In this document: in pieces, positions 1 to 64,000 of the stretch | Layout of the letters: each line of letters begins with the position of its first letter | Numbering within the stretch: the stretch's first letter is position 1 | Source of the DNA: Streptomyces sp. NBC_01244 | GTDB lineage: Bacteria; Actinomycetota; Actinomycetes; Streptomycetales; Streptomycetaceae | Direction of reading: 5' to 3' | Assembly (NCBI RefSeq): GCF_035987325.1 | Contig: NZ_CP108488.1 | Location: 3,224,001-3,288,000, forward strand | DNA: 64,000 bases | Notes under the pieces: generated by a model | Database searches by the model: none | Seen by the model: only the letters and a program-made list of their open reading frames with translations | Told to the model about the DNA's origin: nothing | Made by a program: the position numbers and the translations under genes

Positions 1-1286
1 AGGCTGACGACGCGCACGGCGATGACGGTGAGCAGCCCCACGGCGATCGCCCCGAAGGCGTTCTGCCGGCCCCAGAGGGAGAAGCCGCGGGGGTGGATGG
101 CGTAGATCCAGGCGTTGCCGGCGAGTCGGAACGGGGCGAGACCGGTGATCAGGGAAGAGATCCCGCAGACGCCGAGCAGGAGCAGCGAGGCCGTGGCGTC
201 CTGGAGATAGCCGAGGTGGTACAGGACCGCGATGGCCGCGGCGGCGGCGAGGGAGACGGAGGTGGCGGAGATGTAGAGGGGGTCGCGCAGCAGTTGGCGA
301 GCCTCCGTCCGGGCGCCCCTTCCCGGCAGCCGGACGAAGCGCAGCCGCCACGGGGCGCCGCTCTCGTTGTTGCGCGCGGTCGTGCCCGCGAAGGAGAGGA
401 CGTACGCGCAGAGCAGGCCCCAGAGGGAGCTCGCGAACACCGCCAGGAGAACACCCGGGAGGGTCTCGGGGACGCCTCCGGTCACGGCCAGCGGCGGACA
501 CAGGACGTACAGGCCCGAGGTGCGTCCGGCGAGGACCAGGCCGATTCCGGTGATGAGGAGGATGCCGCAGAGCGAGGCGCTGACGGACTTCACGCCGAGC
601 GCGTCGTTGGAGGACCGCATGACCAGCGCCGTCAGGGCCTGGACGGCGAGCGTGGTCACGGTGGCGACCAGCGCGGTGAGCGCCGAGAACAGCAGGGCCA
701 CGGCGAGCGCGAGCCAGAAGGAGGTTCCGCCGGAGGCCTGCACGCGCGTGAGGGACAGCACGGTGACGGGGCCGACCAGGAAGGAGGACACGGTCATCGC
801 CGTGACGTACGGGGGGATCAGCTCGCCGAGGGCCCGGTTCCAGCGGCCGACTCCCTTGGAGACGGCGAGGACGCGGACGCCCGCCGGCTGGAGACCGAGG
901 ATGTCCAGGATCAGCGTGGCCCCCGAGGCCGCGGCCGCCATGCCGGCGAGCGCCGCCCGGTTGACCTCCTTCAGCTGGCGATCCTGGAGCACGGTGAGGG
1001 TCTGCTCGTGCACCAGCGGGGCCAGCGCCTGGACCTGGAAGGCGACCATGGCCAGACCGAACACGAACAGGACCAGGAGTACGGCCGAGGTGATGACGGG
1101 CGAGCGGTCCAGCATCTGGCGCACGGTGTTGCGCTGGGACCGTGCGGTCGCCCCGGCGATGGCGAGGGCGGGCCGGAGCGAGCGCCGGTTCGGGGGTCTG
1201 CGGGACGCGGGCTCGCGTACGCGCGCGTACGCGAGTAGAGGGGCGGGGGCGGCGGGAGCGGGGGCGGGAGCGGGAGCGGCCCTCAT
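1..1286 (-). CDS. ABC transporter permease, C-terminus beyond window edge
   Basis: The complement is open from an ATG at 1286 to the window edge with no stop (about 428 codons). It begins inside the stop of the upstream ATPase (ATGA overlap), so the two are translationally coupled. After a Pro/Ala-rich leader the protein shows at least seven hydrophobic stretches, as expected for an ABC-2-like integral membrane permease. No substrate-specific motif is recognisable. It is inferred to be the membrane partner of the ATPase, probably exporting a peptide or small hydrophobic compound. The missing C-terminus lies left of base 1. Confidence 0.75.
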   Translation of the reverse strand, partial: MRAAPAPAPAPAAPAPLLAYARVREPASRRPPNRRSLRPALAIAGATARSQRNTVRQMLDRSPVITSAVLLVLFVFGLAMVAFQVQALAPLVHEQTLTVLQDRQLKEVNRAALAGMAAAASGATLILDILGLQPAGVRVLAVSKGVGRWNRALGELIPPYVTAMTVSSFLVGPVTVLSLTRVQASGGTSFWLALAVALLFSALTALVATVTTLAVQALTALVMRSSNDALGVKSVSASLCGILLITGIGLVLAGRTSGLYVLCPPLAVTGGVPETLPGVLLAVFASSLWGLLCAYVLSFAGTTARNNESGAPWRLRFVRLPGRGARTEARQLLRDPLYISATSVSLAAAAAIAVLYHLGYLQDATASLLLLGVCGISSLITGLAPFRLAGNAWIYAIHPRGFSLWGRQNAFGAIAVGLLTVIAVRVVS

Positions 1287-2158
1287 GCGCCCGGCTCCAT
1301 GAGCGCGGCGAAGATGTCGTCCGCGGTGTCGCCGACGTTCTCGAGGCCGCTCAGGCGCAGCACCGCGGCTTCGAGCGTGGCCGTCCCGGCCGCGTCACTG
1401 ATGGAACGGGGAGCGCCCTGCGCGACGAGCCGCCCGTCGGACAGCACCACGATGAAGTCGCATTCCCGCTCGGCCGTGTGCAGGTCGTGGATGGTCACCA
1501 GTGCGGACCGTCCGGAGCGCGTCCAGGTGCGCAGCGCGAGCCGCAGAAGCACGGAGCCCTCGACGTCGAGGCCGGAGAAGGGCTCGTCGAGGATGAGCAG
1601 CGGGGCATCGCTGCTGAAGGCTCCGGCGAATTGCAGACGCCGCTTCATGCCGTGGCTGTACGAGCCGACGAGCTTGCCGAGCGCGCCGTCGATGCCGAAG
1701 ATCTCGGCCAGCCGCTCGGCATTGCGCATCAGGTTCCGGGGGCGGTCTTCCAGGCCGGCGATCAGGCCCAGGTACTCGTGTCCGGTGAGCATGTCGGGCA
1801 TGGGCAGTTCGTCGGGCGCGTACGACACCATGCGCTTCGCCCGGTCGGTGCCGAGCTTCTCCCCGAAGACCCGGCCGCTGCCGCCGCTCGGTTCGGTCAG
1901 CCCGATGACGCAGCGCAGCAGGGTGGACTTGCCCGCGCCATTGGCCCCCACCAGTCCGCACACGGCGCCGGCGGGCATGGTGACGGTCACGTCGCGCAGT
2001 GCGTGGCGGCCGCCGAACCGCTTGCTCAAGCCGTCCAGAGCCAGCGGGACCTCACCTGCGGAGTCACCGGCGCGGGCAGTGGCGCAGGCGCTCACAAAGC
2101 CGCTGTTGGAGTCGCTCTCGGACACGCTCTCGAAGACAGCGGAGTCACTGAGCGGCAT
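1283..2158 (-). CDS. ABC transporter ATP-binding protein
   Basis: This 291-residue ATPase powers the adjoining permease. Walker A (GANGAGKST, about residues 71-79), an unusual signature (SYSHGMKRR) and Walker B with catalytic Glu (LLILDEPFSGLD) are all present. A CcmA/drug-exporter type single NBD is likely. The ATG at 2158 is preferred over 2191 because GGGGTGA lies just upstream. It overlaps the preceding small membrane-protein gene by 14 bases and the permease by 4 bases, so the operon is tightly coupled. The first 35 residues are a Ser/Ala-rich extension not usual for the family. Confidence 0.9.
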   Translation of the reverse strand: MPLSDSAVFESVSESDSNSGFVSACATARAGDSAGEVPLALDGLSKRFGGRHALRDVTVTMPAGAVCGLVGANGAGKSTLLRCVIGLTEPSGGSGRVFGEKLGTDRAKRMVSYAPDELPMPDMLTGHEYLGLIAGLEDRPRNLMRNAERLAEIFGIDGALGKLVGSYSHGMKRRLQFAGAFSSDAPLLILDEPFSGLDVEGSVLLRLALRTWTRSGRSALVTIHDLHTAERECDFIVVLSDGRLVAQGAPRSISDAAGTATLEAAVLRLSGLENVGDTADDIFAALMEPGA

Positions 2159-2417
2159 GGCCGTCACCCCGCTTCCTGGACAGCGCGGCATACGTCACCG
2201 GGAAACAGGCGACGCCCAGCGCGGCGATGACGAGCGGGAAGGACGCGGAGGGCTGCATGCTCAGCTGGGCGTCCGTCTGCACGTACTCGATGAAGCCGGG
2301 CACGCTGACCGACCCGTCCCGGGACATCGCGTACATCATGGACAGCACCAGTGCCGCCAGGCTCAGGGCGGACCCGCCCAGGAGCGCCAGGAGGGCGGAC
2401 TTGACGATCTTCTTCAC
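2145..2417 (-). CDS. small membrane protein of the ABC operon
   Basis: A 90-residue protein from a GTG at 2417 (VKKIVKSALLALLGG). It has two hydrophobic segments (about residues 5-25 and 55-75) separated by a short polar loop, and ends in Lys/Arg/His-rich residues, so a two-helix membrane protein is likely. Its 3' end overlaps the ATPase start by 14 bases. I do not recognise the family. It could be an accessory transporter subunit or an exported hydrophobic peptide handled by the transporter. The Shine-Dalgarno sequence is weak, so the exact start is uncertain. Confidence 0.6.
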   Translation of the reverse strand: MKKIVKSALLALLGGSALSLAALVLSMMYAMSRDGSVSVPGFIEYVQTDAQLSMQPSASFPLVIAALGVACFPVTYAALSRKRGDGHAAQ

Positions 2418-2502
2418 GCTGGGTCCAAGAGGTCGTGGTACAGGGGGAAGGGGGGAGGCTCGCCCCCGCGTCAGGGACGCGGGGGCGAGCCGGGCATCCG
2501 GC

Positions 2503-2826
2503 TCAGAACTTCTCGCAGATGATCTTGAATTCCCAGACGCGCCAGCCGTTCGGGCCGCTCCACTTGACGCGGTCGTAGCCACGGCTGACGCACTGGTAGG
2601 CGACCAGAGCGTAGGAGACGATGCCGGCGACCAGGACGACGGCGATGGCGATGATCAGCACGATCTGCCAAATGCGGTGCGCGAGGAAGCGCGGCTCGTC
2701 CTCGGTGCCCTTGGCCTTGGCCAGCGCCATGGAGGCGTGCTGGGCCAGGGCGTCGGGGGCGTTGGTGGCGAGGATCTGGGCCTGGGTGGCAAGACGCAGC
2801 GGCGTCTCGCGCAGGGCGGTGAGCAC
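2503..2826 (-). CDS. small single-pass membrane protein, first gene of the ABC operon
   Basis: A 107-residue protein starting at a GTG with a good ribosome site (AAAGGAA, 7-8 bases upstream). The N-terminal half is Ala/Gln-rich and amphipathic. One hydrophobic segment (about residues 53-77) is followed by an aromatic, charged C-terminus ending FKIICEKF with two cysteines (residues 79 and 104). The family is not recognised. It lies 85 bases upstream of the second small membrane protein in the same direction, so it is probably the first gene of the four-gene ABC operon. A role as the exported product or as a transporter subunit is inference only. Confidence 0.6.
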   Translation of the reverse strand: MLTALRETPLRLATQAQILATNAPDALAQHASMALAKAKGTEDEPRFLAHRIWQIVLIIAIAVVLVAGIVSYALVAYQCVSRGYDRVKWSGPNGWRVWEFKIICEKF

Positions 2827-3169
2827 CTGTCGTTCCTTTCGATGGGATCGATACGATCGAGCAGGTGCCCGCCCCGATTCGAGCGGGGCGGGCACTCGCC
2901 CGGCGGCAGCACCGCCGGGATGCCTTGATCCTCGGCGCTCGGCCCGTCCGTGGACACTGCCGATCGCGCGCCTCCTTTGGTTGGTGTGCGGGATAATTCG
3001 GCCAATACCTGTCCGTCCACTGCAATCCCGCGCGGTCAGAGCGACCGGAGCGGCCGGAGCGCACCCGTTCAGGCCTGAATCCGCACTGAAATGCCTCTGG
3101 GGCGTGGCTGATTGTCTGGGGTAGGTTTCCTCCCGACCACGGCTTATGCAGTACTCAGGGGGATTCACC
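2827..3169. promoter_or_regulatory. divergent intergenic region with leader hairpin
   Basis: This 343-base stretch separates the ABC operon (minus) from the LuxR-type gene (plus) and must hold both promoters. A perfect 12-bp inverted repeat (2865-2876 with 2884-2895, loop of 7) and a smaller palindrome, GATCG-ATA-CGATC (2846-2858), lie in the presumed leader of the minus operon, 20-70 bases before its first start. The large hairpin has no T-run, so it is either a weak attenuator or an operator rather than a clear terminator. No coding frame here looks real. Confidence 0.5.
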
Positions 3170-3901
3170 TTGGACCACGTCACCGTCATTCACCACCATC
3201 CATGGATTCGCAGGGGTCTCGAACAGGCCCTGACCGAAACCGAGTTCGCGGTCACCGTATGCTCCTCCGCAGAAGCGGGAATCGCCGCCGTGCGCGATCG
3301 GCCGCGGACCAGCGTTCTCGCCGCCGACGGGCTGCCGGGACTGGATCGGCTCCTCACCGCCATGGGCGGGCGGGAACTCCGGCAGGTGCCGGTCGCGCTG
3401 ATCGGGGACCCGGACACCATGGCGCAGCGGCCCCAGCCTCTGCCGCCCGGCGTCTCCGGGTTCTTTCCCGAGGACGTGGAACCCCGGGCTCTGGCACACG
3501 CCGTGCACACCATGGCCGCCGGCGCGGCCGTGCTCCCGCTGGCGATGCTGTGGTGCTCGTTCATGCGGAGCCCGAAGCTGGGGCACGAAGACAAGACGCC
3601 GTCCTCGCTGCTGACACTGCGTGAGCGCGAGATTCTCGCCCTGATCGGCGGCGGGCTGACGAACGTGGAGATCAGCGGCCGCCTGGGGCTCACCACCTCG
3701 ACGGTGAAGGCGTACGTCAGCAACATCTACTTCAAGATCGGCGTCGACAACCGGGTCCGCGCCGCCCTCTTCGCCCACGGCATCGACCTGCCGGCTCCGG
3801 CCGGGTACGTCCCGGCCTACGCCGACACCACGATGCCCGGCGCCGCGGCGATGGTCCTGCCCCCGTCGCGCGGCGCCCGCTCGGGACCGTGCATCGCGTG
3901 A
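3170..3901 (+). CDS. LuxR-family regulator with degenerate receiver domain
   Basis: The C-terminal half carries a NarL/FixJ helix-turn-helix (LTLREREILALIGGGLTNVEI, about residues 155-215) that should bind DNA. The N-terminal 120 residues align by eye with a response-regulator receiver (HVTVIHHHPWIRRGL), but the acidic pair is replaced by His and the phospho-acceptor position in SVLAADGLPGLD is Ala. It therefore probably does not use ordinary phosphotransfer. The TTG at 3170, preceded by AGGGGG, is preferred to the ATG at 3146 because it starts at the receiver's first strand. It is divergent from the ABC operon, which it may control. Confidence 0.85.
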   Translation: MDHVTVIHHHPWIRRGLEQALTETEFAVTVCSSAEAGIAAVRDRPRTSVLAADGLPGLDRLLTAMGGRELRQVPVALIGDPDTMAQRPQPLPPGVSGFFPEDVEPRALAHAVHTMAAGAAVLPLAMLWCSFMRSPKLGHEDKTPSSLLTLREREILALIGGGLTNVEISGRLGLTTSTVKAYVSNIYFKIGVDNRVRAALFAHGIDLPAPAGYVPAYADTTMPGAAAMVLPPSRGARSGPCIA

Positions 3902-3968
3902 ACCCTGCGGCGGTGCCGCGGCGGTCGCCCGCTTCTCGGTGAGGCGGGCCGGGGCACAGGACACCGGC

Positions 3969-4028
3969 GGCAGCGTCACTCCCGTCCCGTTCGCCTGACC
4001 CACGAACGAGACGGGAGTGCAGGCTGCC
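3969..4028. terminator. bipartite hairpin between convergent genes
   Basis: Nested inverted repeats lie between the LuxR-type gene (plus) and the hydrolase gene (minus): GGCAGC/GCTGCC outside, CACTCCCGTC/GACGGGAGTG (3977-3986 with 4010-4019), then CGTTCG/CGAACG inside. The convergent position and strong stem suggest a bidirectional terminator, although no T-run follows. Confidence 0.6.
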
Positions 4029-4049
4029 GACAGGGGCCGGCGCCTCGAT

Positions 4050-5183
4050 CTAGGCCGCTCTCTTCCCCACCCGTACCCACGCGGCGAACTCCTCGATGCC
4101 GTCGATGAGCGCCTCGAAACGGAAGGAGTGGAAGAGGTCGAAGGCGTGGTGCCCGCCCGGGAGTTCGACGTACACGACCGGCGAGGTGGAGGCGGAGCGC
4201 AGGGCCGTGACGAGGGCCTTGGGGTTCTCGGTCTCCACCAGCTCGTCCAGGTCGCCGTGCGCGATGAGGAACGGTGGCGCGTCCGCCCGGGCGAGGTTCA
4301 CCGGCGAGGTCGCCGGATCCCCGTCGAAGTACGTCCCGAGATAGCCGTTGAGGGCGATGGCGGCGGTCACCGAGGTGTCCGCCTCTTCGAACCCGGGCTG
4401 ATAGGCGGGTTCGTTGGGGGTGAGGGCGGCGAGCGCCGCCATGTGCCCGCCCGCGGAACTTCCCGACACGAACACGCCCGCCGCGGGATCCGCGCCGTAC
4501 GCCTTGGCGTGCTCGCGCGCCCAGGCGATGACCTTCTTCGAGTCGATCAGATGGTCCGGGTGGGAAAAAGCGGGCCGCAGACGGTAGTTGGCGCTGATAC
4601 AGACCCAGCCCTGGCTCGCGAGCCGGTAGAGCAGGGGCAGTGACTGGGTGTTCTTACGGCCTTGGTCGTAGTGGCCGCCATGGAAGTGGATCAGTACGGG
4701 GCCGCCCTCGGGGCGCGAGCGGTGATGGTAGACGTCGAGGAGGTTGCGGCGGCCCGCGTCCCCGTAACCGAGGTTGCCCACCCGCTTGACGTCGCGGCGG
4801 CGGCGGAACACGGGCCTGAGCAGAATGCGCGCCAGGGGCGGCCTGCGACGCGTGGCGGTTCCGGCGCCGAGCGCCTCGTCCAGGGCGCGCCTGACCACCG
4901 CCGCCGTCCGTATCCCACGGCGGGCGACCACCACGAGCCCGGCGGCCGCAACAGCGGCCAGAGCCACGGCCGCCCAGTCGGCAACCGTGGCGATGTCGCC
5001 CTCCACGAGGGCCAGCGTCGTCGAGGCCGTCAGCGCGTAGAGGACGACGTGCGGTATCTCGTTGAAGACCAGACCGAGCCGGTAGCTGACGAAGAAGAGC
5101 GGCTTCGGCCCGCGGATGCGCACCAGGCAGAACACCGTGATCAGCGCGGCCAGCACCGCGGTTGACGCATAGCCGACAGCCAT
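4050..5183 (-). CDS. membrane-anchored alpha/beta hydrolase (HSL/BD-FAE type)
   Basis: The roughly 377-residue protein has three hydrophobic segments in its first 90 residues and then a serine hydrolase domain. The oxyanion HFHGG motif is near residue 170. The nucleophile elbow GSSAGG (Ser about 243), an Asp in HGDLDELV (about 311-313) and a His in GGHHAFD (about 345) make a plausible triad. It should hydrolyse an ester of unknown identity; the N-terminal helices place it in the membrane. ATG 5183 is chosen over GTG 5192 because GAGGGGGA sits correctly only for the former. Confidence 0.85.
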   Translation of the reverse strand: MAVGYASTAVLAALITVFCLVRIRGPKPLFFVSYRLGLVFNEIPHVVLYALTASTTLALVEGDIATVADWAAVALAAVAAAGLVVVARRGIRTAAVVRRALDEALGAGTATRRRPPLARILLRPVFRRRRDVKRVGNLGYGDAGRRNLLDVYHHRSRPEGGPVLIHFHGGHYDQGRKNTQSLPLLYRLASQGWVCISANYRLRPAFSHPDHLIDSKKVIAWAREHAKAYGADPAAGVFVSGSSAGGHMAALAALTPNEPAYQPGFEEADTSVTAAIALNGYLGTYFDGDPATSPVNLARADAPPFLIAHGDLDELVETENPKALVTALRSASTSPVVYVELPGGHHAFDLFHSFRFEALIDGIEEFAAWVRVGKRAA

Positions 5184-5215
5184 CGGAACCACTCCCCCTC
5201 GACGCCTCTACCGAA

Positions 5216-5247
5216 GTACCCCATCTGTAGTTCCACGGATGGGGTAC
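5216..5247. promoter_or_regulatory. inverted repeat upstream of the hydrolase gene
   Basis: Perfect 10-bp arms (GTACCCCATC at 5216-5225 and its complement at 5238-5247) with a 12-base spacer lie 33-64 bases before the hydrolase start. The position fits an operator or a leader hairpin. No regulator can be assigned. Confidence 0.35.
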
Positions 5248-5405
5248 CAACGAAACCGCCTGGGCGCTGTGCCACGGGAGCGGTCGGCCAGGAGGGACAG
5301 GTACCGGCCGGTGTCGCGACACTGTGACAAGGATCAGGCTTCATGCCCGGGCGCTGCCGGGTAGGCAGTGCCTTGACGGCATGACGAGCCGGAAGGGGTG
5401 GGGAG

Positions 5406-5798
5406 TTGTCGGAAGTGGAGGCTTGGGGCGAGGTGCTCGACACGGCACTGGCCGAGGCGGACCTGGCGATCGGTCTCGTAGGGGAGGACGGCGCCGAGGA
5501 GAACGACTGGGCGGCCGAACTGGTGGAACTCCTGGCGGAGAGGACACCGGCGCTGAACGTACGGCGGATCAAGGCGGACCCGTTGACCCAGGACCTGGGA
5601 GCGGTCCTTGCGATCGTGCTCGGGTCGAGCTCGGTCACCGTTCTGGCCGGCGGGCTGGCGGCCTGGCTGAGGCGGCGCAATACCGTCAGCATGGTGCTCA
5701 AAAAGCGGGACCGTCACGGCGCCACCGTCGACGTGACGGTACGGGGGCGCCCGGACGAGCGGATCGAGAAGATCGTGACCGAGTTCCTGAAGAAGTAG
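5406..5798 (+). CDS. EACC1-like effector-associated protein
   Basis: A 130-residue protein starting at TTG 5406 (AAGGGG upstream). It has an acidic N-terminal alpha/beta part, a single hydrophobic helix followed by a Trp and three Arg (about residues 64-90), and a short beta-rich tail. This layout matches my memory of EACC1 (effector-associated constant component 1), small membrane proteins encoded beside caspase-like effectors in actinobacterial conflict systems. The next gene, 15 bases downstream, is such a caspase-fold protein, which strengthens the call. Its role would be to link the effector to the membrane or to a sensor, which is inferred from context. Confidence 0.7.
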   Translation: MSEVEAWGEVLDTALAEADLAIGLVGEDGAEENDWAAELVELLAERTPALNVRRIKADPLTQDLGAVLAIVLGSSSVTVLAGGLAAWLRRRNTVSMVLKKRDRHGATVDVTVRGRPDERIEKIVTEFLKK

Positions 5799-5813
5799 GG
5801 GACGGGGGACGGC

Positions 5814-7697
5814 GTGCTCGCACCTGGTCGTACCCTCGCGATCACGACCGGGGCGAGTGAGTGGCCCCTGCTGGAATCCTTCGATGCGGCACCCGCCTTC
5901 ACCAACGCGGCTGCGAGCATCAGTGACTACGTCGGCGCCCGTGGACTGGGTGTTCCCGAGGAGAACGTGCTGGATCTCTTCGGGAAATCCAACTCCCCGC
6001 AGCAGTACGAGCAGATCATCGCGTTCCTCGACGGCCGCATGCAGGCCCTGGGGGCGCCGCACGGGGAGAACCTGCTCATCTTGTTCTTCTACGTCGGTCA
6101 CGGTGCCTTCTTCGGCACCGCGCGCGACTACTGCCTGCTGCTCGCGGACACCCGGGGCCCCCTGGAGGCCGACACCAGCCTGAGGGTCGGCTCACTGGAC
6201 CGGTTGCTGCGGCTACGAGCCCCTCTCAGCGCGCGGATGCTGTTCCTCGACTGCTGCTTCGCGGCCGAGGCCGCCCGCATCATGCAGGGCGCCATCGAGC
6301 AGGTCGTCGGGGCCAAGACCGACGAGATCCTGGAAGTCTCGCCCCTCGACCGCGGCGTGGCGCTGTTCTGCGCGGCGAGCGCCCGGGACCCGGCGCGGCT
6401 GGCCGGCCGGGACACCCACACGCTCTTCAACTGGGCGCTGTTCGAGGCCCTGCGCAACGGCGATCCGCTGACACCCGGCCCGATGACACTTCACCATGTC
6501 GCCGAGCTGGCCGGCGCCGCCCTGGACGGGCTCGGCCAGGAAGGCGTCCCGCGGCCCGAGGTACACGTACCGAATCAGGCCTACGGCGACCTCGCGGCGG
6601 TGCCGCTCTTCCCCAACCCCGCGGCTCCGACGATCAAGCCGGCTCCGCCGGCGGACCAAGCGGGCAGAGCCGGGCCCGAAACCCAACGCGAGCCGGAACC
6701 CGTCCCGTCGCCGGTGGCGAAGGAGGCCGCTCCGCCACCGCCGGGAACCAACGTGCTGGTGCCGCAGACGGACAACTTCATGATCTGGAAGGCCGTGACG
6801 TGCAGTGCGGACGGCCGGTACTACGCCGGGCCGCGAACACACTTCGGAACCCCGAAGGACTCGTTCTCGATCCAGGTCGTCGAGGCCATGACCGGGCGGC
6901 CGCTCCATGACGCGTTCCACCGCATCCACCACAGCTTCGACCATGGCGAGGTCAGTTCGCGTGACCAGCTCCTCGGCCTGGACTGCCTGGGCCGGCTGTA
7001 CGTGAGGGACCTGGCGGACCATCGCGGAAGCGGAACAGAGCTCCTGCTGGCGTCGGACGTGCGATCTGCCGGCTTCCATCCGAACGGGACCCTCGTCGCG
7101 AGCGGCCGCGCGGGCGGGCTGTCGTTCTACGCCGCAGGCGGCTTCGACAAGGTGGCCACCCTGCCCCAGTACCGCGCCGGCTCCGAGTTCGGCTTCTCGG
7201 CCGACGGCTCGGTATTGGCAACGTTCGGCATCGGCAAGGGCGTTCAGTTTTGGCACGGTTCCGAACGCGACGGCGCCTGGGTTCCGGAGAACATGCCGTT
7301 CGCCGACTGGACCGTACCGGCCCCGTACCGGGAATCGGCCCTCAGCCCTGACGGTACGGCGCTTGCCGTTCTGCGGGAGACCGACCGCGTGGAGGTTCTG
7401 AGCACCCGGGATGGCAGCCCGCTGTGGCGGGCCACCGTGACGAGCGGGCCGGGCCGTCCCAGGATCTGCTACGCCGGAAGCAGCCACTCCGTGGTCGTGA
7501 TGTTCTCCGGTGTCTACCGGGGCATCCTGCGCAAACGCGTGGACACAGGCGGACTGGTGATCCTTGACGCGGCCACTGGCAAGACCACCCATGTCTTTCC
7601 CGCGACCGCGCTGGTGACGGACATGGCCCCGTCCCCGGACGGACGCTCCGTGCTCGTTTGCGAGGACGGTCTGCTTCGGCTCTGGTCGGTGCCGTAA
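5814..7697 (+). CDS. caspase-fold protease with C-terminal beta-propeller
   Basis: The 627-residue protein begins at GTG 5814 after GGGGGAC. Residues 1-270 are a caspase-like peptidase with the His of YVGHG (residue 96) and the Cys of LDCCFA (147/148) as the catalytic dyad. A Pro/Glu-rich linker (about 265-310) joins it to a C-terminal domain with about six WD40-like blades recognisable by SADG/SPDG turns. It is a likely effector that cleaves a host or self protein when the propeller senses a signal. It is probably co-transcribed with the EACC1-like gene. The trigger and substrate are unknown. Confidence 0.85.
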   Translation: MLAPGRTLAITTGASEWPLLESFDAAPAFTNAAASISDYVGARGLGVPEENVLDLFGKSNSPQQYEQIIAFLDGRMQALGAPHGENLLILFFYVGHGAFFGTARDYCLLLADTRGPLEADTSLRVGSLDRLLRLRAPLSARMLFLDCCFAAEAARIMQGAIEQVVGAKTDEILEVSPLDRGVALFCAASARDPARLAGRDTHTLFNWALFEALRNGDPLTPGPMTLHHVAELAGAALDGLGQEGVPRPEVHVPNQAYGDLAAVPLFPNPAAPTIKPAPPADQAGRAGPETQREPEPVPSPVAKEAAPPPPGTNVLVPQTDNFMIWKAVTCSADGRYYAGPRTHFGTPKDSFSIQVVEAMTGRPLHDAFHRIHHSFDHGEVSSRDQLLGLDCLGRLYVRDLADHRGSGTELLLASDVRSAGFHPNGTLVASGRAGGLSFYAAGGFDKVATLPQYRAGSEFGFSADGSVLATFGIGKGVQFWHGSERDGAWVPENMPFADWTVPAPYRESALSPDGTALAVLRETDRVEVLSTRDGSPLWRATVTSGPGRPRICYAGSSHSVVVMFSGVYRGILRKRVDTGGLVILDAATGKTTHVFPATALVTDMAPSPDGRSVLVCEDGLLRLWSVP

Positions 7698-7838
7698 GAG
7701 AGTGAGGGCGAGACCTCGCCCTGGAGGGCGATCGTGTGCGCCGTGGCCCTCCCCGCCTTCAGCTCGGTGATCGAATCGGCAGGAAAGTAGCCTAAAAATC
7801 TATTCTGGAGAGACTGCCTCACCAGCCACACTCTCCGC

Positions 7839-9422
7839 ATGAGCGGTCGCACACCCGGCGAACAGCCGAACCCCGATGAGCAGTGGCCCTCGACACCCGT
7901 CGGCTTCGGGACCCCACCCGAACCCGGCGGCTACGGCACTTTCGGGCCGCCGCCGCAGCCGTGGACGGTCGCACCGGGTCCCGACGCCGATGCCGGAGGT
8001 CTCTTCACGGGCCGGGTGGCCGTGGTCGTCGTCGCGGCGATGGTCGCCGTCCTGCTCATGATCGGCGGCGGCGTGTACCTCATGGCGGGCACGCCCGCGA
8101 AGCCCGTAGCGCAGGACGACAAGGAACCGGCCGCACCGTCCGGTTCACCCTCGATCGATCAGGGCGACGGCAAAGGGCCTGGTGTCGGCCGCGACGTCTA
8201 CGATCCCAACGCCGACATCCAGCCAGGTCAGGCTCGCGTCTGGCTTCGCGACAACCAGACCCAGGTCGTGGGTGGGGGAACCTCGCAGTTCGGCCCCTGG
8301 CGGGTGGGCGACGTAGTGGTCAAGGCGATGTTCAAGGAGGTCACCGCCTACGCGGTGGCCGACGGCAAGGAGAAGTGGAAGGTCTCGCTGCAGACACCGC
8401 TGTGCGGGGCTCCGCCGGCCCCCTCCGCGAACGGCAAGCTGGTCCTCGGTGTCCATGAGAGCGACTCGTTGACGTCCCAGTGCACGGATCTCCAGCAGAT
8501 CGACCTCACCACGGGCAAGGCGGGGTGGAAGACACCGGTTCCCCGGGAGAACGGCTTCGACACCACGCGGGAGTTCCACTTGGCGATCACCGGTGACACC
8601 GTCGCCGTCGCCCGGACGGCCCACATGAGCGGCTTCTCGGTCGCGGACGGCAGGAAGCTCTTCGGCACGTCGAACGAGAACGGCTGCTACCCGACCGAGT
8701 TCGCCGGGGGCTCGCGCCTGATCGGCGTACGCAACTGTTCCGAACAGGTGATGCTCCAGGAAGTGGACCCGGCGACGGGCAGCCCCAAGTGGAGCCACAT
8801 GTACGACAAGGGCTGGAACCTCGGCCGGATCCTGTCCGTGGACCCGCTCGTGGTCGCGGCCTACCACAAGGACAGGAAGGCCTGGAACATCACGGCGTTC
8901 ACCGCGGACGGCAAGGTCCGTTCGCAGAGCGAGGCGGCGTTCGGGGTCAGCGGCCGCTGCAACGGATGGGGCAACGCGAACGGCCTCCAGGAGTGCCACG
9001 CCGCCGTGGCCGACGCAGACACGCTCTACATCGGGGCGGGCAAAGTCGGTAAGGATCTCGGCATCGACGACACCAACCAAGTCGTGGCCGTCGACCTGAA
9101 CACGGGCAAGGAGAAGTGGCGCACAGCCGAGCAGCCCAAGCGGCGCACCATGTGGCCGCTCGCGGTCGAGGACGGCAGGGTCGTCGTGTACATATCGCCC
9201 GGCATCGACGAGGGGGGCTCGGTCGTGTCCCTCGCCCCTGGCGACGGCGCCTCGCAGCCGCTCCTTCAGAGCCCGGCCGCGGCCGCCGGCGCCGAGGACG
9301 TCTTCTACACCTCCGCTCTCCGCATCGCCTGGACGGGCGGACGGCTGTTCCTGCTCAACGGCAGGGTCTACAGCCCGGAGCCCCGGAAGGCGAGCCGCGC
9401 GATCCTCTCCTTCGGCAAATAA
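7839..9422 (+). CDS. membrane-anchored PQQ-like beta-propeller protein
   Basis: This 527-residue protein has a Pro/Gly-rich cytoplasmic N-terminus, one membrane helix (about residues 58-80, VAVVVVAAMVAVLLMIGGGV) and a large extracytoplasmic domain. That domain repeats the pattern DL-TGK-W (for example DLTTGKAGWKT and DLNTGKEKWRT), characteristic of PQQ/quinoprotein-like propellers without a cofactor. It probably acts as an extracellular scaffold or sensor. It lies 141 bases downstream of the caspase gene in the same orientation; whether it belongs to that system is uncertain. Confidence 0.75.
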   Translation: MSGRTPGEQPNPDEQWPSTPVGFGTPPEPGGYGTFGPPPQPWTVAPGPDADAGGLFTGRVAVVVVAAMVAVLLMIGGGVYLMAGTPAKPVAQDDKEPAAPSGSPSIDQGDGKGPGVGRDVYDPNADIQPGQARVWLRDNQTQVVGGGTSQFGPWRVGDVVVKAMFKEVTAYAVADGKEKWKVSLQTPLCGAPPAPSANGKLVLGVHESDSLTSQCTDLQQIDLTTGKAGWKTPVPRENGFDTTREFHLAITGDTVAVARTAHMSGFSVADGRKLFGTSNENGCYPTEFAGGSRLIGVRNCSEQVMLQEVDPATGSPKWSHMYDKGWNLGRILSVDPLVVAAYHKDRKAWNITAFTADGKVRSQSEAAFGVSGRCNGWGNANGLQECHAAVADADTLYIGAGKVGKDLGIDDTNQVVAVDLNTGKEKWRTAEQPKRRTMWPLAVEDGRVVVYISPGIDEGGSVVSLAPGDGASQPLLQSPAAAAGAEDVFYTSALRIAWTGGRLFLLNGRVYSPEPRKASRAILSFGK

Positions 9423-9450
9423 CCCACGTACGAAACCAGTGAGGGGCACC

Positions 9451-10182
9451 ATGCAGGACGCCGAGCGGTGGAGAAGAGTGATCGGGATCTACGCCCTGAC
9501 AGCGGTGGCGGTCACCGCTGCCGTCGTCGGCACCCTGGTGGTCGTCGACAAGGCCGAGGACCGTGCCGCCGCCGCCTCGACCGTAGGCTGGAAGACCGTG
9601 GTCAACCCCCAGCACGGCACCGCGTTCGACGTCCCGCCGGACTGGGAGGTCCTCGCGCCCGAGGTATTCAGCGGCTATGCGGACCACAAGGACCCGGACA
9701 AGGTCCTCATCGGTCACACGGCACCCGCGTTCTACAAGTCCAAGTGGTGCAGCATGGACGGCGACGGCGACGGCGTGGTCACGGACACCAGGCTCGGCAC
9801 CACCGGCACCAAGGGAGCCGACGGCGCCAAAGACACCGCCGAGGTGGCCGAGAAGAACGCACCGGTATGGGTCTACGCCGCTTACACCCAGCCGGACAAG
9901 AGCATCGTGCAGTGGGACAAGCCGGTGGAGTACACCACGAAGTCCGGAATCAAGGGAACCTACGTCAAGGCCCACTCCAAGGGTGCGAAACAGCCCCACC
10001 GCTGCGCCGGCGACGGCAAGGCGATCGTCTTCGGCTTCCAGAACTCCAAGGGCGGCTTCGTCGCCTGGGACTTCTACGGCCGCACGGGCGTCCCCGGCAC
10101 CGTCAGCGACGACCTGATCATGCGGATCCTGAGCACGGTCCGCCTGTCGGGCGACCCGAAGGAGCCCACCCCCATGCCGTGA
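9451..10182 (+). CDS. secreted or membrane-anchored protein of unknown function
   Basis: A 243-residue protein whose ATG at 9451 follows GAGGGG. One hydrophobic helix (about residues 10-32) is followed by an extracytoplasmic domain beginning NPQHGTAFDVPPDWEV, a pattern seen in Streptomyces surface proteins with photosystem II PsbP-like or lipoprotein folds. It contains only two cysteines, which could form a disulfide. It starts 28 bases after the propeller gene, so the two are probably one transcription unit. No enzymatic motif is visible. Confidence 0.65.
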   Translation: MQDAERWRRVIGIYALTAVAVTAAVVGTLVVVDKAEDRAAAASTVGWKTVVNPQHGTAFDVPPDWEVLAPEVFSGYADHKDPDKVLIGHTAPAFYKSKWCSMDGDGDGVVTDTRLGTTGTKGADGAKDTAEVAEKNAPVWVYAAYTQPDKSIVQWDKPVEYTTKSGIKGTYVKAHSKGAKQPHRCAGDGKAIVFGFQNSKGGFVAWDFYGRTGVPGTVSDDLIMRILSTVRLSGDPKEPTPMP

Positions 10183-10233
10183 GCAGGACACTGACAGACC
10201 CGGCCCATGGCTCGAAGCCCCTGACGTCGACTG

Positions 10234-10746
10234 TCAGCCTTCGCCGGGCACCCCCCGCAGCTCGATCCTCAACGCCACCGGGTCGCGTACGGACTGCACG
10301 CTCACGTAGGTCACCACCGACTTGCCGGGGGCTATCTCACCGCCGGAGTCCACGGTTCCCTCCCACAGCGGCTTGGCCCCCTCGCCGCGCGAGGAGTACA
10401 CGCTCAGGCGCATCTCGACACGCCGCTGCGCATCGCCGGGGTTGGTGAGCACGACAGGGATCTTCGCCAGGCGCATGCCCTGGTCCTCCCATACCGCCTC
10501 GTGGGCGGTGGCGACCGTCTCCCCGCCTTCGCGGCCGGTGGCGACGCCAGGCCCCAGGTCAGCGCGTTGCAAAGCAGTGAGGATGTCGCCGACGGGCCGC
10601 TCGGCGGGCGCCGCGGTGGCAACCGTTGCGGGGTCGCCGAGTTCCGCTTCCATGCTTCTGGCGAACGTCACCCCGCCCCACACCGTGCCGCCGGCGATCA
10701 GGCCGCCGATGAGCAGAACCGCTCCCACGCCTTTGTAACGGGCCAC
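10234..10746 (-). CDS. single-pass membrane protein of unknown function
   Basis: A 170-residue protein from GTG 10746 (GGGAGG six bases upstream). The first 28 residues form a signal-anchor helix. The rest is a soluble domain with a beta-rich region (KIPVVLTNPGDAQRRVEMRLSV) resembling immunoglobulin-like or DUF4352-type folds; that resemblance is weak. The gene begins two bases after the stop of the truncated lipoprotein-like gene, so the two formed an operon whose start has been destroyed by an insertion. Confidence 0.65.
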   Translation of the reverse strand: MARYKGVGAVLLIGGLIAGGTVWGGVTFARSMEAELGDPATVATAAPAERPVGDILTALQRADLGPGVATGREGGETVATAHEAVWEDQGMRLAKIPVVLTNPGDAQRRVEMRLSVYSSRGEGAKPLWEGTVDSGGEIAPGKSVVTYVSVQSVRDPVALRIELRGVPGEG

Positions 10747-10748
10747 GA

Positions 10749-11661
10749 TCAGCCTCCCATTCTCTTGCCGGCCTCGCTGACGGCAGCCTCGCTCTTGTTC
10801 TTGATGGAGTCGAGGACGGGCCGCTGCTCTGTGATGACCGCCGTTTGGATCTTCGACTCCTCGGAGAACCAGGTTCCGACCAAGCCGGTCTCAGCCTTGC
10901 AGTCGATCTCCGCCAGGGCCAGGGCGATCTCCTGCGGGCCGGCGGACGCGCCTTCGGGGCGGGTGACGGAGCGGGCAGCTTCGAACGGGTCCTTGAAGCC
11001 GGGATGGCCCTTGCCGGTCATGCAGGCCGACCAGTCCTTGAGCGCGGCGACGACGGCGGGAGTCTTCATCGACTCGGTGAAGCTGTTGCCGTTCAGCTCG
11101 GAGACGCGGGTCAGCTCGTCGGCGGTGGGGGCGTTGATCTCCTGATCGGCCCATCCGCCGCAGCCTCGTTCGTGGATCTTCTTGCCGTTGTAGCTCTCGC
11201 GGGCCTTCTCACGCGCTTCCATGGGCGTGTTCGGCGCCGCCTTCTCGCCCTGCCCGGTGAGGCCCGTGCGGCCGGTGAGGACTTCGGTCTGGACCGCGTC
11301 GAGCTTGGGGAGCTGCTGCTTGGTGCGGGGCTTTACGTCCCCGGGCAGGCCGTAGCCGTACGTGGCAGCGTTCTCCCGGTCGGTGAGCCCGTAACGGCGC
11401 TCCATGTTGGCGTCGTTCTCGGTCGGTGAGGGGTTCAGACCCGACGCCGGGAGATGTACGTCAAGTCCGTAGGTCTTCATGCAGTCCTGGGCGAGCAACC
11501 GCTTGCCGTTCCCGATGGTGACCGTGTCGGCGTAGTCCTGCATATAGGTTTCCAGCGGCAGGTTCAGGCCCTTGGCCAGGCCCCGCCCGGGGGCGGAGGG
11601 CGGGAAGGCCTTGCTGTCAGCGACCGGGCTGGGTGCGGCGGGGGCGGCGGCAGGGGTCTGT
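10749..11661 (-). pseudogene. 5'-truncated secreted/lipoprotein gene
   Basis: The frame is open from about 11661 to the stop at 10749 and includes a mature-lipoprotein-like start (GSQQTPAAAPAAPSP) followed by a 280-residue helical, Cys-containing domain (C in LLAQDCMKTYG, RGCGGW, WSACMTG and EIDCKAE). No signal peptide or start precedes it, because transposase sequence begins exactly at that point on the other strand. The first internal ATG (11543) would give a 264-residue protein lacking its export signal. I interpret it as a secreted protein cut by an IS. The family resembles Streptomyces proteins with conserved cysteines but is not named. Confidence 0.65.
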
Positions 11662-12389
11662 TGCGATCCGCTACCTGGTCGCGGGAGGGATCTCCTGGCG
11701 GGCGATGCCCGCGGACTTCCCTGCCCGGGGCCGGGTCTATGCCTTCTTCCGCCGCCGGCGCGAGCACGGGCTGATCGCCGAGTTCCACGACCGGCTGCGC
11801 GGGCGGGTGAGGGAGCGCGAGGGCCACCAGGCGGAGCCTTCGGCAGGCATCATCGACGCGCAGTCGGTGCGGGCTGCGGCCTCGGTGCCGTCCGGGTCGC
11901 GCGGCTACGACGGCGGGAAGAAGGTGCCGGGCCGCAAGGGCGCATCGTGACCGACACGCTCGGTCTGCTCCTGGCCGTCGCGGTCACGGCCGCGACATCG
12001 GCGACCGGGACGCTGCCGTGGGCCTGCTTTCGCGGCTGCGTCGCCTGCACCGCGACATCACCCTTGTCTGGTCCGGCGGCGGTTACACCGGCCCCATCGT
12101 CGACCGGTGCCGTCAGAAACTCGCCCTGACCTTGGAGATCGTCAAACGCACCGACGACATGGAGGGATTCGTGGTGCTGCCGAGGCGGTGGGTGGTAGAG
12201 CGCACCTTCGCGTGGCTGATGAACTCCCGCCGTCCGGCCCGGGGTTACGAGACACCTCCCGCGACCAACGAGGCGGTGATCCAGTGGTCGATGGTCACAC
12301 AGATGAGCCGGCGACCGGCACGGCCACGGGCTGCCGTCCTGGCCGAGCCCCTCGCCCCACCCGACCACGCACCCACGGCCATGCTCTGA
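11661..12389 (+). pseudogene. IS5-family transposase remnant, frameshifted
   Basis: Three reading frames in succession carry pieces of an IS5/IS112-type DDE transposase: RYLVAGGISWRAMPADFP, with the DDE Asp region IIDAQSVRAA (to about 11945); then RIVTDTLGLLLAVAVTAA; then RDITLVWSGGGYTGPIVD through the C-terminal signature WVVERTFAWLMNSRR to the stop at 12389. At least two frameshifts exist and the N-terminus is missing. It cannot be active. Its left edge truncates the lipoprotein-like gene. Confidence 0.85.
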
Positions 12390-12431
12390 GGCCGGCCGTC
12401 GTCACCGCAGCCTGCCCTGACACCCGCCGGG

Positions 12432-12724
12432 GCGGGCCCACCTCAAGAGGTTCGCCCGACGCCCACGGGTTCGGGCATTCGACGAGGAACGGGAGAGACC
12501 GGGGATGTGACGCCGTCCGGACAACGGCCGTGGGACCAGTCACCACGCATCCCACGGGCGAACCGAACAAACCCCCGGTCGCAGGCCTTCGGGGGCCGCA
12601 GCGGACAGGAATCGCCTCACGGTCGCTTCACCGACACGGGGATCCCACCGCCGCGAGAACTACGTTTCCGCAGGTCAGAAGGTTTCTTCTGACCTGCGCG
12701 AGTGGGGCGGGTGGGACTCGAACC
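12432..12724. repeat. left direct repeat with tRNA 3' fragment (attL-like)
   Basis: This segment repeats 25548-25842 in the same orientation. The outer part (12432-12657) is only roughly 80% similar by eye. The last 67 bases (12658-12724) are identical, including the tRNA terminator hairpin (12670-12697) and the final 22 bases of the CAT-anticodon tRNA (12703-12724). The match stops abruptly at 12725, where the tRNA copy is cut within its T-arm. This is the classic appearance of one end of an element inserted at a tRNA 3' end. Confidence 0.85.
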
Positions 12725-13015
12725 TATTTGCGTGACCCGTCTCACCTGGGGTTTTCCCAGAGAGTCGGACATTACCGCCCGTTTCGATCCTGCTCGATCC
12801 TCCTCGGCCTTGCCGAATTGGACTTGGTGAGGCGATCGCCTCACCAACATCCTGCGTCGGCTGCACCATCGGAGACTGGAACCCGCACCGGCTACCTCCG
12901 CGCCCGGCAACCAGGTGCCGCCCGGTACGGAAGAAGGGCAACTGAACCAGAAGCCTGCGTTGGCGCCTTCCGCCATCGTCACACTCCTTCGGAGGCGAAA
13001 GCCCTCGCCGGAAGA
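12725..13015. other. non-coding island edge with 24-bp perfect palindrome
   Basis: No convincing gene is seen in this stretch. At 12824-12847 lies a perfect 24-bp palindrome whose left half is TTGGTGAGGCGA, centred on GCGATCGC. A perfect, loop-less palindrome of this size is more like a binding or cleavage site (dimeric regulator, relaxase or recombinase) than a terminator. It sits about 100 bases inside the left repeat of the island. Confidence 0.5.
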
Positions 13016-13030
13016 GCGAACGTTGCCTGA
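13016..13030. repeat. 15-bp direct repeat flanking the GNAT gene (first copy)
   Basis: GCGAACGTTGCCTGA at 13016-13030 recurs in the same orientation at 13579-13593, bracketing the GNAT gene. It may be an IS end or a target duplication left by a lost element. Confidence 0.5.
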
Positions 13031-13033
13031 ACC

Positions 13034-13504
13034 TCAGTCGAGTCTCTTGCGCATTTTGACCGAGGTCGTCTCGTATCCGAGCGACTCGTAAAGGCCGCGG
13101 GCACCCGTGCTGAACCCGAAGGCACTGAGGCCGAGAGTATGAGCGCCCTGCGCCCGGGCGTATTCCTCGCCGAGGACCATGGCCCTTCGCCCGAAGCCCC
13201 GACCACGCTTGTCAGCGTCGATCAGGATGTCCCAGATCCACCAGGCGCCCGCGTCTTCGCTCCTGTCCGGTCCGATCCAGAGGTAGCCGACGGCTACCCC
13301 GGCGTCATCGACCACGTCGAAGACCACGTGCCCTGGGTCCGGTGCACCGGAGGGAAAGGAGCGCGCCATACTTTCGGCCGCATGCCGGTAGGCATCCTCG
13401 GGCGTCTGTCCCATGGTGACAAGGTCATTGGCGTACTCGTCGCGACAGCGTTCGAGCCAGGCAGGGAAGAACCGGGCGTCCAAGCGGCGAAGAGATATGG
13501 GCAT
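13034..13504 (-). CDS. GNAT-family N-acetyltransferase
   Basis: This 156-residue protein (ATG 13504; an in-frame GTG exists at 13522) has the GNAT core. Beta-4 is WIWDILID, followed by the acetyl-CoA pyrophosphate loop RGRGFGRRAM (motif A, Q/RxxGxG/A), then GLSAFGFSTGARGLYESLGYE for motif B. It should transfer an acetyl group to a small-molecule amine or protein; the substrate is not predictable. It stands alone among IS debris at the left end of the island. Confidence 0.88.
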   Translation of the reverse strand: MPISLRRLDARFFPAWLERCRDEYANDLVTMGQTPEDAYRHAAESMARSFPSGAPDPGHVVFDVVDDAGVAVGYLWIGPDRSEDAGAWWIWDILIDADKRGRGFGRRAMVLGEEYARAQGAHTLGLSAFGFSTGARGLYESLGYETTSVKMRKRLD

Positions 13505-13600
13505 TGGATCAGCGTCCCACACCGCCGATGCTGGATGGCATCGCCCCCACGAAACGGTCGCGACACCCCACCAACAGGGCGAACGTTGCCTGATGCGGCA

Positions 13601-13850
13601 CTAGATGATCGATTTCAAGGGATGTCGGCGACTGCGTACTGAGGTCCCGCTGGTTCGAGGTGGTCGGGCTGGTCCGTAGATGGCGCTGTCGGCCTTGGCG
13701 ATCAATGCCCAGTACCGGTCGCCGTAGGACCAGTGCCACCACTGGGTGGGGTAGTTGATGAAGCCGGCGCCGACCATGGCTCGGGCCAAGAGGTCGCGAT
13801 TGCGGCGTGCTCGGTCTGATAGTCCTGAGGCGTCCAGCGGACAGTACTTC
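13601..13850 (-). pseudogene. C-terminal fragment of a VanX-type D-Ala-D-Ala dipeptidase
   Basis: The last 75-80 codons match the end of VanX/DdpX zinc dipeptidases: LSDRARRNRDLLARAM, then GFINYPTQWWHWSYGDRYW containing the zinc-ligand His of the family motif E-W-W-H. The catalytic Glu of that motif is Gln here. The N-terminal two thirds are absent, replaced by transposase sequence from about 13850. VanX hydrolyses D-Ala-D-Ala in glycopeptide resistance. This piece is certainly non-functional. Confidence 0.75.
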
Positions 13851-13852
13851 CG

Positions 13853-14404
13853 TCTCCGGTTTGCCGAACTCCGAGCCGGCGACGCCTTGGACCTGTCCCG
13901 CGCCTCCGTCGACGGCTCCCACCTGCGGGTCCTGAAGGGCGGAGACGCCACCGGGCCCTCGTCAGTGGACCGGGGCAAGACGGGCAGCAAGTACCACGTC
14001 ATTGTCGACGTCCACGGCATGCCCCTGACCGCCACCGTGACCGGTGGCAACCGCAACGACGTCACCCAACGCCTGCCCCTGATACACGCCGTACCGCCCA
14101 TCCGCGGCAAGCGCGGACGACTCCGTCAGCGCCCCGACGTCCTCTACGCCGACCGCGGCTACGACCACAACGTCTACCGCGGCCAGGTCCGTGAGCTGGG
14201 TATCCGCCCGCTCATGGCCCGGCGCGGCACCGGACACGGAAGCGGCCTGGGCAAGAACCGCTGGGTCGCGAAGCGGCCTTCGCACTTCTGCGCTGGTTCC
14301 GCCGACTGCGTATCCGCTGGGAAATCCGCGCCGACATCCACCAGGCATTCGTCACCCTCGGCTGCGCGATCACCTGCTGGCGGCGCCTCAAAAAGCAGTG
14401 CTGA
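13853..14404 (+). pseudogene. IS5-family transposase remnant
   Basis: The frame reads ELRAGDALDLSRASVDGSHLR, SSVDRGKTGSKYHVIVD, VTGGNRNDVTQ and VLYADRGYDH, the DDE catalytic region of an IS5-type transposase. Near 14265 it shifts frame to EAAFALLRWFRRLRIRWEIR and ends at 14404. The 5' portion of the element is missing where it meets the VanX fragment. It is a different IS5 subgroup from the copy at 11.7-12.4 kb. Confidence 0.85.
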
Positions 14405-14413
14405 TCCGAGCCC

Positions 14414-15391
14414 TCAGCCCGAACCGGCGGCCAGTGCCTCGCCGAGCGGGGTGCGCCGGTAGAGCACCGACCGTCCGGACCGGGCGCGGACGAGCAGCCC
14501 CGCGCCTCGCAGGATGGCGAGGTGGTCTCCCACCGCGCCGGGTGCCATGGCGAGGCTTCGGGCGAGGTGGCTGGTACTGGCCGGGGCGTCCAGCGCCAAC
14601 AGCAGCCGGGCCCGAGCCCGGCCGACCAGAGCGGTCAGCGCGTCCGGTTGGGGGACGGTCTCCGGTTCGCCCCACAGGGCGGCGGTGCCGCGGGCTGGAT
14701 AGACCAAGGTCCTGGGCCAGGGGTCTTCCAGGTGGGCGGCGATATGCCCGACGAAGACCGAAGGGATCAGCAGGAGCCCGTCGCCGGCGAGGCGGACTGT
14801 TCCGCCTCGGAAGAAGCCGATCTCGATACCGCCGGCGCGCCAGGCGACGCAGGGGTGCAGGCTCTCGATGGTCGCGGCCCATCCGTGTTCGCCGATCACA
14901 CCCACCTGGTGCACGACATCGCGCTCACAGATCGCGCGCAGTTGCGGCCAGTCCGCGGCGAGCAGCTCGTGCCACGCCTGGTCCATCGCCTCGGCGATCC
15001 TGGAGACGGCGTCCGCCGAGTCCAGCACTGCGCGTACGCGGGGATCACGGGCGGACGGGCCGGTCGCGGTGGCGGCGAACTCGTGGCGAGCCCCTTCCAG
15101 CGGTGTGGCCCGGATCGCGGCCAGGTCGTCAGCCCAGGTCTGGTTCAGGCCGCGCGGGGGCGGGGCGACGAAGTTCGGTCCGCCTTGCGGGGTCTGCAGC
15201 GCGAGGGCGGCGTTCAGTTCGGTCTCGCGGCGAAGCCGTTCAAAGGCCGGCATGAGCCGGGCGGCCCAGGCTCGCGGCAGCGGCTGGCCTTGGCCGGCGA
15301 GCGAGCGCAGCAGCAGGCAGAGGTCCAGTGCGGGCGACAGTGCGAAGCGGCTGCGCAGCAGGTCCTCGACGGAGACTTCGAAGCGCAGCAC
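14414..15391 (-). CDS. ArsR-type transcriptional regulator with large N-terminal domain
   Basis: The 325-residue protein has a winged helix-turn-helix at the C-terminus (about residues 250-320: HLARSLAMAPGAVGDHLAILRGAGLL). An N-terminal ligand-like domain of about 230 residues resembles the DUF5937 type common in actinobacteria. It is divergent from an MFS transporter gene with 89 bases between starts, the standard layout of a repressor controlling its efflux pump. The ligand is unknown. Confidence 0.85.
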   Translation of the reverse strand: MLRFEVSVEDLLRSRFALSPALDLCLLLRSLAGQGQPLPRAWAARLMPAFERLRRETELNAALALQTPQGGPNFVAPPPRGLNQTWADDLAAIRATPLEGARHEFAATATGPSARDPRVRAVLDSADAVSRIAEAMDQAWHELLAADWPQLRAICERDVVHQVGVIGEHGWAATIESLHPCVAWRAGGIEIGFFRGGTVRLAGDGLLLIPSVFVGHIAAHLEDPWPRTLVYPARGTAALWGEPETVPQPDALTALVGRARARLLLALDAPASTSHLARSLAMAPGAVGDHLAILRGAGLLVRARSGRSVLYRRTPLGEALAAGSG

Positions 15392-15480
15392 CCTGCGAGG
15401 CTACCCCGGGACGTCTGTTCTGATTCGTCCAGCGACGAATCATTGGTGAGTGGCGTGGGCGCACGGCGAGGCTGGGCGCC

Positions 15481-16797
15481 ATGACCCCGACCGCCGGACC
15501 CGCGCAGGTCACCCACCGTGCCACCTACCGGCAGGTGCTGGCCGAGCCGCGATTCCGGCTGCTCTTCTCGACCCGCACCGTCGCGATCACCGCGGACTCA
15601 CTGCGGATCACCACGTTCTCGGTTCTGGTCTTCGCGGCCACCGGCTCCGCACTGTTGAGCGCACTGGCCTTCGGCATCGGCTTTCTCCCGCAGTTGTTCG
15701 GCTCGCTGCTGCTGGGCTCACTGGCCGACCGACTGCCGCCCCGCGCGCTCATCGCCGGCGGCTACGCGTTGGAAGGCGCCGCCGCCCTGCTGCTCGCCCT
15801 GGTGCGGATGCCGATCGCGGCAAGCCTCGGTGTCGTGGCGCTGGTCGCCCTCGCCACACCGGTGTTCGGCGGCGCGTCGAGTCGGCTGGTCGGGCAGTGG
15901 CTGGAGGGCGATGCCTATGTACTGGGCCGTTCACTGAACAACGTCGCTGCCTCCGGCGCGCAATTGTTCGGTCTGGCGCTGGGAGGTGCGGTCGTCGCGG
16001 TACTCGGCCCGCACCGGGCGCTCGCGGTGAGCGCCGCCCTCTACCTCGGCTGCGCGCTCGCTGTCCGCCTCCGGCTGCCCCGGCTGCAGCCGGGAGACTT
16101 CGGCGGCACACCCGGCAGCGCCCGGGGCGAGGGCGGGGCCGTCCGGGCAAGCCTGCACGGTGCCGGCCTGCTGCTGCGCGGACACACGGTGCGACGACTG
16201 ATGCTGGCCCAGTGGCTACCGCCCGCGTTCGTAGCGGGCGCGGAAGGCCTGATCGTCGCCTACGCGGGAGGACACCACTTCGCGCCCGGCTGGTACGCGG
16301 TGCTGATGGGCTGTCTGCCGGTCGGCATGCTGGTCGGTGACCTGCTGGTGGGGCGACTGCTACGGCCACCCACCCGGGAGCGACTGGTAGTCCCGTTGAT
16401 TGCGCTGATGGGACTGCCGCTGGTCGGCTTCGCCGCCGAGCCCGGAGCGGGCGCCTCGTCCGGTCTGCTGCTGCTCTGCGGCTTCGGATTCGCATACGGT
16501 CTCGGCCTGCAACGGCCGTTCCTGGACGCCCTGCCGCAGGACGGCCAGGGTCGGGCCTTCGGTCTGCTCGGCTCCGGCGGCATGACGCTGCAGGGCGTCG
16601 GGCCGGCCTGCTTCGGCTCGGTGGCCGCCGGCATCGGAGCAGGCGGCGCCATCGCCCTGGCGGGCGGCGCGGCGGTGCTCACCGTCGGCTGGATTCTCAC
16701 CTGGCACCCGCCCACCTCCCCGGTCCCCGTCCCGAACTACGCAACGGGATCAGAGAACGGCACCGAACAGCGTGCGTGTAGTTCTCCTGCGCGGTAA
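15481..16797 (+). CDS. MFS transporter
   Basis: A 438-residue protein with twelve predicted hydrophobic segments and the loop 2-3 motif LLGSLADRLPPRALIAGG, typical of MFS efflux proteins of the MFS_3/enterobactin-exporter-like type. The divergent ArsR-type gene presumably controls it. The last 20 residues (ATGSENGTEQRACSSPAR) are hydrophilic and unlike the family, so the original C-terminus may have been altered. The exported substrate is not predictable. Confidence 0.85.
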   Translation: MTPTAGPAQVTHRATYRQVLAEPRFRLLFSTRTVAITADSLRITTFSVLVFAATGSALLSALAFGIGFLPQLFGSLLLGSLADRLPPRALIAGGYALEGAAALLLALVRMPIAASLGVVALVALATPVFGGASSRLVGQWLEGDAYVLGRSLNNVAASGAQLFGLALGGAVVAVLGPHRALAVSAALYLGCALAVRLRLPRLQPGDFGGTPGSARGEGGAVRASLHGAGLLLRGHTVRRLMLAQWLPPAFVAGAEGLIVAYAGGHHFAPGWYAVLMGCLPVGMLVGDLLVGRLLRPPTRERLVVPLIALMGLPLVGFAAEPGAGASSGLLLLCGFGFAYGLGLQRPFLDALPQDGQGRAFGLLGSGGMTLQGVGPACFGSVAAGIGAGGAIALAGGAAVLTVGWILTWHPPTSPVPVPNYATGSENGTEQRACSSPAR

Positions 16798-16980
16798 CCG
16801 TCGCAGGTCGGGTCGGCCGCGAGCCGTCACGCCCCCCACCCCCACCCCCGCGCCTCCCTGACAGACAGTCATTCCCGGTAGCTCATTGCATAAGGAGTCC
16901 CAAGCTTCGGCTCTGCCGGCCGTTGCGGACCACGTACGGGATCTTGAGACCACGAGCAGCCCATGGCAGGCTCATGCCGC

Positions 16981-17565
16981 ATGATCGATGAATTCGCGAA
17001 GGACAACCTGCACGGGCGACTGCGGCGGGACCGCGAGGCGCTGCTCTGGAAACTCGACGGCTTGTCCGAATACGACGCCCGCCGGCCTTTCACGGCGACC
17101 GGGACCAACCTCCTCGGCCTGGTCAAGCACGTGGCCACCGTCGAGGCCAGGTACTTCGGCGAGGTCTTCGACCGCCCTTCCCCGGAACCGCTGTCCCGGT
17201 GGCAGGACTCCGACGGCAGCGATCAGTGGGCGACCGAGGACGAGACCCGCGATCAGATCATCGGGTTCTACCGGCGCACGTGGGAACACTCGGACGCGAC
17301 GATCAACATGCTTCCCCTCGATGCCCCCGGCCACGTGCCGTGGTGGCCGGAGCCTTATGCCGACACGAACCTGTTCGCCGTCATGGTCCATGTCCTCGGC
17401 GAGTCCAACCGGCATGCCGGGCACGCCGACATCCTGCGCGAGGGCCTCGACGGCCGGACCGGGATGCGCCCCGAACACGAGAAGCAGATCGACGAGGAAG
17501 CCCGTGCGGCCTACCGCGCGAAGATCGAGCAGGCCGCCAGGTCGGCCGTACCCATCAAGGCTTAG
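16981..17565 (+). CDS. DinB-family (DUF664-type) protein
   Basis: A 194-residue four-helix-bundle protein of the DinB/YfiT-like superfamily. The metal-binding histidines are apparent: H50 in LVKHVATVE, and H137/H145/H148 in MVHVLGESNRHAGHADIL. Family members are metal-dependent thiol transferases or damage-inducible proteins, and the biochemical role is usually unknown. ATG 16981 is preferred to ATG 16963 because the family normally starts MIDEF. Confidence 0.85.
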   Translation: MIDEFAKDNLHGRLRRDREALLWKLDGLSEYDARRPFTATGTNLLGLVKHVATVEARYFGEVFDRPSPEPLSRWQDSDGSDQWATEDETRDQIIGFYRRTWEHSDATINMLPLDAPGHVPWWPEPYADTNLFAVMVHVLGESNRHAGHADILREGLDGRTGMRPEHEKQIDEEARAAYRAKIEQAARSAVPIKA

Positions 17566-17589
17566 AGGTTGTCTCACGTGACGTGATAT

Positions 17590-17830
17590 TCGTGCGGCAT
17601 GATGCCGGTCGTGGGTGCTGTACACGACAGCCTCGCCCTCAAGCCGCTCATCCGCGGCGTACCCGCCGTCCGGTCCCGCCGGGGGACCACGGCGGCGCCG
17701 ACCGTCAAACTCCGCGCGGACAAGGCGCACTTCTCCGCCGAACGCCTGGCCTGGCCTGGCCTGGCCTGGCTGTGCGATCGCGGGCTCGTCGCGCGCATCG
17801 CGCAGCCCGGCACATCTCAACTTGACCAGG
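17590..17830 (+). pseudogene. IS5-type transposase fragment
   Basis: The translated segment VGAVHDSLALKPLIRGVPAV, then KLRADKAHFSAERLAW and RGLVARIAQPG, matches the central catalytic part of an IS5-type transposase. No start, N-terminus or C-terminus remains. Inside it the pentamer CCTGG is repeated five times (17746-17770), probably a slippage expansion. The stretch up to the carbonic anhydrase start at 17917 otherwise shows nothing. Confidence 0.75.
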
Positions 17831-17916
17831 ACCTTTGTCCAAGACTTCCTCAAGGCCGGACCAAGCCTGCAGCGGCAGCCCGCGCGCCGACCGGGATGCG
17901 CATACTTTGTGCCTGC

Positions 17917-18651
17917 ATGACAGATGATGCTGAACGGGATGCGCTGCCGGGGCGGCGCCAACTTGTCCGGGCGGCGCTGACCGGGGCGGTGGCGGTGGTC
18001 GCCGGGCTGGTGTCCGATACCGCCGCGACCTCGACCGTCACCCGGCCCGAGCGGAAGGGCCAGCGGCCCAGGAATCCCGAGGCCGCGCTACGGGAACTGG
18101 CGGCGGGCAATGTCCGCTGGCGTACGTTCCACGAGCGGAATCCAGACCGGACGCGGGCCGTACGGCAAACGCTGGTCACCGGCCAGCATCCCTTCGCCGT
18201 GGTCCTGGGCTGCGTCGATTCCCGAGTCCCGCCGGAGCTGGTCTTCGACCAGGGCCTGGGTGACCTGCTGACCGTGCGCTCGGCAGGCTCGATCCTCGAT
18301 GAGGCGGTCCTCGCCAGCATCACCTACGGAGTACTGGAGTTGGGAATCCCGCTCGTCGTCGTTCTCGGGCACCAGTCGTGCGGTGCCGTGACCGCCGCCG
18401 TCCACGCAGCCCAGGGCGGGGAGCTGTTGCCCGGCCATATGCAGTACCTGGTCGACCAGATCCGTCCGGCCATCGACCGCACGCTTACAGGCGCGGAGCG
18501 CGTGGATGCCGCCATCACGGCGAACGTGCGGCTGGTGCGCTCCCGCCTGGTCGCCGAGCCCGACCTCACGCCCAGGATCACGGCGGGCAGGCTGGCCGTG
18601 ATCGGAGCCCGGTACGAACTGACCAGCCAGCGGGTTCACCGGATCCACTGA
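17917..18651 (+). CDS. exported beta-carbonic anhydrase
   Basis: A 244-residue protein with an Arg-Arg N-region and hydrophobic core (RRQLVRAALTGAVAVVAG, residues 13-30), consistent with Tat or Sec export. The beta-class zinc site is intact: Cys99, Asp101 and Arg103 in CVDSRVPPE, with His152 and Cys155 in GHQSCGA. It interconverts CO2 and bicarbonate. ATG 17917 fits the domain start; longer in-frame starts run into IS sequence. It lies upstream of a module that includes a SulP transporter, the usual partner in bicarbonate or sulfate transport. Confidence 0.92.
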   Translation: MTDDAERDALPGRRQLVRAALTGAVAVVAGLVSDTAATSTVTRPERKGQRPRNPEAALRELAAGNVRWRTFHERNPDRTRAVRQTLVTGQHPFAVVLGCVDSRVPPELVFDQGLGDLLTVRSAGSILDEAVLASITYGVLELGIPLVVVLGHQSCGAVTAAVHAAQGGELLPGHMQYLVDQIRPAIDRTLTGAERVDAAITANVRLVRSRLVAEPDLTPRITAGRLAVIGARYELTSQRVHRIH

Positions 18652-18696
18652 CCCCCGCCCACAGTGAAGCGTCCGGCGGAACCACACCCGCTAGAC

Positions 18697-18712
18697 TTGC
18701 AGAGTTATGCAA
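18697..18712. promoter_or_regulatory. TTGCA-N6-TGCAA operator, site 1
   Basis: The palindrome TTGCA-GAGTTA-TGCAA lies 37 bases before the first gene of a four-gene plus-strand operon. The same palindrome with the same 6-base spacing occurs upstream of two ArsR genes (20308-20323 and 23818-23833). It is the probable binding site of the ArsR paralogues. Confidence 0.75.
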
Positions 18713-18749
18713 TTTACTAGTTCTGGATTCCATGGACGGGGGTTGCGGT

Positions 18750-18923
18750 GTGGCCGGGTTCGAGGAAGCGGCGCTGGAACGGGTCCGGGTGGCGCGGGCT
18801 CGTCTCCGGGCTGCGCGGGAGACTGACGATGCCTTCGAGGAAGCGCAGGCCGCGGATGAGCTGGAGGACGCGCTGCGCGTGGCCCACGATCACGGCGTGG
18901 CCACCGGCGGGGACAGCCAGTGA
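18750..18923 (+). CDS. small helical protein, first gene of an ArsR-controlled operon
   Basis: A 57-residue, highly charged Ala/Glu/Arg-rich protein that should form one long helix or coiled coil (FEEAALERVRVARARLRAAR). GTG 18750 is chosen because GGGGG lies seven bases upstream; an upstream ATG (18732) would add six residues and lacks a ribosome site. It starts 37 bases after the TTGCA-N6-TGCAA site and 37 bases before the kinase-like gene. The function is unknown; a regulator-binding peptide is possible. Confidence 0.55.
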   Translation: MAGFEEAALERVRVARARLRAARETDDAFEEAQAADELEDALRVAHDHGVATGGDSQ

Positions 18924-18960
18924 ATCGGATGGCGTCACGGTCTCGTCCGAGGCCGCGGTA

Positions 18961-19410
18961 ATGGCCCGGCACCCCAGCGGGCAGCCGACGCTGCCGCAGA
19001 CGCGCAGGCACACGTGGACGGTGCCGCTGGTACCGGGCTCGGTACGGGCCGCCCGCGAGCGTACGGAACGATCCCTGGTTCTGTTCGGCCTGCAGGGCGC
19101 CTCCTCCCTGTTCGGGGCCGTACTGCTCGTGGTCAGCGAGCTCGTCACCAATGCGGTCCGCCACGCCCCGCAGTCCCCGGAGGCCGAGGTCACCCTCCAC
19201 GTGACGGACCACATGCTCGTGGCCTCCGTCGCAGATCTGGACCCGCGTCCCATCACGCTGGCCGACGCCGACCGGGCCTCAGGGCAGGGGCTACGCACGG
19301 TGGCAGACCTGGCACGCACCTTCGGTGGCGACGTCCGTATCGAGCCCGCTTCTGGCGGGCGCGGCAAGGCGGTCATCGTCCGCTTCATCCTGACCGAGGG
19401 AACCCCATGA
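18961..19410 (+). CDS. SpoIIAB/RsbW-type ATP-binding protein
   Basis: The 149-residue protein is a HATPase_c fold of the anti-sigma-factor kinase kind. The N-box is ELVTNAVRHAP and the G2-like motif SGQGLRTVADLA. Such proteins phosphorylate STAS antagonists or bind sigma factors. A STAS gene and a second HATPase gene lie at 20.4-21.2 kb on the other strand, so cross-talk is likely. Its stop overlaps the next start by four bases (ATGA). Confidence 0.88.
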   Translation: MARHPSGQPTLPQTRRHTWTVPLVPGSVRAARERTERSLVLFGLQGASSLFGAVLLVVSELVTNAVRHAPQSPEAEVTLHVTDHMLVASVADLDPRPITLADADRASGQGLRTVADLARTFGGDVRIEPASGGRGKAVIVRFILTEGTP

Positions 19411-19613
19411 ACAGTATTGAGCCCCGGGCTGTCCAGCTCTACGAGATCACCTACCTCGGCACCGGCGCCGTCGTCGATAGCCGCACGGTCGAGGCAAGCG
19501 AGGTGGCAGCCGCCATCGAGCATGCCGGCGAGCACGGCATGAAGATCCTTGTCCGCCCGCACATCCCAGCCCAGGATGAAACCGACACCCGGATAGGAGG
19601 GCAGCCGTCATGA
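19407..19613 (+). CDS. small conserved-looking protein, 68 residues
   Basis: Translationally coupled to the kinase-like gene (ATGA overlap) and to the following membrane peptide gene (ATGA overlap). The sequence VQLYEITYLGTGAVVDSRTV suggests a small beta-alpha fold. It has no membrane segment and no cysteines. The family is not recognised; the coupling argues that it is a genuine gene. Confidence 0.6.
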   Translation: MNSIEPRAVQLYEITYLGTGAVVDSRTVEASEVAAAIEHAGEHGMKILVRPHIPAQDETDTRIGGQPS

Positions 19614-19768
19614 CGGACGACAAGCCCGTGGAGAGCGAGGCGGCCAAACAGGAACGGTGGCTGGCCAAGGGCGTCGCACTGCGTGCCTTCTTCTACATCT
19701 TCGGCACGCACCTGTTCGCCGGGTTCGTGTGGCTGCTCTTCTACCTCGGCCAGCACGCCCAGAAGTGA
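19610..19768 (+). CDS. 52-residue single-pass membrane protein (DUF6126-like)
   Basis: The start overlaps the previous stop (ATGA). The sequence has a charged N-terminus, then LRAFFYIFGTHLFAGFVWLL, one strongly hydrophobic helix, and a short polar tail. It resembles small Streptomyces membrane proteins I remember as DUF6126. It closes the four-gene operon and is followed by a strong inverted repeat. A membrane anchor or transporter accessory role is possible. Confidence 0.6.
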   Translation: MTDDKPVESEAAKQERWLAKGVALRAFFYIFGTHLFAGFVWLLFYLGQHAQK

Positions 19769-19771
19769 GGA

Positions 19772-19827
19772 GCGGCCGTCTTCCGGTGTCAGAAGCGCGT
19801 TGACCCGCACTAACGGAAGACGGCCGC
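19772..19827. terminator. hairpin between convergent operons
   Basis: Perfect 14-bp arms (GCGGCCGTCTTCCG at 19772-19785 and its complement at 19814-19827) flank a 28-base loop, four bases after the stop of the small membrane-protein gene and before the convergent ArsR gene. The position fits a bidirectional terminator. Confidence 0.65.
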
Positions 19828-19873
19828 CGCATGTGGGGCGCGGCCCTGACGGGGCCTGCGCCGGGTGTGCCGC

Positions 19874-20209
19874 CTAGATGTGGCTGGTGGCACGCAGGTC
19901 GGCCAGGAGTTCGGCCTGGCCCTCCAGGACGCCGGAGAGGATGCCGCGGGCGACCCGCAGCAGTTCGGCGATCTGGGGGTGGGTGAGCTTGTAGTAGACG
20001 TTGGAGCCTTCGCGGCGGGTGACCACCAGGTTGGCCTTGCGCAGGACGGCCAGCTGCTGGGAGAGGCTCGCCGCCTCCACCCCGACCTCCGGCAGCATCT
20101 CGGCGACCGCGTGCTCACGTACGGCCAGGAGTTCCAGGACGCGGATGCGGACCGGGTGCCCCAGCGTTTTGAAGAACTCCGCCTTGAGCTGGTACAGCGG
20201 TGTGCTCAC
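19874..20209 (-). CDS. ArsR-family repressor (paralogue 2)
   Basis: This 111-residue winged-helix protein (GTG 20209, AGGGG upstream) reads LYQLKAEFFKTLGHPVRIRV, then VEAASLSQQLAVLRKANLV for the recognition helix. It has no cysteines, so it is not a thiol-based metal sensor of the classical ArsR kind. It is clearly paralogous to the ArsR at 23379-23720. A TTGCA-N6-TGCAA site lies 98 bases before the start, suggesting autoregulation. The inducer is unknown. Confidence 0.92.
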   Translation of the reverse strand: MSTPLYQLKAEFFKTLGHPVRIRVLELLAVREHAVAEMLPEVGVEAASLSQQLAVLRKANLVVTRREGSNVYYKLTHPQIAELLRVARGILSGVLEGQAELLADLRATSHI

Positions 20210-20307
20210 CTGGGTACCCCTGCCGTGACTGCCCATCTCATCCACCCGGAACCGTTCCTTCAGCGGGGCGTTCGCTCGCCCCTCTTCACACCTTGTGACC
20301 TCCACAA

Positions 20308-20323
20308 TTGCAGATCCCTGCAA
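20308..20323. promoter_or_regulatory. TTGCA-N6-TGCAA operator, site 2
   Basis: TTGCA-GATCCC-TGCAA, 98 bases before the second ArsR gene. It has the same arms and spacing as the other two sites, only the spacer bases differ. Confidence 0.75.
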
Positions 20324-20386
20324 CTCCTGGGACCCGGTGGGCGGCTTTCGTGACGTTCGCCCCTCGCAGAGCGGGTCCTTCGCCGG

Positions 20387-20791
20387 TCAGGCGGGTGCGG
20401 CCGGATGATTCGGGTCCGGCCAGTCATCGGTGCGCCACTGCTTGACCGCGTCCTGGGCCCCGTGGGCGGCCAAGGCCGCGGAGAGGTCGCAGTGGACGGC
20501 GACGGGCGGGCACGTGGCGTCGGGTACGAGAGAGCCGTCCGCAGGTATCGCCGCGAGCTCCAGGCGGCGGCCGTTCTCGGCGAGGTGGCGTGCGGCCTGG
20601 GCGACGGCGATCTGCCCTCCGGCCGACCAGCCCATGAGTCCGGTCAGGTCGAGGATGACCGGTCCGGTGCCCCGGGCGAGAGCCCACCCGATGGCGCCCG
20701 TGAACCGGTCCACGGCTTCCGCGCCGAGGTAGCCCGCCAGGGACAGCACGCCCAGGTCCTCGCGGGTCGTGTACCGCCATTCGATCGTCAT
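20387..20791 (-). CDS. STAS-domain anti-sigma factor antagonist
   Basis: A 134-residue STAS protein: beta strand GPVILDLTGLMGWSAGGQIAVA holds the conserved Asp-Leu and the likely phosphorylation Ser in GWSAGG (usual form D-S-S-G). Such antagonists are phosphorylated by SpoIIAB-like kinases and release sigma factors in the dephosphorylated form. The kinase-like gene lies 16 bases upstream in the same operon. The motif is atypical, so phosphorylation control is probable rather than certain. Confidence 0.82.
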   Translation of the reverse strand: MTIEWRYTTREDLGVLSLAGYLGAEAVDRFTGAIGWALARGTGPVILDLTGLMGWSAGGQIAVAQAARHLAENGRRLELAAIPADGSLVPDATCPPVAVHCDLSAALAAHGAQDAVKQWRTDDWPDPNHPAAPA

Positions 20792-20807
20792 CGTCAGTTC
20801 CTCGGCT

Positions 20808-21233
20808 TCACAGGGGGAGGGTGATCCAGATGGCCTTGCCGCGCCCGTCCGCGTCCGGCCTTACAAGGGCCGTGCCGCCCAGCTCCATCGTCATTGCGAC
20901 CACCATGGCCAGACCGCTGCCCGGGGCGGTGGCGAGCGCCCCGAACAGGGCGGGCTGGTAGGGGTGGCGGTCGTGGACGGCGAACGCGAACGCCCCCGGC
21001 CCGTGCGCGTAGGTGACCGTGATCGTCGGAGAGGTCAGGGCGGCATGGCGGACGGCGTTGGTGACCAGCTCGGCCAGGATCAGCAGGGCCGGGCCGACGC
21101 TGGGATGGCAAAGGCCCACGCCGCACTCCACCAGGACCCGTTCGGTGGTCTCGCGGGCAATGCGGACGGCCGGGCCGGTGGCCGGCACGTCCAGCACGTG
21201 CCGGTAGGGCATCGTCTCGACCCGGACACTCAC
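20808..21233 (-). CDS. SpoIIAB/RsbW-type ATP-binding protein
   Basis: A 141-residue HATPase_c protein with N-box LAELVTNAVRHAA and G-motif GSGLAMVVA. It starts at GTG 21233, overlapping the stop of the flavin-fold gene by four bases, and precedes the STAS gene. It would be the anti-sigma kinase partner of the STAS protein. Together with the plus-strand HATPase at 18961 the island has two such kinases and one visible antagonist. Confidence 0.9.
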   Translation of the reverse strand: MSVRVETMPYRHVLDVPATGPAVRIARETTERVLVECGVGLCHPSVGPALLILAELVTNAVRHAALTSPTITVTYAHGPGAFAFAVHDRHPYQPALFGALATAPGSGLAMVVAMTMELGGTALVRPDADGRGKAIWITLPL

Positions 21234-21652
21234 CGGCCCGCCCCCGAAACCGTGCGGGCCAGGCGGAACCCGGACACCTGCTGCGGGTGCAGACGCAGCA
21301 GTGTGTCGTGCGGGCCATGGGCCCAGCCGGGCAGGGTGCGCCGGTAGTGGGCGGCCTCGTCCGCATCGGCGATGACGTCCGCCGGCCCGTGAGCGGTCAC
21401 CGTCCAGCCGGTTCCGGCCGGGGTGCGGATCTCATCGACCTGGTAGGTCAGCAGTGCACGCCCGGGGATGGTGGCCGCCTGGACGGGCGAGCGGACGACG
21501 ATGCGCCCGTACTCCATCACGTGCACGGCCGGGCGGACCACGGCCAGCTCCCGCTGGACGTAGACGAGTCGGCCTTGGCTGGAGCCTTCGAGGAGCCACA
21601 GGGCCTCGGTGCCGGAGACCTCGATCATGCGGCGGTCGGCGGGGACGGTCAT
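21230..21652 (-). CDS. pyridoxamine 5'-phosphate oxidase-like flavin-fold protein
   Basis: This 140-residue split-barrel protein (SSQGRLVYVQRELAVVRPAV, then YGRIVVRSPVQAATIPGR) matches the PNPOx-like family that binds FMN or F420. It overlaps both the SulP stop and the kinase start by four bases. Members in Streptomyces often accompany redox or stress genes. Whether it is an enzyme or a sensor is not visible from the sequence. Confidence 0.85.
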   Translation of the reverse strand: MTVPADRRMIEVSGTEALWLLEGSSQGRLVYVQRELAVVRPAVHVMEYGRIVVRSPVQAATIPGRALLTYQVDEIRTPAGTGWTVTAHGPADVIADADEAAHYRRTLPGWAHGPHDTLLRLHPQQVSGFRLARTVSGAGR

Positions 21653-23382
21653 CGTGCGGCCTTCCGGATGCGGTGCGGTCGGTGATGCGTACGGGGCAGC
21701 AGTCCCGCCTGCTCCAGGTGTTTGCGGGCCCCGGCGATGGCTTCCGGGGTGGTGGCGTACTCACGTCCCTCCAAGCGCAGCAGGTCGAGTGCGCCGACGG
21801 CGTCCAGGGCCTGGCGCTGGCCGGGCCGGATGCCGGAGGTCATGACGGCGATGCCGCGCCGGTTGAGCTTCTCCACCGCGTCCTTCAGCACCAGGGCGCC
21901 TGTGGCATCCAACGTCGTGATGCGGGACATCCGCAGGATCACCACCTTCACGTCGGCGACCTCGGAGAGTTCCAGGAGGAAGCGGTGGGCGCCGGCGAAG
22001 AAGAGGGGGCCGTCGATGCGGTAGGCGACGATGTGCTCCGCCAGCAGGGCGTGCTCCTCGTCGCTGTGCTCGCCGGGCAGATCCGGGCGGAAGTCCACCT
22101 GCTCCATCCGTGCCTGGCTCGCCACCGCCTTCAGCGCGAGGGCACCTGCGACGACCAGCCCGATGATCACCGCGTAGACGAGGTCGAGGACCAGGGTCGC
22201 GGCGGCGGTCAGGACCAGTACGACGGCGTCCGAGCGCGTCGCCTTCGCCATCGCCCGCAGCGAGCCGACCTCCACCATGCGGATCGCCGTCGCCAGGAGC
22301 ACGCCGGCGAGCGCGGCCAGCGGGATCTTCGAGACGAGCGGGGCCGCAGCGAACACGATCACCGCGAGCACTGCGGCGTGGGTGAGTGCGGCCAGGCGGG
22401 AGGAGGCGCCGGTACGGACGTTGACCGCGGTCCGCGCGATCGCGGCCGTCGCGGGGACGCCGCCGAACAGCGGGGCCGCCAGGTTGGCAATGCCCTGACC
22501 GAAGAGTTCCTTGTCCGGGTCGTGCTGCTGCCCCACCGTCATCCCGTCCGCGACCGTCGCCGACAGCAGGGACTCCAACGCGGCGAGCGCCGCGACAGCC
22601 ACAGCGGGGGCGAGCAGCGAGCCGAGGGCGGACAGGTCCAGGAAAGCGAGGGAAGGGGCGGGCAGGCCGGAGGGCAGGTCACCGATCGGGGCCGCCGCGT
22701 CCAGGGGGAAGACCTGCGCGAGCACGGTCGCGGCGATCACCGCGACGATCGAGAACGGGATCGTCGGCTTCCAGCGGGCCCCTGCCAGCATCACCGCCGC
22801 GACACCGGCCGAGAGACCGATCGCGGTCCAGTTCGGGAACGCCACGAACTCCACGAGCGCCCGCCAGGCCACGAGCAGGACCTTCTCCCCCTCCGGCTTG
22901 GCCACACCGAGCGCATTGGGTATCTGCTGAAGGCCGATCACACACGCGATACCAAGGGTGAACCCCTCCACCACCGGCGCCGGCACATACCTCATGTACT
23001 GCCCGGCCCGCAGCAGCGCGAGGCCAATCAGCAGGACACCGGCCATCAGTCCGACCGTCAGCACGCCACCGGGCCCGTACTGGGCGACGATCGGCACCAG
23101 CACCACGGTCATCGCACCGGTCGGCCCCGACACCTGGAGGTTGGAGCCGCCGAACAGGGCGGCAAGCGCGCCCGCGACCACGGCCGTGGCGAGCCCCGCC
23201 TCGGCACCCAGCCCGGAAGAGACGCCAAAGCCGAGCGCGAGCGGCAAAGCGACGATCGCCACGGTCAGCCCGGCCAGGAGATCCCGGCGGGGACTACGAC
23301 CCATGACCGCGAAGTCAGCCCTTTCCGGCAGCACCGAACGGACCCGCCCGAGCACGGAAGCCAGGAAGGCGTTCACGGTCAC
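21649..23382 (-). CDS. SulP-family inorganic anion transporter with STAS domain
   Basis: The 577-residue protein has the SulP transmembrane core of about 10-14 segments (RRDLLAGLTVAIVALPLALG at the start; GIANLAAPLFGGVPATAAIA in the middle). It ends in a cytoplasmic STAS domain (about residues 440-560, VKVVILRMSRITTLDATGA). SulP proteins move sulfate, bicarbonate or other anions. With a beta-carbonic anhydrase in the same island, bicarbonate uptake is a reasonable inference, sulfate an alternative. GTG 23382 overlaps the ArsR stop by four bases. Confidence 0.93.
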   Translation of the reverse strand: MTVNAFLASVLGRVRSVLPERADFAVMGRSPRRDLLAGLTVAIVALPLALGFGVSSGLGAEAGLATAVVAGALAALFGGSNLQVSGPTGAMTVVLVPIVAQYGPGGVLTVGLMAGVLLIGLALLRAGQYMRYVPAPVVEGFTLGIACVIGLQQIPNALGVAKPEGEKVLLVAWRALVEFVAFPNWTAIGLSAGVAAVMLAGARWKPTIPFSIVAVIAATVLAQVFPLDAAAPIGDLPSGLPAPSLAFLDLSALGSLLAPAVAVAALAALESLLSATVADGMTVGQQHDPDKELFGQGIANLAAPLFGGVPATAAIARTAVNVRTGASSRLAALTHAAVLAVIVFAAAPLVSKIPLAALAGVLLATAIRMVEVGSLRAMAKATRSDAVVLVLTAAATLVLDLVYAVIIGLVVAGALALKAVASQARMEQVDFRPDLPGEHSDEEHALLAEHIVAYRIDGPLFFAGAHRFLLELSEVADVKVVILRMSRITTLDATGALVLKDAVEKLNRRGIAVMTSGIRPGQRQALDAVGALDLLRLEGREYATTPEAIAGARKHLEQAGLLPRTHHRPHRIRKAAR

Positions 23383-23720
23383 GAGGCCGGGACCTCGGAC
23401 TCCCGCAGCTCCTCCAACAGCTCGCGCTGCCCAGCCAGCACCTCGGTCAAGATCCGCCGAGCCGCCCGCATCAGCTGCGCGACGTCCCCGCCCGCCAGCT
23501 CGTAGACCACGGTCGAGCCGTCACGCACGGAGGTCACGATCCCCGACCTGCGCAGCACCGCGAGCTGCTGCGAGAGCGCAGACGGTTCGACCTCGATCGC
23601 GGCCAGCAGATCCCTTACCGGCATCGGCCCGTCCTGCAACAGCTCCAGAACCCGTATCCGCACCGGGTGCCCGAGCATCCGAAAGAACTCGGCCTTGGCC
23701 TGATACAGCGGAACCGGCAC
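23379..23720 (-). CDS. ArsR-family repressor (paralogue 1), first gene of the SulP operon
   Basis: A 113-residue winged-helix protein starting at GTG 23720 (GAAGGG upstream). The recognition region is VEPSALSQQLAVLRRSGIVT; there are no cysteines. It is about 55-60% identical by eye to the ArsR at 19874-20209. It heads an operon of five genes (ArsR, SulP, flavin-fold, kinase, STAS) with four-base overlaps at the first three junctions. The operator site lies 97 bases upstream, the same distance as for the paralogue. Confidence 0.92.
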   Translation of the reverse strand: MPVPLYQAKAEFFRMLGHPVRIRVLELLQDGPMPVRDLLAAIEVEPSALSQQLAVLRRSGIVTSVRDGSTVVYELAGGDVAQLMRAARRILTEVLAGQRELLEELRESEVPAS

Positions 23721-23817
23721 GGTCTCGCACCCTTCTCATCACCCCGCACGCCGGGGCAGACGGCTGGTGCTGTGCCCGTGGCTACCTACGGACACAGCAC
23801 CCACAGCATCTATGAAA

Positions 23818-23833
23818 TTGCAAACTTATGCAA
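23818..23833. promoter_or_regulatory. TTGCA-N6-TGCAA operator, site 3
   Basis: TTGCA-AACTTA-TGCAA, flanked by A/T to give an 18-base palindrome (A at 23817, T at 23834). It lies 97 bases before the ArsR gene that heads the SulP operon. Confidence 0.78.
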
Positions 23834-24078
23834 TTCGCCGATTCTGCGGTCCGCAGACCGACCGCGGGCTGTACCGTCTGGGCAGGGCCTCGCCGCATCC
23901 CCCGTCGGCGAGGCCCTCTGCAAGCCTCACGAGCAATCCCCGGATGATGCCAGGCCGGCTGTGCCCCCAGGGCACGAGTGGGGCTGAGCAGGACGGACAC
24001 GCCAGCCGGCCGCCCCTCAGCCACCGTTCCATCGAGACCGGATCCGTGTCCACGATCAGAACGTGGGCGCCCCTCGGT

Positions 24079-25200
24079 TCAGCGGCGAGACATGTAAAGG
24101 TCGAGAGCCTTGTGGAGCAGTCTGTTGAGCGGAAAGTCCCACTCGCCGAGGTATTCGGCGGCTTGGCCGCCGGTGCCGACCTTGAACCGGAGCAGGCCGA
24201 GCAGGTGGTTGGACTCCTCCAGGGTGTCGGTAATGCCGCGCAGGTCGTAGACGCTCGCGCCCAGTTCGTGGGCGCCGCACATCATCCGCCACTGGATGGC
24301 GTTGTTCGGCTGCACTTCACGCTTGCGGCTGGTGGAGGCACCGTAGGAATACCAGACGTGCTCACCAACGGTCAGCATCGTGGCCGCGGCCAGCACTTCG
24401 CCCTCGTGACGGGCGAGATACAGTCGCATCCGGTCGGCGTCCTCCGCCCGGAGCGCGGTCCACATGCGCTGAAAGTAGGCCAGCGGGCGGGGGATGAACC
24501 GGTCGCGTTCCGCGGTCTCCTTGTAGATCTCGTAGAAGGCGGGCAGGTCCTCGTAGCCGCCTTGGACTACCTCGACCCCGGCCTTCTCGGCCTTCTTGAC
24601 GTTGCGGCGCCACTGCTGATTGAAACCGCGCTGGACCTCGTCCAAGGACCGTCCGGCGAGCGGGACCTGGAACACGTAGCGCGGCTGCCCCGCGCTGAAC
24701 CCGTCCTCACCACCAGTTTCGCCCTGCTGCCATCCCATGCGGCGCAGCCGGTCGGCGACATCGAAGGCCCGGGGCTCGCACGAACTGGCCTCAACATCTC
24801 GCAGCCGGCCTGCCCGCGGGTCCGCAATGGCGTCCTTGACCGTTTCTGCATCCCAGCGTCGGACGATCACGGGCGGACCCATTTTCGCCGAGAACGCGCC
24901 GCGGGTCTTGAGGTGCGCCAGCATCGGCTCGAGCCACCGCTCAAGGTCCGGGGCGTACCAGTCGATGACCGGGCCTTCGGGAAGGTAGGCGAGGTATCGC
25001 TTGAGCTTCGGCAGCGGCCGGAACAGCACGAGCGCCGCCCCGACGATCCGGTCGGTCTCGTCGATCCATCCGAGGCTCTCCGCCCGCCAGTCCGGCTTCA
25101 CATCCCCCCACGAGGGCACCTGCATGTGACTCGCGGAGGGCCGGCTCTTGATGAAGGCCAGATGCTCGTCACGGCTGATCGCTCTCAAGCGGAAGGTCAT
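24079..25200 (-). CDS. FemX/VanK-type peptidoglycan peptide ligase
   Basis: The 373-residue protein is a FemABX non-ribosomal peptidyltransferase with two GNAT-like subdomains and a helical insertion (FNQQWRRNVKKAEKAGVEVV). It reads SASHMQVPSWGDVKPDWRAE near the N-terminus, nearly the sequence I remember for Streptomyces FemX and VanK. These enzymes attach the first glycine to the stem-peptide lysine/diaminopimelate of lipid II from Gly-tRNA. VanK does so on D-Ala-D-Lac precursors; sequence alone cannot separate the two here. A VanX remnant exists at the other end of the island. Confidence 0.87.
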   Translation of the reverse strand: MTFRLRAISRDEHLAFIKSRPSASHMQVPSWGDVKPDWRAESLGWIDETDRIVGAALVLFRPLPKLKRYLAYLPEGPVIDWYAPDLERWLEPMLAHLKTRGAFSAKMGPPVIVRRWDAETVKDAIADPRAGRLRDVEASSCEPRAFDVADRLRRMGWQQGETGGEDGFSAGQPRYVFQVPLAGRSLDEVQRGFNQQWRRNVKKAEKAGVEVVQGGYEDLPAFYEIYKETAERDRFIPRPLAYFQRMWTALRAEDADRMRLYLARHEGEVLAAATMLTVGEHVWYSYGASTSRKREVQPNNAIQWRMMCGAHELGASVYDLRGITDTLEESNHLLGLLRFKVGTGGQAAEYLGEWDFPLNRLLHKALDLYMSRR

Positions 25201-25547
25201 GTGTAGTGCTCCTCTGTTCGACGCGGCAGCCTACTTCGCAGACTTCACGGGCCGACAACGACCGCACCCGGGCGCCGGGAAGCAGCTGCTGGAGGGGTAC
25301 CTCCACAGAGCAGGTCGACGCCATCGCACTCATGTCCTGTGCAGGGTGCGGCCGATCAAGTCGGAGGGATCGAGGCGGGTTTCCGCCTGGCATCTGATGT
25401 GGTCCAGCAAGTAGGCGCCGTAGCGCTCGCCGCCGTGGACGGGCACAGAAACGGCTTCGTCAGCACTCCGGTCCGGCGTGCGTGAGGCGAAAGCAGAAGA
25501 GGACGCCGGGGGCGGAGAAGCCGGAATCGCAGACCCCGCCGGCCGGA
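25201..25547. other. intergenic stretch at the right end of the island
   Basis: No gene is convincing here. One minus-strand frame ending at 25330 reads VHGGERYGAYLLDHIRCQAE and looks somewhat protein-like, but it continues without a start into the repeat and is not assigned. No integrase, excisionase or origin motif is recognised. Confidence 0.4.
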
Positions 25548-25842
25548 GCGGGCCCGCCTCAAGAGGTTCGCCCGATGCCCATGGAGTCGGACGCTCACGA
25601 GGAACAGGAACGGCCGGGGATGTAACCCCCGCCCGGACGACGGCCGTGGGACCCATCACCACGCATCCCACCGACGAATCGAACGAAACCCCAGGTCACA
25701 GACCTCTACGGGCTTGCGGGGGACGGGCATCGCCTCACGGTCGCCGCACCGAAACGGGGATCCCACCGCCGCAAAAACTACGTTTCCGCAGGTCAGAAGG
25801 TTTCTTCTGACCTGCGCGAGTGGGGCGGGTGGGACTCGAACC
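25548..25842. repeat. right direct repeat (attR-like) overlapping the intact tRNA
   Basis: This is the counterpart of 12432-12724. The segment 25776-25842 is identical to 12658-12724 over 67 bases. The flank 25548-25775 is similar but diverged. The repeat enters the complete tRNA gene (25821-25894) from its 3' end and stops within the T-arm. Confidence 0.85.
25788..25815. terminator. hairpin downstream of the CAT-anticodon tRNA
   Basis: A perfect 12-bp stem (GCAGGTCAGAAG at 25788-25799 with its complement at 25804-25815, loop GTTT) begins six bases past the tRNA 3' end. The same hairpin occurs in the left repeat at 12670-12697. Confidence 0.75.
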
Positions 25843-25894
25843 CACGGCCGACGGATTATGAGTCCGCTGCTCTAACCGGCTGAGCTACCGCCCC
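25821..25894 (-). tRNA. tRNA with CAT anticodon (Met or Ile2)
   Basis: The complement folds as a 74-base cloverleaf: acceptor GGGGCGG/CCGCCCC, D-arm GCTCAGCCGGTTAGAGC, anticodon loop CTCATAA, T-loop GTTCGAGTC, discriminator A, with CCA not encoded. CAT is read as elongator Met or, after lysidine modification, as Ile for AUA codons; which one cannot be fixed without comparison. Its 3' end is the attachment site of the island to its left. Confidence 0.95.
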
Positions 25895-26040
25895 TTCACG
25901 GCGTGGCGCGTACATGTGTGCGCGCCGTCTGCCGCAGCATAGCCGCTCATACGATCTCCTGCCTCGGATGCCTCGCATGATCGGCTTCGCCTGCCCAGAG
26001 AGACCGCATCGGGCCGTGCCCGGTTGCGCGAGGCGGGCAG

Positions 26041-26071
26041 AAAAAAAGAAAAAGGACCCACCTGGGGTCCT
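26041..26071 (-). terminator. rho-independent terminator of the tRNA-Asn genes
   Basis: On the minus strand a 7-bp stem (AGGACCC/GGGTCCT, 26053-26071) with a 5-base loop is followed by a T-rich run (26041-26052 read as complement). It lies 12 bases after the downstream tRNA-Asn. Confidence 0.85.
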
Positions 26072-26083
26072 CGTTCCTTCTTG

Positions 26084-26156
26084 CTCCCCCGACTGGACTC
26101 GAACCAGTAACCTGCCGATTAACAGTCGGCTGCTCTGCCAATTGAGCTACAGGGGA
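26084..26156 (-). tRNA. tRNA-Asn (GTT)
   Basis: The complement gives a 73-base cloverleaf with acceptor TCCCCTG pairing CGGGGGA (one G-T pair), D-arm GCTCAATTGGCAGAGC, anticodon loop CTGTTAA and T-loop GGTTCGAGTCC. It is identical to the copy at 26162-26234 and separated from it by only five bases, so both come from one transcript. Confidence 0.96.
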
Positions 26157-26161
26157 CCGCG

Positions 26162-26234
26162 CTCCCCCGACTGGACTCGAACCAGTAACCTGCCGATTAA
26201 CAGTCGGCTGCTCTGCCAATTGAGCTACAGGGGA
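26162..26234 (-). tRNA. tRNA-Asn (GTT), tandem duplicate
   Basis: Identical over all 73 bases to the copy at 26084-26156, with the same GTT anticodon. It is the promoter-proximal member of the pair. Confidence 0.96.
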
Positions 26235-26380
26235 TTGCTGCGTTGCACCGAACAGCCCACCTCTGGCCTTGGCCAGGGGGCGAGCGCCCGTTGCGAGTCA
26301 TAGATTAGCGCAAGCAGGGGGGTGCTCCGCCAATCGGTATCGCCAGCGGGCCGGGCACCACACGACGAAGGGTGGCAGGC

Positions 26381-26689
26381 ATGCGGTACAAGGTCACGTT
26401 CGCGGTCGGGCTGGCCCTCGGGTACGTGCTCGGGACCCGGGCCGGACGCGAGCGGTATGAACAGTTGAAGAAGTCCGCGCGCGAGTTCGCGCAGAACCCC
26501 GCGGTCCGCAACGCCGCGGAGAGCGCTGGTCAGAGCGGCCGGGAGTTCGCCGGCAAGGCCTACGCCGCGGTGAGCGACAAGGTGGGCGACGCGATGCCGG
26601 ACGCCTTGGCCGGACGCGTACGGGGCTTGCGGGCACGGGTCGGTGGCGGTGGCGCGGGCGAGGACGACTGGGGCACCAGCAACACCTGA
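26381..26689 (+). CDS. YtxH-like small membrane-associated protein
   Basis: This 102-residue protein starts MRYKVTFAVGLALGYVLGTR. The short N-terminal hydrophobic segment with a GYVLGTRAGRERYEQL motif is typical of YtxH-domain stress proteins in actinobacteria. The rest is Ala/Gln-rich helix and a Gly-rich tail. It is probably anchored to the membrane with the helix in the cytoplasm. The precise function is unknown. Confidence 0.8.
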   Translation: MRYKVTFAVGLALGYVLGTRAGRERYEQLKKSAREFAQNPAVRNAAESAGQSGREFAGKAYAAVSDKVGDAMPDALAGRVRGLRARVGGGGAGEDDWGTSNT

Positions 26690-26850
26690 CCGGCCCGGTC
26701 CGGAGCGCGGGTCCCGCCGCGCGGGACCCGCTCCGGGGCCCCGTCCGGTCGCGTGCGCGGGGTCCCGCCCGGTCCCACATAAGGGACGGGCCCGGTCCCG
26801 GGCACGCCGGGGCGGTCGAGACCGCCCCCGCGTGCGGCAGAATTCTCCGC

Positions 26851-28290
26851 ATGGGGATAGTCGCCGGGCTGGACAGCTCTTCCGCGTTCACACGCATCGT
26901 CGTCTGTGACACCGAGACGGGCGCCGTGCTGCGCCAGGGGTACGCCCCTCATCCGCAGCCCACCGGCGAGGCGGCGGTGCACGAAACCGATCCACAGGCC
27001 TGGCTGCTCTCGCTCGGCGAGGCCGCCGGCGGCGGGCTCCTCGAAGGGGTGCAGGCCATCGGGGTCTCCGCGCAGCAGCACGGGCTGCTGCCGCTGGACG
27101 CGCAGGGCGGCCTCGTCCGTCCCGCCCTGATCGGCAACGACAAGCGCGGCCAGGCCGCCGCCGCGGAGCTGATCGAGTCCTTCGGCGGCCGGCAGGCCTG
27201 GGCCCAGGCCGTCGGCTCGGTCCCCCATTCGGCGCAGCCGGTGGCGAAGCTCGCCTGGCTGGCCCGTACCGAGCCCGAGGCGGCCCGTCGGGTGGCCGTG
27301 CTGATGTCCCCGCACGACTGGCTGGTGTGGCAGCTGCTGGGCCGCCCGGCCCGGCGCACCACCGACCGCGGCGGCGCCTCCGGGACCGGCTACTGGTCGG
27401 CGGCCGCCGGTTCCTACCGCCCCGACCTGGTCGAGCTCGCGCTGGGGCACCGGGCGCTGCTGCCCGAGGTGCTCGGCCCCGCCGAAGCCGCCGGGACCAC
27501 GCCCGAGGGGCTGCTGATCTCCGCCGGCACCGGCGAGACGATGGCGGCCGCGCTCGGGCTGGGCATGGGCCCCGGCGACGCCGTGGTCTCGCTGGGCGCG
27601 TCCGGATCGGTGATGGCGGTGCACCACGAGGCGCTGTCGGAGCCGGGCGGGCTGATCACCTCCCTCGCCGACGCCACCGGGCTCCACCTGCCGGTGGTGA
27701 ACACCCTGAACGCCGTACGGGCCCTGCGCGGCACCGCCGAACTACTGGGCACCGATCTGGAGGGGCTGAGCGAGCTCGCGCTGAAGTCGACGCCGGGCGC
27801 GCACGGACTCGTACTCCTGCCGTACCTGGAGGGTGAGCGGACGCCGAACCTGCCGCACACCGCCGGCACCCTGTCGGGGCTGCGGCGGGACTCCATGAAG
27901 CCGGAGCACCTCGCGCGGGCCGCCTTCGAGGGCATGCTGTGCGGGCTGGTGGACGCGCTCGACGTGCTGCGCAGCCGCGGCGTGGAGATCCGCCGGGTGT
28001 TCCTGCTCGGCGCCGCCGCCGAGCTGCCGGCCGTACAGGCCTTCGCGCCGGGGCTGTTCGGCACGCAGGTCCTCGTACCGGCGCCGGCGGACTACGCGGC
28101 CCTGGGCGCGGCCCGGCAGGCAGCGTGGGCGCTGGGCGTGGCGCAGGGCAGCGCGGCCCCGAACACCCCGCCCGTGTGGCCGGCGCCCGCGGCGCAGCTG
28201 TTCGAGCCGGACGAGGAGTACCCGGCCTGGCAGGGGGCGCGCCAGCAGTACATCGCGACCCGGGACCAGATCCACCCCGGCGCGTTCTAG
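26851..28290 (+). CDS. xylB: FGGY carbohydrate kinase, xylulokinase-like
   Basis: The 479-residue protein has both FGGY halves: the N-terminal AGLDSSS phosphate-binding loop and VSAQQHGLLPLD, and the C-terminal GASGSVMAV with AFEGMLCGLVDALDVL. It should phosphorylate a ketopentose such as D-xylulose with ATP. The catalytic Asp of the usual GGGDN motif is Glu here (AGTGETMAAALG), which may change activity. No xylose isomerase or sugar transporter is adjacent, so the physiological substrate is open. Confidence 0.82.
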   Translation: MGIVAGLDSSSAFTRIVVCDTETGAVLRQGYAPHPQPTGEAAVHETDPQAWLLSLGEAAGGGLLEGVQAIGVSAQQHGLLPLDAQGGLVRPALIGNDKRGQAAAAELIESFGGRQAWAQAVGSVPHSAQPVAKLAWLARTEPEAARRVAVLMSPHDWLVWQLLGRPARRTTDRGGASGTGYWSAAAGSYRPDLVELALGHRALLPEVLGPAEAAGTTPEGLLISAGTGETMAAALGLGMGPGDAVVSLGASGSVMAVHHEALSEPGGLITSLADATGLHLPVVNTLNAVRALRGTAELLGTDLEGLSELALKSTPGAHGLVLLPYLEGERTPNLPHTAGTLSGLRRDSMKPEHLARAAFEGMLCGLVDALDVLRSRGVEIRRVFLLGAAAELPAVQAFAPGLFGTQVLVPAPADYAALGAARQAAWALGVAQGSAAPNTPPVWPAPAAQLFEPDEEYPAWQGARQQYIATRDQIHPGAF

Positions 28291-28329
28291 CGCCGTGGCC
28301 GGGATGGTCCACCGGGGTGCCTCGGTGGA

Positions 28330-28695
28330 TCAGCCCAGCTGCGCCTTCACGTGGTCGACCACGTGTCGGAACTCCTCCGTCGGCGAGAAGTCGAGGTACT
28401 CGGTGTCCTCGAGGGCCACCGGAGCGTGTCCGGGCGCCCAGTAGCAAGCCTCCCCGGCCGAGTAGACCTTGTCGCCGTCCTTCGTGTGCATCAGGATCCG
28501 GCCCTTGAGCACGTAGGCGTAGTGCGGGCACGTGCACAGGTCGTCCGGCAGCCCCTTGAACGCCGGGGTCATGTCCACACCCTTGTCGAAGCGTCCGAAC
28601 GCGACGGTGAAGCCCCCGCCGATCTCCTGCAGGCGCAGCTCGGCACCATTGCCCTCGAAGGCGATGGGCGTCTGCTCCCGTGTGGTTCCCGTCAT
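28330..28695 (-). CDS. cupin-fold protein
   Basis: A 121-residue single-domain cupin with an excellent ribosome site (GGAGG, four bases before ATG 28695). The sequence includes CPHYAYVLKGRILMHTKDGDKVYSAGEACYWAPGHAP, i.e. the two cupin motifs. The first motif is degenerate (C-P-H-Y rather than G-H-x-H), so metal binding is uncertain. The function is unknown. It converges with the kinase gene; a small 7-bp hairpin (28308-28329) lies between. Confidence 0.8.
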   Translation of the reverse strand: MTGTTREQTPIAFEGNGAELRLQEIGGGFTVAFGRFDKGVDMTPAFKGLPDDLCTCPHYAYVLKGRILMHTKDGDKVYSAGEACYWAPGHAPVALEDTEYLDFSPTEEFRHVVDHVKAQLG

Positions 28696-28910
28696 GGTTC
28701 CTCCACGGCCGTTCCGTCCCGAGAGTCCCCCGTCTCCCATGCTCCTCCCGGCGCCCGCGGTCGGCGCGGCCGGTGGGGCCCGGAGCCCAGGACTCGCGGT
28801 GGAGGGTGCCTACTCCTTTTGACCGGCCTTTGCGAAAAGCGGTGGGTTCCGGCCTCCCGTTGGCAGAAGATGGTGTGAACCCCCTCGATCATGCCGACCG
28901 GAGCCTGCGC

Positions 28911-30644
28911 GTGCTCATACGACTTCTGCGGACCCATCTGGGGCCGTACCGGAAACCGATCGCCGTGCTGGTCCTGCTGCAGCTGCTGCAGACCAGCGCG
29001 AGCCTCTACCTGCCCACGCTGAACGCCGACATCATTGACAACGGTGTCGTCAACGGCGACACCGGCTACATCCTGCGCTTCGGCGCGCTGATGCTCGGCG
29101 TCTCACTGGTCCAGCTCGTCTGCAACGTCGGGGCCGTCTACTACGGCGCCCGCACCGCCGCGGCGTTCGGCCGCGACGTCCGGGCCGGCGTCTTCGACCG
29201 CGTGCAGAGCTTCTCCGCGCGCGAGCTCGGCCACTTCGGCGCCCCGTCGCTGATCACCCGTACGACGAACGACGTGCAGCAGATCCAGATGCTCGTGCTG
29301 ATGACCTTCACGCTGATGGTCTCCGCGCCGATCATGTGCGTCGGCGGCATCTTCATGGCGCTCTCGCTGGACGTGAAGCTCTCGGGGGTGCTGCTCGCGG
29401 TGGTCCCGATCCTCGGCCTGTCGGTCGGCGCGATCGTGCTGAAGACCCGCCCGCTGTTCCGAGCGATGCAGACGCGTCTGGACACGGTCAACCGGGTCCT
29501 GCGCGAGCAGATCACCGGCAACCGGGTGATCCGCGCCTTCATCCGCGACGACTACGAGAAGGAGCGCTTCCGCGAAGCCAACGCCGACCTCACCGGCGTC
29601 TCGCTGGCCGCCGGCAAGCTGCTCGCGCTGATGTTCCCGACCGTGATCGTGGTCGTGAACATCTCCAGCGTCGCCGTCGTCTGGTTCGGCGCGATGCGCA
29701 TCGACTCGGGCGACATGGAGATCGGCCAGCTGACGGCCTTCCTCGCCTACCTGATGCAGATCGTCATGTCCGTGATGATGGCCACCTTCATGTTCATGAT
29801 GGTGCCGCGCGCCGAGGTCTGCGCCGAGCGCGTCCAGGAGGTCCTGGACACCGACTCCAGCGTGGTCCCTCCCGCCGACCCGGTCCGCAAGCTCCTTCGT
29901 CACGGCCTCCTGGAGCTGCGCGGCGCCGACTTCCGCTACCCGGGCGCCGAGGCGCCCGTGTTGCGCGGGGTCGACCTGGTGGCCCGCCCCGGCGAGACCA
30001 CCGCGGTGATCGGCTCGACCGGCAGCGGCAAGTCCACGCTGCTGGGGCTGATCCCCCGGCTCTTCGACGCGACCGGCGGCGACGTGCTCGTCGACGGCGA
30101 GGACGTGCGCCGCCTCGACCCCGACCTGCTCGCCAGGACGGTCGGCATGGTGCCGCAGAAGCCGTACCTCTTCTCCGGGACCATCGCCAGCAACCTGCGC
30201 TACGGGCGCCCCGACGCCACCGACGAGGAGCTCTGGCACGCGCTGGAGGTCGCGCAGGCCAAGGGCTTCGTGTCCGAACTGGAGGGCGGGCTCGACGCTC
30301 CGGTCTCCCAGGGCGGCACCAACGTCTCCGGCGGCCAGCGCCAGCGGCTCGCGATCGCGCGCACGCTCGTACAGCGCCCGGAGATCTACCTGTTCGACGA
30401 CTCCTTCTCGGCCCTGGACTACGCCACTGACGCGGCGCTGCGCTCCGCGCTCGCCCGCGAGACCGAGGAGGCGACCGTGGTCATCGTCGCCCAGCGGGTC
30501 TCCACGATCCGCGACGCGGACCGGATCATCGTCCTCGACGAGGGGCAGGTGGTGGGCGAGGGACGCCACCACGAGCTGATGGCCGGCAATGAGACCTACC
30601 GGGAGATCGTGCTCTCCCAGCTGACGGAGGCGGAGGCGGCGTGA
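28911..30644 (+). CDS. ABC exporter half-transporter A (degenerate ATPase site)
   Basis: A 577-residue protein: six transmembrane segments then an NBD. Walker A is GSTGSGKST, the signature is the canonical VSGGQRQ, and Walker B is IYLFDDSFSALD, where the catalytic Glu is Asp. GTG 28911 (GGAG upstream) gives the normal family length. The following gene overlaps by four bases and is a second half-transporter, so the pair forms a heterodimeric multidrug or lipid exporter of the TM287/288 type. Confidence 0.88.
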   Translation: MLIRLLRTHLGPYRKPIAVLVLLQLLQTSASLYLPTLNADIIDNGVVNGDTGYILRFGALMLGVSLVQLVCNVGAVYYGARTAAAFGRDVRAGVFDRVQSFSARELGHFGAPSLITRTTNDVQQIQMLVLMTFTLMVSAPIMCVGGIFMALSLDVKLSGVLLAVVPILGLSVGAIVLKTRPLFRAMQTRLDTVNRVLREQITGNRVIRAFIRDDYEKERFREANADLTGVSLAAGKLLALMFPTVIVVVNISSVAVVWFGAMRIDSGDMEIGQLTAFLAYLMQIVMSVMMATFMFMMVPRAEVCAERVQEVLDTDSSVVPPADPVRKLLRHGLLELRGADFRYPGAEAPVLRGVDLVARPGETTAVIGSTGSGKSTLLGLIPRLFDATGGDVLVDGEDVRRLDPDLLARTVGMVPQKPYLFSGTIASNLRYGRPDATDEELWHALEVAQAKGFVSELEGGLDAPVSQGGTNVSGGQRQRLAIARTLVQRPEIYLFDDSFSALDYATDAALRSALARETEEATVVIVAQRVSTIRDADRIIVLDEGQVVGEGRHHELMAGNETYREIVLSQLTEAEAA

Positions 30645-32566
30645 GCGGGCCCGGAGGACGGATGATGATGGGACCGCCGACGACGCGGTCCATGGACTTC
30701 AAGGGCTCGGGCAAGCGGCTGCTGGCCGCGCTGGCGCGCGACCGGGCCAAGCTGTGGGGCATGATCCTCGCGGTCGTCGGCAGCGTCGCCGCGTCGGTGA
30801 CCGGGCCGAAGATCCTCGGCGAGGCCACCGACCTGGTGTTCGCGGGGATCGTCGGCCGGAGCTTCGACAAGGGCCTCACCAAGCAGCAGGCGCTGGACGG
30901 TCTGCGCGCCAGGGGTGAGGGCGGGACGGCGGACATGCTGTCCGGCACCGACTTCACTCCGGGCAAGGGCATCGACTTCGGCGCGGTCGGATCGGTGGCG
31001 CTGTGGGCGCTGCTCGTCTTCACGCTCGCCGGTCTGCTGATGCTGGTCGCCACCCGGCTGTCGAACCACATCATGAACGGCACCGTCTACCGGATGCGCG
31101 AGGAGCTCCAGGCGAAGCTGTCGCGGCTGCCGCTGTCGTACTTCGACCAGCAGAAGCGCGGCGAGGTGCTCAGCCGGGCCACGAACGACATCGACAACAT
31201 CGGGCAGACCATCCAGCAGACGATGGGGCAGCTGCTCAACTCGATCCTGACGATCGTCGGCGTGCTGGCGATGATGTTCTGGATCTCGCCGCTGCTGGCG
31301 CTCGTCGCGCTGGTGACCATCCCGGTGTCGGCGTACGTGGCCGCGAAGATCGGCAAGAAGTCGCAGCCGCAGTTCGTGGCGCAGTGGAAGTCCACGGGCG
31401 CCCTGAACGCGCACGTCGAGGAGATGTACTCGGGCCACACCCTGGTCAAGGTCTTCGGCCGGCAGAAGGAGTCCGCGGCCCTGTTCGCCGAGCAGAACGA
31501 GGCGCTGTACCGGGCCTCCTTCAAGGCGCAGCTGGTCAGCGGGATCATGCAGCCGGTGATGCTGTTCATCTCGAACATCAACTACGTGCTCGTCGCGGTC
31601 GTCGGCGGTCTGCGGGTGGCCTCGGGCACCCTGTCGATCGGTGACGTGCAGGCCTTCATCCAGTACACGCGCCAGTTCTCGATGCCGCTGACGCAGGTGG
31701 CCTCCATGGCGAACCTGGTGCAGTCCGGCGTCGCCTCCGCGGAGCGGGTCTACGAGCTCCTGGACGCGCCGGAGCAGGAGCCGGACGCGGAGGTTCCGGA
31801 GCGTCCGCAGACCCTGCGCGGGCAGGTCACCTTCGACAAGGTCGCCTTCCGCTACGAGCCGGACAAGCCGCTGATCGAGAACCTCTCGCTGAGCGTGGAC
31901 CCCGGACACACGGTCGCGATCGTCGGCCCGACCGGCGCGGGCAAGACCACGCTGGTCAACCTGCTGATGCGGTTCTACGAGGTCACGGGCGGGGAGATCG
32001 CCCTCGACGGGGTGGACATCGCGAAGATGACCCGCGAGGAACTGCGCGGCGGCATCGGCATGGTGCTCCAGGACACCTGGCTGTTCGGCGGCACCATCGC
32101 GGAGAACATCGCCTACGGAGCCACGCGCGAGGTCACGCGCGCCGAGGTCGAGGAGGCCGCGCGGGCGGCGCACGCCGACCGGTTCGTCCGCACTCTGCCC
32201 GAGGGCTACGACACGGTGTTGGACGACGAGGGCGCCGGCGTCAGCGCGGGCGAGAAGCAGCTGATCACCATCGCGCGGGCGTTCCTGTCCGACCCGGTGA
32301 TCCTGGTGCTCGACGAGGCGACGAGCTCGGTGGACACCCGTACCGAGGTGCTGATCCAGAAGGCGATGGCGCGCCTCGCGCACGGCCGCACGTCCTTCGT
32401 GATCGCGCACCGGCTGTCCACGATCCGCGACGCCGACCTGATCCTGGTGATGGAGAGCGGCTCGATCGTGGAACAGGGCACGCACGAGGAGCTGCTGCTC
32501 TCGGGCGGCGCGTACGCGCGGCTGTACGCGGCGCAGTTCGCGCAGGCGGTGGCCGAGGTCGACTGA
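30641..32566 (+). CDS. ABC exporter half-transporter B (catalytic ATPase site)
   Basis: A 641-residue partner of the preceding gene, starting at GTG 30641 within its stop. Walker A is GPTGAGKTT and Walker B ILVLDEATSSVD retains the catalytic Glu. Its signature is VSAGEKQ rather than LSGGQ. An extra 50-60 residues sit between the first two membrane helices (GLTKQQALDGLRARGEGG), as in many actinobacterial homologues. A strong terminator follows. Confidence 0.9.
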   Translation: MSGPGGRMMMGPPTTRSMDFKGSGKRLLAALARDRAKLWGMILAVVGSVAASVTGPKILGEATDLVFAGIVGRSFDKGLTKQQALDGLRARGEGGTADMLSGTDFTPGKGIDFGAVGSVALWALLVFTLAGLLMLVATRLSNHIMNGTVYRMREELQAKLSRLPLSYFDQQKRGEVLSRATNDIDNIGQTIQQTMGQLLNSILTIVGVLAMMFWISPLLALVALVTIPVSAYVAAKIGKKSQPQFVAQWKSTGALNAHVEEMYSGHTLVKVFGRQKESAALFAEQNEALYRASFKAQLVSGIMQPVMLFISNINYVLVAVVGGLRVASGTLSIGDVQAFIQYTRQFSMPLTQVASMANLVQSGVASAERVYELLDAPEQEPDAEVPERPQTLRGQVTFDKVAFRYEPDKPLIENLSLSVDPGHTVAIVGPTGAGKTTLVNLLMRFYEVTGGEIALDGVDIAKMTREELRGGIGMVLQDTWLFGGTIAENIAYGATREVTRAEVEEAARAAHADRFVRTLPEGYDTVLDDEGAGVSAGEKQLITIARAFLSDPVILVLDEATSSVDTRTEVLIQKAMARLAHGRTSFVIAHRLSTIRDADLILVMESGSIVEQGTHEELLLSGGAYARLYAAQFAQAVAEVD

Positions 32567-32586
32567 CCGGTACGGCCGGGCGGGGA

Positions 32587-32612
32587 GGGGCGCCCATCCG
32601 GGCGCCCCTTTT
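32587..32612 (+). terminator. rho-independent terminator of the ABC exporter operon
   Basis: A 9-bp GC stem (GGGGCGCCC/GGGCGCCCC) with loop ATCC is followed by TTTT. It lies 20 bases after the stop of the second ABC gene. Immediately after it a 12-base unit containing CCGGATGTCGTT is repeated three to four times (about 32619-32656), running up to the sigma-factor stop. Confidence 0.85.
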
Positions 32613-32651
32613 CCGTCGGTCCGGATGTCGTTCCGGATGTCGTTCCGGATG

Positions 32652-33767
32652 TCAGTCCAGATATCCGCGCAGCTGGTCCGCGAAGGCGTGGTCGCGCAGT
32701 TTGTTGAGGGTCTTGGACTCGATCTGCCGGATCCGCTCACGGGTCACACCGAAGATCCGCCCGATCTCCTCCAGGGTGCGCGGCCGCCCGTCGGCGAGCC
32801 CGTAGCGGAGCTGGACGACCTTGCGCTCCCGCTCCCCGAGGGTCGAGAGCACCGCTTCGAGGTGCTCGCGGAGCAGGAAGAACGCGGCCGATTCGACCGG
32901 GGAGGCGGCGTCCCCGTCCTCGATGAGGTCGCCGAGCGCGACATCGTCCTCCTCGCCCACGGGTGCGTGCAGCGAGACCGGTTCCTGCGCGAGGCGCAGC
33001 ACCTCCAGGACCCGCTCGGGGGTCAACTCCAGGTGGACGGCGACCTCTTCGGCGGTGGGCTCGTAACCCCGCTCCTGGAGCATGCGGCGCTGGACGCGCA
33101 CGACGCGGTTGATCAGCTCCACGACGTGGACGGGGACCCGGATGGTGCGGGCCTGGTCGGCCAGCGCCCGGGACATGGCCTGGCGGATCCACCAGGTGGC
33201 GTAGGTGGAGAACTTGTAGCCGCGGGCGTAGTCGAACTTCTCGACGGCGCGGATCAGTCCGAGGTTCCCCTCCTGGACCAGATCGAGCATGGTCAGTCCG
33301 CGGCCGACGTAGCGCTTGGCCACGGAGACGACGAGCCGCAGGTTCGACTCGATGAGGCGGCGTTTGGCCATCCGGCCCATGACCACGAGCTTGTCGAGGT
33401 CGAGGGTGAGCTGCAGGTCCAGCGGGGCTCCGCTGCCGAGCTTCTCCTCCGCGAACAGGCCCGCTTCCACGCGCCGCGCGAGCTCGACCTCCTCCTCGGC
33501 GGTGAGCAGCGGGATCCTGCCTATCTCGCGCAGGTACTGCCGGAAGAGGTCGGCGGACGGTCCCGCTCCGCCGGAGCCTTCCGCCGGGCGCTTGCGCGGC
33601 GTGGGCACCTTCTCCAGCAGCTCCGGGCCCTCCAACTCCTCAGCCCCTTCGGCCTCCTCGGCCTCCTCCTCGTGCATGGCGTCGGCCTCGGCCTCGGGCT
33701 CGGGCTCTTCGGCCGCGGGCACTCCGGCGGGCGGGCTGACGGTGACGGTCAAGCTCTGGGTCTGCAC
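32652..33767 (-). CDS. hrdA: principal-type sigma-70 factor, HrdA-like
   Basis: The 371-residue protein (GTG 33767, GGAGGT seven bases upstream) has an acidic N-terminal extension and all sigma-70 group 1/2 regions: 1.2 ([15 protein letters not shown]), 2.3-2.4 ([15 protein letters not shown]), 3 and 4.2 ([20 protein letters not shown]). It directs RNA polymerase to house-keeping-like promoters. The neighbourhood with nasA and the ABC pair agrees with my memory of hrdA in S. coelicolor; distinguishing it from HrdC/HrdD needs alignment. Confidence 0.85.
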
Positions 33768-34022
33768 GGGGGCGACCTCCACAGGGCTCCGAGGACGGGT
33801 GCACCGCACCTCAGTGTGGGGTACGACACATCGCTGCCACGAGGGGCGTGCGACCACTTTCTGGGTCCGGTGCGTGACCCATGGTTACCCCTGGACCAGA
33901 ACCCCGATGCGGATCGGACGCATGTCCGAGGAGGACGGGGCCCCCGGCTCCGACGTGTGGGGGAGCCGGGCGGGTGCGATGCTGATCAGCACGATCACCG
34001 GTCCAGCCCCCTGGAGGTGTCC

Positions 34023-35201
34023 GTGCCGCACTCGAACCCGCCTCCGGGGTGGCGTCCCCGGGACAGCCACCCGCCGGCCGGGCCCCTGACGCCCCCACCC
34101 GCTCCGCCGACGCGGCGCAGGACCGCGGTGATCGTGGCCCTCGGACTGTTCGCCGGGGTGATCGCCGTGGCCCTGACCGGTCTGCTGATCACCACCATCG
34201 GTCCGGGTGGCGACGGTACGAAGGACCGCGACGGGGAGAGTTCCCCGGCCGCGACACCCGTCACCGTGGCGTCCCGGTCACAGGCGCCCCCCTCCCGGGC
34301 GCCCAGCTCTCGGGCGCCCGACTCCCTGGCCCCCGACTCCCGGGGGCCCGGCTCCCCGGCGCCCGAGCCGCGGACCGAACGCGACCGGGGGCCCGTCCAC
34401 GACGTGAAGATCGACTCGTGCGGGGTGGACCCCACCACGCGCTGGCCCTCCGCCGGGCTGACCATCACCAACAGCGGCGAGCGGACCACCACCTACATCG
34501 CGAGCATCGAGTTCCTCGGCCCCACCGGGACCCGGCTGGCCGAGGGCGCGGGCATCAGCAACAGCCTGGCGCCCGGGCAGCGGGCCGAAGTGAAGGCCGG
34601 AGCTCTCGCCCGGCTGACGGAGGACGAGATCACCTGCAAGGTGATCAAGGTGGACCGGATCGCGCCCCGAGGCGGGCCGACGCGGACCGCCCTACGCCGG
34701 CTCGACGCGGACCGCGCAGACCTTGAACTCCGGCATGCGGGACACCGGGTCCAGCGCCGGGTTGGTCAGGGTGTTGGCGCGGCCCTCGCCCGGCCAGTGG
34801 AAGGGCATGAAGACCGTGTCCGCGCGGATGGTGTCCGTGATGCGGGCCGGGGCGACGGCGCGGCCGCGGCGGGAGGTGACCGCGAGGGGGGCTCCGTCGA
34901 CCGCGCCGATGCGGGCCGCGAGGCGGGGGTGGAGTTCCACGAAGGGGCCCGGGGCGGCTTCGTTGAGCTCGTCCACCCGGCGGGTCTGCGCGCCCGACTG
35001 GTACTGGGCGACCACCCGGCCGGTGGTGAGGAGGAGCGGGTACTCGGCGTCCGGGACCTCGGCGGCTTCGCGGTGGGTGACGGGCACGAAGCGGGCCCGG
35101 CCGTCCTCGGTGGCGAAGCGGTCCAGGAAGAGCCGCGGGGTGCCGGGGTGTTCCTCCCCCGCCGAGCCGGCCTCCGCAGAGCCGGCCTCCCCCGGGCGTG
35201 A
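34023..35201 (+). CDS. membrane-anchored secreted protein, C-terminus uncertain
   Basis: The frame from GTG 34023 (CTGGAGG upstream) encodes a Pro-rich cytoplasmic N-terminus, one helix (VIVALGLFAGVIAVALTGLL) and a low-complexity Ser/Ala/Pro spacer. Then comes a 75-residue extracytoplasmic domain (DSCGVDPTTRWPSAGLTITN to ITCKVIKVDRIA, ending about 34668) with paired cysteines, resembling FxLYD-type domains. No stop follows the domain; the frame runs antisense through the nitrate reductase gene to 35201. A lost stop or frameshift near 34670 is likely. Confidence 0.55.
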   Translation: MPHSNPPPGWRPRDSHPPAGPLTPPPAPPTRRRTAVIVALGLFAGVIAVALTGLLITTIGPGGDGTKDRDGESSPAATPVTVASRSQAPPSRAPSSRAPDSLAPDSRGPGSPAPEPRTERDRGPVHDVKIDSCGVDPTTRWPSAGLTITNSGERTTTYIASIEFLGPTGTRLAEGAGISNSLAPGQRAEVKAGALARLTEDEITCKVIKVDRIAPRGGPTRTALRRLDADRADLELRHAGHRVQRRVGQGVGAALARPVEGHEDRVRADGVRDAGRGDGAAAAGGDREGGSVDRADAGREAGVEFHEGARGGFVELVHPAGLRARLVLGDHPAGGEEERVLGVRDLGGFAVGDGHEAGPAVLGGEAVQEEPRGAGVFLPRRAGLRRAGLPRA

Positions 35202-36821
35202 GGGAGAGGGGCAGGGCCAGAAGACGCCCTGCTCCGCTTCGATGCGGGCGTACGTGATGCCCGAGTAGTCCGCCGGTCCGCCGGCCGAGGCGCGGCGCAG
35301 TTCCTCGAAGACCTCCTCCGCGTCGGTCGGGAAGGCCTTCGGCATGCCCAGCCGGGTGGCCAGACCGTGCAGGACCTCCAGGTCGGAGCGGACCCCCGGC
35401 GGCGGGGTGAGGGCCCGGCGACGGAGCAGGACGCGGCCCTCCAGGTTGGTGGTGGTGCCGGTCTCCTCCGCCCACTGGGTGACCGGGAGGACCACGTCGG
35501 CCAGGGCCGCCGTCTCGGACAGGACCACGTCGGCCACGGCCAGGAAGTCCAGGGAGCGGATGCGCCCCTCTATGTGGCCGGCGCGGGGGGCGGAGACCAC
35601 CGGGTTGGAGCCCATCAGGAGGAGGGCCTTGACGTCCGAGCCCAGCGCGTCGAGGAGTTCGTACGCACTGCGGCCCGGGCCGGGGAGGCTGTCGGGGTCG
35701 ATCCCCCAGACCCCGGCGACGTGGGCCCGGGCCGCCGGGTCGGTCAGCTTGCGGTAGCCGGGGAGCTGGTCGGCCTTCTGGCCGTGCTCGCGGCCGCCCT
35801 GGCCGTTGCCCTGGCCGGTGAGGCAGCCGTAGCCGGAGAGCGGGCGGCCGGCCCGGCCGGTGGCGAGGCAGAGGTTGATCCAGGCTCCGACGGTGTCGAC
35901 GCCCTTGGACTGTTGCTCGGGGCCGCGCGCGGTGAGCACCATCGCGGATTCGGGCGCGCAGAACAGGGCGACCGCCTCGCGGAGTTTGGGGACCGGCACG
36001 CCGGTGATCCGCTCCACCAGCTCCGGCCAGTGCGCCATGGCGCCCGCGCGGGCCTCCTCCCAGCCGGTGGTGCGCTCGGCGATGAACTCCTCGTCGGTGT
36101 GGCCGCCCGCGACCACGAGGTGCAGCAGGCCGAGCGCCAGCGCCAGGTCCGTGCCCGGGCGCGGGGCCAGGTGCAGGTCGGCCTGTTCGGCGGTGCGCGT
36201 GCGGCGCGGGTCCACCACGATCAACGTGCCGCCGTTCTCGCGGAGTTCCCGGAAGAAGCGCAGCGCGGGCGGCATGGTGTCGGCGGGGTTGGAGCCGACG
36301 AGGATGACGCAGCCGGTCCGGGGGATGTCCTCCAGCGGGAAGGGCAGCCCCCGGTCGAGCCCGAAGGCCCGCTGGTGCGCGGCGGCGGCGGAGGACATGC
36401 AGAACCGGCCGTTGTAGTCGATCTGCGAGGTCCCCAGCGCGATGCGGGCGAACTTTCCGAGGGCGTACGCCTTCTCGTTGGTCAGCCCGCCGCCGCCGAA
36501 CACCCCGACCGCGTCCGCCCCGTACGACCGCCGCGTGCGGGCGAGGCCCTCGGCGACGGCGTCGAGGGCCTCCTCCCAGGTGGCCGGCTCCAGCCGCCCT
36601 GCGTGGGTGCGGACGAGCGGCTCGGTGAGGCGCACCCGGGAGGAGAGCACGGCGGGGGCGGTGCGGCCCTTGCCGCACAGCGCACCCCGGTTCACGGGGA
36701 AGTCGGCCCGCTCCTCCACTGCCACGCCGCCGACCGCGCCCGGTTCGGGGCGGAGGTTCATGCCGCACTGCAGCGCGCAGTATGGACAGTGCGTGGCGGT
36801 AACGGAGTCCGAGGTGTGCAT
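34692..36821 (-). CDS. nasA: assimilatory nitrate reductase, catalytic subunit
   Basis: A 709-residue molybdopterin oxidoreductase. The N-terminal [4Fe-4S] cysteines are C12, C15, C19 and C49 (CPYCALQC and ALCGKG), with the conserved Lys51. The molybdenum-ligand Cys is in GRFCMSS (C141), as in Nas/Nap enzymes. It reduces nitrate to nitrite in the cytoplasm, feeding the NirBD enzyme encoded at 59.4-62.3 kb. There is no signal peptide, consistent with assimilation. A GlnR-type box precedes the start. Confidence 0.92.
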   Translation of the reverse strand: MHTSDSVTATHCPYCALQCGMNLRPEPGAVGGVAVEERADFPVNRGALCGKGRTAPAVLSSRVRLTEPLVRTHAGRLEPATWEEALDAVAEGLARTRRSYGADAVGVFGGGGLTNEKAYALGKFARIALGTSQIDYNGRFCMSSAAAAHQRAFGLDRGLPFPLEDIPRTGCVILVGSNPADTMPPALRFFRELRENGGTLIVVDPRRTRTAEQADLHLAPRPGTDLALALGLLHLVVAGGHTDEEFIAERTTGWEEARAGAMAHWPELVERITGVPVPKLREAVALFCAPESAMVLTARGPEQQSKGVDTVGAWINLCLATGRAGRPLSGYGCLTGQGNGQGGREHGQKADQLPGYRKLTDPAARAHVAGVWGIDPDSLPGPGRSAYELLDALGSDVKALLLMGSNPVVSAPRAGHIEGRIRSLDFLAVADVVLSETAALADVVLPVTQWAEETGTTTNLEGRVLLRRRALTPPPGVRSDLEVLHGLATRLGMPKAFPTDAEEVFEELRRASAGGPADYSGITYARIEAEQGVFWPCPSPSRPGEAGSAEAGSAGEEHPGTPRLFLDRFATEDGRARFVPVTHREAAEVPDAEYPLLLTTGRVVAQYQSGAQTRRVDELNEAAPGPFVELHPRLAARIGAVDGAPLAVTSRRGRAVAPARITDTIRADTVFMPFHWPGEGRANTLTNPALDPVSRMPEFKVCAVRVEPA

Positions 36822-36833
36822 GGAGCCCAGCGT

Positions 36834-36871
36834 GCGTCGGCGGTGTTACGCGGGCCGCCGCCTCCCGTTAC
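36834..36871 (-). promoter_or_regulatory. candidate GlnR box upstream of nasA
   Basis: On the minus strand the spacing GTAAC-n6-CGGCG-n6-GTAAC-n6-GACGC reproduces the a-n6-b-n6-a-n6-b layout of actinobacterial GlnR sites (gTnAc and GaAAc). Both a-boxes are perfect; the b-boxes are poor. It ends 12 bases before the nasA start and overlaps the end of the preceding gene. Confidence 0.6.
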
Positions 36872-37227
36872 ATCTCCGCGTGCTCCGCCTCAGCGCGGCC
36901 CGCCGGCTCCGGTGAGGCCCTGCGCAGCGGGGGGTGGTCGAGGATCTCCACGTACACGATCCGGTCGTCGACGACGTCGAGGATCAGCATGCCCCGCTCG
37001 GGGAGCAGGGGCACGTTGCGGTGGCCCGGCCCGTAGGGCGTGCCCGGCGGATGCGGATGGGTCCGGAAGCTCTGGCAGGAGTCGTCGCCGCAGCCGCAGT
37101 CCGCGACGATGCGGAGGTCGTGGGCGCAGATGGCGAGTTCGTGCTCGCCCTCCGCGTCCAGCAGCTTCACGAGCTCGGACGTCAGCTCGGGGAAGACCTC
37201 GCGTACGAGGGGTGCGTCGTGTTCCAC
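36868..37227 (-). CDS. hypothetical protein with Cys cluster
   Basis: A 119-residue soluble protein. It contains ICAHDLRIVADCGCGDDSCQSF, four cysteines that could bind a metal, followed by YGPGHRNVPL. Similar small actinobacterial proteins are known to me only as hypothetical. It starts at GTG 37227 upstream of nasA in the same direction, but a GlnR-type box between them suggests separate control. Confidence 0.65.
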   Translation of the reverse strand: MEHDAPLVREVFPELTSELVKLLDAEGEHELAICAHDLRIVADCGCGDDSCQSFRTHPHPPGTPYGPGHRNVPLLPERGMLILDVVDDRIVYVEILDHPPLRRASPEPAGRAEAEHAEM

Positions 37228-37329
37228 GGGGCGGACCGTAGCCCGGGACCCGGGCGGCGGGCACCCGAATATCCGCCGGGGCTCCGGAGCCGGGTCAGCG
37301 CCGGAGCCGGGGTCAGCGCCGGGGCCGGG

Positions 37330-38181
<852 letters not shown>

Positions 38182-38215
38182 CTATATGACTAATCGGAAT
38201 ACACCGATCGCGGCG

Positions 38216-38944
38216 TCAGTCTGCCAGAGAGGCCAGCGCCCGCGACACCCCCTCCTCCTTCGGCCCCAGGAACCGCGGCTGCGGCTCGAAGACCGCGTCC
38301 AGTGCCGCCTTGCCCGCCGCGAAGACCTCGCGGGCCCCGCCGTAGTACCAGGTCGCGTCGTGCACGTCGGACACCCCGACCCCGTACGAGTCCACGCCCG
38401 CGGCCCGGCACAGCGCGACGGCCCGGCGGATGTGGAACCCCTGGCTGATCAGTACCGCCCGGTGCACGCCGAAGACCTCCCGGGCCCGGACGCAGGAGTC
38501 CCACGAGTCGAAGCCGGCGTAGTCGCTGACGACACGGGCGTCGGGCACCCCGTGGCCCGTCAGGTACGCGCGCATCGCGTCGGGCTCGTCGTAGTCGGTA
38601 CGGCTGTTGTCGCCCGTGACCAGGACGACCTTGACCTTCCCCGCACGGTAGAGCTCGACGGCGGCGTCGAGCCGGCGCGCGAGGTACGGGGTGGGCCTGC
38701 CGTTCCACAACCCGGCGCCGAAGACCACGGCCACCTCGGCGGCGGGCGCGTCGGCGGTGGTGCGCAGCCGGGGCCCGGCGGACGCGTGCGTCCACGCCGA
38801 GGGCAGCAGGGCCAGCACGCAGCCCGCCATCACCACCTGCACGACGCGCCGCCGGGCCCGTACGGTCCGGGGCGGCGTGACCCGTACGGCCTTCAGCCGC
38901 TCCCATGCCGCCCCTGGCAGACCTCGTACCGTTGCGCGCCTCAA
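38216..38944 (-). CDS. SanA/YdcF-like DUF218 membrane protein
   Basis: A 242-residue protein with one N-terminal membrane helix (VVQVVMAGCVLALLP) and an extracytoplasmic DUF218 domain (AVVFGAGLWNGRPTPYLARR, VLVTGDNSRTDYDEPDAM, LISQGFHIRRAV). SanA homologues affect cell-envelope barrier function and vancomycin sensitivity in enteric bacteria. TTG 38944 is preferred because GGGGGG lies six bases upstream; the open frame extends further to an ATG at 39202. Confidence 0.85.
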   Translation of the reverse strand: MRRATVRGLPGAAWERLKAVRVTPPRTVRARRRVVQVVMAGCVLALLPSAWTHASAGPRLRTTADAPAAEVAVVFGAGLWNGRPTPYLARRLDAAVELYRAGKVKVVLVTGDNSRTDYDEPDAMRAYLTGHGVPDARVVSDYAGFDSWDSCVRAREVFGVHRAVLISQGFHIRRAVALCRAAGVDSYGVGVSDVHDATWYYGGAREVFAAGKAALDAVFEPQPRFLGPKEEGVSRALASLAD

Positions 38945-39078
38945 TGCGATCCCCCCACTGGTCCTGCTGCCGGTTTTGCTGTCGGTTTTGCTGTCGGTCC
39001 TGTCGTCTACGGACGCACGGGCGGTCCCGGCGGTTTCCCCAGGTCGCGACGGTGCCCGGCCGTTCCCCGCCCCCGGCC

Positions 39079-39669
39079 TCAAGCCAGGCACCGCACCGCC
39101 GGGTGCGGCTGTCCGTACAGGGCCGGCAGGTGCAGGGCGAGGGCGAGCAGCAGGGCGCCGGTCCAGCAGAGCCGAGCGCGCCCCGAGCGAGGGAGCTCCC
39201 ACAGTTCCCCCGGGTCCATTGTGGCCATGCCGGCCATGCCGGCCAGACCTGCCAGACCTGCCAGACCTGCCAGACCTGCCAGACCTGCCAGACCTGCCAG
39301 ACCTGCCAGACCTGCCACCAGCAGGAACACCGTCAGCAGCGCGGCCAGGAGGTGCGCCTTGCGCGCCTCGTCCGTCTGCGGGAACGGATCCCAGCCCCCG
39401 GGACCGTCCGCGGACCGCGCGCGGGTCGCCAGGAGCGCGCTCAGGACGGCGGCTCCGGCCGCGATCCAGCCCCAGAGGGCGATCCGGCCGAGCAGGTCAC
39501 CGGCGCCCCGCGCGCCGAGCGACAGCACGCGGGCGACGGCGGCCGGGTCGCGGATCGGGGAAGCACGGCCCGACCCCACCCCGGCGTCCACCCCCCTGTG
39601 AGCAGGCGGAAAACACCCGTCACCCCGGCGCAACGCAGCGGCAACCTGCCAAGCGCAGGATCGGTTCAT
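39079..39669 (-). CDS. integral membrane protein with (GLA)n repeat
   Basis: A frame of up to 196 residues with three or four membrane segments (IALWGWIAAGAAVLSALL; AHLLAALLTVFLLVAGLAG; ARLCWTGALLLALALHLPAL). The middle helix is extended by about eight Gly-Leu-Ala units encoded by a 9-bp tandem repeat. The real start may be a GTG inside the frame, because the first 40 residues look non-membrane and low quality. No family is recognised. Confidence 0.6.
   Translation of the reverse strand: MNRSCAWQVAAALRRGDGCFPPAHRGVDAGVGSGRASPIRDPAAVARVLSLGARGAGDLLGRIALWGWIAAGAAVLSALLATRARSADGPGGWDPFPQTDEARKAHLLAALLTVFLLVAGLAGLAGLAGLAGLAGLAGLAGLAGMAGMATMDPGELWELPRSGRARLCWTGALLLALALHLPALYGQPHPAVRCLA
39244..39315. 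repeat. 9-bp tandem repeat, eight copies
   Basis: CAGACCTGC is repeated eight times without error, encoding Gly-Leu-Ala units in the minus-strand membrane protein. Copy-number change would keep the reading frame. Confidence 0.95.
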
Positions 39670-39837
39670 GACGGAGCCGGCGCACCCTCCCGAATCCCCG
39701 CCCCTGCCCCTCCCCCCACCTCTACCGCACCCCCCGCTGCCGCCCGCGACCACGGCGGAGCTGCTGACCCGGATCACCGCCCAGCTCGGTACGCAGCTCA
39801 GCGTTCTGCGCCCCCGACACCACGCAGGAGTCCCCCC

Positions 39838-40572
39838 ATGCAGCAGCCCGCCCTCGTCGCCGTGGCCCACGGCAGCCGCGATCCGCGCGCCCTCCACACC
39901 GTCGAAGCCCTGCTCGAACGGGTCCGCGAGCTCCGCCCCCGCCTCGACGTCCGGCTCGGTCACATCGAGCTGAACCACCCGCTGCTGGACCACACCCTCG
40001 AACGGGCCGCCGGGGCCGCCGTCCTGGTGCCGCTGCTGCTCGGCCGCGGCACCCACGTCAAGCGGGACCTCCCGGCCTCCGCCGCCCGCGCCGGGCACCT
40101 GCGGACCCGCGTCGCCGCCCCGCTCGGGCCGCATCCGCTGCTCGTCGAGGCCCTGTACGAGCGCCTCGTGGAGGCCGGCTGGAGCGCCGGGTCGGCGGTG
40201 GTGCTGGCCGCCGCCGGGTCCCGCGACCCCGACTCCGCCGCCGATGTGCGGGCCACCGCCGGCCTGCTCTCGGAACGCCTCGGCGGAGTTCCCGTGGTGG
40301 CCGCCTACGCCTCGGGCACCGCGCCCTCCGTGCCCGCCGCCGTACGGGCCCTGGCCGCGCGGGGCCTCCACCGGGTCGCGGTCGCCTCCTACTTCACCGC
40401 CCCGGGCCGTTTCGCCGCCGCGAGCGCCGCCGCCGCACCGGGCCCGGCCGCCGCCCCGCTGGGCGCCCACCCGGCGCTGGCCCGGCTGGTGCTGCAGCGC
40501 TACGACGAAGCCGCCGCCGCGCTCGCAGCGCCCGTAGCCCGGGAGCACCCGCTCGAACTGGCCACCGCGTAA
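39838..40572 (+). CDS. sirohydrochlorin chelatase-like protein (CbiX/SirB type)
   Basis: A 244-residue protein with two CbiX-like halves. VAVAHGSRDPRALHTVE contains the conserved HGSRDP motif, followed by LVPLLLGRGTHVKRDLP, where a second metal/substrate His lies. It should insert Fe2+ (or Co2+) into sirohydrochlorin, giving the sirohaem used by NirB. The ATG at 39838 follows AGGAG. It stands alone here but fits the nitrate/nitrite assimilation genes on either side. Confidence 0.88.
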   Translation: MQQPALVAVAHGSRDPRALHTVEALLERVRELRPRLDVRLGHIELNHPLLDHTLERAAGAAVLVPLLLGRGTHVKRDLPASAARAGHLRTRVAAPLGPHPLLVEALYERLVEAGWSAGSAVVLAAAGSRDPDSAADVRATAGLLSERLGGVPVVAAYASGTAPSVPAAVRALAARGLHRVAVASYFTAPGRFAAASAAAAPGPAAAPLGAHPALARLVLQRYDEAAAALAAPVAREHPLELATA

Positions 40573-40649
40573 CGGCCTGGTTGGTTCCCAATCGCTCGGA
40601 TTGCTCCTCTTGACTCGTCTTGTCGGTTCGTGCGGTTACCGTTTGGGCC

Positions 40650-41993
40650 ATGGAAGGCATGGAAGGCACCACCGCACCTGTCCGACCCGATCTCGATCTG
40701 CCCGGCGAGCCGTACGTTCCCGCCGATACCGAGCGCTGGGCCACCGAGCCCGACAAACGGCCCGGGCGGACCGCCTTCCAGCGCGACCGCGCCCGGGTGC
40801 TGCACTCCGCCGCCCTGCGACGGCTCGCCGGGAAGACGCAGGTGGTGACCCCGGGGACGCGTTCGTACGACTGGGACGCGAGTCCTCGTACGCGGCTGAC
40901 GCACTCCCTCGAATGCGCCCAGGTCGGCCGCGAGCTCGGCGCCGCCCTCGGCTGTGATCCCGATCTGGTCGAAGCCGCCTGTCTGTCGCACGACATGGGG
41001 CACCCGCCCTTCGGCCACAACGGCGAGGAAGCGCTCAACGAGTTCGCCAAGGACTGCGGCGGCTTCGAGGGCAACGCCCAGTCGCTGCGCCTGCTGACCC
41101 GGCTGGAACCCAAGCGGTTCGTCCCCGATCCGCAGACCGGCACCCTCGTCAGCGTCGGGCTCAACCTCACCCGTGCCTGCCTGGACGCCGCCACCAAGTA
41201 CCCCTGGGCGCGCGGGGACCACCCCACCGACCCGGGCTCGGTGAAGTTCGGCGCCTACGAGGACGACCTGCCGGTCTTCGAGTGGCTGCGCCGCGGCGCG
41301 CCCGCGGACCGCAAGTGCTTCGAGGCGCAGGTCATGGACTGGTCGGACGACGTGGCGTACTCCGTCCACGACTTCGAGGACGGCCTGCACGCCGGCCACC
41401 TCGACCCGAACCTGCTGTTCGCCGAGCCCGAGCGCGCCGAGATCTGGCGGGTGGCCATCGGCCGGTACGTGCCCTCCGACACCGAGCCGGAGGAGCTCCG
41501 CGAGGCCCTGGACCGCCTGATGGAGCAGGAGTGGTGGCCGCACGGGTACGACGGCTCGGCCGTGGCCCAGGCCCGGCTGAAGGACGCGACCAGCCAGCTG
41601 ATCGGCCGTTTCTGCCTGGCCGCCGAGGGCGCCACGCGGCAGGCGTACGGGACCGGCCGGCTGACCCGGTACGCGGCGGAGCTGGTGGTGCCGCGCGAGG
41701 CCCGCAACGAGTGCGCCGTACTGAAGGCGGTCGCCGACCTGTACGTCATGCAGCGCGACGAGCAGGAGCGGATCCGAGCCGATCAGCGCATCGTCCTGGC
41801 CGAACTCGCGGAGGCGGTCAGCGCCCGCGCACCCGAGGGTCTGGACCCCCAATTCCGCGCCATCTTCGACGAGGCGCCGGACGACCGGGCCAGGAAGCGG
41901 GCGGTCGTGGACCAGATCGCGGCCCTCACGGACGCCTCCGCGCGCTCCCTGCACGCCCGCCTCACCCAGCGCGCGCGACGCGCCGAAGGGTGA
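40650..41993 (+). CDS. dgt: dGTP triphosphohydrolase-like protein
   Basis: A 447-residue HD-domain protein. Metal ligands are His85 (RLTHSLEC), His114/Asp115 ([14 protein letters not shown]) and the later Asp of [11 protein letters not shown]. It hydrolyses dNTPs to nucleosides and triphosphate, controlling dNTP pools for replication. Linkage to dnaG is typical of actinobacteria. Two in-frame ATGs (40650 and 40659) arise from a duplicated ATGGAAGGC; no clear ribosome site decides between them. Confidence 0.92.
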
Positions 41994-42086
41994 GCCGATC
42001 GGGCCACTCCCCCTTCACGCGGCAGGCTCGGTGCGGGACGCTCGCATGTGCCCGCATGTGGCGCAGAGGTTATGAGGAGGCATCAG

Positions 42087-43361
42087 GTGGTCGACGCACA
42101 CCGGACGTTCGTCATCGTCGGCGCAGGGCTCGCCGGGGCTAAGGCGGCCGAAACGCTGAGGTCCGAGGGGTTCACGGGGCGGGTGATCCTGATCGGAGAC
42201 GAGCGTGAACATCCCTACGAGCGGCCACCGCTCTCCAAGGGGTACCTGGCGGGCAAGGAGGAGCGCGAGAGCGTCTTCGTGCACGAACCGTCCTGGTACG
42301 CGGCCTCCGACATCGAGCTGCACCTCGGCCAGCCCGCGGTCCACCTCGACCGGGACGCCAAGAAGGTGGTCCTCGGCGACGGCACGGCGCTGCCCTACGA
42401 CAAGCTGCTGCTCGCCACCGGCGCCGAACCGCGCCGGCTCGACATCCCGGGCACCGAGCTGGTCGGGGTGCACCACCTGCGCCGGCTCTCGCACGCGGAG
42501 CGGCTGCGGGGGGCCCTGGCGAGCCTGGGCCGGGACAACGGGCACCTGCTGATCGCGGGCGCCGGCTGGATCGGTCTGGAGGTCGCCGCGGCGGCCCGCG
42601 GGTACGGGGCCGAGGTCACCGTGATCGAGCCGGCGCCGACCCCGCTGCACGCGGTGCTCGGCCCGGAGGTCGGCCGGCTCTTCGCCGACCTGCACACCGA
42701 GCACGGGGTCCGCTTCCACTTCGGGTCCCATCTGACGGAGATCGTCGGGCACGACGGCATGGTGCTGGCGGCCCGTACGGACGACGGGGAGGAGCACCCG
42801 GCGCACGCGGTCCTCGCGGCGATCGGGGCCGCCCCGCGGACCGCACTGGCGGAGACCTCGGGCCTGGCCCTGGTCGACCGGGAGCACGGGGGCGGGATCG
42901 CCGTGGACGCCTCGCTGCGCACCTCCGACCCGGACGTCTTCGCGGTCGGGGACGTGGCGGCCGCACACCACCCGGTGCTGGGGGCCCGGCTGCGGGTGGA
43001 GCACTGGGCGAACGCGCTGAACGGGGGTCCGGCCGCCGCGCGGGCGATGCTGGGGCAGGAGGTCTCGTACGACCGGGTGCCGTACTTCTTCTCCGACCAG
43101 TACGACGTGGGTCTGGAGTACTCGGGGTACGCCCCGGCGGGCGGCTACGACCAGGTGCTGATCCGCGGCGACGCGGGCAAGCGGGAGTTCATCGCCTTCT
43201 GGCTCTCGGACGGCCGGGTCCTGGCCGGAATGAACGTGAACGTGTGGGACGTCACCGAGGACATCCAGGCCCTGATCAGGTCGAAGGCGCCCGTGGACCG
43301 GGAGAGGCTGGCGGATCCGTCGATTCCGCTTTCGGCCCTGGTTCCGGCGGAAGGGGCCTGA
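42087..43361 (+). CDS. FAD-dependent ferredoxin/rubredoxin reductase-like protein
   Basis: A 424-residue flavoprotein with the FAD motif VIVGAGLAGAKAAETL, the NAD motif LIAGAGWIGLEVAA and the second FAD motif DVFAVGDVAA, plus a C-terminal reductase dimerisation domain. It resembles putidaredoxin/ferredoxin reductases that pass electrons from NAD(P)H to [2Fe-2S] ferredoxins or cytochrome P450 systems. GTG 42087 is preferred (AGGAGG six bases upstream). It sits between dgt and dnaG. Confidence 0.9.
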   Translation: MVDAHRTFVIVGAGLAGAKAAETLRSEGFTGRVILIGDEREHPYERPPLSKGYLAGKEERESVFVHEPSWYAASDIELHLGQPAVHLDRDAKKVVLGDGTALPYDKLLLATGAEPRRLDIPGTELVGVHHLRRLSHAERLRGALASLGRDNGHLLIAGAGWIGLEVAAAARGYGAEVTVIEPAPTPLHAVLGPEVGRLFADLHTEHGVRFHFGSHLTEIVGHDGMVLAARTDDGEEHPAHAVLAAIGAAPRTALAETSGLALVDREHGGGIAVDASLRTSDPDVFAVGDVAAAHHPVLGARLRVEHWANALNGGPAAARAMLGQEVSYDRVPYFFSDQYDVGLEYSGYAPAGGYDQVLIRGDAGKREFIAFWLSDGRVLAGMNVNVWDVTEDIQALIRSKAPVDRERLADPSIPLSALVPAEGA

Positions 43362-43395
43362 CGGGATTGTCTCCGCCCGGCCGTAGACTGGCGCG

Positions 43396-45327
43396 GTGGC
43401 AGGACGGATCAACGACGACGACGTGAAGGCGGTACGGGACGCGGTCCCGATCGACGCCGTGGTCTCGGAGTACCTCCAGCTGCGCAACGCGGGCGGCGGC
43501 AACCTCAAGGGCCTCTGCCCCTTCCATGACGAGAAGTCCCCGTCCTTCCAGGTCAGCCCCAGCAAGGGCTTCTACCACTGCTTCGGCTGCCAGGCGGGCG
43601 GGGACACCCTCGACTTCGTCATGAAGATCGACCACCTCTCCTTCTCGGAGGCGGTGGAGCGGCTCGCCGGCCTGGCCGGCATCACCCTGCGGTACGAAGA
43701 GGGCGGCTACACCGCCGGCACCAGCGGGCGCGGCGAGCGGATCCGGCTGGTCGAGGCGCACAAGGCCGCGGCCGATTTCTACATGGACCAGCTCGGCAGC
43801 GCCGAGGCGGAGATCGGCCGCAAGTTCCTGGCCGAGCGCGGCTTCGACCAGGCCGCCGCCCAGCACTTCAGCGTCGGCTACAGCCCGGCCGGCTGGGACC
43901 ACCTGACCCGCTTCCTGCGCGGCAAGGGCTTCAGCGACAAGGAACTGATCACCTCGGGCCTGGCCCAGGACAGCCGCAGCGGCAAGCCCATCGACCGCTT
44001 CCGCGGCCGGCTGATGTGGCCCATCCGCGACATCAGCGGCGAGGTCGTCGGCTTCGGCGCGCGCAAGCTGCGCGACGACGACAACGGCCCCAAGTACCTG
44101 AACACCCCCGAGACGGCGATCTACAAGAAGTCCCAGGTGCTGTACGGCATCGACCTGGCCAAGAAGGAGATCGCCAAGACCTCCCGGGCCGTCGTCGTCG
44201 AGGGCTACACCGACGTCATGGCCTGCCACATGGCCGGGGTCACCACCGCGATCGCCACCTGCGGCACCGCCTTCGGCGGCGACCACATCAAGATCCTGCG
44301 CCGACTGCTCATGGACAACGCCACCGCCGAGGTGATCTTCACCTTCGACGGGGACGCGGCCGGGCAGAAGGCCGCGCTGCGGGCCTTCGAGGACGACCAG
44401 AAGTTCGCCGCGGAGACCTCCATCACCATCGCCCCCGGCGGCATGGACCCCTGCGACCTGCGCCTGGCCAAGGGCGACGCGGCCGTATCCGGGCTGGTCG
44501 AGGCCCGCACCCCGCTGTTCGAGTTCGCGCTGAAGCACATCGTGGCCCGGCACAACCTGGAGAACCCGGCGGGGCGGGCGGCCGCGCTGGAGGAAGCCGC
44601 CCCGATCATCAAAAAGATCAAGAACGTCGCGATCCAGCACGAGTCGGCGGTCCAACTGGCGGGCATGCTGGGCATGCGCGACGAGCAGTTCGTGGTCAAG
44701 CGGATCGCCCAGCTCGACCGCTGGGCCCGGGAGCGCGGCAACCAGCCCCAGCAGCAGCGCCGGGGCCAGTCCGGCAACTCCGGCGGCTCGGGCCACTCCG
44801 GCCACTCGTACGAGGACATCCCCGCGCCGTCCGCCGGCCCCGCGGGCCCCGCGCTGAACCTGCGCAGCCCCGCGCACATCACCGAGCGCGAGCTGCTCAA
44901 GCTGGCGCTCCAGCGCCCCGCCCTGGTCTCGCCCGCCTTCGACGCGTACGGGATGGACGAGTTCACCGCCCCGCCCTACGCGGCCGTGCGCCAGGCCATC
45001 ATGGACGCCGGCGGCGCCTCGCTCGGCACCGAGGACTACGTGACCCGGGTCCGTGACTCCGCGCCGAACGACACCGTCCGCGCGCTGGTCACCGAGCTCG
45101 TCGTCGAGGCCATCCACGCGAAGACGGTGGACGAGGTCTACGCCGGGGTCCAGCTGGTCCAGGTCCGCCTCCGCGCGGTCGACCGCCGGGTCCACGAGAT
45201 CCAGGGCACCCTGTCCCGCCTCGGCCACCAGGACGCGCCGGAGCAACTGGCGGCGGTCCAGGAGGAGCTGTGGGTGCTCCAGCAGTACGGCCAACGCCTG
45301 CGCAACCGCGGCGCTGAAGGCCTCTAG
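43396..45327 (+). CDS. dnaG: DNA primase
   Basis: The 643-residue primase makes RNA primers for replication. The N-terminal zinc site is C41, H44, C62, C65 (CPFH and CFGC). The TOPRIM catalytic core contains VVVEGYTDVMACH and TFDGDAAGQKAA. The C-terminal DnaB-interaction domain follows a Gln/Gly/Ser-rich linker (QPQQQRRGQSGNSGGSG, about residues 452-475). GTG 43396 gives the expected MAGRINDDDV start. Confidence 0.97.
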   Translation: MAGRINDDDVKAVRDAVPIDAVVSEYLQLRNAGGGNLKGLCPFHDEKSPSFQVSPSKGFYHCFGCQAGGDTLDFVMKIDHLSFSEAVERLAGLAGITLRYEEGGYTAGTSGRGERIRLVEAHKAAADFYMDQLGSAEAEIGRKFLAERGFDQAAAQHFSVGYSPAGWDHLTRFLRGKGFSDKELITSGLAQDSRSGKPIDRFRGRLMWPIRDISGEVVGFGARKLRDDDNGPKYLNTPETAIYKKSQVLYGIDLAKKEIAKTSRAVVVEGYTDVMACHMAGVTTAIATCGTAFGGDHIKILRRLLMDNATAEVIFTFDGDAAGQKAALRAFEDDQKFAAETSITIAPGGMDPCDLRLAKGDAAVSGLVEARTPLFEFALKHIVARHNLENPAGRAAALEEAAPIIKKIKNVAIQHESAVQLAGMLGMRDEQFVVKRIAQLDRWARERGNQPQQQRRGQSGNSGGSGHSGHSYEDIPAPSAGPAGPALNLRSPAHITERELLKLALQRPALVSPAFDAYGMDEFTAPPYAAVRQAIMDAGGASLGTEDYVTRVRDSAPNDTVRALVTELVVEAIHAKTVDEVYAGVQLVQVRLRAVDRRVHEIQGTLSRLGHQDAPEQLAAVQEELWVLQQYGQRLRNRGAEGL

Positions 45328-45371
45328 ACGTCCGGGCCTCCAGACGTCCGGGCCTCCAGGCCTTCAGGCCC

Positions 45372-45891
45372 CTAGGCCCCCGGGACGACCAGTCCCGTCT
45401 CGTACGCCACGACGACGGCCTGGGCCCGGCTGTCCAGGGCCCGTTTGGTCATCGTCCGGTTGAGGTGGGTCTTGACGGTCGCCTCGCTGATGAAGAGCAG
45501 CTCGGCGATCTCCGTGTTGGACAGCCCGCGCGCCGTCAGCCGCAGCACCTCCCGTTCGCGGGCGGTGAGGGCGTCGAGGACGGCGGGAGTGTCCGGCACC
45601 GGGTCCGCGCGGTTCACGTAGGACTCGATGAGGCGCCGCGTCACGCTCGGGGCGAAGAGCAAGTCGCCGCGGGCCACCGCCACGACCGCCTCGATCAGCC
45701 GCTCCGGGCCGGTGTCCTTCAGCAGGAACCCGGAGGCTCCGGCGCGCAGGGCGGCGTACACGTACTCGTCGAGATCGAAGGTGGTCAGGACGAGGACCCG
45801 CGGCAGCGGGTCCACCGATCCCGCGAGGATCCGCTCGGTGGCGGCCGGCCCGGATCAGGATCTGGTCGTCGACGACCAGGACGCGGATCAC
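45372..45891 (-). pseudogene. NarL-type response regulator with internal deletion
   Basis: The gene begins at GTG 45891 (VIRVLVVDDQILIRAG), but after 16 residues the receiver jumps, out of frame, to ERILAGSVDPLPRVLVL in another frame. This removes about 50-55 residues including the phospho-acceptor Asp. From there the C-terminal receiver and the LuxR helix-turn-helix (LTAREREVLRLTARGLSNTE) are intact to the stop at 45372. Its start overlaps the stop of a histidine-kinase remnant by four bases, so this was a kinase/regulator operon. Confidence 0.85.
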
Positions 45892-46016
45892 GCCGCCGGC
45901 CGGTTCTCCGGCCCGAGGGGACCCGCGGGGGTGACGGGCGCCGTGGTGACCGGCAGGGTGAGGCACACGCTGAATCCCCCCTCGGTCCGCGGGCCGACGA
46001 CCACTGTTCCGCCTTG
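45888..46016 (-). pseudogene. C-terminal remnant of the partner histidine kinase
   Basis: About 43 codons reading GGTVVVGPRTEGGFSVCLTLP match the last strand region of a NarX-type histidine kinase ATPase domain. Upstream sequence is replaced at about 46016 by the end of an IS200/IS605-type element. Confidence 0.7.
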
Positions 46017-46023
46017 AAGTGCT

Positions 46024-46043
46024 CTCCCGGCTGAAGCCGGGAG
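46024..46043. mobile_element. right-end hairpin of an IS200/IS605-type element
   Basis: CTCCCGGC and its complement GCCGGGAG are separated by four bases, lying between the kinase remnant and the TnpB 3' end. Imperfect terminal hairpins of this kind are recognised by TnpA in IS200/IS605 transposition, and in related elements the guide RNA of TnpB spans this end. Confidence 0.6.
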
Positions 46044-46051
46044 ATTCCTGC

Positions 46052-46540
46052 TTACCTTGCGGTAGCGGGCTTGACGCGCTTGGCGCGCCTGACGACTGCC
46101 CTTCCGGCAGCCGGGATGAGCGCGAGGCCCATCCGGTACAGGTGCAAGACGTTGCGGGCTGCGTTGTGGTCGGCGTTGCCGGTCCAGCCGCAGTCGGGGT
46201 TCTTGCACACGAACAGGGCCTGGGACTCCCGGCTCCCGGGCGTGGTGAAGCCGCACGCTGAGCAGCGCCGGGAGGTGCCGGGGGCCGGGACCTTTACAAG
46301 GGTGTCACCGTGCGGCCCCACGCCTCCCCGCTGATGGAGCGGTTCAGCTCAGATTTCTGGGCGACGTTCTTCCCCGGCTCCTCGATGGTTCCCCTGGCGG
46401 ACTTGACCATGTTCGTGATGGTGAGTGCTTCGACCACGACCGTGCCGTAGGTGCGGGCGATGGTGGTGGTCGTCTGGTGCTGCCAGTCCAAGGCCCTGCG
46501 CTTGGCTTTCGCGCGGAGTACTGCGATCTGGTCGTAGGTG
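46052..46540 (-). pseudogene. tnpB: TnpB (IS605 OrfB) C-terminal remnant, frameshifted
   Basis: The first frame reads KAKRRALDWQHQTTTTIARTY and VVVEALTITNMVKSARG, including the RuvC Glu. Near 46310 it shifts to TLVKVPAPGTSRRCSACGFT, then CKNPDCGWTGNADHNAARNV, the zinc ribbon and last RuvC Asp. The N-terminal half with the first catalytic Asp is missing, so this RNA-guided nuclease relative is dead. Stop at 46052. Confidence 0.85.
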
Positions 46541-46750
46541 CGGTCTGGGTGGACCGCTCCACCGCCGGCGGCAGGACCTGGACCGGCCCGCTGGGCATGA
46601 CCACCGTGCAGAACGGCAGCGACACCCACACCCCGGCCCACAACGACGCGGGCTACGTGATGCGGGCCTGCGCCTGGAACGACAGCACCGGCCTCGCGCG
46701 CTGTACCGGCTGGAACCAGCCCCTCCCGGCCGTGCGTCCGCCCGCCCGCG
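46530..46750 (+). pseudogene. C-terminal remnant of a secreted Streptomyces protein
   Basis: The plus strand reads AVWVDRSTAGGRTWTGPLG and RACAWNDSTGLARCTGWN, a Trp/Cys-rich ending I associate with secreted glycoside-hydrolase-like proteins. It begins abruptly where TnpB sequence ends at about 46530, so its N-terminus was lost with the insertion. It runs on without a clear stop toward the convergent gene. Confidence 0.5.
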
Positions 46751-46789
46751 GGGACGGGTGGCCGCAAGGCCAGTACCGCCGCCTGGTCC

Positions 46790-47281
46790 CTAAGGCGTCT
46801 CTCGGCGCAGCCAGTCGCCGCCCGGGATCCGGGTGCCGGAGCGGGCCAGGTGGCGGGCCAGGGGTGGGGCGGCCAGGTAGACCCAGGCGCGGACCGGGGT
46901 GCCGTCGGGGCGCAAGGCCTCTCGGGCGGTGCGGTCGTAGATGTTGGCGGGGTGCCCGGGGCCGGCGTACTCCTCAAGCAGGTCGAGCGCCACGAGGAGT
47001 TCCCCGTAGGCCCCGGGGGCCGGGGTGATCAGCTCTCCGGCTATGGCGGAGCCGGGGCGGTCCACGGCGTACGGGTAGCCGGGGCCCTCGTACAGGGCCG
47101 CGTCCGGGAGGCGGGCGGGCTCCTCGGCGGCCGTGCGGCCGCGCAGGAACAGGTCGTGGTTGACCTCGCCGGGACGCAGGGTGCCGTAGACGAAGAACGG
47201 GAGCTCCTCCAGCTCCTCCAGCACCTCCGCCTGCGGAATCGTCCTTTCGCCGTGGCCTTCCGGCCGATCGGCCGATGCCAT
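46790..47281 (-). CDS. gamma-glutamylcyclotransferase-like protein
   Basis: A 163-residue protein with the BtrG/GGCT fold. PFFVYGTLRPGEVNHDLF is the YGSLR-type substrate loop, and LVALDLLEEYAGP contains the acidic residues used in catalysis. Members cyclise gamma-glutamyl amines. ATG 47281 is chosen as the domain start; the frame is open further. It converges with the secreted-protein remnant. Confidence 0.83.
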   Translation of the reverse strand: MASADRPEGHGERTIPQAEVLEELEELPFFVYGTLRPGEVNHDLFLRGRTAAEEPARLPDAALYEGPGYPYAVDRPGSAIAGELITPAPGAYGELLVALDLLEEYAGPGHPANIYDRTAREALRPDGTPVRAWVYLAAPPLARHLARSGTRIPGGDWLRRETP

Positions 47282-47483
47282 GCGGGCCTCCCTCGATTCA
47301 GGCTGGGCTGCGAGCCGGACTTCCGCCGGCCGCGGGCCGGGCCGGAAGTCCCGGCTTCGGCCGCGGAAGCCCGCGTACGCACCGCTGTTACACAACCGCC
47401 CGGTCCCCGTGACCGGCGCCCTCTACCGTCAGTCTGCCTGCCCCCGCCCCGCCCTCCCCCACCACCCGACGGTTCCGCCCTCC

Positions 47484-48194
47484 ATGACTCGACCGACCCG
47501 CCGCAGCCTCGCCGCGGCCGCCCTGCTCTGCATCGGCCTCGGCGGCTGCGCCGCACCCGGGGGCCTCGGGCAGGGCGAGGTCGCGCCGCCCGTGTCCTCC
47601 CAGCCCCGGCCGAAGCCGCTGTGGCCGTCGTGGACCGAGTCCCCGAGCTCCAGCGGTACGGCGGTGGCCGGCCGGGAACCGCCGCCGCAGCCGCTCGACG
47701 GGGCCCCGGCCGTGGGACCGGAGGGCATCGAGGAGGTCGACGTGACGGCCGTGCTCCGCGCGGACAAGACGATGAAGCGCTTCGGCGACGGGAAGGAGAT
47801 CGAGGGCCCGGGCAAGGCCGGGGTCCGGCCGGCCCGGTACGCGGACCTGACGGGCGACGGGAAACCCGAACTGATCGTCGCCGCCGACACCCAGACCGGG
47901 CGTTCGGTGCTCGGCGTCTACACCGCGGCCGGCGGGAAGATCGTTCCGATCCTGGCCACCAGCGGCCGGCGGATGAGCGCCGAGGTCCTCGGCACCGACC
48001 TGCTGGTCCGCACCACCGACGACGACGGATCCGCGCACGACATCCGCTACCACTGGGACGGCCGGCGGATGAGCGTCCTCAGCGACGAGCACCGGTTCGG
48101 CAACGCCATCTCCGGCCCGGGCTCCGGCACGTGTCCGGCCCCGCGGCCGTCCGGCTCCGAATCCCCCGCCCCCACGGACCGGGCCGCCAGGTGA
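47484..48194 (+). CDS. lipoprotein paired with a histidine kinase
   Basis: A 236-residue protein with a lipoprotein signal (MTRPTRRSLAAAALLCIGLG then GC, lipobox LGGC, Cys about residue 22). The mature part has a Pro-rich spacer and a domain with YADLTGDGKPELIVAADTQT, an FG-GAP/VCBS-like repeat. Its stop overlaps the kinase start by four bases (GTGA), so it is likely an extracytoplasmic accessory of the kinase, by analogy with CseA and CseC in Streptomyces. Confidence 0.85.
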   Translation: MTRPTRRSLAAAALLCIGLGGCAAPGGLGQGEVAPPVSSQPRPKPLWPSWTESPSSSGTAVAGREPPPQPLDGAPAVGPEGIEEVDVTAVLRADKTMKRFGDGKEIEGPGKAGVRPARYADLTGDGKPELIVAADTQTGRSVLGVYTAAGGKIVPILATSGRRMSAEVLGTDLLVRTTDDDGSAHDIRYHWDGRRMSVLSDEHRFGNAISGPGSGTCPAPRPSGSESPAPTDRAAR

Positions 48195-49468
48195 AGCGCG
48201 CCCTGCTCCGCTGCCGCCGGCTCCTGCACTCCCTCGGCCTGCGCTGGAAGATCTCCGTCCTGCTCGCCGTCGGCTGCTCGCTCGTCGCGCTCACCATCGG
48301 CATCCTCATCCACGAGGCCCGCGCGAACCAGGTGGCCGACGCGGCGCGCAAGAGCGCCCTCGCGCAGCTCGTCCGGGTGCGGCAGGTGTACGAGCTCACG
48401 GGCCAGCTGGACTTCGACAAGGTCGGGGAGGCCGACGCGCGCCTCGACTGCCCGAGCCTGCCGGAACCCCTGCGGCAGGCCGCGCTCACCGGGCAGCGCA
48501 CCACCTACCTCGACCTGCACGGCCTCCATCCGGCGGTGTGGGCCGCCCGGCCGGTCGGCGGCGACCAGGTGCTTTCCGTACGCCAGCCGCTGGCGGGGGA
48601 ACAGGCGGAACTGTGGGAACTGGACCAGAAGTTGATGGCCTTCGGGGTGGTCGTCGTCACGCTCGCGGCGGCCGGCGGGGCGGCGCTGGCCAGCCGGCTG
48701 AGCAAGGACCTGCGGTCCGCCGCCGAGACGGCCCGGCGGATCAGCACGGGCGAACTGGACGCGCGGATAGGCCCGTCGGGCGTACCGGGGACGCGGAACG
48801 AGGTGGCCGCACTGTCCGCGGCGGTCGACACGATGGCGGCGAGCCTGCAGCGACGGCTGGTGGCGGAGCAGCGGTTCACGGCGGACGTGGCGCACGAGCT
48901 GCGGACCCCGCTGACCGGACTGCACACCGCCGCCGAGCTGCTCCCTCCGGGGCGGCCCACCGAGCTGGTGCGCGACCGGGTCTCGGCCCTGTGCGGCCTC
49001 ACGGAGGACCTCCTGGAGGTGGCCCGGCTGGACGGGGACCGGGAGGTGGCCCAGCTGGACATCCACCTCCTGGGGCCGCTGGTGGAGGAGGTCACCCGGC
49101 GCTCGGGGGTGGAGGCTCGGGTCCTGGGCGCCGCCGACGGCACGGCCCGCGTCCGCACGGACGTCCGGCGGCTGGAGCGGATCCTGACGAACCTGCTGGT
49201 CAACGCCCGCAGGCACGGCCGGGACCCGATCACCGTGACGGTCGCCGGGAACACCGTCACCGTCCGGGACCACGGTCCGGGCTTCCCGGAGACCCTGCTG
49301 CGGGACGGCCCGCAGCGGTTCCTGACGGGCGCGACCGAACGCGGCCAGGGCACGGGCCTGGGCCTGACCATCGCCCTGGGCCAGGCCCAGGTCATCGGCG
49401 CCCGCATCAGCCTCGCCAACCCCACCCCCACCGGCGCGGCGGCCGCCCTCACCCTCCCGCCGGCCTGA
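48191..49468 (+). CDS. sensor histidine kinase
   Basis: A 425-residue kinase: helix 1 (about residues 20-41), an extracytoplasmic loop of about 105 residues with a single Cys, helix 2 (about 147-168) and a HAMP domain. The H-box ADVAHELRTPLTG has the phospho-accepting His235. The ATPase N-box (NLLVNARRHGRD), G1 (VRDHGPGFPE) and G2 (GTGLGLTIA) follow. It is translationally coupled to the lipoprotein. No response regulator gene is adjacent on either side, which is unusual. Confidence 0.9.
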   Translation: MKRALLRCRRLLHSLGLRWKISVLLAVGCSLVALTIGILIHEARANQVADAARKSALAQLVRVRQVYELTGQLDFDKVGEADARLDCPSLPEPLRQAALTGQRTTYLDLHGLHPAVWAARPVGGDQVLSVRQPLAGEQAELWELDQKLMAFGVVVVTLAAAGGAALASRLSKDLRSAAETARRISTGELDARIGPSGVPGTRNEVAALSAAVDTMAASLQRRLVAEQRFTADVAHELRTPLTGLHTAAELLPPGRPTELVRDRVSALCGLTEDLLEVARLDGDREVAQLDIHLLGPLVEEVTRRSGVEARVLGAADGTARVRTDVRRLERILTNLLVNARRHGRDPITVTVAGNTVTVRDHGPGFPETLLRDGPQRFLTGATERGQGTGLGLTIALGQAQVIGARISLANPTPTGAAAALTLPPA

Positions 49469-49806
49469 CCCCGCCACCCCTTCCGGTCCCGCCGGGGTCC
49501 GGGGCGGAGCCCGGCCCTTCGAGCCCCGCCGGCGTTTGAGGCGCGGGGTCCGGGGCGGAGCCCCGGGATACGGAGAAAGGGCGGGGCGGGGACGGGCTCC
49601 GCGCAGCGGCGACCCGCACCCGGCGAGCGAGGCCGCCGTCACCCAGACGGGGTGGTGCCCCACAGATGCCCTATCACCCATCCCCACCTGCGGGAATACC
49701 CCGCCACCCACTCCCCCCGAACCGATCTGACATGGCATCAGCAGGCGCCCGCCCCGGCTTCCGGGTTACCTCGGAAACACGACCCCGTGTCCCCAGGAGA
49801 CCCCCC
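49469..49806. other. intergenic region with Streptomyces repeat element
   Basis: After the kinase stop lies a copy of a repeat found elsewhere in this window (GGCGTTTGAGG, then GGTCCGGGGCGGAGCCCC, 49521-49566), forming a GC-rich hairpin that could act as a terminator. The rest up to the next ATG shows no gene. An AGGAGA ribosome site precedes 49807. Confidence 0.6.
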
Positions 49807-50370
49807 ATGCGACGACGCACCGCCCACGTGCTCACCGCCACCGCGCTGACCGCCGCCGCGTTCACCGGCCCGGTGGCCGGCGCGGTAGCCGCCGCGGACC
49901 TGGGCATGACGGGCTTCGGCATGACGGGCTTCGCGGCAGGCGACTTCGCCCCGCTGGAGGTGTGGCCCAAGTCCGCCGCCCCCGGCACCACCGTCACGGT
50001 GAACACGAAGGCCTGCGGCCCGGGCAGTCACGCCGAGGGCGACGCCACCACCGTCGGGGGCGGCCGCTTCAAGCTGACTCCGGGCACCCACAAGGAGGTG
50101 GTCGTGGGGCAGTTCCAGGTCGCCCGCGGAACCCACCCCGGCACCCACTCGATCGGCGCCACCTGCGCGAACGGCAAGTTCGCCACCGGCGACCTGATCG
50201 TCACCGAGCACGACCGGGCCCCCCAGGGCCACGTGCGCACCGGGGTGGGCGGTGGCACGACCACCACCACCGACCCCGCCAAGATCGCGGCGGGAGCGGC
50301 TGTGCTGGCCGCCACCGCCGTCGGCGGTACCTGGTTCCTGCGTCGCCGGGCGAGCGGCACGCGGAACTGA
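49807..50370 (+). CDS. secreted, C-terminally anchored surface protein
   Basis: A 187-residue protein with a Sec signal peptide (about residues 1-30), a short domain with two cysteines (VNTKACGPGSHAEG and SIGATCANGKF), a Thr-rich spacer and a C-terminal membrane helix ending WFLRRRASG. This is the architecture of a wall-attached protein, but there is no LPxTG-type motif. It lies 144 bases upstream of a class F sortase gene in the same orientation, a common pairing in Streptomyces. Confidence 0.8.
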   Translation: MRRRTAHVLTATALTAAAFTGPVAGAVAAADLGMTGFGMTGFAAGDFAPLEVWPKSAAPGTTVTVNTKACGPGSHAEGDATTVGGGRFKLTPGTHKEVVVGQFQVARGTHPGTHSIGATCANGKFATGDLIVTEHDRAPQGHVRTGVGGGTTTTTDPAKIAAGAAVLAATAVGGTWFLRRRASGTRN

Positions 50371-50514
50371 CGGACGCCCACCGCGGCTCCGGCCGCGGTC
50401 CGACCGGTACCGTCCCCCGTCGCCCGCCCCGCGAGGTCCCCCCCGTTCGCGGGGCCGGGCGACGGCCAGTCACCACGTCACCACGTCACCACGTCACCAA
50501 GCCGAGGGGGCCGC

Positions 50515-51147
50515 ATGGAGGCAGAGGCACGCCGCGCCCGCGCCCGCGGCGGCGGACTCGTCGCACTCGCCGCATGCATCGGCGTCTGGCTCATCGGCAG
50601 CGGCTCCGGCGAGCCCGTCCGGCCGCCGCTGCCCTCCCCCGGTGAGGCGCTGAGCGCCCAGGCCCGGTTCCCCGGGGCCATCGCCGCGCTCCCCGGCTCC
50701 CCGCCGACCCGGATCAGGATCCCGTCCATCCGGGTGGACGCCCCGCTCACCGGGCTGGGGCTACAGGCCGACGGCAGTCTCGAAGTACCGCCGCCCGCCC
50801 GCCGCGACCTCGCGGGCTGGTACCGCGAGGGCACGACCCCGGGCGCCACCGGCACGGCCGTGGTCGCCGGGCACGTGGACGACGCGGCCGGGCCCGCGGT
50901 CTTCTACCACCTCGGCGCACTGCGCCGGGGGGCCCAGATCGAGATCGCCCGCGCGGATGGACGTACGGCCGTGTTCACCGTCCACGCGGTGGAGGTCTAC
51001 GACGCCAAGGCCTTCCCCGACTCCCGCGTGTACGGGTCGTCGCCGCGCGCCGAGCTCCGCGTCATCACCTGCGGCGGGGGCTTCTCCCCGCGCACCGGCT
51101 ACCAGGGCAACGTGGTCGTCTTCGCCCACCTGACGGGCACGTACTAA
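50515..51147 (+). CDS. class F sortase
   Basis: A 210-residue transpeptidase with an N-terminal membrane helix (about residues 13-30). The catalytic residues are His120 (VVAGHVD), Cys186 (VITCGGG) and Arg193 (SPRTGYQGNVVV). It cleaves a sorting signal and joins the protein to the cell wall. The preceding surface protein is a candidate partner, although it lacks a recognisable LPxTG. The gene end overlaps the convergent XRE gene by four bases. Confidence 0.92.
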   Translation: MEAEARRARARGGGLVALAACIGVWLIGSGSGEPVRPPLPSPGEALSAQARFPGAIAALPGSPPTRIRIPSIRVDAPLTGLGLQADGSLEVPPPARRDLAGWYREGTTPGATGTAVVAGHVDDAAGPAVFYHLGALRRGAQIEIARADGRTAVFTVHAVEVYDAKAFPDSRVYGSSPRAELRVITCGGGFSPRTGYQGNVVVFAHLTGTY

Positions 51148-51812
51148 GAGGCCGTCCGGCCGGTGCGGACGACGGCCTGGTCGCCGTGGGGGCCGAACAG
51201 GTGCAGGATCTCCACCACCTCGCCTTCGGCGGGGCCGAACCAGTGGGGTTCACCGGTGTCGAACTCGGCGACCTCGCCGGGGCGCAGGGTGAGGCTCCGC
51301 TCGCCGATGACGAGGTGGAGCTCGCCGGCGAGCACGTAGAGCCATTCGTATCCGGCGTGGGTCACCAGTTTCGGCTCCCGGTACGCGAGCACCTGCTTGA
51401 AGACCTGGACCCGGCCCGGGTACGTCGTCAGGGGGACCAGGACGCTCCCGTCCCGGCGGCGGGGCTTCAGGTGGACGCGCGCGTCACCGGTGGCCGGGGC
51501 GGCCACGAGCTGGTCCAGGGCCACGCGGTGGGCCCGTGCGAGCGGGATGAGCAGTTCGAGCGCGGGCCGCCGTTTGCCCGACTCCAGGCGGGAGAGCGTG
51601 CTCACGGAGATCCCCGTGGCCTGCGCGAGCGCCTCCAGGGTGAGGCCGCGCTCGCGCCGCAGCGCCCGCAGGCGCGGGCCGATGGCGTCGAGGGTCCGCG
51701 CGAGCTCGGCCGGTTCCGGGGGTTCGGGGGTTTCGCCGGCTCCGGGCGTTTCGCTGGATTCGGCTGATGCGGCTGATCCGGCTGATCCGGCTGATCCGGC
51801 GTCCCTGTCCAT
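51144..51812 (-). CDS. XRE-family regulator with cupin domain
   Basis: A 222-residue protein: a Ser/Ala/Glu-rich leader, an XRE helix-turn-helix (LRALRRERGLTLEALAQATG and SVSTLSRLESGKRRP) and a C-terminal cupin that would bind a small effector. It is divergent from an MFS transporter gene and probably represses it. A short palindrome (TTTGC-N7-GCAAA, 51821-51837) lies immediately upstream of the chosen ATG. The leader is encoded by a 9-bp repeat of GCTGATCCG type. Confidence 0.88.
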   Translation of the reverse strand: MDRDAGSAGSAGSAASAESSETPGAGETPEPPEPAELARTLDAIGPRLRALRRERGLTLEALAQATGISVSTLSRLESGKRRPALELLIPLARAHRVALDQLVAAPATGDARVHLKPRRRDGSVLVPLTTYPGRVQVFKQVLAYREPKLVTHAGYEWLYVLAGELHLVIGERSLTLRPGEVAEFDTGEPHWFGPAEGEVVEILHLFGPHGDQAVVRTGRTAS

Positions 51813-51927
51813 GGGCCCATTTTGCGGTATCGGCAAATTTCATGGGCCGCGGCCACCGCCCGGTCCGAGCATGGGCCGACATCCGAAGCCGGCGGCCGAC
51901 AGGCCGTCGCGGACCGAAGGCGGACCC

Positions 51928-53394
51928 ATGACCACGACGATCCCGGCAGGGGCGGCAGCAGGGCCCGGGCCCCTCCTCGGCGCGCGCCGCCGGTGGACGG
52001 TACTGGCCGTCTGCGCGCTGAGCATGTTCCTCATCGGAGTGGACACCACCATCGTCAACGTGGGTCTGCCCGCGATCGGACGCGGGCTGGAGGTGGGCAC
52101 CCGCGGTCTGGCATGGGTCGTGGACGCCTACACCCTGGTCCTGGCCAGCCTCCTCATCGCCTCCGGCGCCCTCGCGGACCGCTTCGGACGCCGTCGCGTG
52201 TTCCGGTGCGGGCTGGCCGTCTTCGGACTCGCCTCCCTCGCCTGCGCCCTGGCCCCGTCGCTCGGCTTCCTCATCGCGGCGCGGGCCGCCCAGGGGGTCG
52301 GGGCCTCGATGCTGAGCCCGGTGGCCCTGGCGATCGTGGTCAACGCGATGCCCGACCCGAGGGAGCGGGCCCGGGCCATCGGCATATGGGCCTCCGTCTT
52401 CGGGCTCAGCATGGCCGCGGGCCCGGTCGTCGGCGGAGCCCTCATCGGGGCCTTCGGCTGGCGGTCGGTGTTCTGGATCAACGCCCCGGTGGTCGCCGGC
52501 GCGCTCGTCCTGGTCGCGGTGTTCGTGCCGGAGTCCCGCGGTCAGCGCGCCCGGCGGCTGGATCCGCCCGGCCAGCTGCTCCTGACGACGGCCCTGTGCG
52601 TGTCGGTCGGCGTCCTCATCGAAGGCCCCCGCATCGGCTGGACCTCCCCCGCGGCCCTGGCCTGCTACGCCGTCGTCGCGGCGGCGGCGACGGCCTTCGT
52701 CCGGGTCGAGCTCCGCCGGTCCGAGCCCCTGATCGACCTCGGGCTGTTCCGGCGGCCGCCCTTCGCCTCGGCGGTACTGGGCGCGGTGGCGGTGTTCACC
52801 GCGCTGAGCGTGGGCCTGCTGCTGACCACCCTGTACCTGCAGGACGCCCGCGGCTGGACCCCGCTCGAGGCCGGTGCGGCGACCCTGCCCATGGCGCTCG
52901 GGGCGACCGTCTGCGCTCCGTGGTCCGGCAGCCTGACGGGGCGCCTCGGGCCGCGGCGTCCGCTGCTCCTCGCGGGCGGCTTCACCGCGGCGGGCGGGCT
53001 CTGCATGCTGGACCTGGGCCCGGACACCGCTGTGCCGCTGCTCCTCTCGGCCCAGCTGCTCATCGGCATCGGGTTCGGCTTCGCCAACGCCCCGCTCACG
53101 CATACCGCGGTCGGCGGACTGCCGCCGTCCCGCGCGGGTGTGGCCGGGGCCGTCACCTCCACCGCCCGCCAGGTCGGATCGGCGGTCGGCATCGCCGTCG
53201 CGGGGGCCCTGGCCGCGGGCGCCGGCCCGGACGGCCTCGCCCGGGCGTCCCGGCCGGGCTGGCTGCTCGTAACGGCCTGCGGACTGTTCCTCTTCGCGGT
53301 GGCCCGGGCCTCCGTGGCCCGGTCGGATCCGAAAGGGACGGCCCAGGGCCTGTCGTCACACTCCCGTCGTCGCCCGAGGCAGACGGGAGTGTGA
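51928..53394 (+). CDS. MFS multidrug transporter (DHA2, 14 TM type)
   Basis: A 488-residue protein of the EmrB/QacA type: fourteen hydrophobic segments, FLIGVDTTIVNVGLPAI in helix 1 (D-T-T-I-V-N motif), GALADRFGRRRVFRCGL in loop 2-3, and motif C-like GPVVGGALIG in helix 5. It exports cationic or hydrophobic compounds by proton antiport. The XRE-cupin gene on the other side of the 115-base gap is its likely repressor. ATG 51928 starts MTTTIPAG. Confidence 0.93.
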   Translation: MTTTIPAGAAAGPGPLLGARRRWTVLAVCALSMFLIGVDTTIVNVGLPAIGRGLEVGTRGLAWVVDAYTLVLASLLIASGALADRFGRRRVFRCGLAVFGLASLACALAPSLGFLIAARAAQGVGASMLSPVALAIVVNAMPDPRERARAIGIWASVFGLSMAAGPVVGGALIGAFGWRSVFWINAPVVAGALVLVAVFVPESRGQRARRLDPPGQLLLTTALCVSVGVLIEGPRIGWTSPAALACYAVVAAAATAFVRVELRRSEPLIDLGLFRRPPFASAVLGAVAVFTALSVGLLLTTLYLQDARGWTPLEAGAATLPMALGATVCAPWSGSLTGRLGPRRPLLLAGGFTAAGGLCMLDLGPDTAVPLLLSAQLLIGIGFGFANAPLTHTAVGGLPPSRAGVAGAVTSTARQVGSAVGIAVAGALAAGAGPDGLARASRPGWLLVTACGLFLFAVARASVARSDPKGTAQGLSSHSRRRPRQTGV

Positions 53395-53401
53395 CGACAG
53401 G
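53349..53401. terminator. strong bidirectional hairpin
   Basis: A perfect 20-bp stem (53349-53368 with 53382-53401, loop 13) begins inside the last codons of the MFS gene and ends just before the stop of the convergent membrane-protein gene. It should terminate transcription from both sides. The final MFS codons therefore form one arm. Confidence 0.85.
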
Positions 53402-53403
53402 GC

Positions 53404-53916
53404 CTAGGCGGGAAACGCGTACCAGCGGCGGTGGACGTACGGCTCGACGCACAGGACCGCGGCGCCCGCCACGGCTCCCACCAGGAGCGAGGTCCAGCCG
53501 CCCCCGGCGACGAGCGCACCGGCGCAGGCGCCGGCCACGACCAGCGGCCGGGCCAGGGTCAGCGGGCCGAGCCCGACGACCATGGCGAGGGTGCTCGCCC
53601 GGTACGGCAGCGTGAAGTAGGCGGCGAGCGAGAGCCCGACGGCGAGGGCGTAGGCCCCGAGCGGGACGAGGAAGCCGGTCCCGCCGTCGGCGAGGGCCCC
53701 GTACGCCCGGTCGGTGTCCTCGGCGAGCAGCAGGACGGCGCCGGCCGTGAGGGCGGGGGCCAGCAGCAGGACGGAGCCGACCGCCAGCCCGCGCAGGGAG
53801 GCGCGCAGGACGGCACGGTGCTTGCGGATCCGGGCGTCCCGGCCGGCGTAGGCGCGGAAGCCGCTGAACGCCGCGTCGACGAGGCCGAGGACGGCGAGCG
53901 GCAGGACCGGGTTCAT
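53404..53916 (-). CDS. integral membrane protein of unknown function
   Basis: A 170-residue protein with four or five hydrophobic segments (LRGLAVGSVLLLAPALTAGA; PLGAYALAVGLSLAAYFTLP; RPLVVAGACAGALVAGG; LLVGAVAGAAVLCVEPY). No catalytic motif is visible. It starts within the stop of the methyltransferase gene (four-base overlap) and is probably co-expressed with it. Confidence 0.75.
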   Translation of the reverse strand: MNPVLPLAVLGLVDAAFSGFRAYAGRDARIRKHRAVLRASLRGLAVGSVLLLAPALTAGAVLLLAEDTDRAYGALADGGTGFLVPLGAYALAVGLSLAAYFTLPYRASTLAMVVGLGPLTLARPLVVAGACAGALVAGGGWTSLLVGAVAGAAVLCVEPYVHRRWYAFPA

Positions 53917-54929
53917 CGCGCGGCCCCGGCCCCGGCCCCTGAGGCGGAGGTGGAGGTGGAGGCTGAGGCGGACCAGGACGCGGCGTCGTGCCTCGGCGGT
54001 CCGCCGCGGGTCAGGCCCTCCGCGCCCACGAGCCTGCGGGAGGCCCGGCCGAGGGCCTGGCGCAGCGGGTCCTCCAGGTAGGGGCGGATGCCGAGGACCG
54101 GGCGCAGGGTGGTGCAGAAGGGGTTGGACAGGCCCCGGGGCTCGTAGAGCAGCGCCCGGATGCCCGGTACGGTCGCGGCGTGCAGCAGGGTTTCGTCCGA
54201 GTGGGCGCGCCGGGCGGAGACGACCCCGTCGTGGCGGCCGAGCGGATGGCGCATCCGGGCGCGGTGGAACATCCAGGCGCCCACGGGTGCCAGCCGGGTG
54301 GCGGCGATGTCGAAGTGGCAGAAGGCCAGTGCCTGGGAGTCGGCCTGCTTCTCGAAGAACTCCGCGAGCGCGGGGCCGCGGAAGTGGTGGAGCAGCCCGG
54401 TGGAGACGTAGACGGTGGCGACTTCCGGGAGGTCGAAGGCGTTGCCGTGGACGAACCGGCAGTCGAGTCCCTCGGCGCGGGCCAGCCGGTCGGCCTCGGC
54501 GACGAGGGCGGCGTCGAGGTCGACGCCGATCAGCTCGACGTTCGGGCCCAGGGCTCCGGTGGACGCCAGCCAGCGGACGAGGTAGCCGAGTCCTGATCCG
54601 ATGTCGACCAGGCGGAACCGGCCGCGGCGGCCCGCGATCTCGCGGATGGCCTCGAACAGCGGGTCCAGTACGTGCACCAGCCGTTCCCCGATGCGCAGTT
54701 CCTCGCTGAGCCGCTGCAGCTCGGTGTGGACGCCGATCATCAGCCGGTCCACGGCCAGCGGGTCGAGCACGTCGTCCGGGCCGGCCGGCAGCCCGGCGAC
54801 GATCCGGGCCGCGCGCGGATCCCCCGCCTCGTCGAACCGGCGGACCACGTCACCCCGGCGCACCGGCAGTCGCGCCCCGCTGAGCGGATCGGTGACGGTG
54901 ATCAGGTCGGATATCTCAAGGTGGGGCAC
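53913..54929 (-). CDS. class I SAM-dependent methyltransferase
   Basis: A 338-residue protein. The SAM-binding motif I is FRLVDIGSGLGYLVRWLAS and the acidic end of beta-2 is LIGVDLDAALVAEA, followed by CRFVHGNAFDLPEV and TGLLHHFRG. The C-terminal tail after about residue 300 is low complexity (Ser/Ala/Gly). The substrate is not predictable. It is coupled to the downstream membrane protein gene. Confidence 0.85.
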   Translation of the reverse strand: MPHLEISDLITVTDPLSGARLPVRRGDVVRRFDEAGDPRAARIVAGLPAGPDDVLDPLAVDRLMIGVHTELQRLSEELRIGERLVHVLDPLFEAIREIAGRRGRFRLVDIGSGLGYLVRWLASTGALGPNVELIGVDLDAALVAEADRLARAEGLDCRFVHGNAFDLPEVATVYVSTGLLHHFRGPALAEFFEKQADSQALAFCHFDIAATRLAPVGAWMFHRARMRHPLGRHDGVVSARRAHSDETLLHAATVPGIRALLYEPRGLSNPFCTTLRPVLGIRPYLEDPLRQALGRASRRLVGAEGLTRGGPPRHDAASWSASASTSTSASGAGAGAAR

Positions 54930-54978
54930 GTCGGCAACTTTATCCCCCCGCCGCGGCCCTGCCCATGCGCGTCCCAGG

Positions 54979-55755
54979 TCAGCCCCACTGTTCGAAACCC
55001 AGCTTGAGCACCAGGCCGCCGACGACCGTCAGGAGCACTCCGCGGACGAAGCCGCTGCCCTTCCGCAGTGCCATCCGGGCGCCGATCATGCCACCGGCCA
55101 GGTTGAACACGGCCATCAGCGCCGCCAGTTGCCACAGCACCATGCCCTGGTACGCGAACATCGCGAGCGCCCCGGCATTGGTGCACACGTTGACGATCTT
55201 CGCCGTGGCGGAGGCGGTGACCAGGTCGAGGTGGAGCAGGGCCGTCAGGGCCAGCACCAGGAAGGTGCCGGTGCCGGGGCCGATGAGCCCGTCGTAGAAG
55301 CCGATGCCGAGACCGGCCAGGGCGATGGTGAGCAGGACGCGCCGGCGACTGACGGGGGCGGCTCCGGGAGCGACGCCGAAGCCGGGGCGGAAGAGGACGA
55401 AGGCCGCGACGACCACCAGGACCACCATGATCAGCGGGCGCAGCGCGTCCTTGCTGATGCCGCCGGCCAGGGCGGCCCCGCCCATCGAGCCGGCGAGCGC
55501 GGCCAGGCCGATGCGGACGGCGAGCTTCACGTCCACCGAGGTCTTGCGCAGGTACGACACGGCCGCGCCCGAGGTCCCCACGATGGACACGGCCTTGTTG
55601 GTGCCGAGGATGGTCGCGGGGTGGGCGTTCGGCAGGCCGAGGAGCAGGGCGGGCAGGAGCAGCAGGCCGCCGCCGCCCACGACGGCGTCGATCCAGCCGG
55701 CCGCGGCGGCGGCCACGCACAGCATGATGATCATGGTTGTCGATATGTCAGGCAC
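54979..55755 (-). CDS. TauE/SafE-family (UPF0721) anion exporter
   Basis: A 258-residue protein with about eight membrane helices and the repeated family signature (AGWIDAVVGGGGLLLLPALL in the first half; GIGFYDGLIGPGTGTFLVLA in the second). Members export sulfite or organosulfonates. The gene is monocistronic by spacing (49 bases to the methyltransferase gene, same strand, possibly co-transcribed). Confidence 0.92.
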   Translation of the reverse strand: MPDISTTMIIMLCVAAAAAGWIDAVVGGGGLLLLPALLLGLPNAHPATILGTNKAVSIVGTSGAAVSYLRKTSVDVKLAVRIGLAALAGSMGGAALAGGISKDALRPLIMVVLVVVAAFVLFRPGFGVAPGAAPVSRRRVLLTIALAGLGIGFYDGLIGPGTGTFLVLALTALLHLDLVTASATAKIVNVCTNAGALAMFAYQGMVLWQLAALMAVFNLAGGMIGARMALRKGSGFVRGVLLTVVGGLVLKLGFEQWG

Positions 55756-56432
55756 GGCCCGACCCTATGGAGCGGTTGGGTGCAGTGGCCATCAATCCCC
55801 GGAAACTTGCGCAAAGGTTGAGCTTCGGCCCGCCGGAACCCGGTCCGGGGCCACGGGAGCCGACGGATCCACCGCCGCCGTCAGCACGCTCGCCGCGAGC
55901 ACACTGGCCAGCCCGAGCCCGGCCGCCAGCCGCCGGGCGGGCGGTACGGACCCCAGCGCGGCCCGCACCGCCCGCACCGGGGAGGTACGGGGCCTGCGGT
56001 GCCGTGCCGCGGCCGCGGGGAGGAACGGCGGGCCCTGCGGCCGGTCCGGCGTCGGAATCCCAGGCCCAGGCCCGGGCCCAGCCAAACCCAGCCCGTCCGA
56101 CGTCCGAGGACCGAGTCCGGGCGCAGCCCAACCCAGCCCGTCCGACGTCCGAAGACCGAGTCCGGACGCAGCCCAACCCAGCCCGCCCGGCGCCCGAAGA
56201 CCGGGCCCGGGCGCAGCCAAACCCAGCCCGTCCGGCGTTTGAGGACCGGGGTCCGGGGCGGAGCCCCGGGGAACGGGCGAAGGGCGGCTAGGGGACAAGC
56301 CCCGCGCAGCGGCAAGGGACACGGGCAGGGTGACGTGCAGCGGGTGACGCACGGGGCGGCGACCTCTCGGATGCGGGTGCGGGAGCGGTGACGGGGGCCG
56401 GGACGGGGGCGGGGACGGAATCGAGCGCGGGC
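55756..56432. other. 677-base intergenic region with tandem repeat array
   Basis: From 56080 a 45-base unit (AACCCAGCCCGTCCG at its core) occurs four times in tandem (starts 56080, 56125, 56170, 56215). The last unit continues into GGCGTTTGAGGACCGGGGTC and GGGGCGGAGCCCCGG to about 56270, the full form of the Streptomyces intergenic repeat also present at 49.5 and 58.7 kb. One minus-strand frame (to 55792) has a membrane-like stretch (LAAGLGLASVLAASVLTAAV) and could be the end of a small gene, but no start is clear. Confidence 0.7.
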
Positions 56433-57734
56433 TCAGAGCCCAAAGCACTCGGCGTGGATCCGCCCCGCCGGCACCCCGGCCCGCAGCAGCGCGGTCTGGG
56501 TGGCGTCCGCCATCCCGGGCGGCCCGCACAGGTACACGTCGTGCTCGGCCAGCTCCGGGACCAGCGCGGCCAGCGCCTGCGGGGCCAGCGGGTCGAAGGC
56601 GGCGCCCGACGGCCCGAGCAGGTAGTGCAGCCCGGCCTGCCGTTCGGCGGCGATGGCCTCGAGCTCGGAGCGCAGGACGAGGTGCTCCTCGGCGCCCGCC
56701 CGGTAGAGCAGGGTGATATCCCCCGGCCCGCCCGGCAGGGTCTCGAACAGCGCCCTCATCGGGGTGATCCCGACCCCGCCGGCGATCAGCAGCACCTTGG
56801 TCCGGGTCCGCCGGGCGGCGGTGAGCGCCCCGAAGGGGCCGGTGGCGAGGACCCGGGTGCCGGGGCGCAGCCGGCGGATCCGGCGGGAGTGGCCGCCGAG
56901 GGCCTTCACGGTGATGCGCAGGGTGTTCCCGCGGACCGGCGCCGACAGCGAGAACGGCAGCGCGGTGTGCCACAACCGCCGCTGGAGGAACCGCCAGCGC
57001 AGGAACTGCCCCGGCTCCGCGCGCAGTTCCGCGAGGTGCTCCCCGTAGACGAGGACGGAGACCACCCCGGGCCCCTCCACCCGGACCTCGGCGACGCGCA
57101 GCGCGTGCCGCAGGGCCTGGCGTACGGGGACCACGGCGCGGTACCAGAGCAGCAGGACGGCGACCACCGCGTGGGCGAGGGCCCAGAACCAGGCGACGGG
57201 GGCCAGGTCGGGTCCGGCGAGCTGGTGCCCGAAGGCGAGGGCGGCGGCGAGGTACACCAGGAGGTGGACCCCCCGCCAGGTTTCGTGGCTGACCCGGCGG
57301 CGTACGGAGCGGGCGGAGGTGATGCCGACGGCGACCAGGAGGACGGTCCCGATCGCCGCGGCGGCCAGGGCCGGATATCCGAGCAGGTCCCGGACCGCCG
57401 AGAGGACGTCGACCCCCTCGTGCACGGCGTAGCCGCAGAGCGCGAAGAGCGCGTGCCCGAAACAGAGCAGCAGGACGTGGCGGCCGCCCAGCGCGTGCCA
57501 GCGGGCGAGCCGGGCCGCGCCCACCCCGTGCTCGACGGCGGGGACCCGGGCCATGAGGAACAGCATGACGAGCACCCCGTACCCGGCGAGCAGGCCGGAC
57601 AGGTGCGCGGCGGTGGCGAACAGCGCGTCGAGCCGGGCCGAGGGCCGCACCTGGGCGGCCCACAGCAGGGCCATGATCCCCGCCCCGCCGAGCATCCCAC
57701 CCTTGACCCGAACCGCCATGTCTCGCTCTCGCAT
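56433..57734 (-). CDS. ferric reductase-like membrane flavoprotein
   Basis: A 433-residue protein. The N-terminal 200 residues hold about six helices of a ferric-reductase/NOX haem domain, with helix histidines such as WRGVHLLVYLAAALAFGHQL. Then comes an FNR-type domain: LRITVKALGGHSRRI, RVLATGPFGALTA, LIAGGVGITPMRALFE (NAD(P) binding) and CGPPGMADA. It moves electrons from NAD(P)H across the membrane. It is divergent from the nitrite reductase operon. Confidence 0.88.
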   Translation of the reverse strand: MRERDMAVRVKGGMLGGAGIMALLWAAQVRPSARLDALFATAAHLSGLLAGYGVLVMLFLMARVPAVEHGVGAARLARWHALGGRHVLLLCFGHALFALCGYAVHEGVDVLSAVRDLLGYPALAAAAIGTVLLVAVGITSARSVRRRVSHETWRGVHLLVYLAAALAFGHQLAGPDLAPVAWFWALAHAVVAVLLLWYRAVVPVRQALRHALRVAEVRVEGPGVVSVLVYGEHLAELRAEPGQFLRWRFLQRRLWHTALPFSLSAPVRGNTLRITVKALGGHSRRIRRLRPGTRVLATGPFGALTAARRTRTKVLLIAGGVGITPMRALFETLPGGPGDITLLYRAGAEEHLVLRSELEAIAAERQAGLHYLLGPSGAAFDPLAPQALAALVPELAEHDVYLCGPPGMADATQTALLRAGVPAGRIHAECFGL

Positions 57735-57841
57735 ACGGTCACGCTACGGGCGGTCCGGCGGGCTCCCCGGCCCTCCCGGTGATCCTTAAGGCGGCCTTGA
57801 GGGACGCCTCACTGAGGCTTAACCCGCACGCTGAGGTCGGC

Positions 57842-57879
57842 GTTCCGTCGGGGAAACAGTGGCGATGCCGTGGGGAAAC
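57842..57879 (+). promoter_or_regulatory. GlnR box upstream of the nir operon
   Basis: GTTCC-n6-GAAAC-n6-GATGC-n6-GAAAC has the exact spacing of an actinobacterial GlnR site (a-n6-b-n6-a-n6-b). Both b-boxes are perfect GAAAC; the a-boxes are partial. It lies 22 bases before the first gene of the operon. Confidence 0.75.
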
Positions 57880-57901
57880 AGCGGCCGCGCACTCTCGTGT
57901 C

Positions 57902-59371
57902 ATGACCTCGGAACAGCAACGCGTGGTGGTGATCGGCGGCGGCCTCGCCGGCCTGCGGCTCGCCGCCCGGCTGGGCGGGGACGTACGCGTCCTCGGTGAG
58001 GAGGCGCACGCCCCCTACAACCGGGTCCTCCTCGCGGAGGTCCTGGCCGGCCGGTACGCACCGGAGGTGACCTCCCTCCCGGCCCCCGGCCCGGCGCTGC
58101 GCCGGGGCGTGCGGGCGGTACGGATCGACCGGGCGGAGCAGGTGGTGCACTGCGACGACGGCACGGTCGAGCCGTACGGCACCCTCGTCCTGGCCACGGG
58201 ATCGAACCCGGTCCTCCCTCCCCTCCGCGGCCTCTTCGAACCCGAAGGGCGGGAACTCCCCGCCGGGGTGCACGCGTTCCGCACCATGGACGACTGCCTG
58301 GCCCTGTCGGCGGCCGTACGTCCCGGCGTGCGCGCGGTGGTCATCGGCGGCGGCCTCCTCGGCGTCTCGGCGGCCCGCGCCCTGGCCGAACGGGGCGCCC
58401 AGGTCGTCCTGGCCCAGCAGGGCGAACGCCTCATGGAACGCCAACTCGACGCGGAAGCCTCGGAGCTCCTGCGCACCCACCTGACCGACCTGGGCGTCGA
58501 GATCCACACGGAATGCCGCGTCCGAGGCCTCTCCACGACGGCCGCGGCCCCGCCGGCGGGGGCCTGGACGGGCCTGGTGCCCGCAGCGCCCTCGAGCCTG
58601 ACGCCGCCCCTGCGGGCAACCCAGCCGCACCCTGCCGGCGGCATCAGCCCAAATCCAGCCCCTCCGGCGTTTGAGGAGCGGGTCCGGGCAGAGCCCGGAA
58701 CACCCCGCAGGGCCGCCACTCCCGAAGCCCCCGCCCGGCGGCCGGGCGCCACCCCCACCCAGGGGCCCCGCCGGGTCACCGGCGTAGACCTCGCCGTCGG
58801 CTACCGCCTGGACGCCGACCTCGTCGTCCTCGCCTGCGGCGTCCGCCCCCGTACCGGCCTCGCCCAGGCCGCCGGCCTCGACGTCCGCACCGGCATCCTC
58901 GTCGACGACGAGCTCCGCACCAGCGACCCCCGCATCCACGCCGTCGGCGACTGCGCCGAGCACGCGGGCCGGGTGTACGGCCTGGCCGGACCCGCCCTCG
59001 AACAGGCCGACGCCCTCGCCGGCGTCCTCCTCGGGACCGGCGGGGGACTCACCACGGACCCCGCCTACGGCGGAACCCGCGCCCTGACCCGCCTCACCCT
59101 GACCGCCGGCGGCGACCGGCCCCTCGACCTCGCCGCCTTCGGCGAGACCACCCCGCTCCCCGGCGACGACGTGGTCCGGCTCACCGACGCCACCCGCCGC
59201 ACCTACCGCAAGGTCGTCGTCCGCGGCGACCGCCTCGTCGGCGGGGTCCTGCTCGGCGAACTCTCCAGCGTGGGCGCCCTCGCCCGCAGCTGGGAGGACG
59301 GCGCCCCCCTCACCGACCAGCACGGTCTGATCGACCTGCACCACCTGCTCACCGACGACGGAGGCTCCTGA
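57902..59371 (+). CDS. NirB-like FAD/NAD(P)H oxidoreductase
   Basis: A 489-residue flavoprotein resembling the N-terminal third of NirB. FAD motif VVVIGGGLAGLRLAARL, substrate side NRVLLAEVLAGR, NAD motif VVIGGGLLGVSAARAL, second FAD motif HAVGDCAEH. It lacks the sirohaem domain. It probably passes electrons to NirB or NasA. Between residues about 210 and 290 there is an Ala/Pro-rich insertion encoded by a Streptomyces intergenic repeat. ATG 57902; the stop is two bases before nirB. Confidence 0.87.
   Translation: MTSEQQRVVVIGGGLAGLRLAARLGGDVRVLGEEAHAPYNRVLLAEVLAGRYAPEVTSLPAPGPALRRGVRAVRIDRAEQVVHCDDGTVEPYGTLVLATGSNPVLPPLRGLFEPEGRELPAGVHAFRTMDDCLALSAAVRPGVRAVVIGGGLLGVSAARALAERGAQVVLAQQGERLMERQLDAEASELLRTHLTDLGVEIHTECRVRGLSTTAAAPPAGAWTGLVPAAPSSLTPPLRATQPHPAGGISPNPAPPAFEERVRAEPGTPRRAATPEAPARRPGATPTQGPRRVTGVDLAVGYRLDADLVVLACGVRPRTGLAQAAGLDVRTGILVDDELRTSDPRIHAVGDCAEHAGRVYGLAGPALEQADALAGVLLGTGGGLTTDPAYGGTRALTRLTLTAGGDRPLDLAAFGETTPLPGDDVVRLTDATRRTYRKVVVRGDRLVGGVLLGELSSVGALARSWEDGAPLTDQHGLIDLHHLLTDDGGS
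58655..58700. repeat. Streptomyces intergenic repeat embedded in a coding region
   Basis: The bases CCAGCCCCTCCGGCG, TTTGAGGAGCGG and GTCCGGGCAGAGCCC match the repeat at 56215-56270 and 49521-49566. Here it is read in frame as PAPPAFEERVRAEPG within the NirB-like flavoprotein. Confidence 0.85.
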
Positions 59372-59373
59372 TC

Positions 59374-61971
59374 ATGGCCGCAGCCACGCCCCAGCCCGCC
59401 CCGGGCACCGCCCAGGCCACCGCCCAGGCCATCGCCACGACCCCCGGGATCCGGCCCGCCCTCGTGCTCATCGGCCACGGCATGGTCGGCCAGCGCTACC
59501 TGGAGGCGCTCGCCGAACTCGGCGCCACCGCCACGCACCGGATCACCGTGCTCTGCGAGGAGCCCCGCCCCGCCTACGACCGCGTGCACCTGACCTCGTA
59601 CTTCTCCGGCAGCACCCCCGAGGACCTCTCCCTCACCCCCGTCTCCTTCATGGAGGAGCACGGGATCACCCTGCACCTCGACGACCCCGCCGAGACCATC
59701 GACCGCGAAGCCCGCACCGTCACCTCCCGCACGGGGCAGGTGTTCCCGTACGACGTGCTCGTGCTCGCGACCGGCAGCTACCCCTTCGTGCCGCCCGTCC
59801 CCGGCAAGGACGCCCCGGGCTGTTTCGTCTACCGCACCATCGAGGACCTCCTCGCGATCGAGGAGTACGCCAAGACCCGGACCACCGGCGCCGTGGTCGG
59901 CGGCGGCCTGCTCGGGCTGGAGGCCGCCGGAGCGCTCCAGGGCCTCGGACTCACCACCAGCATCGTGGAGTTCGCGCCCCGACTGATGCCCGTCCAGGTC
60001 GACGAGGGCGGCGGCGCGGCCCTGCTCCGCACGATCCAGAACATGGGGCTCACCGTCCACACGGGCGTCGGCACCCAGGAGGTCCTCACCGGCGAGGACG
60101 GCGCGGTCAGCGGCATGAAGCTGTCCGACGGCTCCAGCGTCGCCACCGACCTGGTCGTCTTCTCCGCCGGTGTCCGCCCCCGCGACCAGCTGGCCCGCGA
60201 GAGCGGCCTGACCGTCGGCGAACGCGGAGGCATCTCCGTCGACGCCCGCTGCCGCACCTCCGACCCGCACGTCTACGCCATCGGCGAGTGCGCGCTCGCC
60301 TCCGACGGCCGCGTGTACGGGCTCGTCGCCCCCGGCTACGAGATGGCGGAGACGGCCGCGGCCGACCTGCTGGGCCGGGAGAAGGAGTTCACCGGCGCCG
60401 ATCTCTCCACCAAGCTCAAGCTCCTCGGCGTGGACGTGGCCTCCTTCGGCGATGCCCACGGCGCCACCGCCGGCAGCCTCGACGTCGTCTACTCCGACTC
60501 CCGCTCCGGCGTCTACAAGAAGGTGGTCGTCTCCGCCGAGGGCGTCCTGCTCGGCGGTGTCCTGGTCGGCGACGCCGATTCCTACGGTCTGCTGCGCCCG
60601 CTCACCGGCTCCGTACCGCCCGTCACCCCCGAGCAGCTGGTGCTGCCGGCCGGCGCCGGCGCTCCCGTCGCCCTCGGCCCCTCCTCGCTGCCCGACAGCG
60701 CGGTGATCTGCTCCTGCCACAACGTCACCAAGAAGGCGATCACCGCCCACAGCACGGTGCCCGAGGTCAAGAAGTGCACCAAGGCCGGCACCGGCTGCGG
60801 CAGCTGCCTCAAGGTGATCGGCCAGCTGATGCCGCCCGCCGCCGACAAAGGGCTCTGCGACTGCTTCCCCTTCACCCGCGCCGAGCTCTACGAGATCGTC
60901 CGCACCCTGCAGGTGACCTCGTACGAGCGGCTCCTCGACAGCCACGGCCGCGAGGAGGCGCGCGGCGGCGAGGGCTGCGAGGTCTGCAAGCCCACCGTCG
61001 GTTCGATCATCGCCTCGCTCGCTCCCACCCTCGGCGCGAGCGGCTACGTCCTCGACGGAGAGCAGGCCGCCCTCCAGGACACCAACGACCACTTCCTCGC
61101 CAACATGCAGCGCAACGGCTCGTATTCGGTCGTCCCGCGCATCCCCGGCGGCGAGATCACCCCCGACAAGCTCATCGTGATCGGCGAGGTGGCCCGCGAC
61201 TTCGGTCTCTACACGAAGATCACCGGCGGGCAGCGCATCGACCTCTTCGGCGCCGCCATCGACCAGCTCCCCCTGATCTGGGCCCGGCTCGTCCAGGCCG
61301 GGTTCGAGTCCGGGCACGCGTACGGCAAGGCCCTGCGGACGGTGAAGTCCTGCGTGGGCCAGACCTGGTGCCGCTACGGGGTCCAGGACTCCGTACGGAT
61401 GGCCATCGACCTGGAGCTGCGCTACCGCGGCCTGCGCGCCCCGCACAAGCTCAAGTCGGCGGTCTCCGGCTGCGCCCGCGAGTGCGCGGAGGCGCAGAGC
61501 AAGGACTTCGGGATCATCGCGACGGCGAGCGGCTGGAACCTCTACGTCGGCGGCAACGGCGGGGCCACCCCGCGCCACGCCGACCTGCTCGCGCAGGACC
61601 TGTCCGACGCCGAACTGGTCCGGCTCATCGACCGGTTCCTGATGTTCTACATCCGCACCGCCGACCGGCTGGAGCGGACCTCCACCTGGCTGGACCGGCT
61701 GGAGGGCGGCCTGGAGCACCTGCGGGACGTGATCGTGCACGACTCGCTCGGGCTGTGCGCGGAGCTGGAGTCGCTGATGGCCGACCACGTGGCGCACTAC
61801 CGCGACGAATGGGCCGAGACCCTGGACGACCCGGAGCGGCTGCGCCGGTTCGTGTCCTTCGTCAACGCCCCCGGCGCACCCGACCCGAGCGTGAAGTTCG
61901 TCCCCGAACGCGGTCAGGTCAAGCCCGACCTGACCGTCCTCACCCTGGAACCCCTGGGAGGCACCCGATGA
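59374..61971 (+). CDS. nirB: assimilatory nitrite reductase (NADH), large subunit
   Basis: An 865-residue enzyme that reduces nitrite to ammonium. The N-terminal part is the FAD/NAD(P)H oxidoreductase (ALVLIGHGMVGQRYLEAL, VVGGGLLGLEAAGAL). It is followed by the BFD-like [2Fe-2S] domain (ICSCHNVTKK, CTKAGTGCGSC) and the sulfite-reductase-like sirohaem domain. The [4Fe-4S]/sirohaem cysteines are in KSCVGQTWCRYG and SGCARECAEA. Length and order are as expected for NirB. It is coupled to nirD by a four-base overlap. Confidence 0.97.
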   Translation: MAAATPQPAPGTAQATAQAIATTPGIRPALVLIGHGMVGQRYLEALAELGATATHRITVLCEEPRPAYDRVHLTSYFSGSTPEDLSLTPVSFMEEHGITLHLDDPAETIDREARTVTSRTGQVFPYDVLVLATGSYPFVPPVPGKDAPGCFVYRTIEDLLAIEEYAKTRTTGAVVGGGLLGLEAAGALQGLGLTTSIVEFAPRLMPVQVDEGGGAALLRTIQNMGLTVHTGVGTQEVLTGEDGAVSGMKLSDGSSVATDLVVFSAGVRPRDQLARESGLTVGERGGISVDARCRTSDPHVYAIGECALASDGRVYGLVAPGYEMAETAAADLLGREKEFTGADLSTKLKLLGVDVASFGDAHGATAGSLDVVYSDSRSGVYKKVVVSAEGVLLGGVLVGDADSYGLLRPLTGSVPPVTPEQLVLPAGAGAPVALGPSSLPDSAVICSCHNVTKKAITAHSTVPEVKKCTKAGTGCGSCLKVIGQLMPPAADKGLCDCFPFTRAELYEIVRTLQVTSYERLLDSHGREEARGGEGCEVCKPTVGSIIASLAPTLGASGYVLDGEQAALQDTNDHFLANMQRNGSYSVVPRIPGGEITPDKLIVIGEVARDFGLYTKITGGQRIDLFGAAIDQLPLIWARLVQAGFESGHAYGKALRTVKSCVGQTWCRYGVQDSVRMAIDLELRYRGLRAPHKLKSAVSGCARECAEAQSKDFGIIATASGWNLYVGGNGGATPRHADLLAQDLSDAELVRLIDRFLMFYIRTADRLERTSTWLDRLEGGLEHLRDVIVHDSLGLCAELESLMADHVAHYRDEWAETLDDPERLRRFVSFVNAPGAPDPSVKFVPERGQVKPDLTVLTLEPLGGTR

Positions 61972-62321
61972 CCGTGGAACTGCAGGTGACGGAGGGATGG
62001 CTCACCGTGTGCGAGCTGTCGGCGCTGATCCCCGGGCGCGGGGTGGCGGCGCTGCTGCCCGACGGGAGCCAGGCCGCCGTGTTCGTCGACCGCACGGGAC
62101 GCCCGTACGCGATCGGCAACCGGGACCCCTTCACCGGGGCGCAGGTGCTCTCGCGCGGGCTCGTCGGTTCGGCCGCGGGACGGCTCTTCGTGGCCTCGCC
62201 GCTCCTCAAGCAGCGCTTCGACCTGGAGTCGGGGCACTGCCTGGACGACGAGGAGGTGACGGTCCGGACGTACCCGGTACGGACCGCCGCGACCTCCCCG
62301 GCCTCCCCGGCCTCCGTCTGA
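61968..62321 (+). CDS. nirD: assimilatory nitrite reductase, small subunit
   Basis: A 117-residue Rieske-like protein lacking the iron-sulfur ligands, as is normal for NirD (TEGWLTVCELSALIPGRGVA, YAIGNRDPFTGAQVLSRG, PLLKQRFDLESGHCLDDEE). It partners NirB. ATG 61968 overlaps the nirB stop. The last 10 residues are an Ala/Ser/Pro tail. Confidence 0.95.
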   Translation: MTVELQVTEGWLTVCELSALIPGRGVAALLPDGSQAAVFVDRTGRPYAIGNRDPFTGAQVLSRGLVGSAAGRLFVASPLLKQRFDLESGHCLDDEEVTVRTYPVRTAATSPASPASV

Positions 62322-62729
62322 TCAGCCCTGGATGATCGCCGGGTCCATCCACATGATCTCCCAGGTGTGGCCCTCGAGGTCGTCGAAGGCCCGGCCGTAC
62401 ATGACGCCGTGGTCCTGGGCGGGGCGGGGCTCGGTGGCGCCGGCCGCCAGGGCCCCGTCGACGAACTCGTCGACGGCGGTGCGGCTCTCGGCGCTCAGAC
62501 ACAGCAGCACCTCGGACGTGGTGGTGGCGTCCGCGATGGACTTGTGGGTGAAGTCCTTGTACCGGGCCTCGGTCAGGAACATGGCCACGATCGAGTCGGT
62601 GATGGGCATCGAGGCGCAGTTCTCGTCGGTGAACTGGGCGTTGAAGGTGTAACCGAGCTTGCCCCAGAAGGTCTTGGTGGCCTCGAGGTCCTTGACCGGC
62701 AGGTTGACGAAGATCATGGTGGAGGACAT
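62322..62729 (-). CDS. VOC-family (glyoxalase/bleomycin resistance-like) protein
   Basis: A 135-residue protein with the paired beta-alpha-beta-beta-beta units of the VOC fold. IFVNLPVKDLEATKTFWGKLGYTFN opens the first unit and GHTWEIMWMDP closes the second, with a likely metal-binding Glu. It converges directly on nirD; the stops are adjacent with no spacer. The substrate is unknown. Confidence 0.87.
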   Translation of the reverse strand: MSSTMIFVNLPVKDLEATKTFWGKLGYTFNAQFTDENCASMPITDSIVAMFLTEARYKDFTHKSIADATTTSEVLLCLSAESRTAVDEFVDGALAAGATEPRPAQDHGVMYGRAFDDLEGHTWEIMWMDPAIIQG

Positions 62730-62888
62730 CGCAGTCTCTCTTCTCTCGGTGCGTCTGCGTTGCTTTCGAGAGGTAGACCGCGGGGCCTCGGGGAACTCAT
62801 CGCCCCCGTCGAAGTTTTTTCGGATTTCTTCGACGAGGGACGAACGCGCAGGTCAGACGGGTCAGACAGGTCAGACGGACCAGACGGG

Positions 62889-63395
62889 TCAGGCGAACGA
62901 GCGCAGCTGCAGGGCCGCCAGCGGTACGAAGCCCAGCCCGTCGGCGCTCTCCAGCGAGGCATCGGCGCCGGCCAGCCGCTTGTGCAGGGTCAGTGCGATC
63001 CGCTCGCCCTGGGCCTTGGCCCGCTCCGCGTTCGGCCCGCGGTGCAGTCCGTCGATCGTGGCCCGCCACAGCTGCACCCAGCGGCCGAAGTCCTCGGCGG
63101 TCATCTCGCGGGCCGACTGGAGGGCCGCGTGCGGGGCGAAGGCGTTGCGCCGGTAGTCGGCACTGCGGAAGAGGGCCCGCTCCCAGAAGTCGGTGATCCG
63201 GGGCAGGTGCACGTCGAGGTCGGTGCCGGCGATCTCGGTGAAGAAGGGCCCGATCCGCGGGTCGGCGAAGGCCGCCGTGTAGAAGCGGCGCAGCACGACA
63301 TCGAGGTCGGCGCGGCCGGAGATGTCGGCGTCGGCGATGCCCGCGGCCGCGGTGTCGGCGGTCTCGGCCGCGGTCTCGGCGGCGGTATGGCTCAT
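62889..63395 (-). CDS. group III truncated haemoglobin
   Basis: A 168-residue protein: about 25 residues of Ala/Thr-rich leader and then a globin-like domain (LDVVLRRFYTAAFADPRIGPFF, PRITDFWERALFRSADY, HLP, LHKRLA). The pattern F-P-x(n)-W and the position of the proximal His region match group III truncated haemoglobins. These bind O2, NO or peroxide and may protect against NO formed during nitrite reduction, which fits the neighbouring nir operon. ATG 63395 (GGTGGAG upstream). Confidence 0.82.
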   Translation of the reverse strand: MSHTAAETAAETADTAAAGIADADISGRADLDVVLRRFYTAAFADPRIGPFFTEIAGTDLDVHLPRITDFWERALFRSADYRRNAFAPHAALQSAREMTAEDFGRWVQLWRATIDGLHRGPNAERAKAQGERIALTLHKRLAGADASLESADGLGFVPLAALQLRSFA

Positions 63396-63727
63396 CACTC
63401 CACCATCCTCCCGCACCGCTCCCCTCCCCAGGGCAGAAAGTCCTGCATTACGCCGTCCCGGCCGCTTCGATACCGCTCCAGCGCCTCTCGGCCGCCTCTC
63501 CGTTCGCTCTCTGCTTGCTCTCTGCTTGCTCTCTGCTCGCTCTCCCACCGCTCTCCGCTTCCTCTCCGATTCTTCAGGAAATCCCTCCGCGAGGATTGAC
63601 CTCGTGCCGGTCGCTCCCGCGTCATATGGAATTGACGTGACGTCAACTCGACGGTTCTAAGTTCCTCGACGCGTGCGTGACTCCTCGCCCGACCGGGCGC
63701 GGAGCCCCTCCTCCCACAGGAGTGACC
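63396..63727. other. divergent intergenic region with GCTCTCTGCTT-type repeats
   Basis: The minus side contains a pyrimidine-rich direct repeat (GCTCTCTGCTT and variants, 63496-63560). The plus side leads to an AGGAG ribosome site before 63728. No gene, riboswitch or terminator is recognised; divergent promoters for the haemoglobin and PhoX-type genes must lie here. Confidence 0.5.
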
Positions 63728-64000
63728 GTGGAACGTCGTACCTTCCTTCGCGGGGCCGTCATCGGCTCCTCCGCCGCCGCCTTCGGCGGCACGCTGATGC
63801 ACGGCGCGGCCTACGCGGCCCCCGCCCAGCCCGGCGCCGGACCCTACGGGGGGCTCGGCGCCGCCGACGCCAACGGCATCATGCTGCCTGCCGGTTTCAG
63901 CAGCCGGGTGATAGCCCGCTCCGGCCAGACGGTCCCCGGCACCTCGTACGCCTGGCACAGCGCCCCCGACGGCGGCGCCTGTTTCGCCGACGGCACGGGC
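63728..64000 (+). CDS. PhoX-type (DUF839) secreted phosphatase, N-terminus only
   Basis: The gene starts at GTG 63728 (AGGAG five bases upstream) and runs off the right edge after 91 codons. A Tat signal peptide is clear (ERRTFLRG followed by a hydrophobic Ala/Gly stretch and AYAAPAQ). The mature start (LPAGFSSRVIARSGQ, YAWHSAPDGGACF) is that of PhoX-like calcium-dependent alkaline phosphatases. It would act outside the cell to release phosphate. Most of the protein lies beyond the window. Confidence 0.83.
   Translation, partial: MERRTFLRGAVIGSSAAAFGGTLMHGAAYAAPAQPGAGPYGGLGAADANGIMLPAGFSSRVIARSGQTVPGTSYAWHSAPDGGACFADGTG

What the first reader, a model, noticed from the sequence alone, without database searches (positions are those of the whole stretch)
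17917..23720. Possible new inorganic-carbon or anion-response system combining SulP, exported carbonic anhydrase and partner switching
One compact region joins an exported beta-carbonic anhydrase, a SulP transporter, two ArsR repressors, a flavin-fold protein, two SpoIIAB-like kinases, a STAS antagonist and three small proteins, many coupled by 4-base overlaps. SulP plus carbonic anhydrase suggests bicarbonate handling (family knowledge). Linking it to anti-sigma kinases suggests that ion status feeds a sigma factor or switch. I know of no described system with this composition.
Basis: inference. Interest (0 to 1): 0.88.

Follow-up and report, generated by a model that had tools for sequence, protein, structure and literature searches.

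The report
Shared-switch anion transporter gene module
A soil bacterium keeps an anion-transporter operon, a pair of signalling proteins and a helper gene set under one DNA switch that two repressors related to a tuberculosis dormancy regulator probably bind; relatives pair such repressors with the transporter or with a membrane ion-pump-like complex, which hints at a shared, still unknown signal such as carbon dioxide or redox state.

Summary
The genes are real. TTGCA-N6-TGCAA occurs 5 times in the 10-Mb genome, 3 of them here: before arsR1-sulP-flavin-kinase-STAS, before arsR2, and before the small-protein/kinase set. In 150 Streptomyces genomes, 63 of 68 exact AATTGC-N8-GCAATT sites lie at this module, a SulP-less version of it, or a hydrogenase-4-like operon. 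A relaxed site lies upstream of SulP in 52 of 52 loci. Both ArsRs are nearest, among solved structures, to M. tuberculosis Rv0081. In 60 other actinomycetes chosen only by ArsR similarity, 23 have SulP nearby and 16 have ArsR directly before a hydrogenase-4-like complex; the large subunits seen lack Ni-Fe cysteine motifs. The carbonic anhydrase is optional (3 of 52 loci) and lies outside the operators. Kinase and STAS genes follow the ArsRs even without SulP. Bicarbonate is the likeliest SulP cargo but unproven; no sigma factor is tied in. Verdict: a real, conserved regulon that I did not find described; the CO2/sigma story is only partly supported.

The parts
17917..18651 (+). beta-carbonic anhydrase, Tat-like N-terminus; neighbour, probably outside the ArsR regulon
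   Evidence: PF00484 E 8.6e-33; nearest solved 1ym3/2a5v; its stop precedes the operator at 18695; near SulP in 3 of 52 loci
18695..18714 (.). operator 1 (ACTTGCAGAGTTATGCAATT), 17 bp before the small-protein ATG
   Evidence: conserved in relatives
18732..18923 (+). small protein smA (start ATG 18732 or in-frame GTG 18750)
   Evidence: relatives before ArsR1 in L183 and L088, F19 relatives before ArsR1-SulP in L191-L196; no Pfam or NCBIfam hit
18958..19410 (+). SpoIIAB-like HATPase 1 (ATG 18961 possible)
   Evidence: PF02518 and PF13581
19407..19613 (+). small protein smB
   Evidence: ORF, 4-base overlaps on both sides; conserved in relatives
19610..19768 (+). DUF6126 small protein
   Evidence: PF19621 E 2.1e-19
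19874..20239 (-). ArsR2, Rv0081-type repressor
   Evidence: NF033788 over cut-off; 6jmi E 1.4e-31, next 7.5e-13
20306..20325 (.). operator 2, upstream of ArsR2
   Evidence: conserved
20387..20791 (-). STAS anti-anti-sigma-like protein; S56 is S or T in 46 of 46
20808..21233 (-). SpoIIAB-like HATPase 2, conserved ELVxNxVRHA box
   Evidence: PF02518/PF13581
21230..21652 (-). PNPOx-fold, Fsq/Rv0080-like flavin-binding candidate
   Evidence: PF12900; model pLDDT 84.6; Foldseek 3fkh E 4.0e-8, 6eci (FAD-binding MSMEG_5243) E 4.7e-8
21649..23382 (-). SulP anion transporter with C-terminal STAS domain
   Evidence: PF00916 E 4.9e-72, PF01740; 6ki1, 5da0
23379..23720 (-). ArsR1, Rv0081-type repressor
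   Evidence: 6jmi E 1.3e-26, next 2.8e-13
23807..23812 (-). TAGATG, -10-like element next to operator 3
   Evidence: position and conservation by eye
23816..23835 (.). operator 3 (AATTGCATAAGTTTGCAATT on the minus strand), upstream of ArsR1-SulP
   Evidence: relaxed site upstream of SulP in 52 of 52 loci

Best explanation
This is one repressor-controlled regulon. Two paralogous ArsR/SmtB repressors of the Rv0081 type, without cysteine, probably bind the palindrome AATTGC-N8-GCAATT at three promoters: arsR1-sulP-flavin protein-kinase-STAS, arsR2, and smA-kinase1-smB-DUF6126. When a signal releases them, the cell makes a SulP anion transporter (bicarbonate the likeliest cargo), a flavin-binding-type protein and a SpoIIAB/SpoIIAA-like kinase/STAS pair acting on an unlinked target. 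Shown by sequence: genes, sites, their conservation, fold matches. Inferred: that these ArsRs bind these sites, direction of control, signal, cargo, flavin binding, kinase target. The carbonic anhydrase is a helper in some species, not a core member.
For: Operator: 3 exact sites in the window, none in 100 shuffles; 5 in the whole genome, reversed control 2. Exact 20-mer: 68 sites in 57 of 150 genus genomes, reversed control in 1 genome; 54 within 4 kb of a module SulP, 8 at SulP-less versions, one of these a lone ArsR2, 1 before the hydrogenase-4-like operon (L166), 5 elsewhere. Genomes with module SulP have an exact site in 45 of 51, others in 12 of 99 (relatedness not corrected). Relaxed site upstream of SulP in 52 of 52 loci. 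ArsR1 and ArsR2 share the SQQLAVLR stretch (recognition-helix assignment recalled), fitting one operator. Near other ArsR1 relatives the palindrome shifts to AATTGAAG/CTTCAATT-like forms. Outside Streptomyces 23 of 60 ArsR loci have SulP, in 18 directly after ArsR. Flavin protein. STAS. Rv0081 is reported to bind an inverted repeat in its own promoter, to repress itself and to lack a defined metal site (PMC6177252 passages).
Against: No binding or expression data. 14 of 52 SulP loci show none of kinase, STAS and flavin genes (2 of the 14 are cut off by a contig end) and ArsR1 is not found beside SulP in 16 of 52, so these parts are dispensable. A relaxed site downstream, at ArsR2, is seen in 25 of 52 only. 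21 of 60 class-wide ArsR loci have neither SulP nor the complex. 6 of 51 genomes with module SulP lack the exact 20-mer. Kinase partners are unknown among 57 sigma-region and 33 SpoIIE-type matches. The SulP does not reach the BicA or DauA cut-offs.
Confidence: 0.68

Rival explanations
1. Dormancy/redox module: the ArsRs report low oxygen or redox stress, as the DosR-linked Rv0081 is thought to do, and SulP moves some anion useful in that state; CO2 is incidental. (This rival shares the regulon of the best explanation and differs on the signal.)
For: Both ArsRs closest to Rv0081; flavin protein matches Fsq among its best, and Rv0080 is described as an Fsq homologue whose M. smegmatis orthologue, when lost, improves hypoxia survival (PMC13284343 passages); DevR/GAF-kinase genes near 7 of 52 SulPs and nitroreductase/PNPOx genes near 8 of 52; in L063 and L070 the operator lies between DevR and SulP.
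Against: Only a minority of loci; no control for how often such genes flank random sites; the OsdR paper's main text has no occurrence of ArsR, SulP, sulfate, Rv0081 or carbonic anhydrase.
Confidence: 0.35
2. One reading: exported carbonic anhydrase plus SulP sense or gather bicarbonate and feed the kinases and a sigma factor.
For: CA beside SulP here; CA close upstream of SulP in the cousin subfamily, 5 of 5 loci fetched; CA in 5 of 16 loci fetched by flavin-protein similarity.
Against: CA near only 3 of 52 module SulPs of the even sample and outside the operators; kinase or STAS persists without SulP; no linked SpoIIE-type phosphatase and no linked sigma factor shown.
Confidence: 0.12
3. Ordinary patchwork: Streptomyces carry many HATPase and STAS genes, and the cluster is a chance mixture kept by descent.
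For: 14 of 52 SulP loci show none of kinase, STAS and flavin genes.
Against: Three rare sites in 5 kb, the same sites before different gene sets, class-wide ArsR-SulP pairing.
Confidence: 0.07

Closest known systems
M. tuberculosis Rv0079-Rv0080 operon and Rv0081-Rv0088 locus (Rv0080 flavin protein, Rv0081 ArsR, predicted formate hydrogenlyase)
   Same: Same ArsR subtype without defined metal site, autoregulation by inverted repeat reported, PNPOx-fold flavin neighbour, hydrogenase-4-like complex after ArsR in relatives of this module
   Different: No SulP, STAS, SpoIIAB-like kinase or carbonic anhydrase mentioned in the passages read; its own operator was not compared here
CA-linked SulP bicarbonate transporters (Felce and Saier, recalled and cited in PMC5489568)
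   Same: SulP with a beta-CA gene nearby in this and some other species; cousin subfamily has CA close upstream
   Different: Not a fusion; CA usually absent; ArsR control, flavin, kinase and STAS genes added
BicA / SLC26Dg / DauA SulP transporters
   Same: Fold family, nearest solved sequences 6ki1 and 5da0
   Different: Below BicA and DauA NCBIfam cut-offs; Glu (64 of 64) where the aligned BicA chain has Asp
SpoIIAB/SpoIIAA and RsbW/RsbV partner switches
   Same: Kinase N-box, STAS fold and conserved S/T56
   Different: Invariant Trp before the Ser; no linked sigma factor or phosphatase shown; ArsR operator upstream
Hydrogenase-4 / formate hydrogenlyase (in relatives)
   Same: HyfB-, HyfF-, NuoB- and NuoC/D-like subunits after ArsR
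   Different: Large subunits seen lack CxxC motifs, so not a normal [NiFe] hydrogenase

Membership tests
ArsR/SmtB repressors | ArsR winged helix | tested here: met
   HTH_5 over cut-off for both; NF033788 over cut-off for both
ArsR/SmtB repressors | cysteine-based (metal or persulfide) sensor site | tested here: not met
   any Cys in 3 of 73 ArsR1 and 1 of 68 ArsR2; BigR cut-off not reached. Histidine/aspartate metal sites were not tested systematically
Rv0081-type ArsR | sequence nearest to Rv0081 | tested here: met
   6jmi best by about 13 (ArsR1) and 19 (ArsR2) orders of magnitude; only solved structures compared
Rv0081-type ArsR | binds inverted repeat in own promoter | tested here: inconclusive
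   palindrome at both arsR promoters, conserved in near relatives; binding not testable here
SulP | Sulfate_transp domain plus STAS | tested here: met
BicA bicarbonate transporter | NCBIfam BicA equivalog cut-off | tested here: not met
   270.5 of 880 bits
BicA bicarbonate transporter | Na-site Asp (ligand role recalled) | tested here: not met
   Glu in 64 of 64 core and 13 of 13 cousin sequences, aligned to Asp of 6ki1
CA-linked SulP | CA fused or adjacent | tested here: inconclusive
   present here; 3 of 52 module loci, 5 of 16 loci fetched by flavin similarity; 5 of 5 cousins
SpoIIAB/SpoIIAA partner switch | kinase ATP-binding N-box | tested here: met
   ELVxNxVRHA conserved in 47 HATPase-2 sequences
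SpoIIAB/SpoIIAA partner switch | phosphorylatable Ser at start of the helix after the strand (position recalled) | tested here: met
   S/T56 46 of 46; strand 45-55, helix from 57
SpoIIAB/SpoIIAA partner switch | target sigma factor and phosphatase encoded at the locus | tested here: not met
   no SpoIIE match within 170 kb, nearest sigma-region match 9.4 kb away; unlinked partners not tested
Fsq-type flavin protein | split-barrel fold close to FAD-binding Fsq | tested here: met
Fsq-type flavin protein | binds FAD | not testable with these tools
   needs purified protein
[NiFe] formate hydrogenlyase (relatives) | Ni-Fe ligating CxxC motifs in large subunit (role recalled) | tested here: not met
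   none in the two subunits translated whole nor in any of the 27 tblastn hits listed, partial ones included

The most novel reading that the evidence does not exclude
Rv0081-type ArsRs form an actinomycete-wide family of repressors that sense inorganic carbon or a linked C1/redox state and switch on a SulP bicarbonate transporter, or a hydrogenase-4-like complex that has lost its Ni-Fe site and may pump ions or handle CO2, or both, with a kinase/STAS switch added in Streptomyces. The tuberculosis dormancy regulator would then be one member of a wider carbon/ion-status family.
Probability: 0.2. Interest if true: 0.85.

Novelty: new variant of a known kind. Interest (0 to 1): 0.6.

Why it matters
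It replaces a loose gene list by a defined regulon with a precise, testable operator, and gives Rv0081-type regulators, whose signal I found nowhere stated, two recurrent partners (SulP and an apparently Ni-Fe-less hydrogenase-4-like complex) in harmless bacteria where the signal can be sought. It also supplies a kinase/STAS pair encoded together with an ion transporter.

Tried and rejected
Rejected: carbonic anhydrase as core member. Rejected: formate hydrogenlyase as the shared metabolic theme, because the large subunits seen lack CxxC motifs. Known regulatory RNA in 14000-27000: only three tRNAs reach a gathering score. A 5'-UTR palindrome after the ArsR1/SulP promoter was folded in 55 sequences: median z -1.4, and RNAalifold gave no consensus on a poor alignment; left as a side note. 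Own genome for the hydrogenase-4-like complex: only two 31% matches to its large subunit. A profile search of the STAS family in solved sequences gave one irrelevant hit; HATPase 2 gave only a weak hit to Rv1364c, E 0.023. Literature: the listings of searches for Streptomyces+SulP+carbonic anhydrase (20 of 154 listed), Rv0081+ArsR+inverted repeat (3 of 3), Streptomyces+ArsR+OsdR (10 of 316), Rv0081+formate hydrogenlyase (12 of 17), SulP+ArsR family+operon+carbonic anhydrase (1 of 1), Rv0081+Streptomyces (10 of 18) and inorganic carbon+ArsR+SulP+Actinobacteria (12 of 303) showed no description of this regulon; (no paper) and 118 added nothing. Most subscription papers are not held.

Errors of mine: the first small protein was scanned out of frame (start 18733), so its identities are not used; corrected. 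One search crashed and was rerun. The shuffles kept only base composition. One search placed the SulP start wrongly in some loci (such as L069, L109); gene counts are therefore taken from the recount (upstream site 52 not 51, ArsR1 36 not 34, HATPase 34 not 32, flavin 30 not 29, downstream site 25 not 26, all five 22 not 21, none of three 14 not 15); the DevR, nitroreductase and Hyf counts are still. Both mix own gene calls with tblastn, so small genes may be missed.
Full report
Observation. The genome has 10.0 Mb and its near relatives are named Streptomyces. On the minus strand ArsR1, SulP, a PNPOx-fold protein, HATPase 2 and STAS form one run, followed by ArsR2; on the plus strand stand carbonic anhydrase, then smA, HATPase 1, smB and DUF6126.

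The hidden link. TTGCA-N6-TGCAA is found three times in the window, at the promoters of smA, ArsR2 and ArsR1 (none in 100 shuffles), and only five times in the whole genome (the reversed control pattern gives 2). Near relatives keep the sites at the same places. Aligning upstream regions by eye gave a 20-bp form, AATTGC-N8-GCAATT, at ArsR1 or SulP often followed by TAGATGCT or TACATGCT, a -10-like element; at ArsR2 of more distant species the site is weaker. The exact 20-mer occurs 68 times in 57 of 150 Streptomyces genomes; the reversed control occurs in one genome. Of the 68, 54 lie within 4 kb of a module SulP, 47 of them within 1 kb; 8 more lie at SulP-less versions of the module, one of these a lone ArsR2; one lies in front of a hydrogenase-4-like operon in a genome without a close SulP (L166); 5 lie elsewhere.

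Gene content. Of 52 module SulP loci in 50 genomes (five cousin loci and the fragments of G050 and G139:C48 left out before counting), the relaxed site TTGC-N8-GCAA lies within 900 bp upstream in 52, ArsR2 downstream in 44, ArsR1 upstream in 36, HATPase in 34, PhnA/YjdM in 31, flavin protein in 30, STAS in 30, a relaxed site downstream in 25, carbonic anhydrase in 3; 22 have ArsR1, flavin, HATPase, STAS and ArsR2 together, 14 show none of flavin, HATPase and STAS, two of these at contig ends. Among the 16 loci fetched by flavin-protein similarity, 5 have a carbonic anhydrase. PhnA is a frequent partner not called in window 12000-27000. Without SulP, the same operator precedes ArsR1-STAS-ArsR2 (L160), ArsR1-HATPase-ArsR2 (L165), STAS-ArsR2 (L162) and others. 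So the kinase/STAS pair belongs to the ArsR regulon rather than to SulP.

Other genera. In one other genus six loci from three genomes read smA-like, ArsR1, SulP, with flavin protein in four and STAS in four, behind a variant palindrome AATTGA-N8-TCAATT, one base off in L193; four of them (L192-L195) have the large subunit of the hydrogenase-4-like complex on the same stretch. This makes smA an old member. ArsR2 relatives (E 1e-22 or better) occur in 140 of 394 actinomycete genomes and 48 of 137 genera. From the 118 non-Streptomyces genomes with a match I took the 60 best, one locus each: 23 have SulP on the stretch (18 with ArsR directly before it on the same strand), 16 have ArsR directly before the hydrogenase-4-like genes, none of the 60 has both, 21 have neither. 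By rough arithmetic a 12-kb stretch would hold a SulP in about 0.6% of cases at the window genome's about five SulP genes per 10 Mb. In seven Streptomyces loci the SulP operon and that complex are neighbours.

What the complex is. Its membrane subunits match hydrogenase 4 B and F, its large subunit matches NuoC/NuoD-like families, but the two large subunits read whole have no CxxC and none of the 27 tblastn hits shows one, partial hits included. A normal formate hydrogenlyase is therefore unlikely, and a formate explanation was dropped.

Function. Best reading: a repressor-controlled anion-transport and signalling regulon. Bicarbonate is favoured because the five cousin SulP loci carry a CA gene within 1.3 kb upstream and because CA-linked SulPs are proposed bicarbonate carriers (passages); this is inference. 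A redox or low-oxygen signal is about as likely as a CO2 signal. No sigma factor is linked: the nearest sigma-region match is at window 33144-33356, and no SpoIIE-type phosphatase lies within 170 kb.

Novelty. Each protein family is known; the operator, its near-exclusive attachment to this module and the class-wide pairing of Rv0081-type ArsR with SulP or the apparently Ni-Fe-less complex were not found in the listings of the searches named under Tried and rejected. I call it a new variant of a known kind.

Noticed in passing
window about 23765-23801 (minus strand): GC-rich palindrome GGTGCTGTGTCCG...CGGGCACAGCACC just after the ArsR1 promoter; stem kept with changed bases in some relatives (L069, L091), possible 5'-UTR hairpin.
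   Followed up: partly
L089, L100, L103, L057 upstream of SulP: ArsR1 looks shrunken to a short leader that keeps its start and end before SulP (seen by eye).
   Followed up: no
L181-L190: ArsR1-like genes, most beside roadblock/LC7 genes; several carry an AATTGAAG...CTTCAATT-like palindrome upstream.
   Followed up: partly
L063 and L070: The operator lies between a DevR-like regulator and SulP, so it may serve both.
   Followed up: no
L164, L173, L178: A similar palindrome precedes another family (F64, about 150 aa), also in the window genome near C1:8741068.
   Followed up: no
window 33144-33356 (minus): Best-scoring sigma-70 region 2 match of the genome, 9.4 kb from the module; a principal-type sigma factor by inference.
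   Followed up: no
window 26084-26156 and 26162-26234 (minus): Two equal-scoring tRNA genes in tandem, a third at 25821-25894.
   Followed up: no
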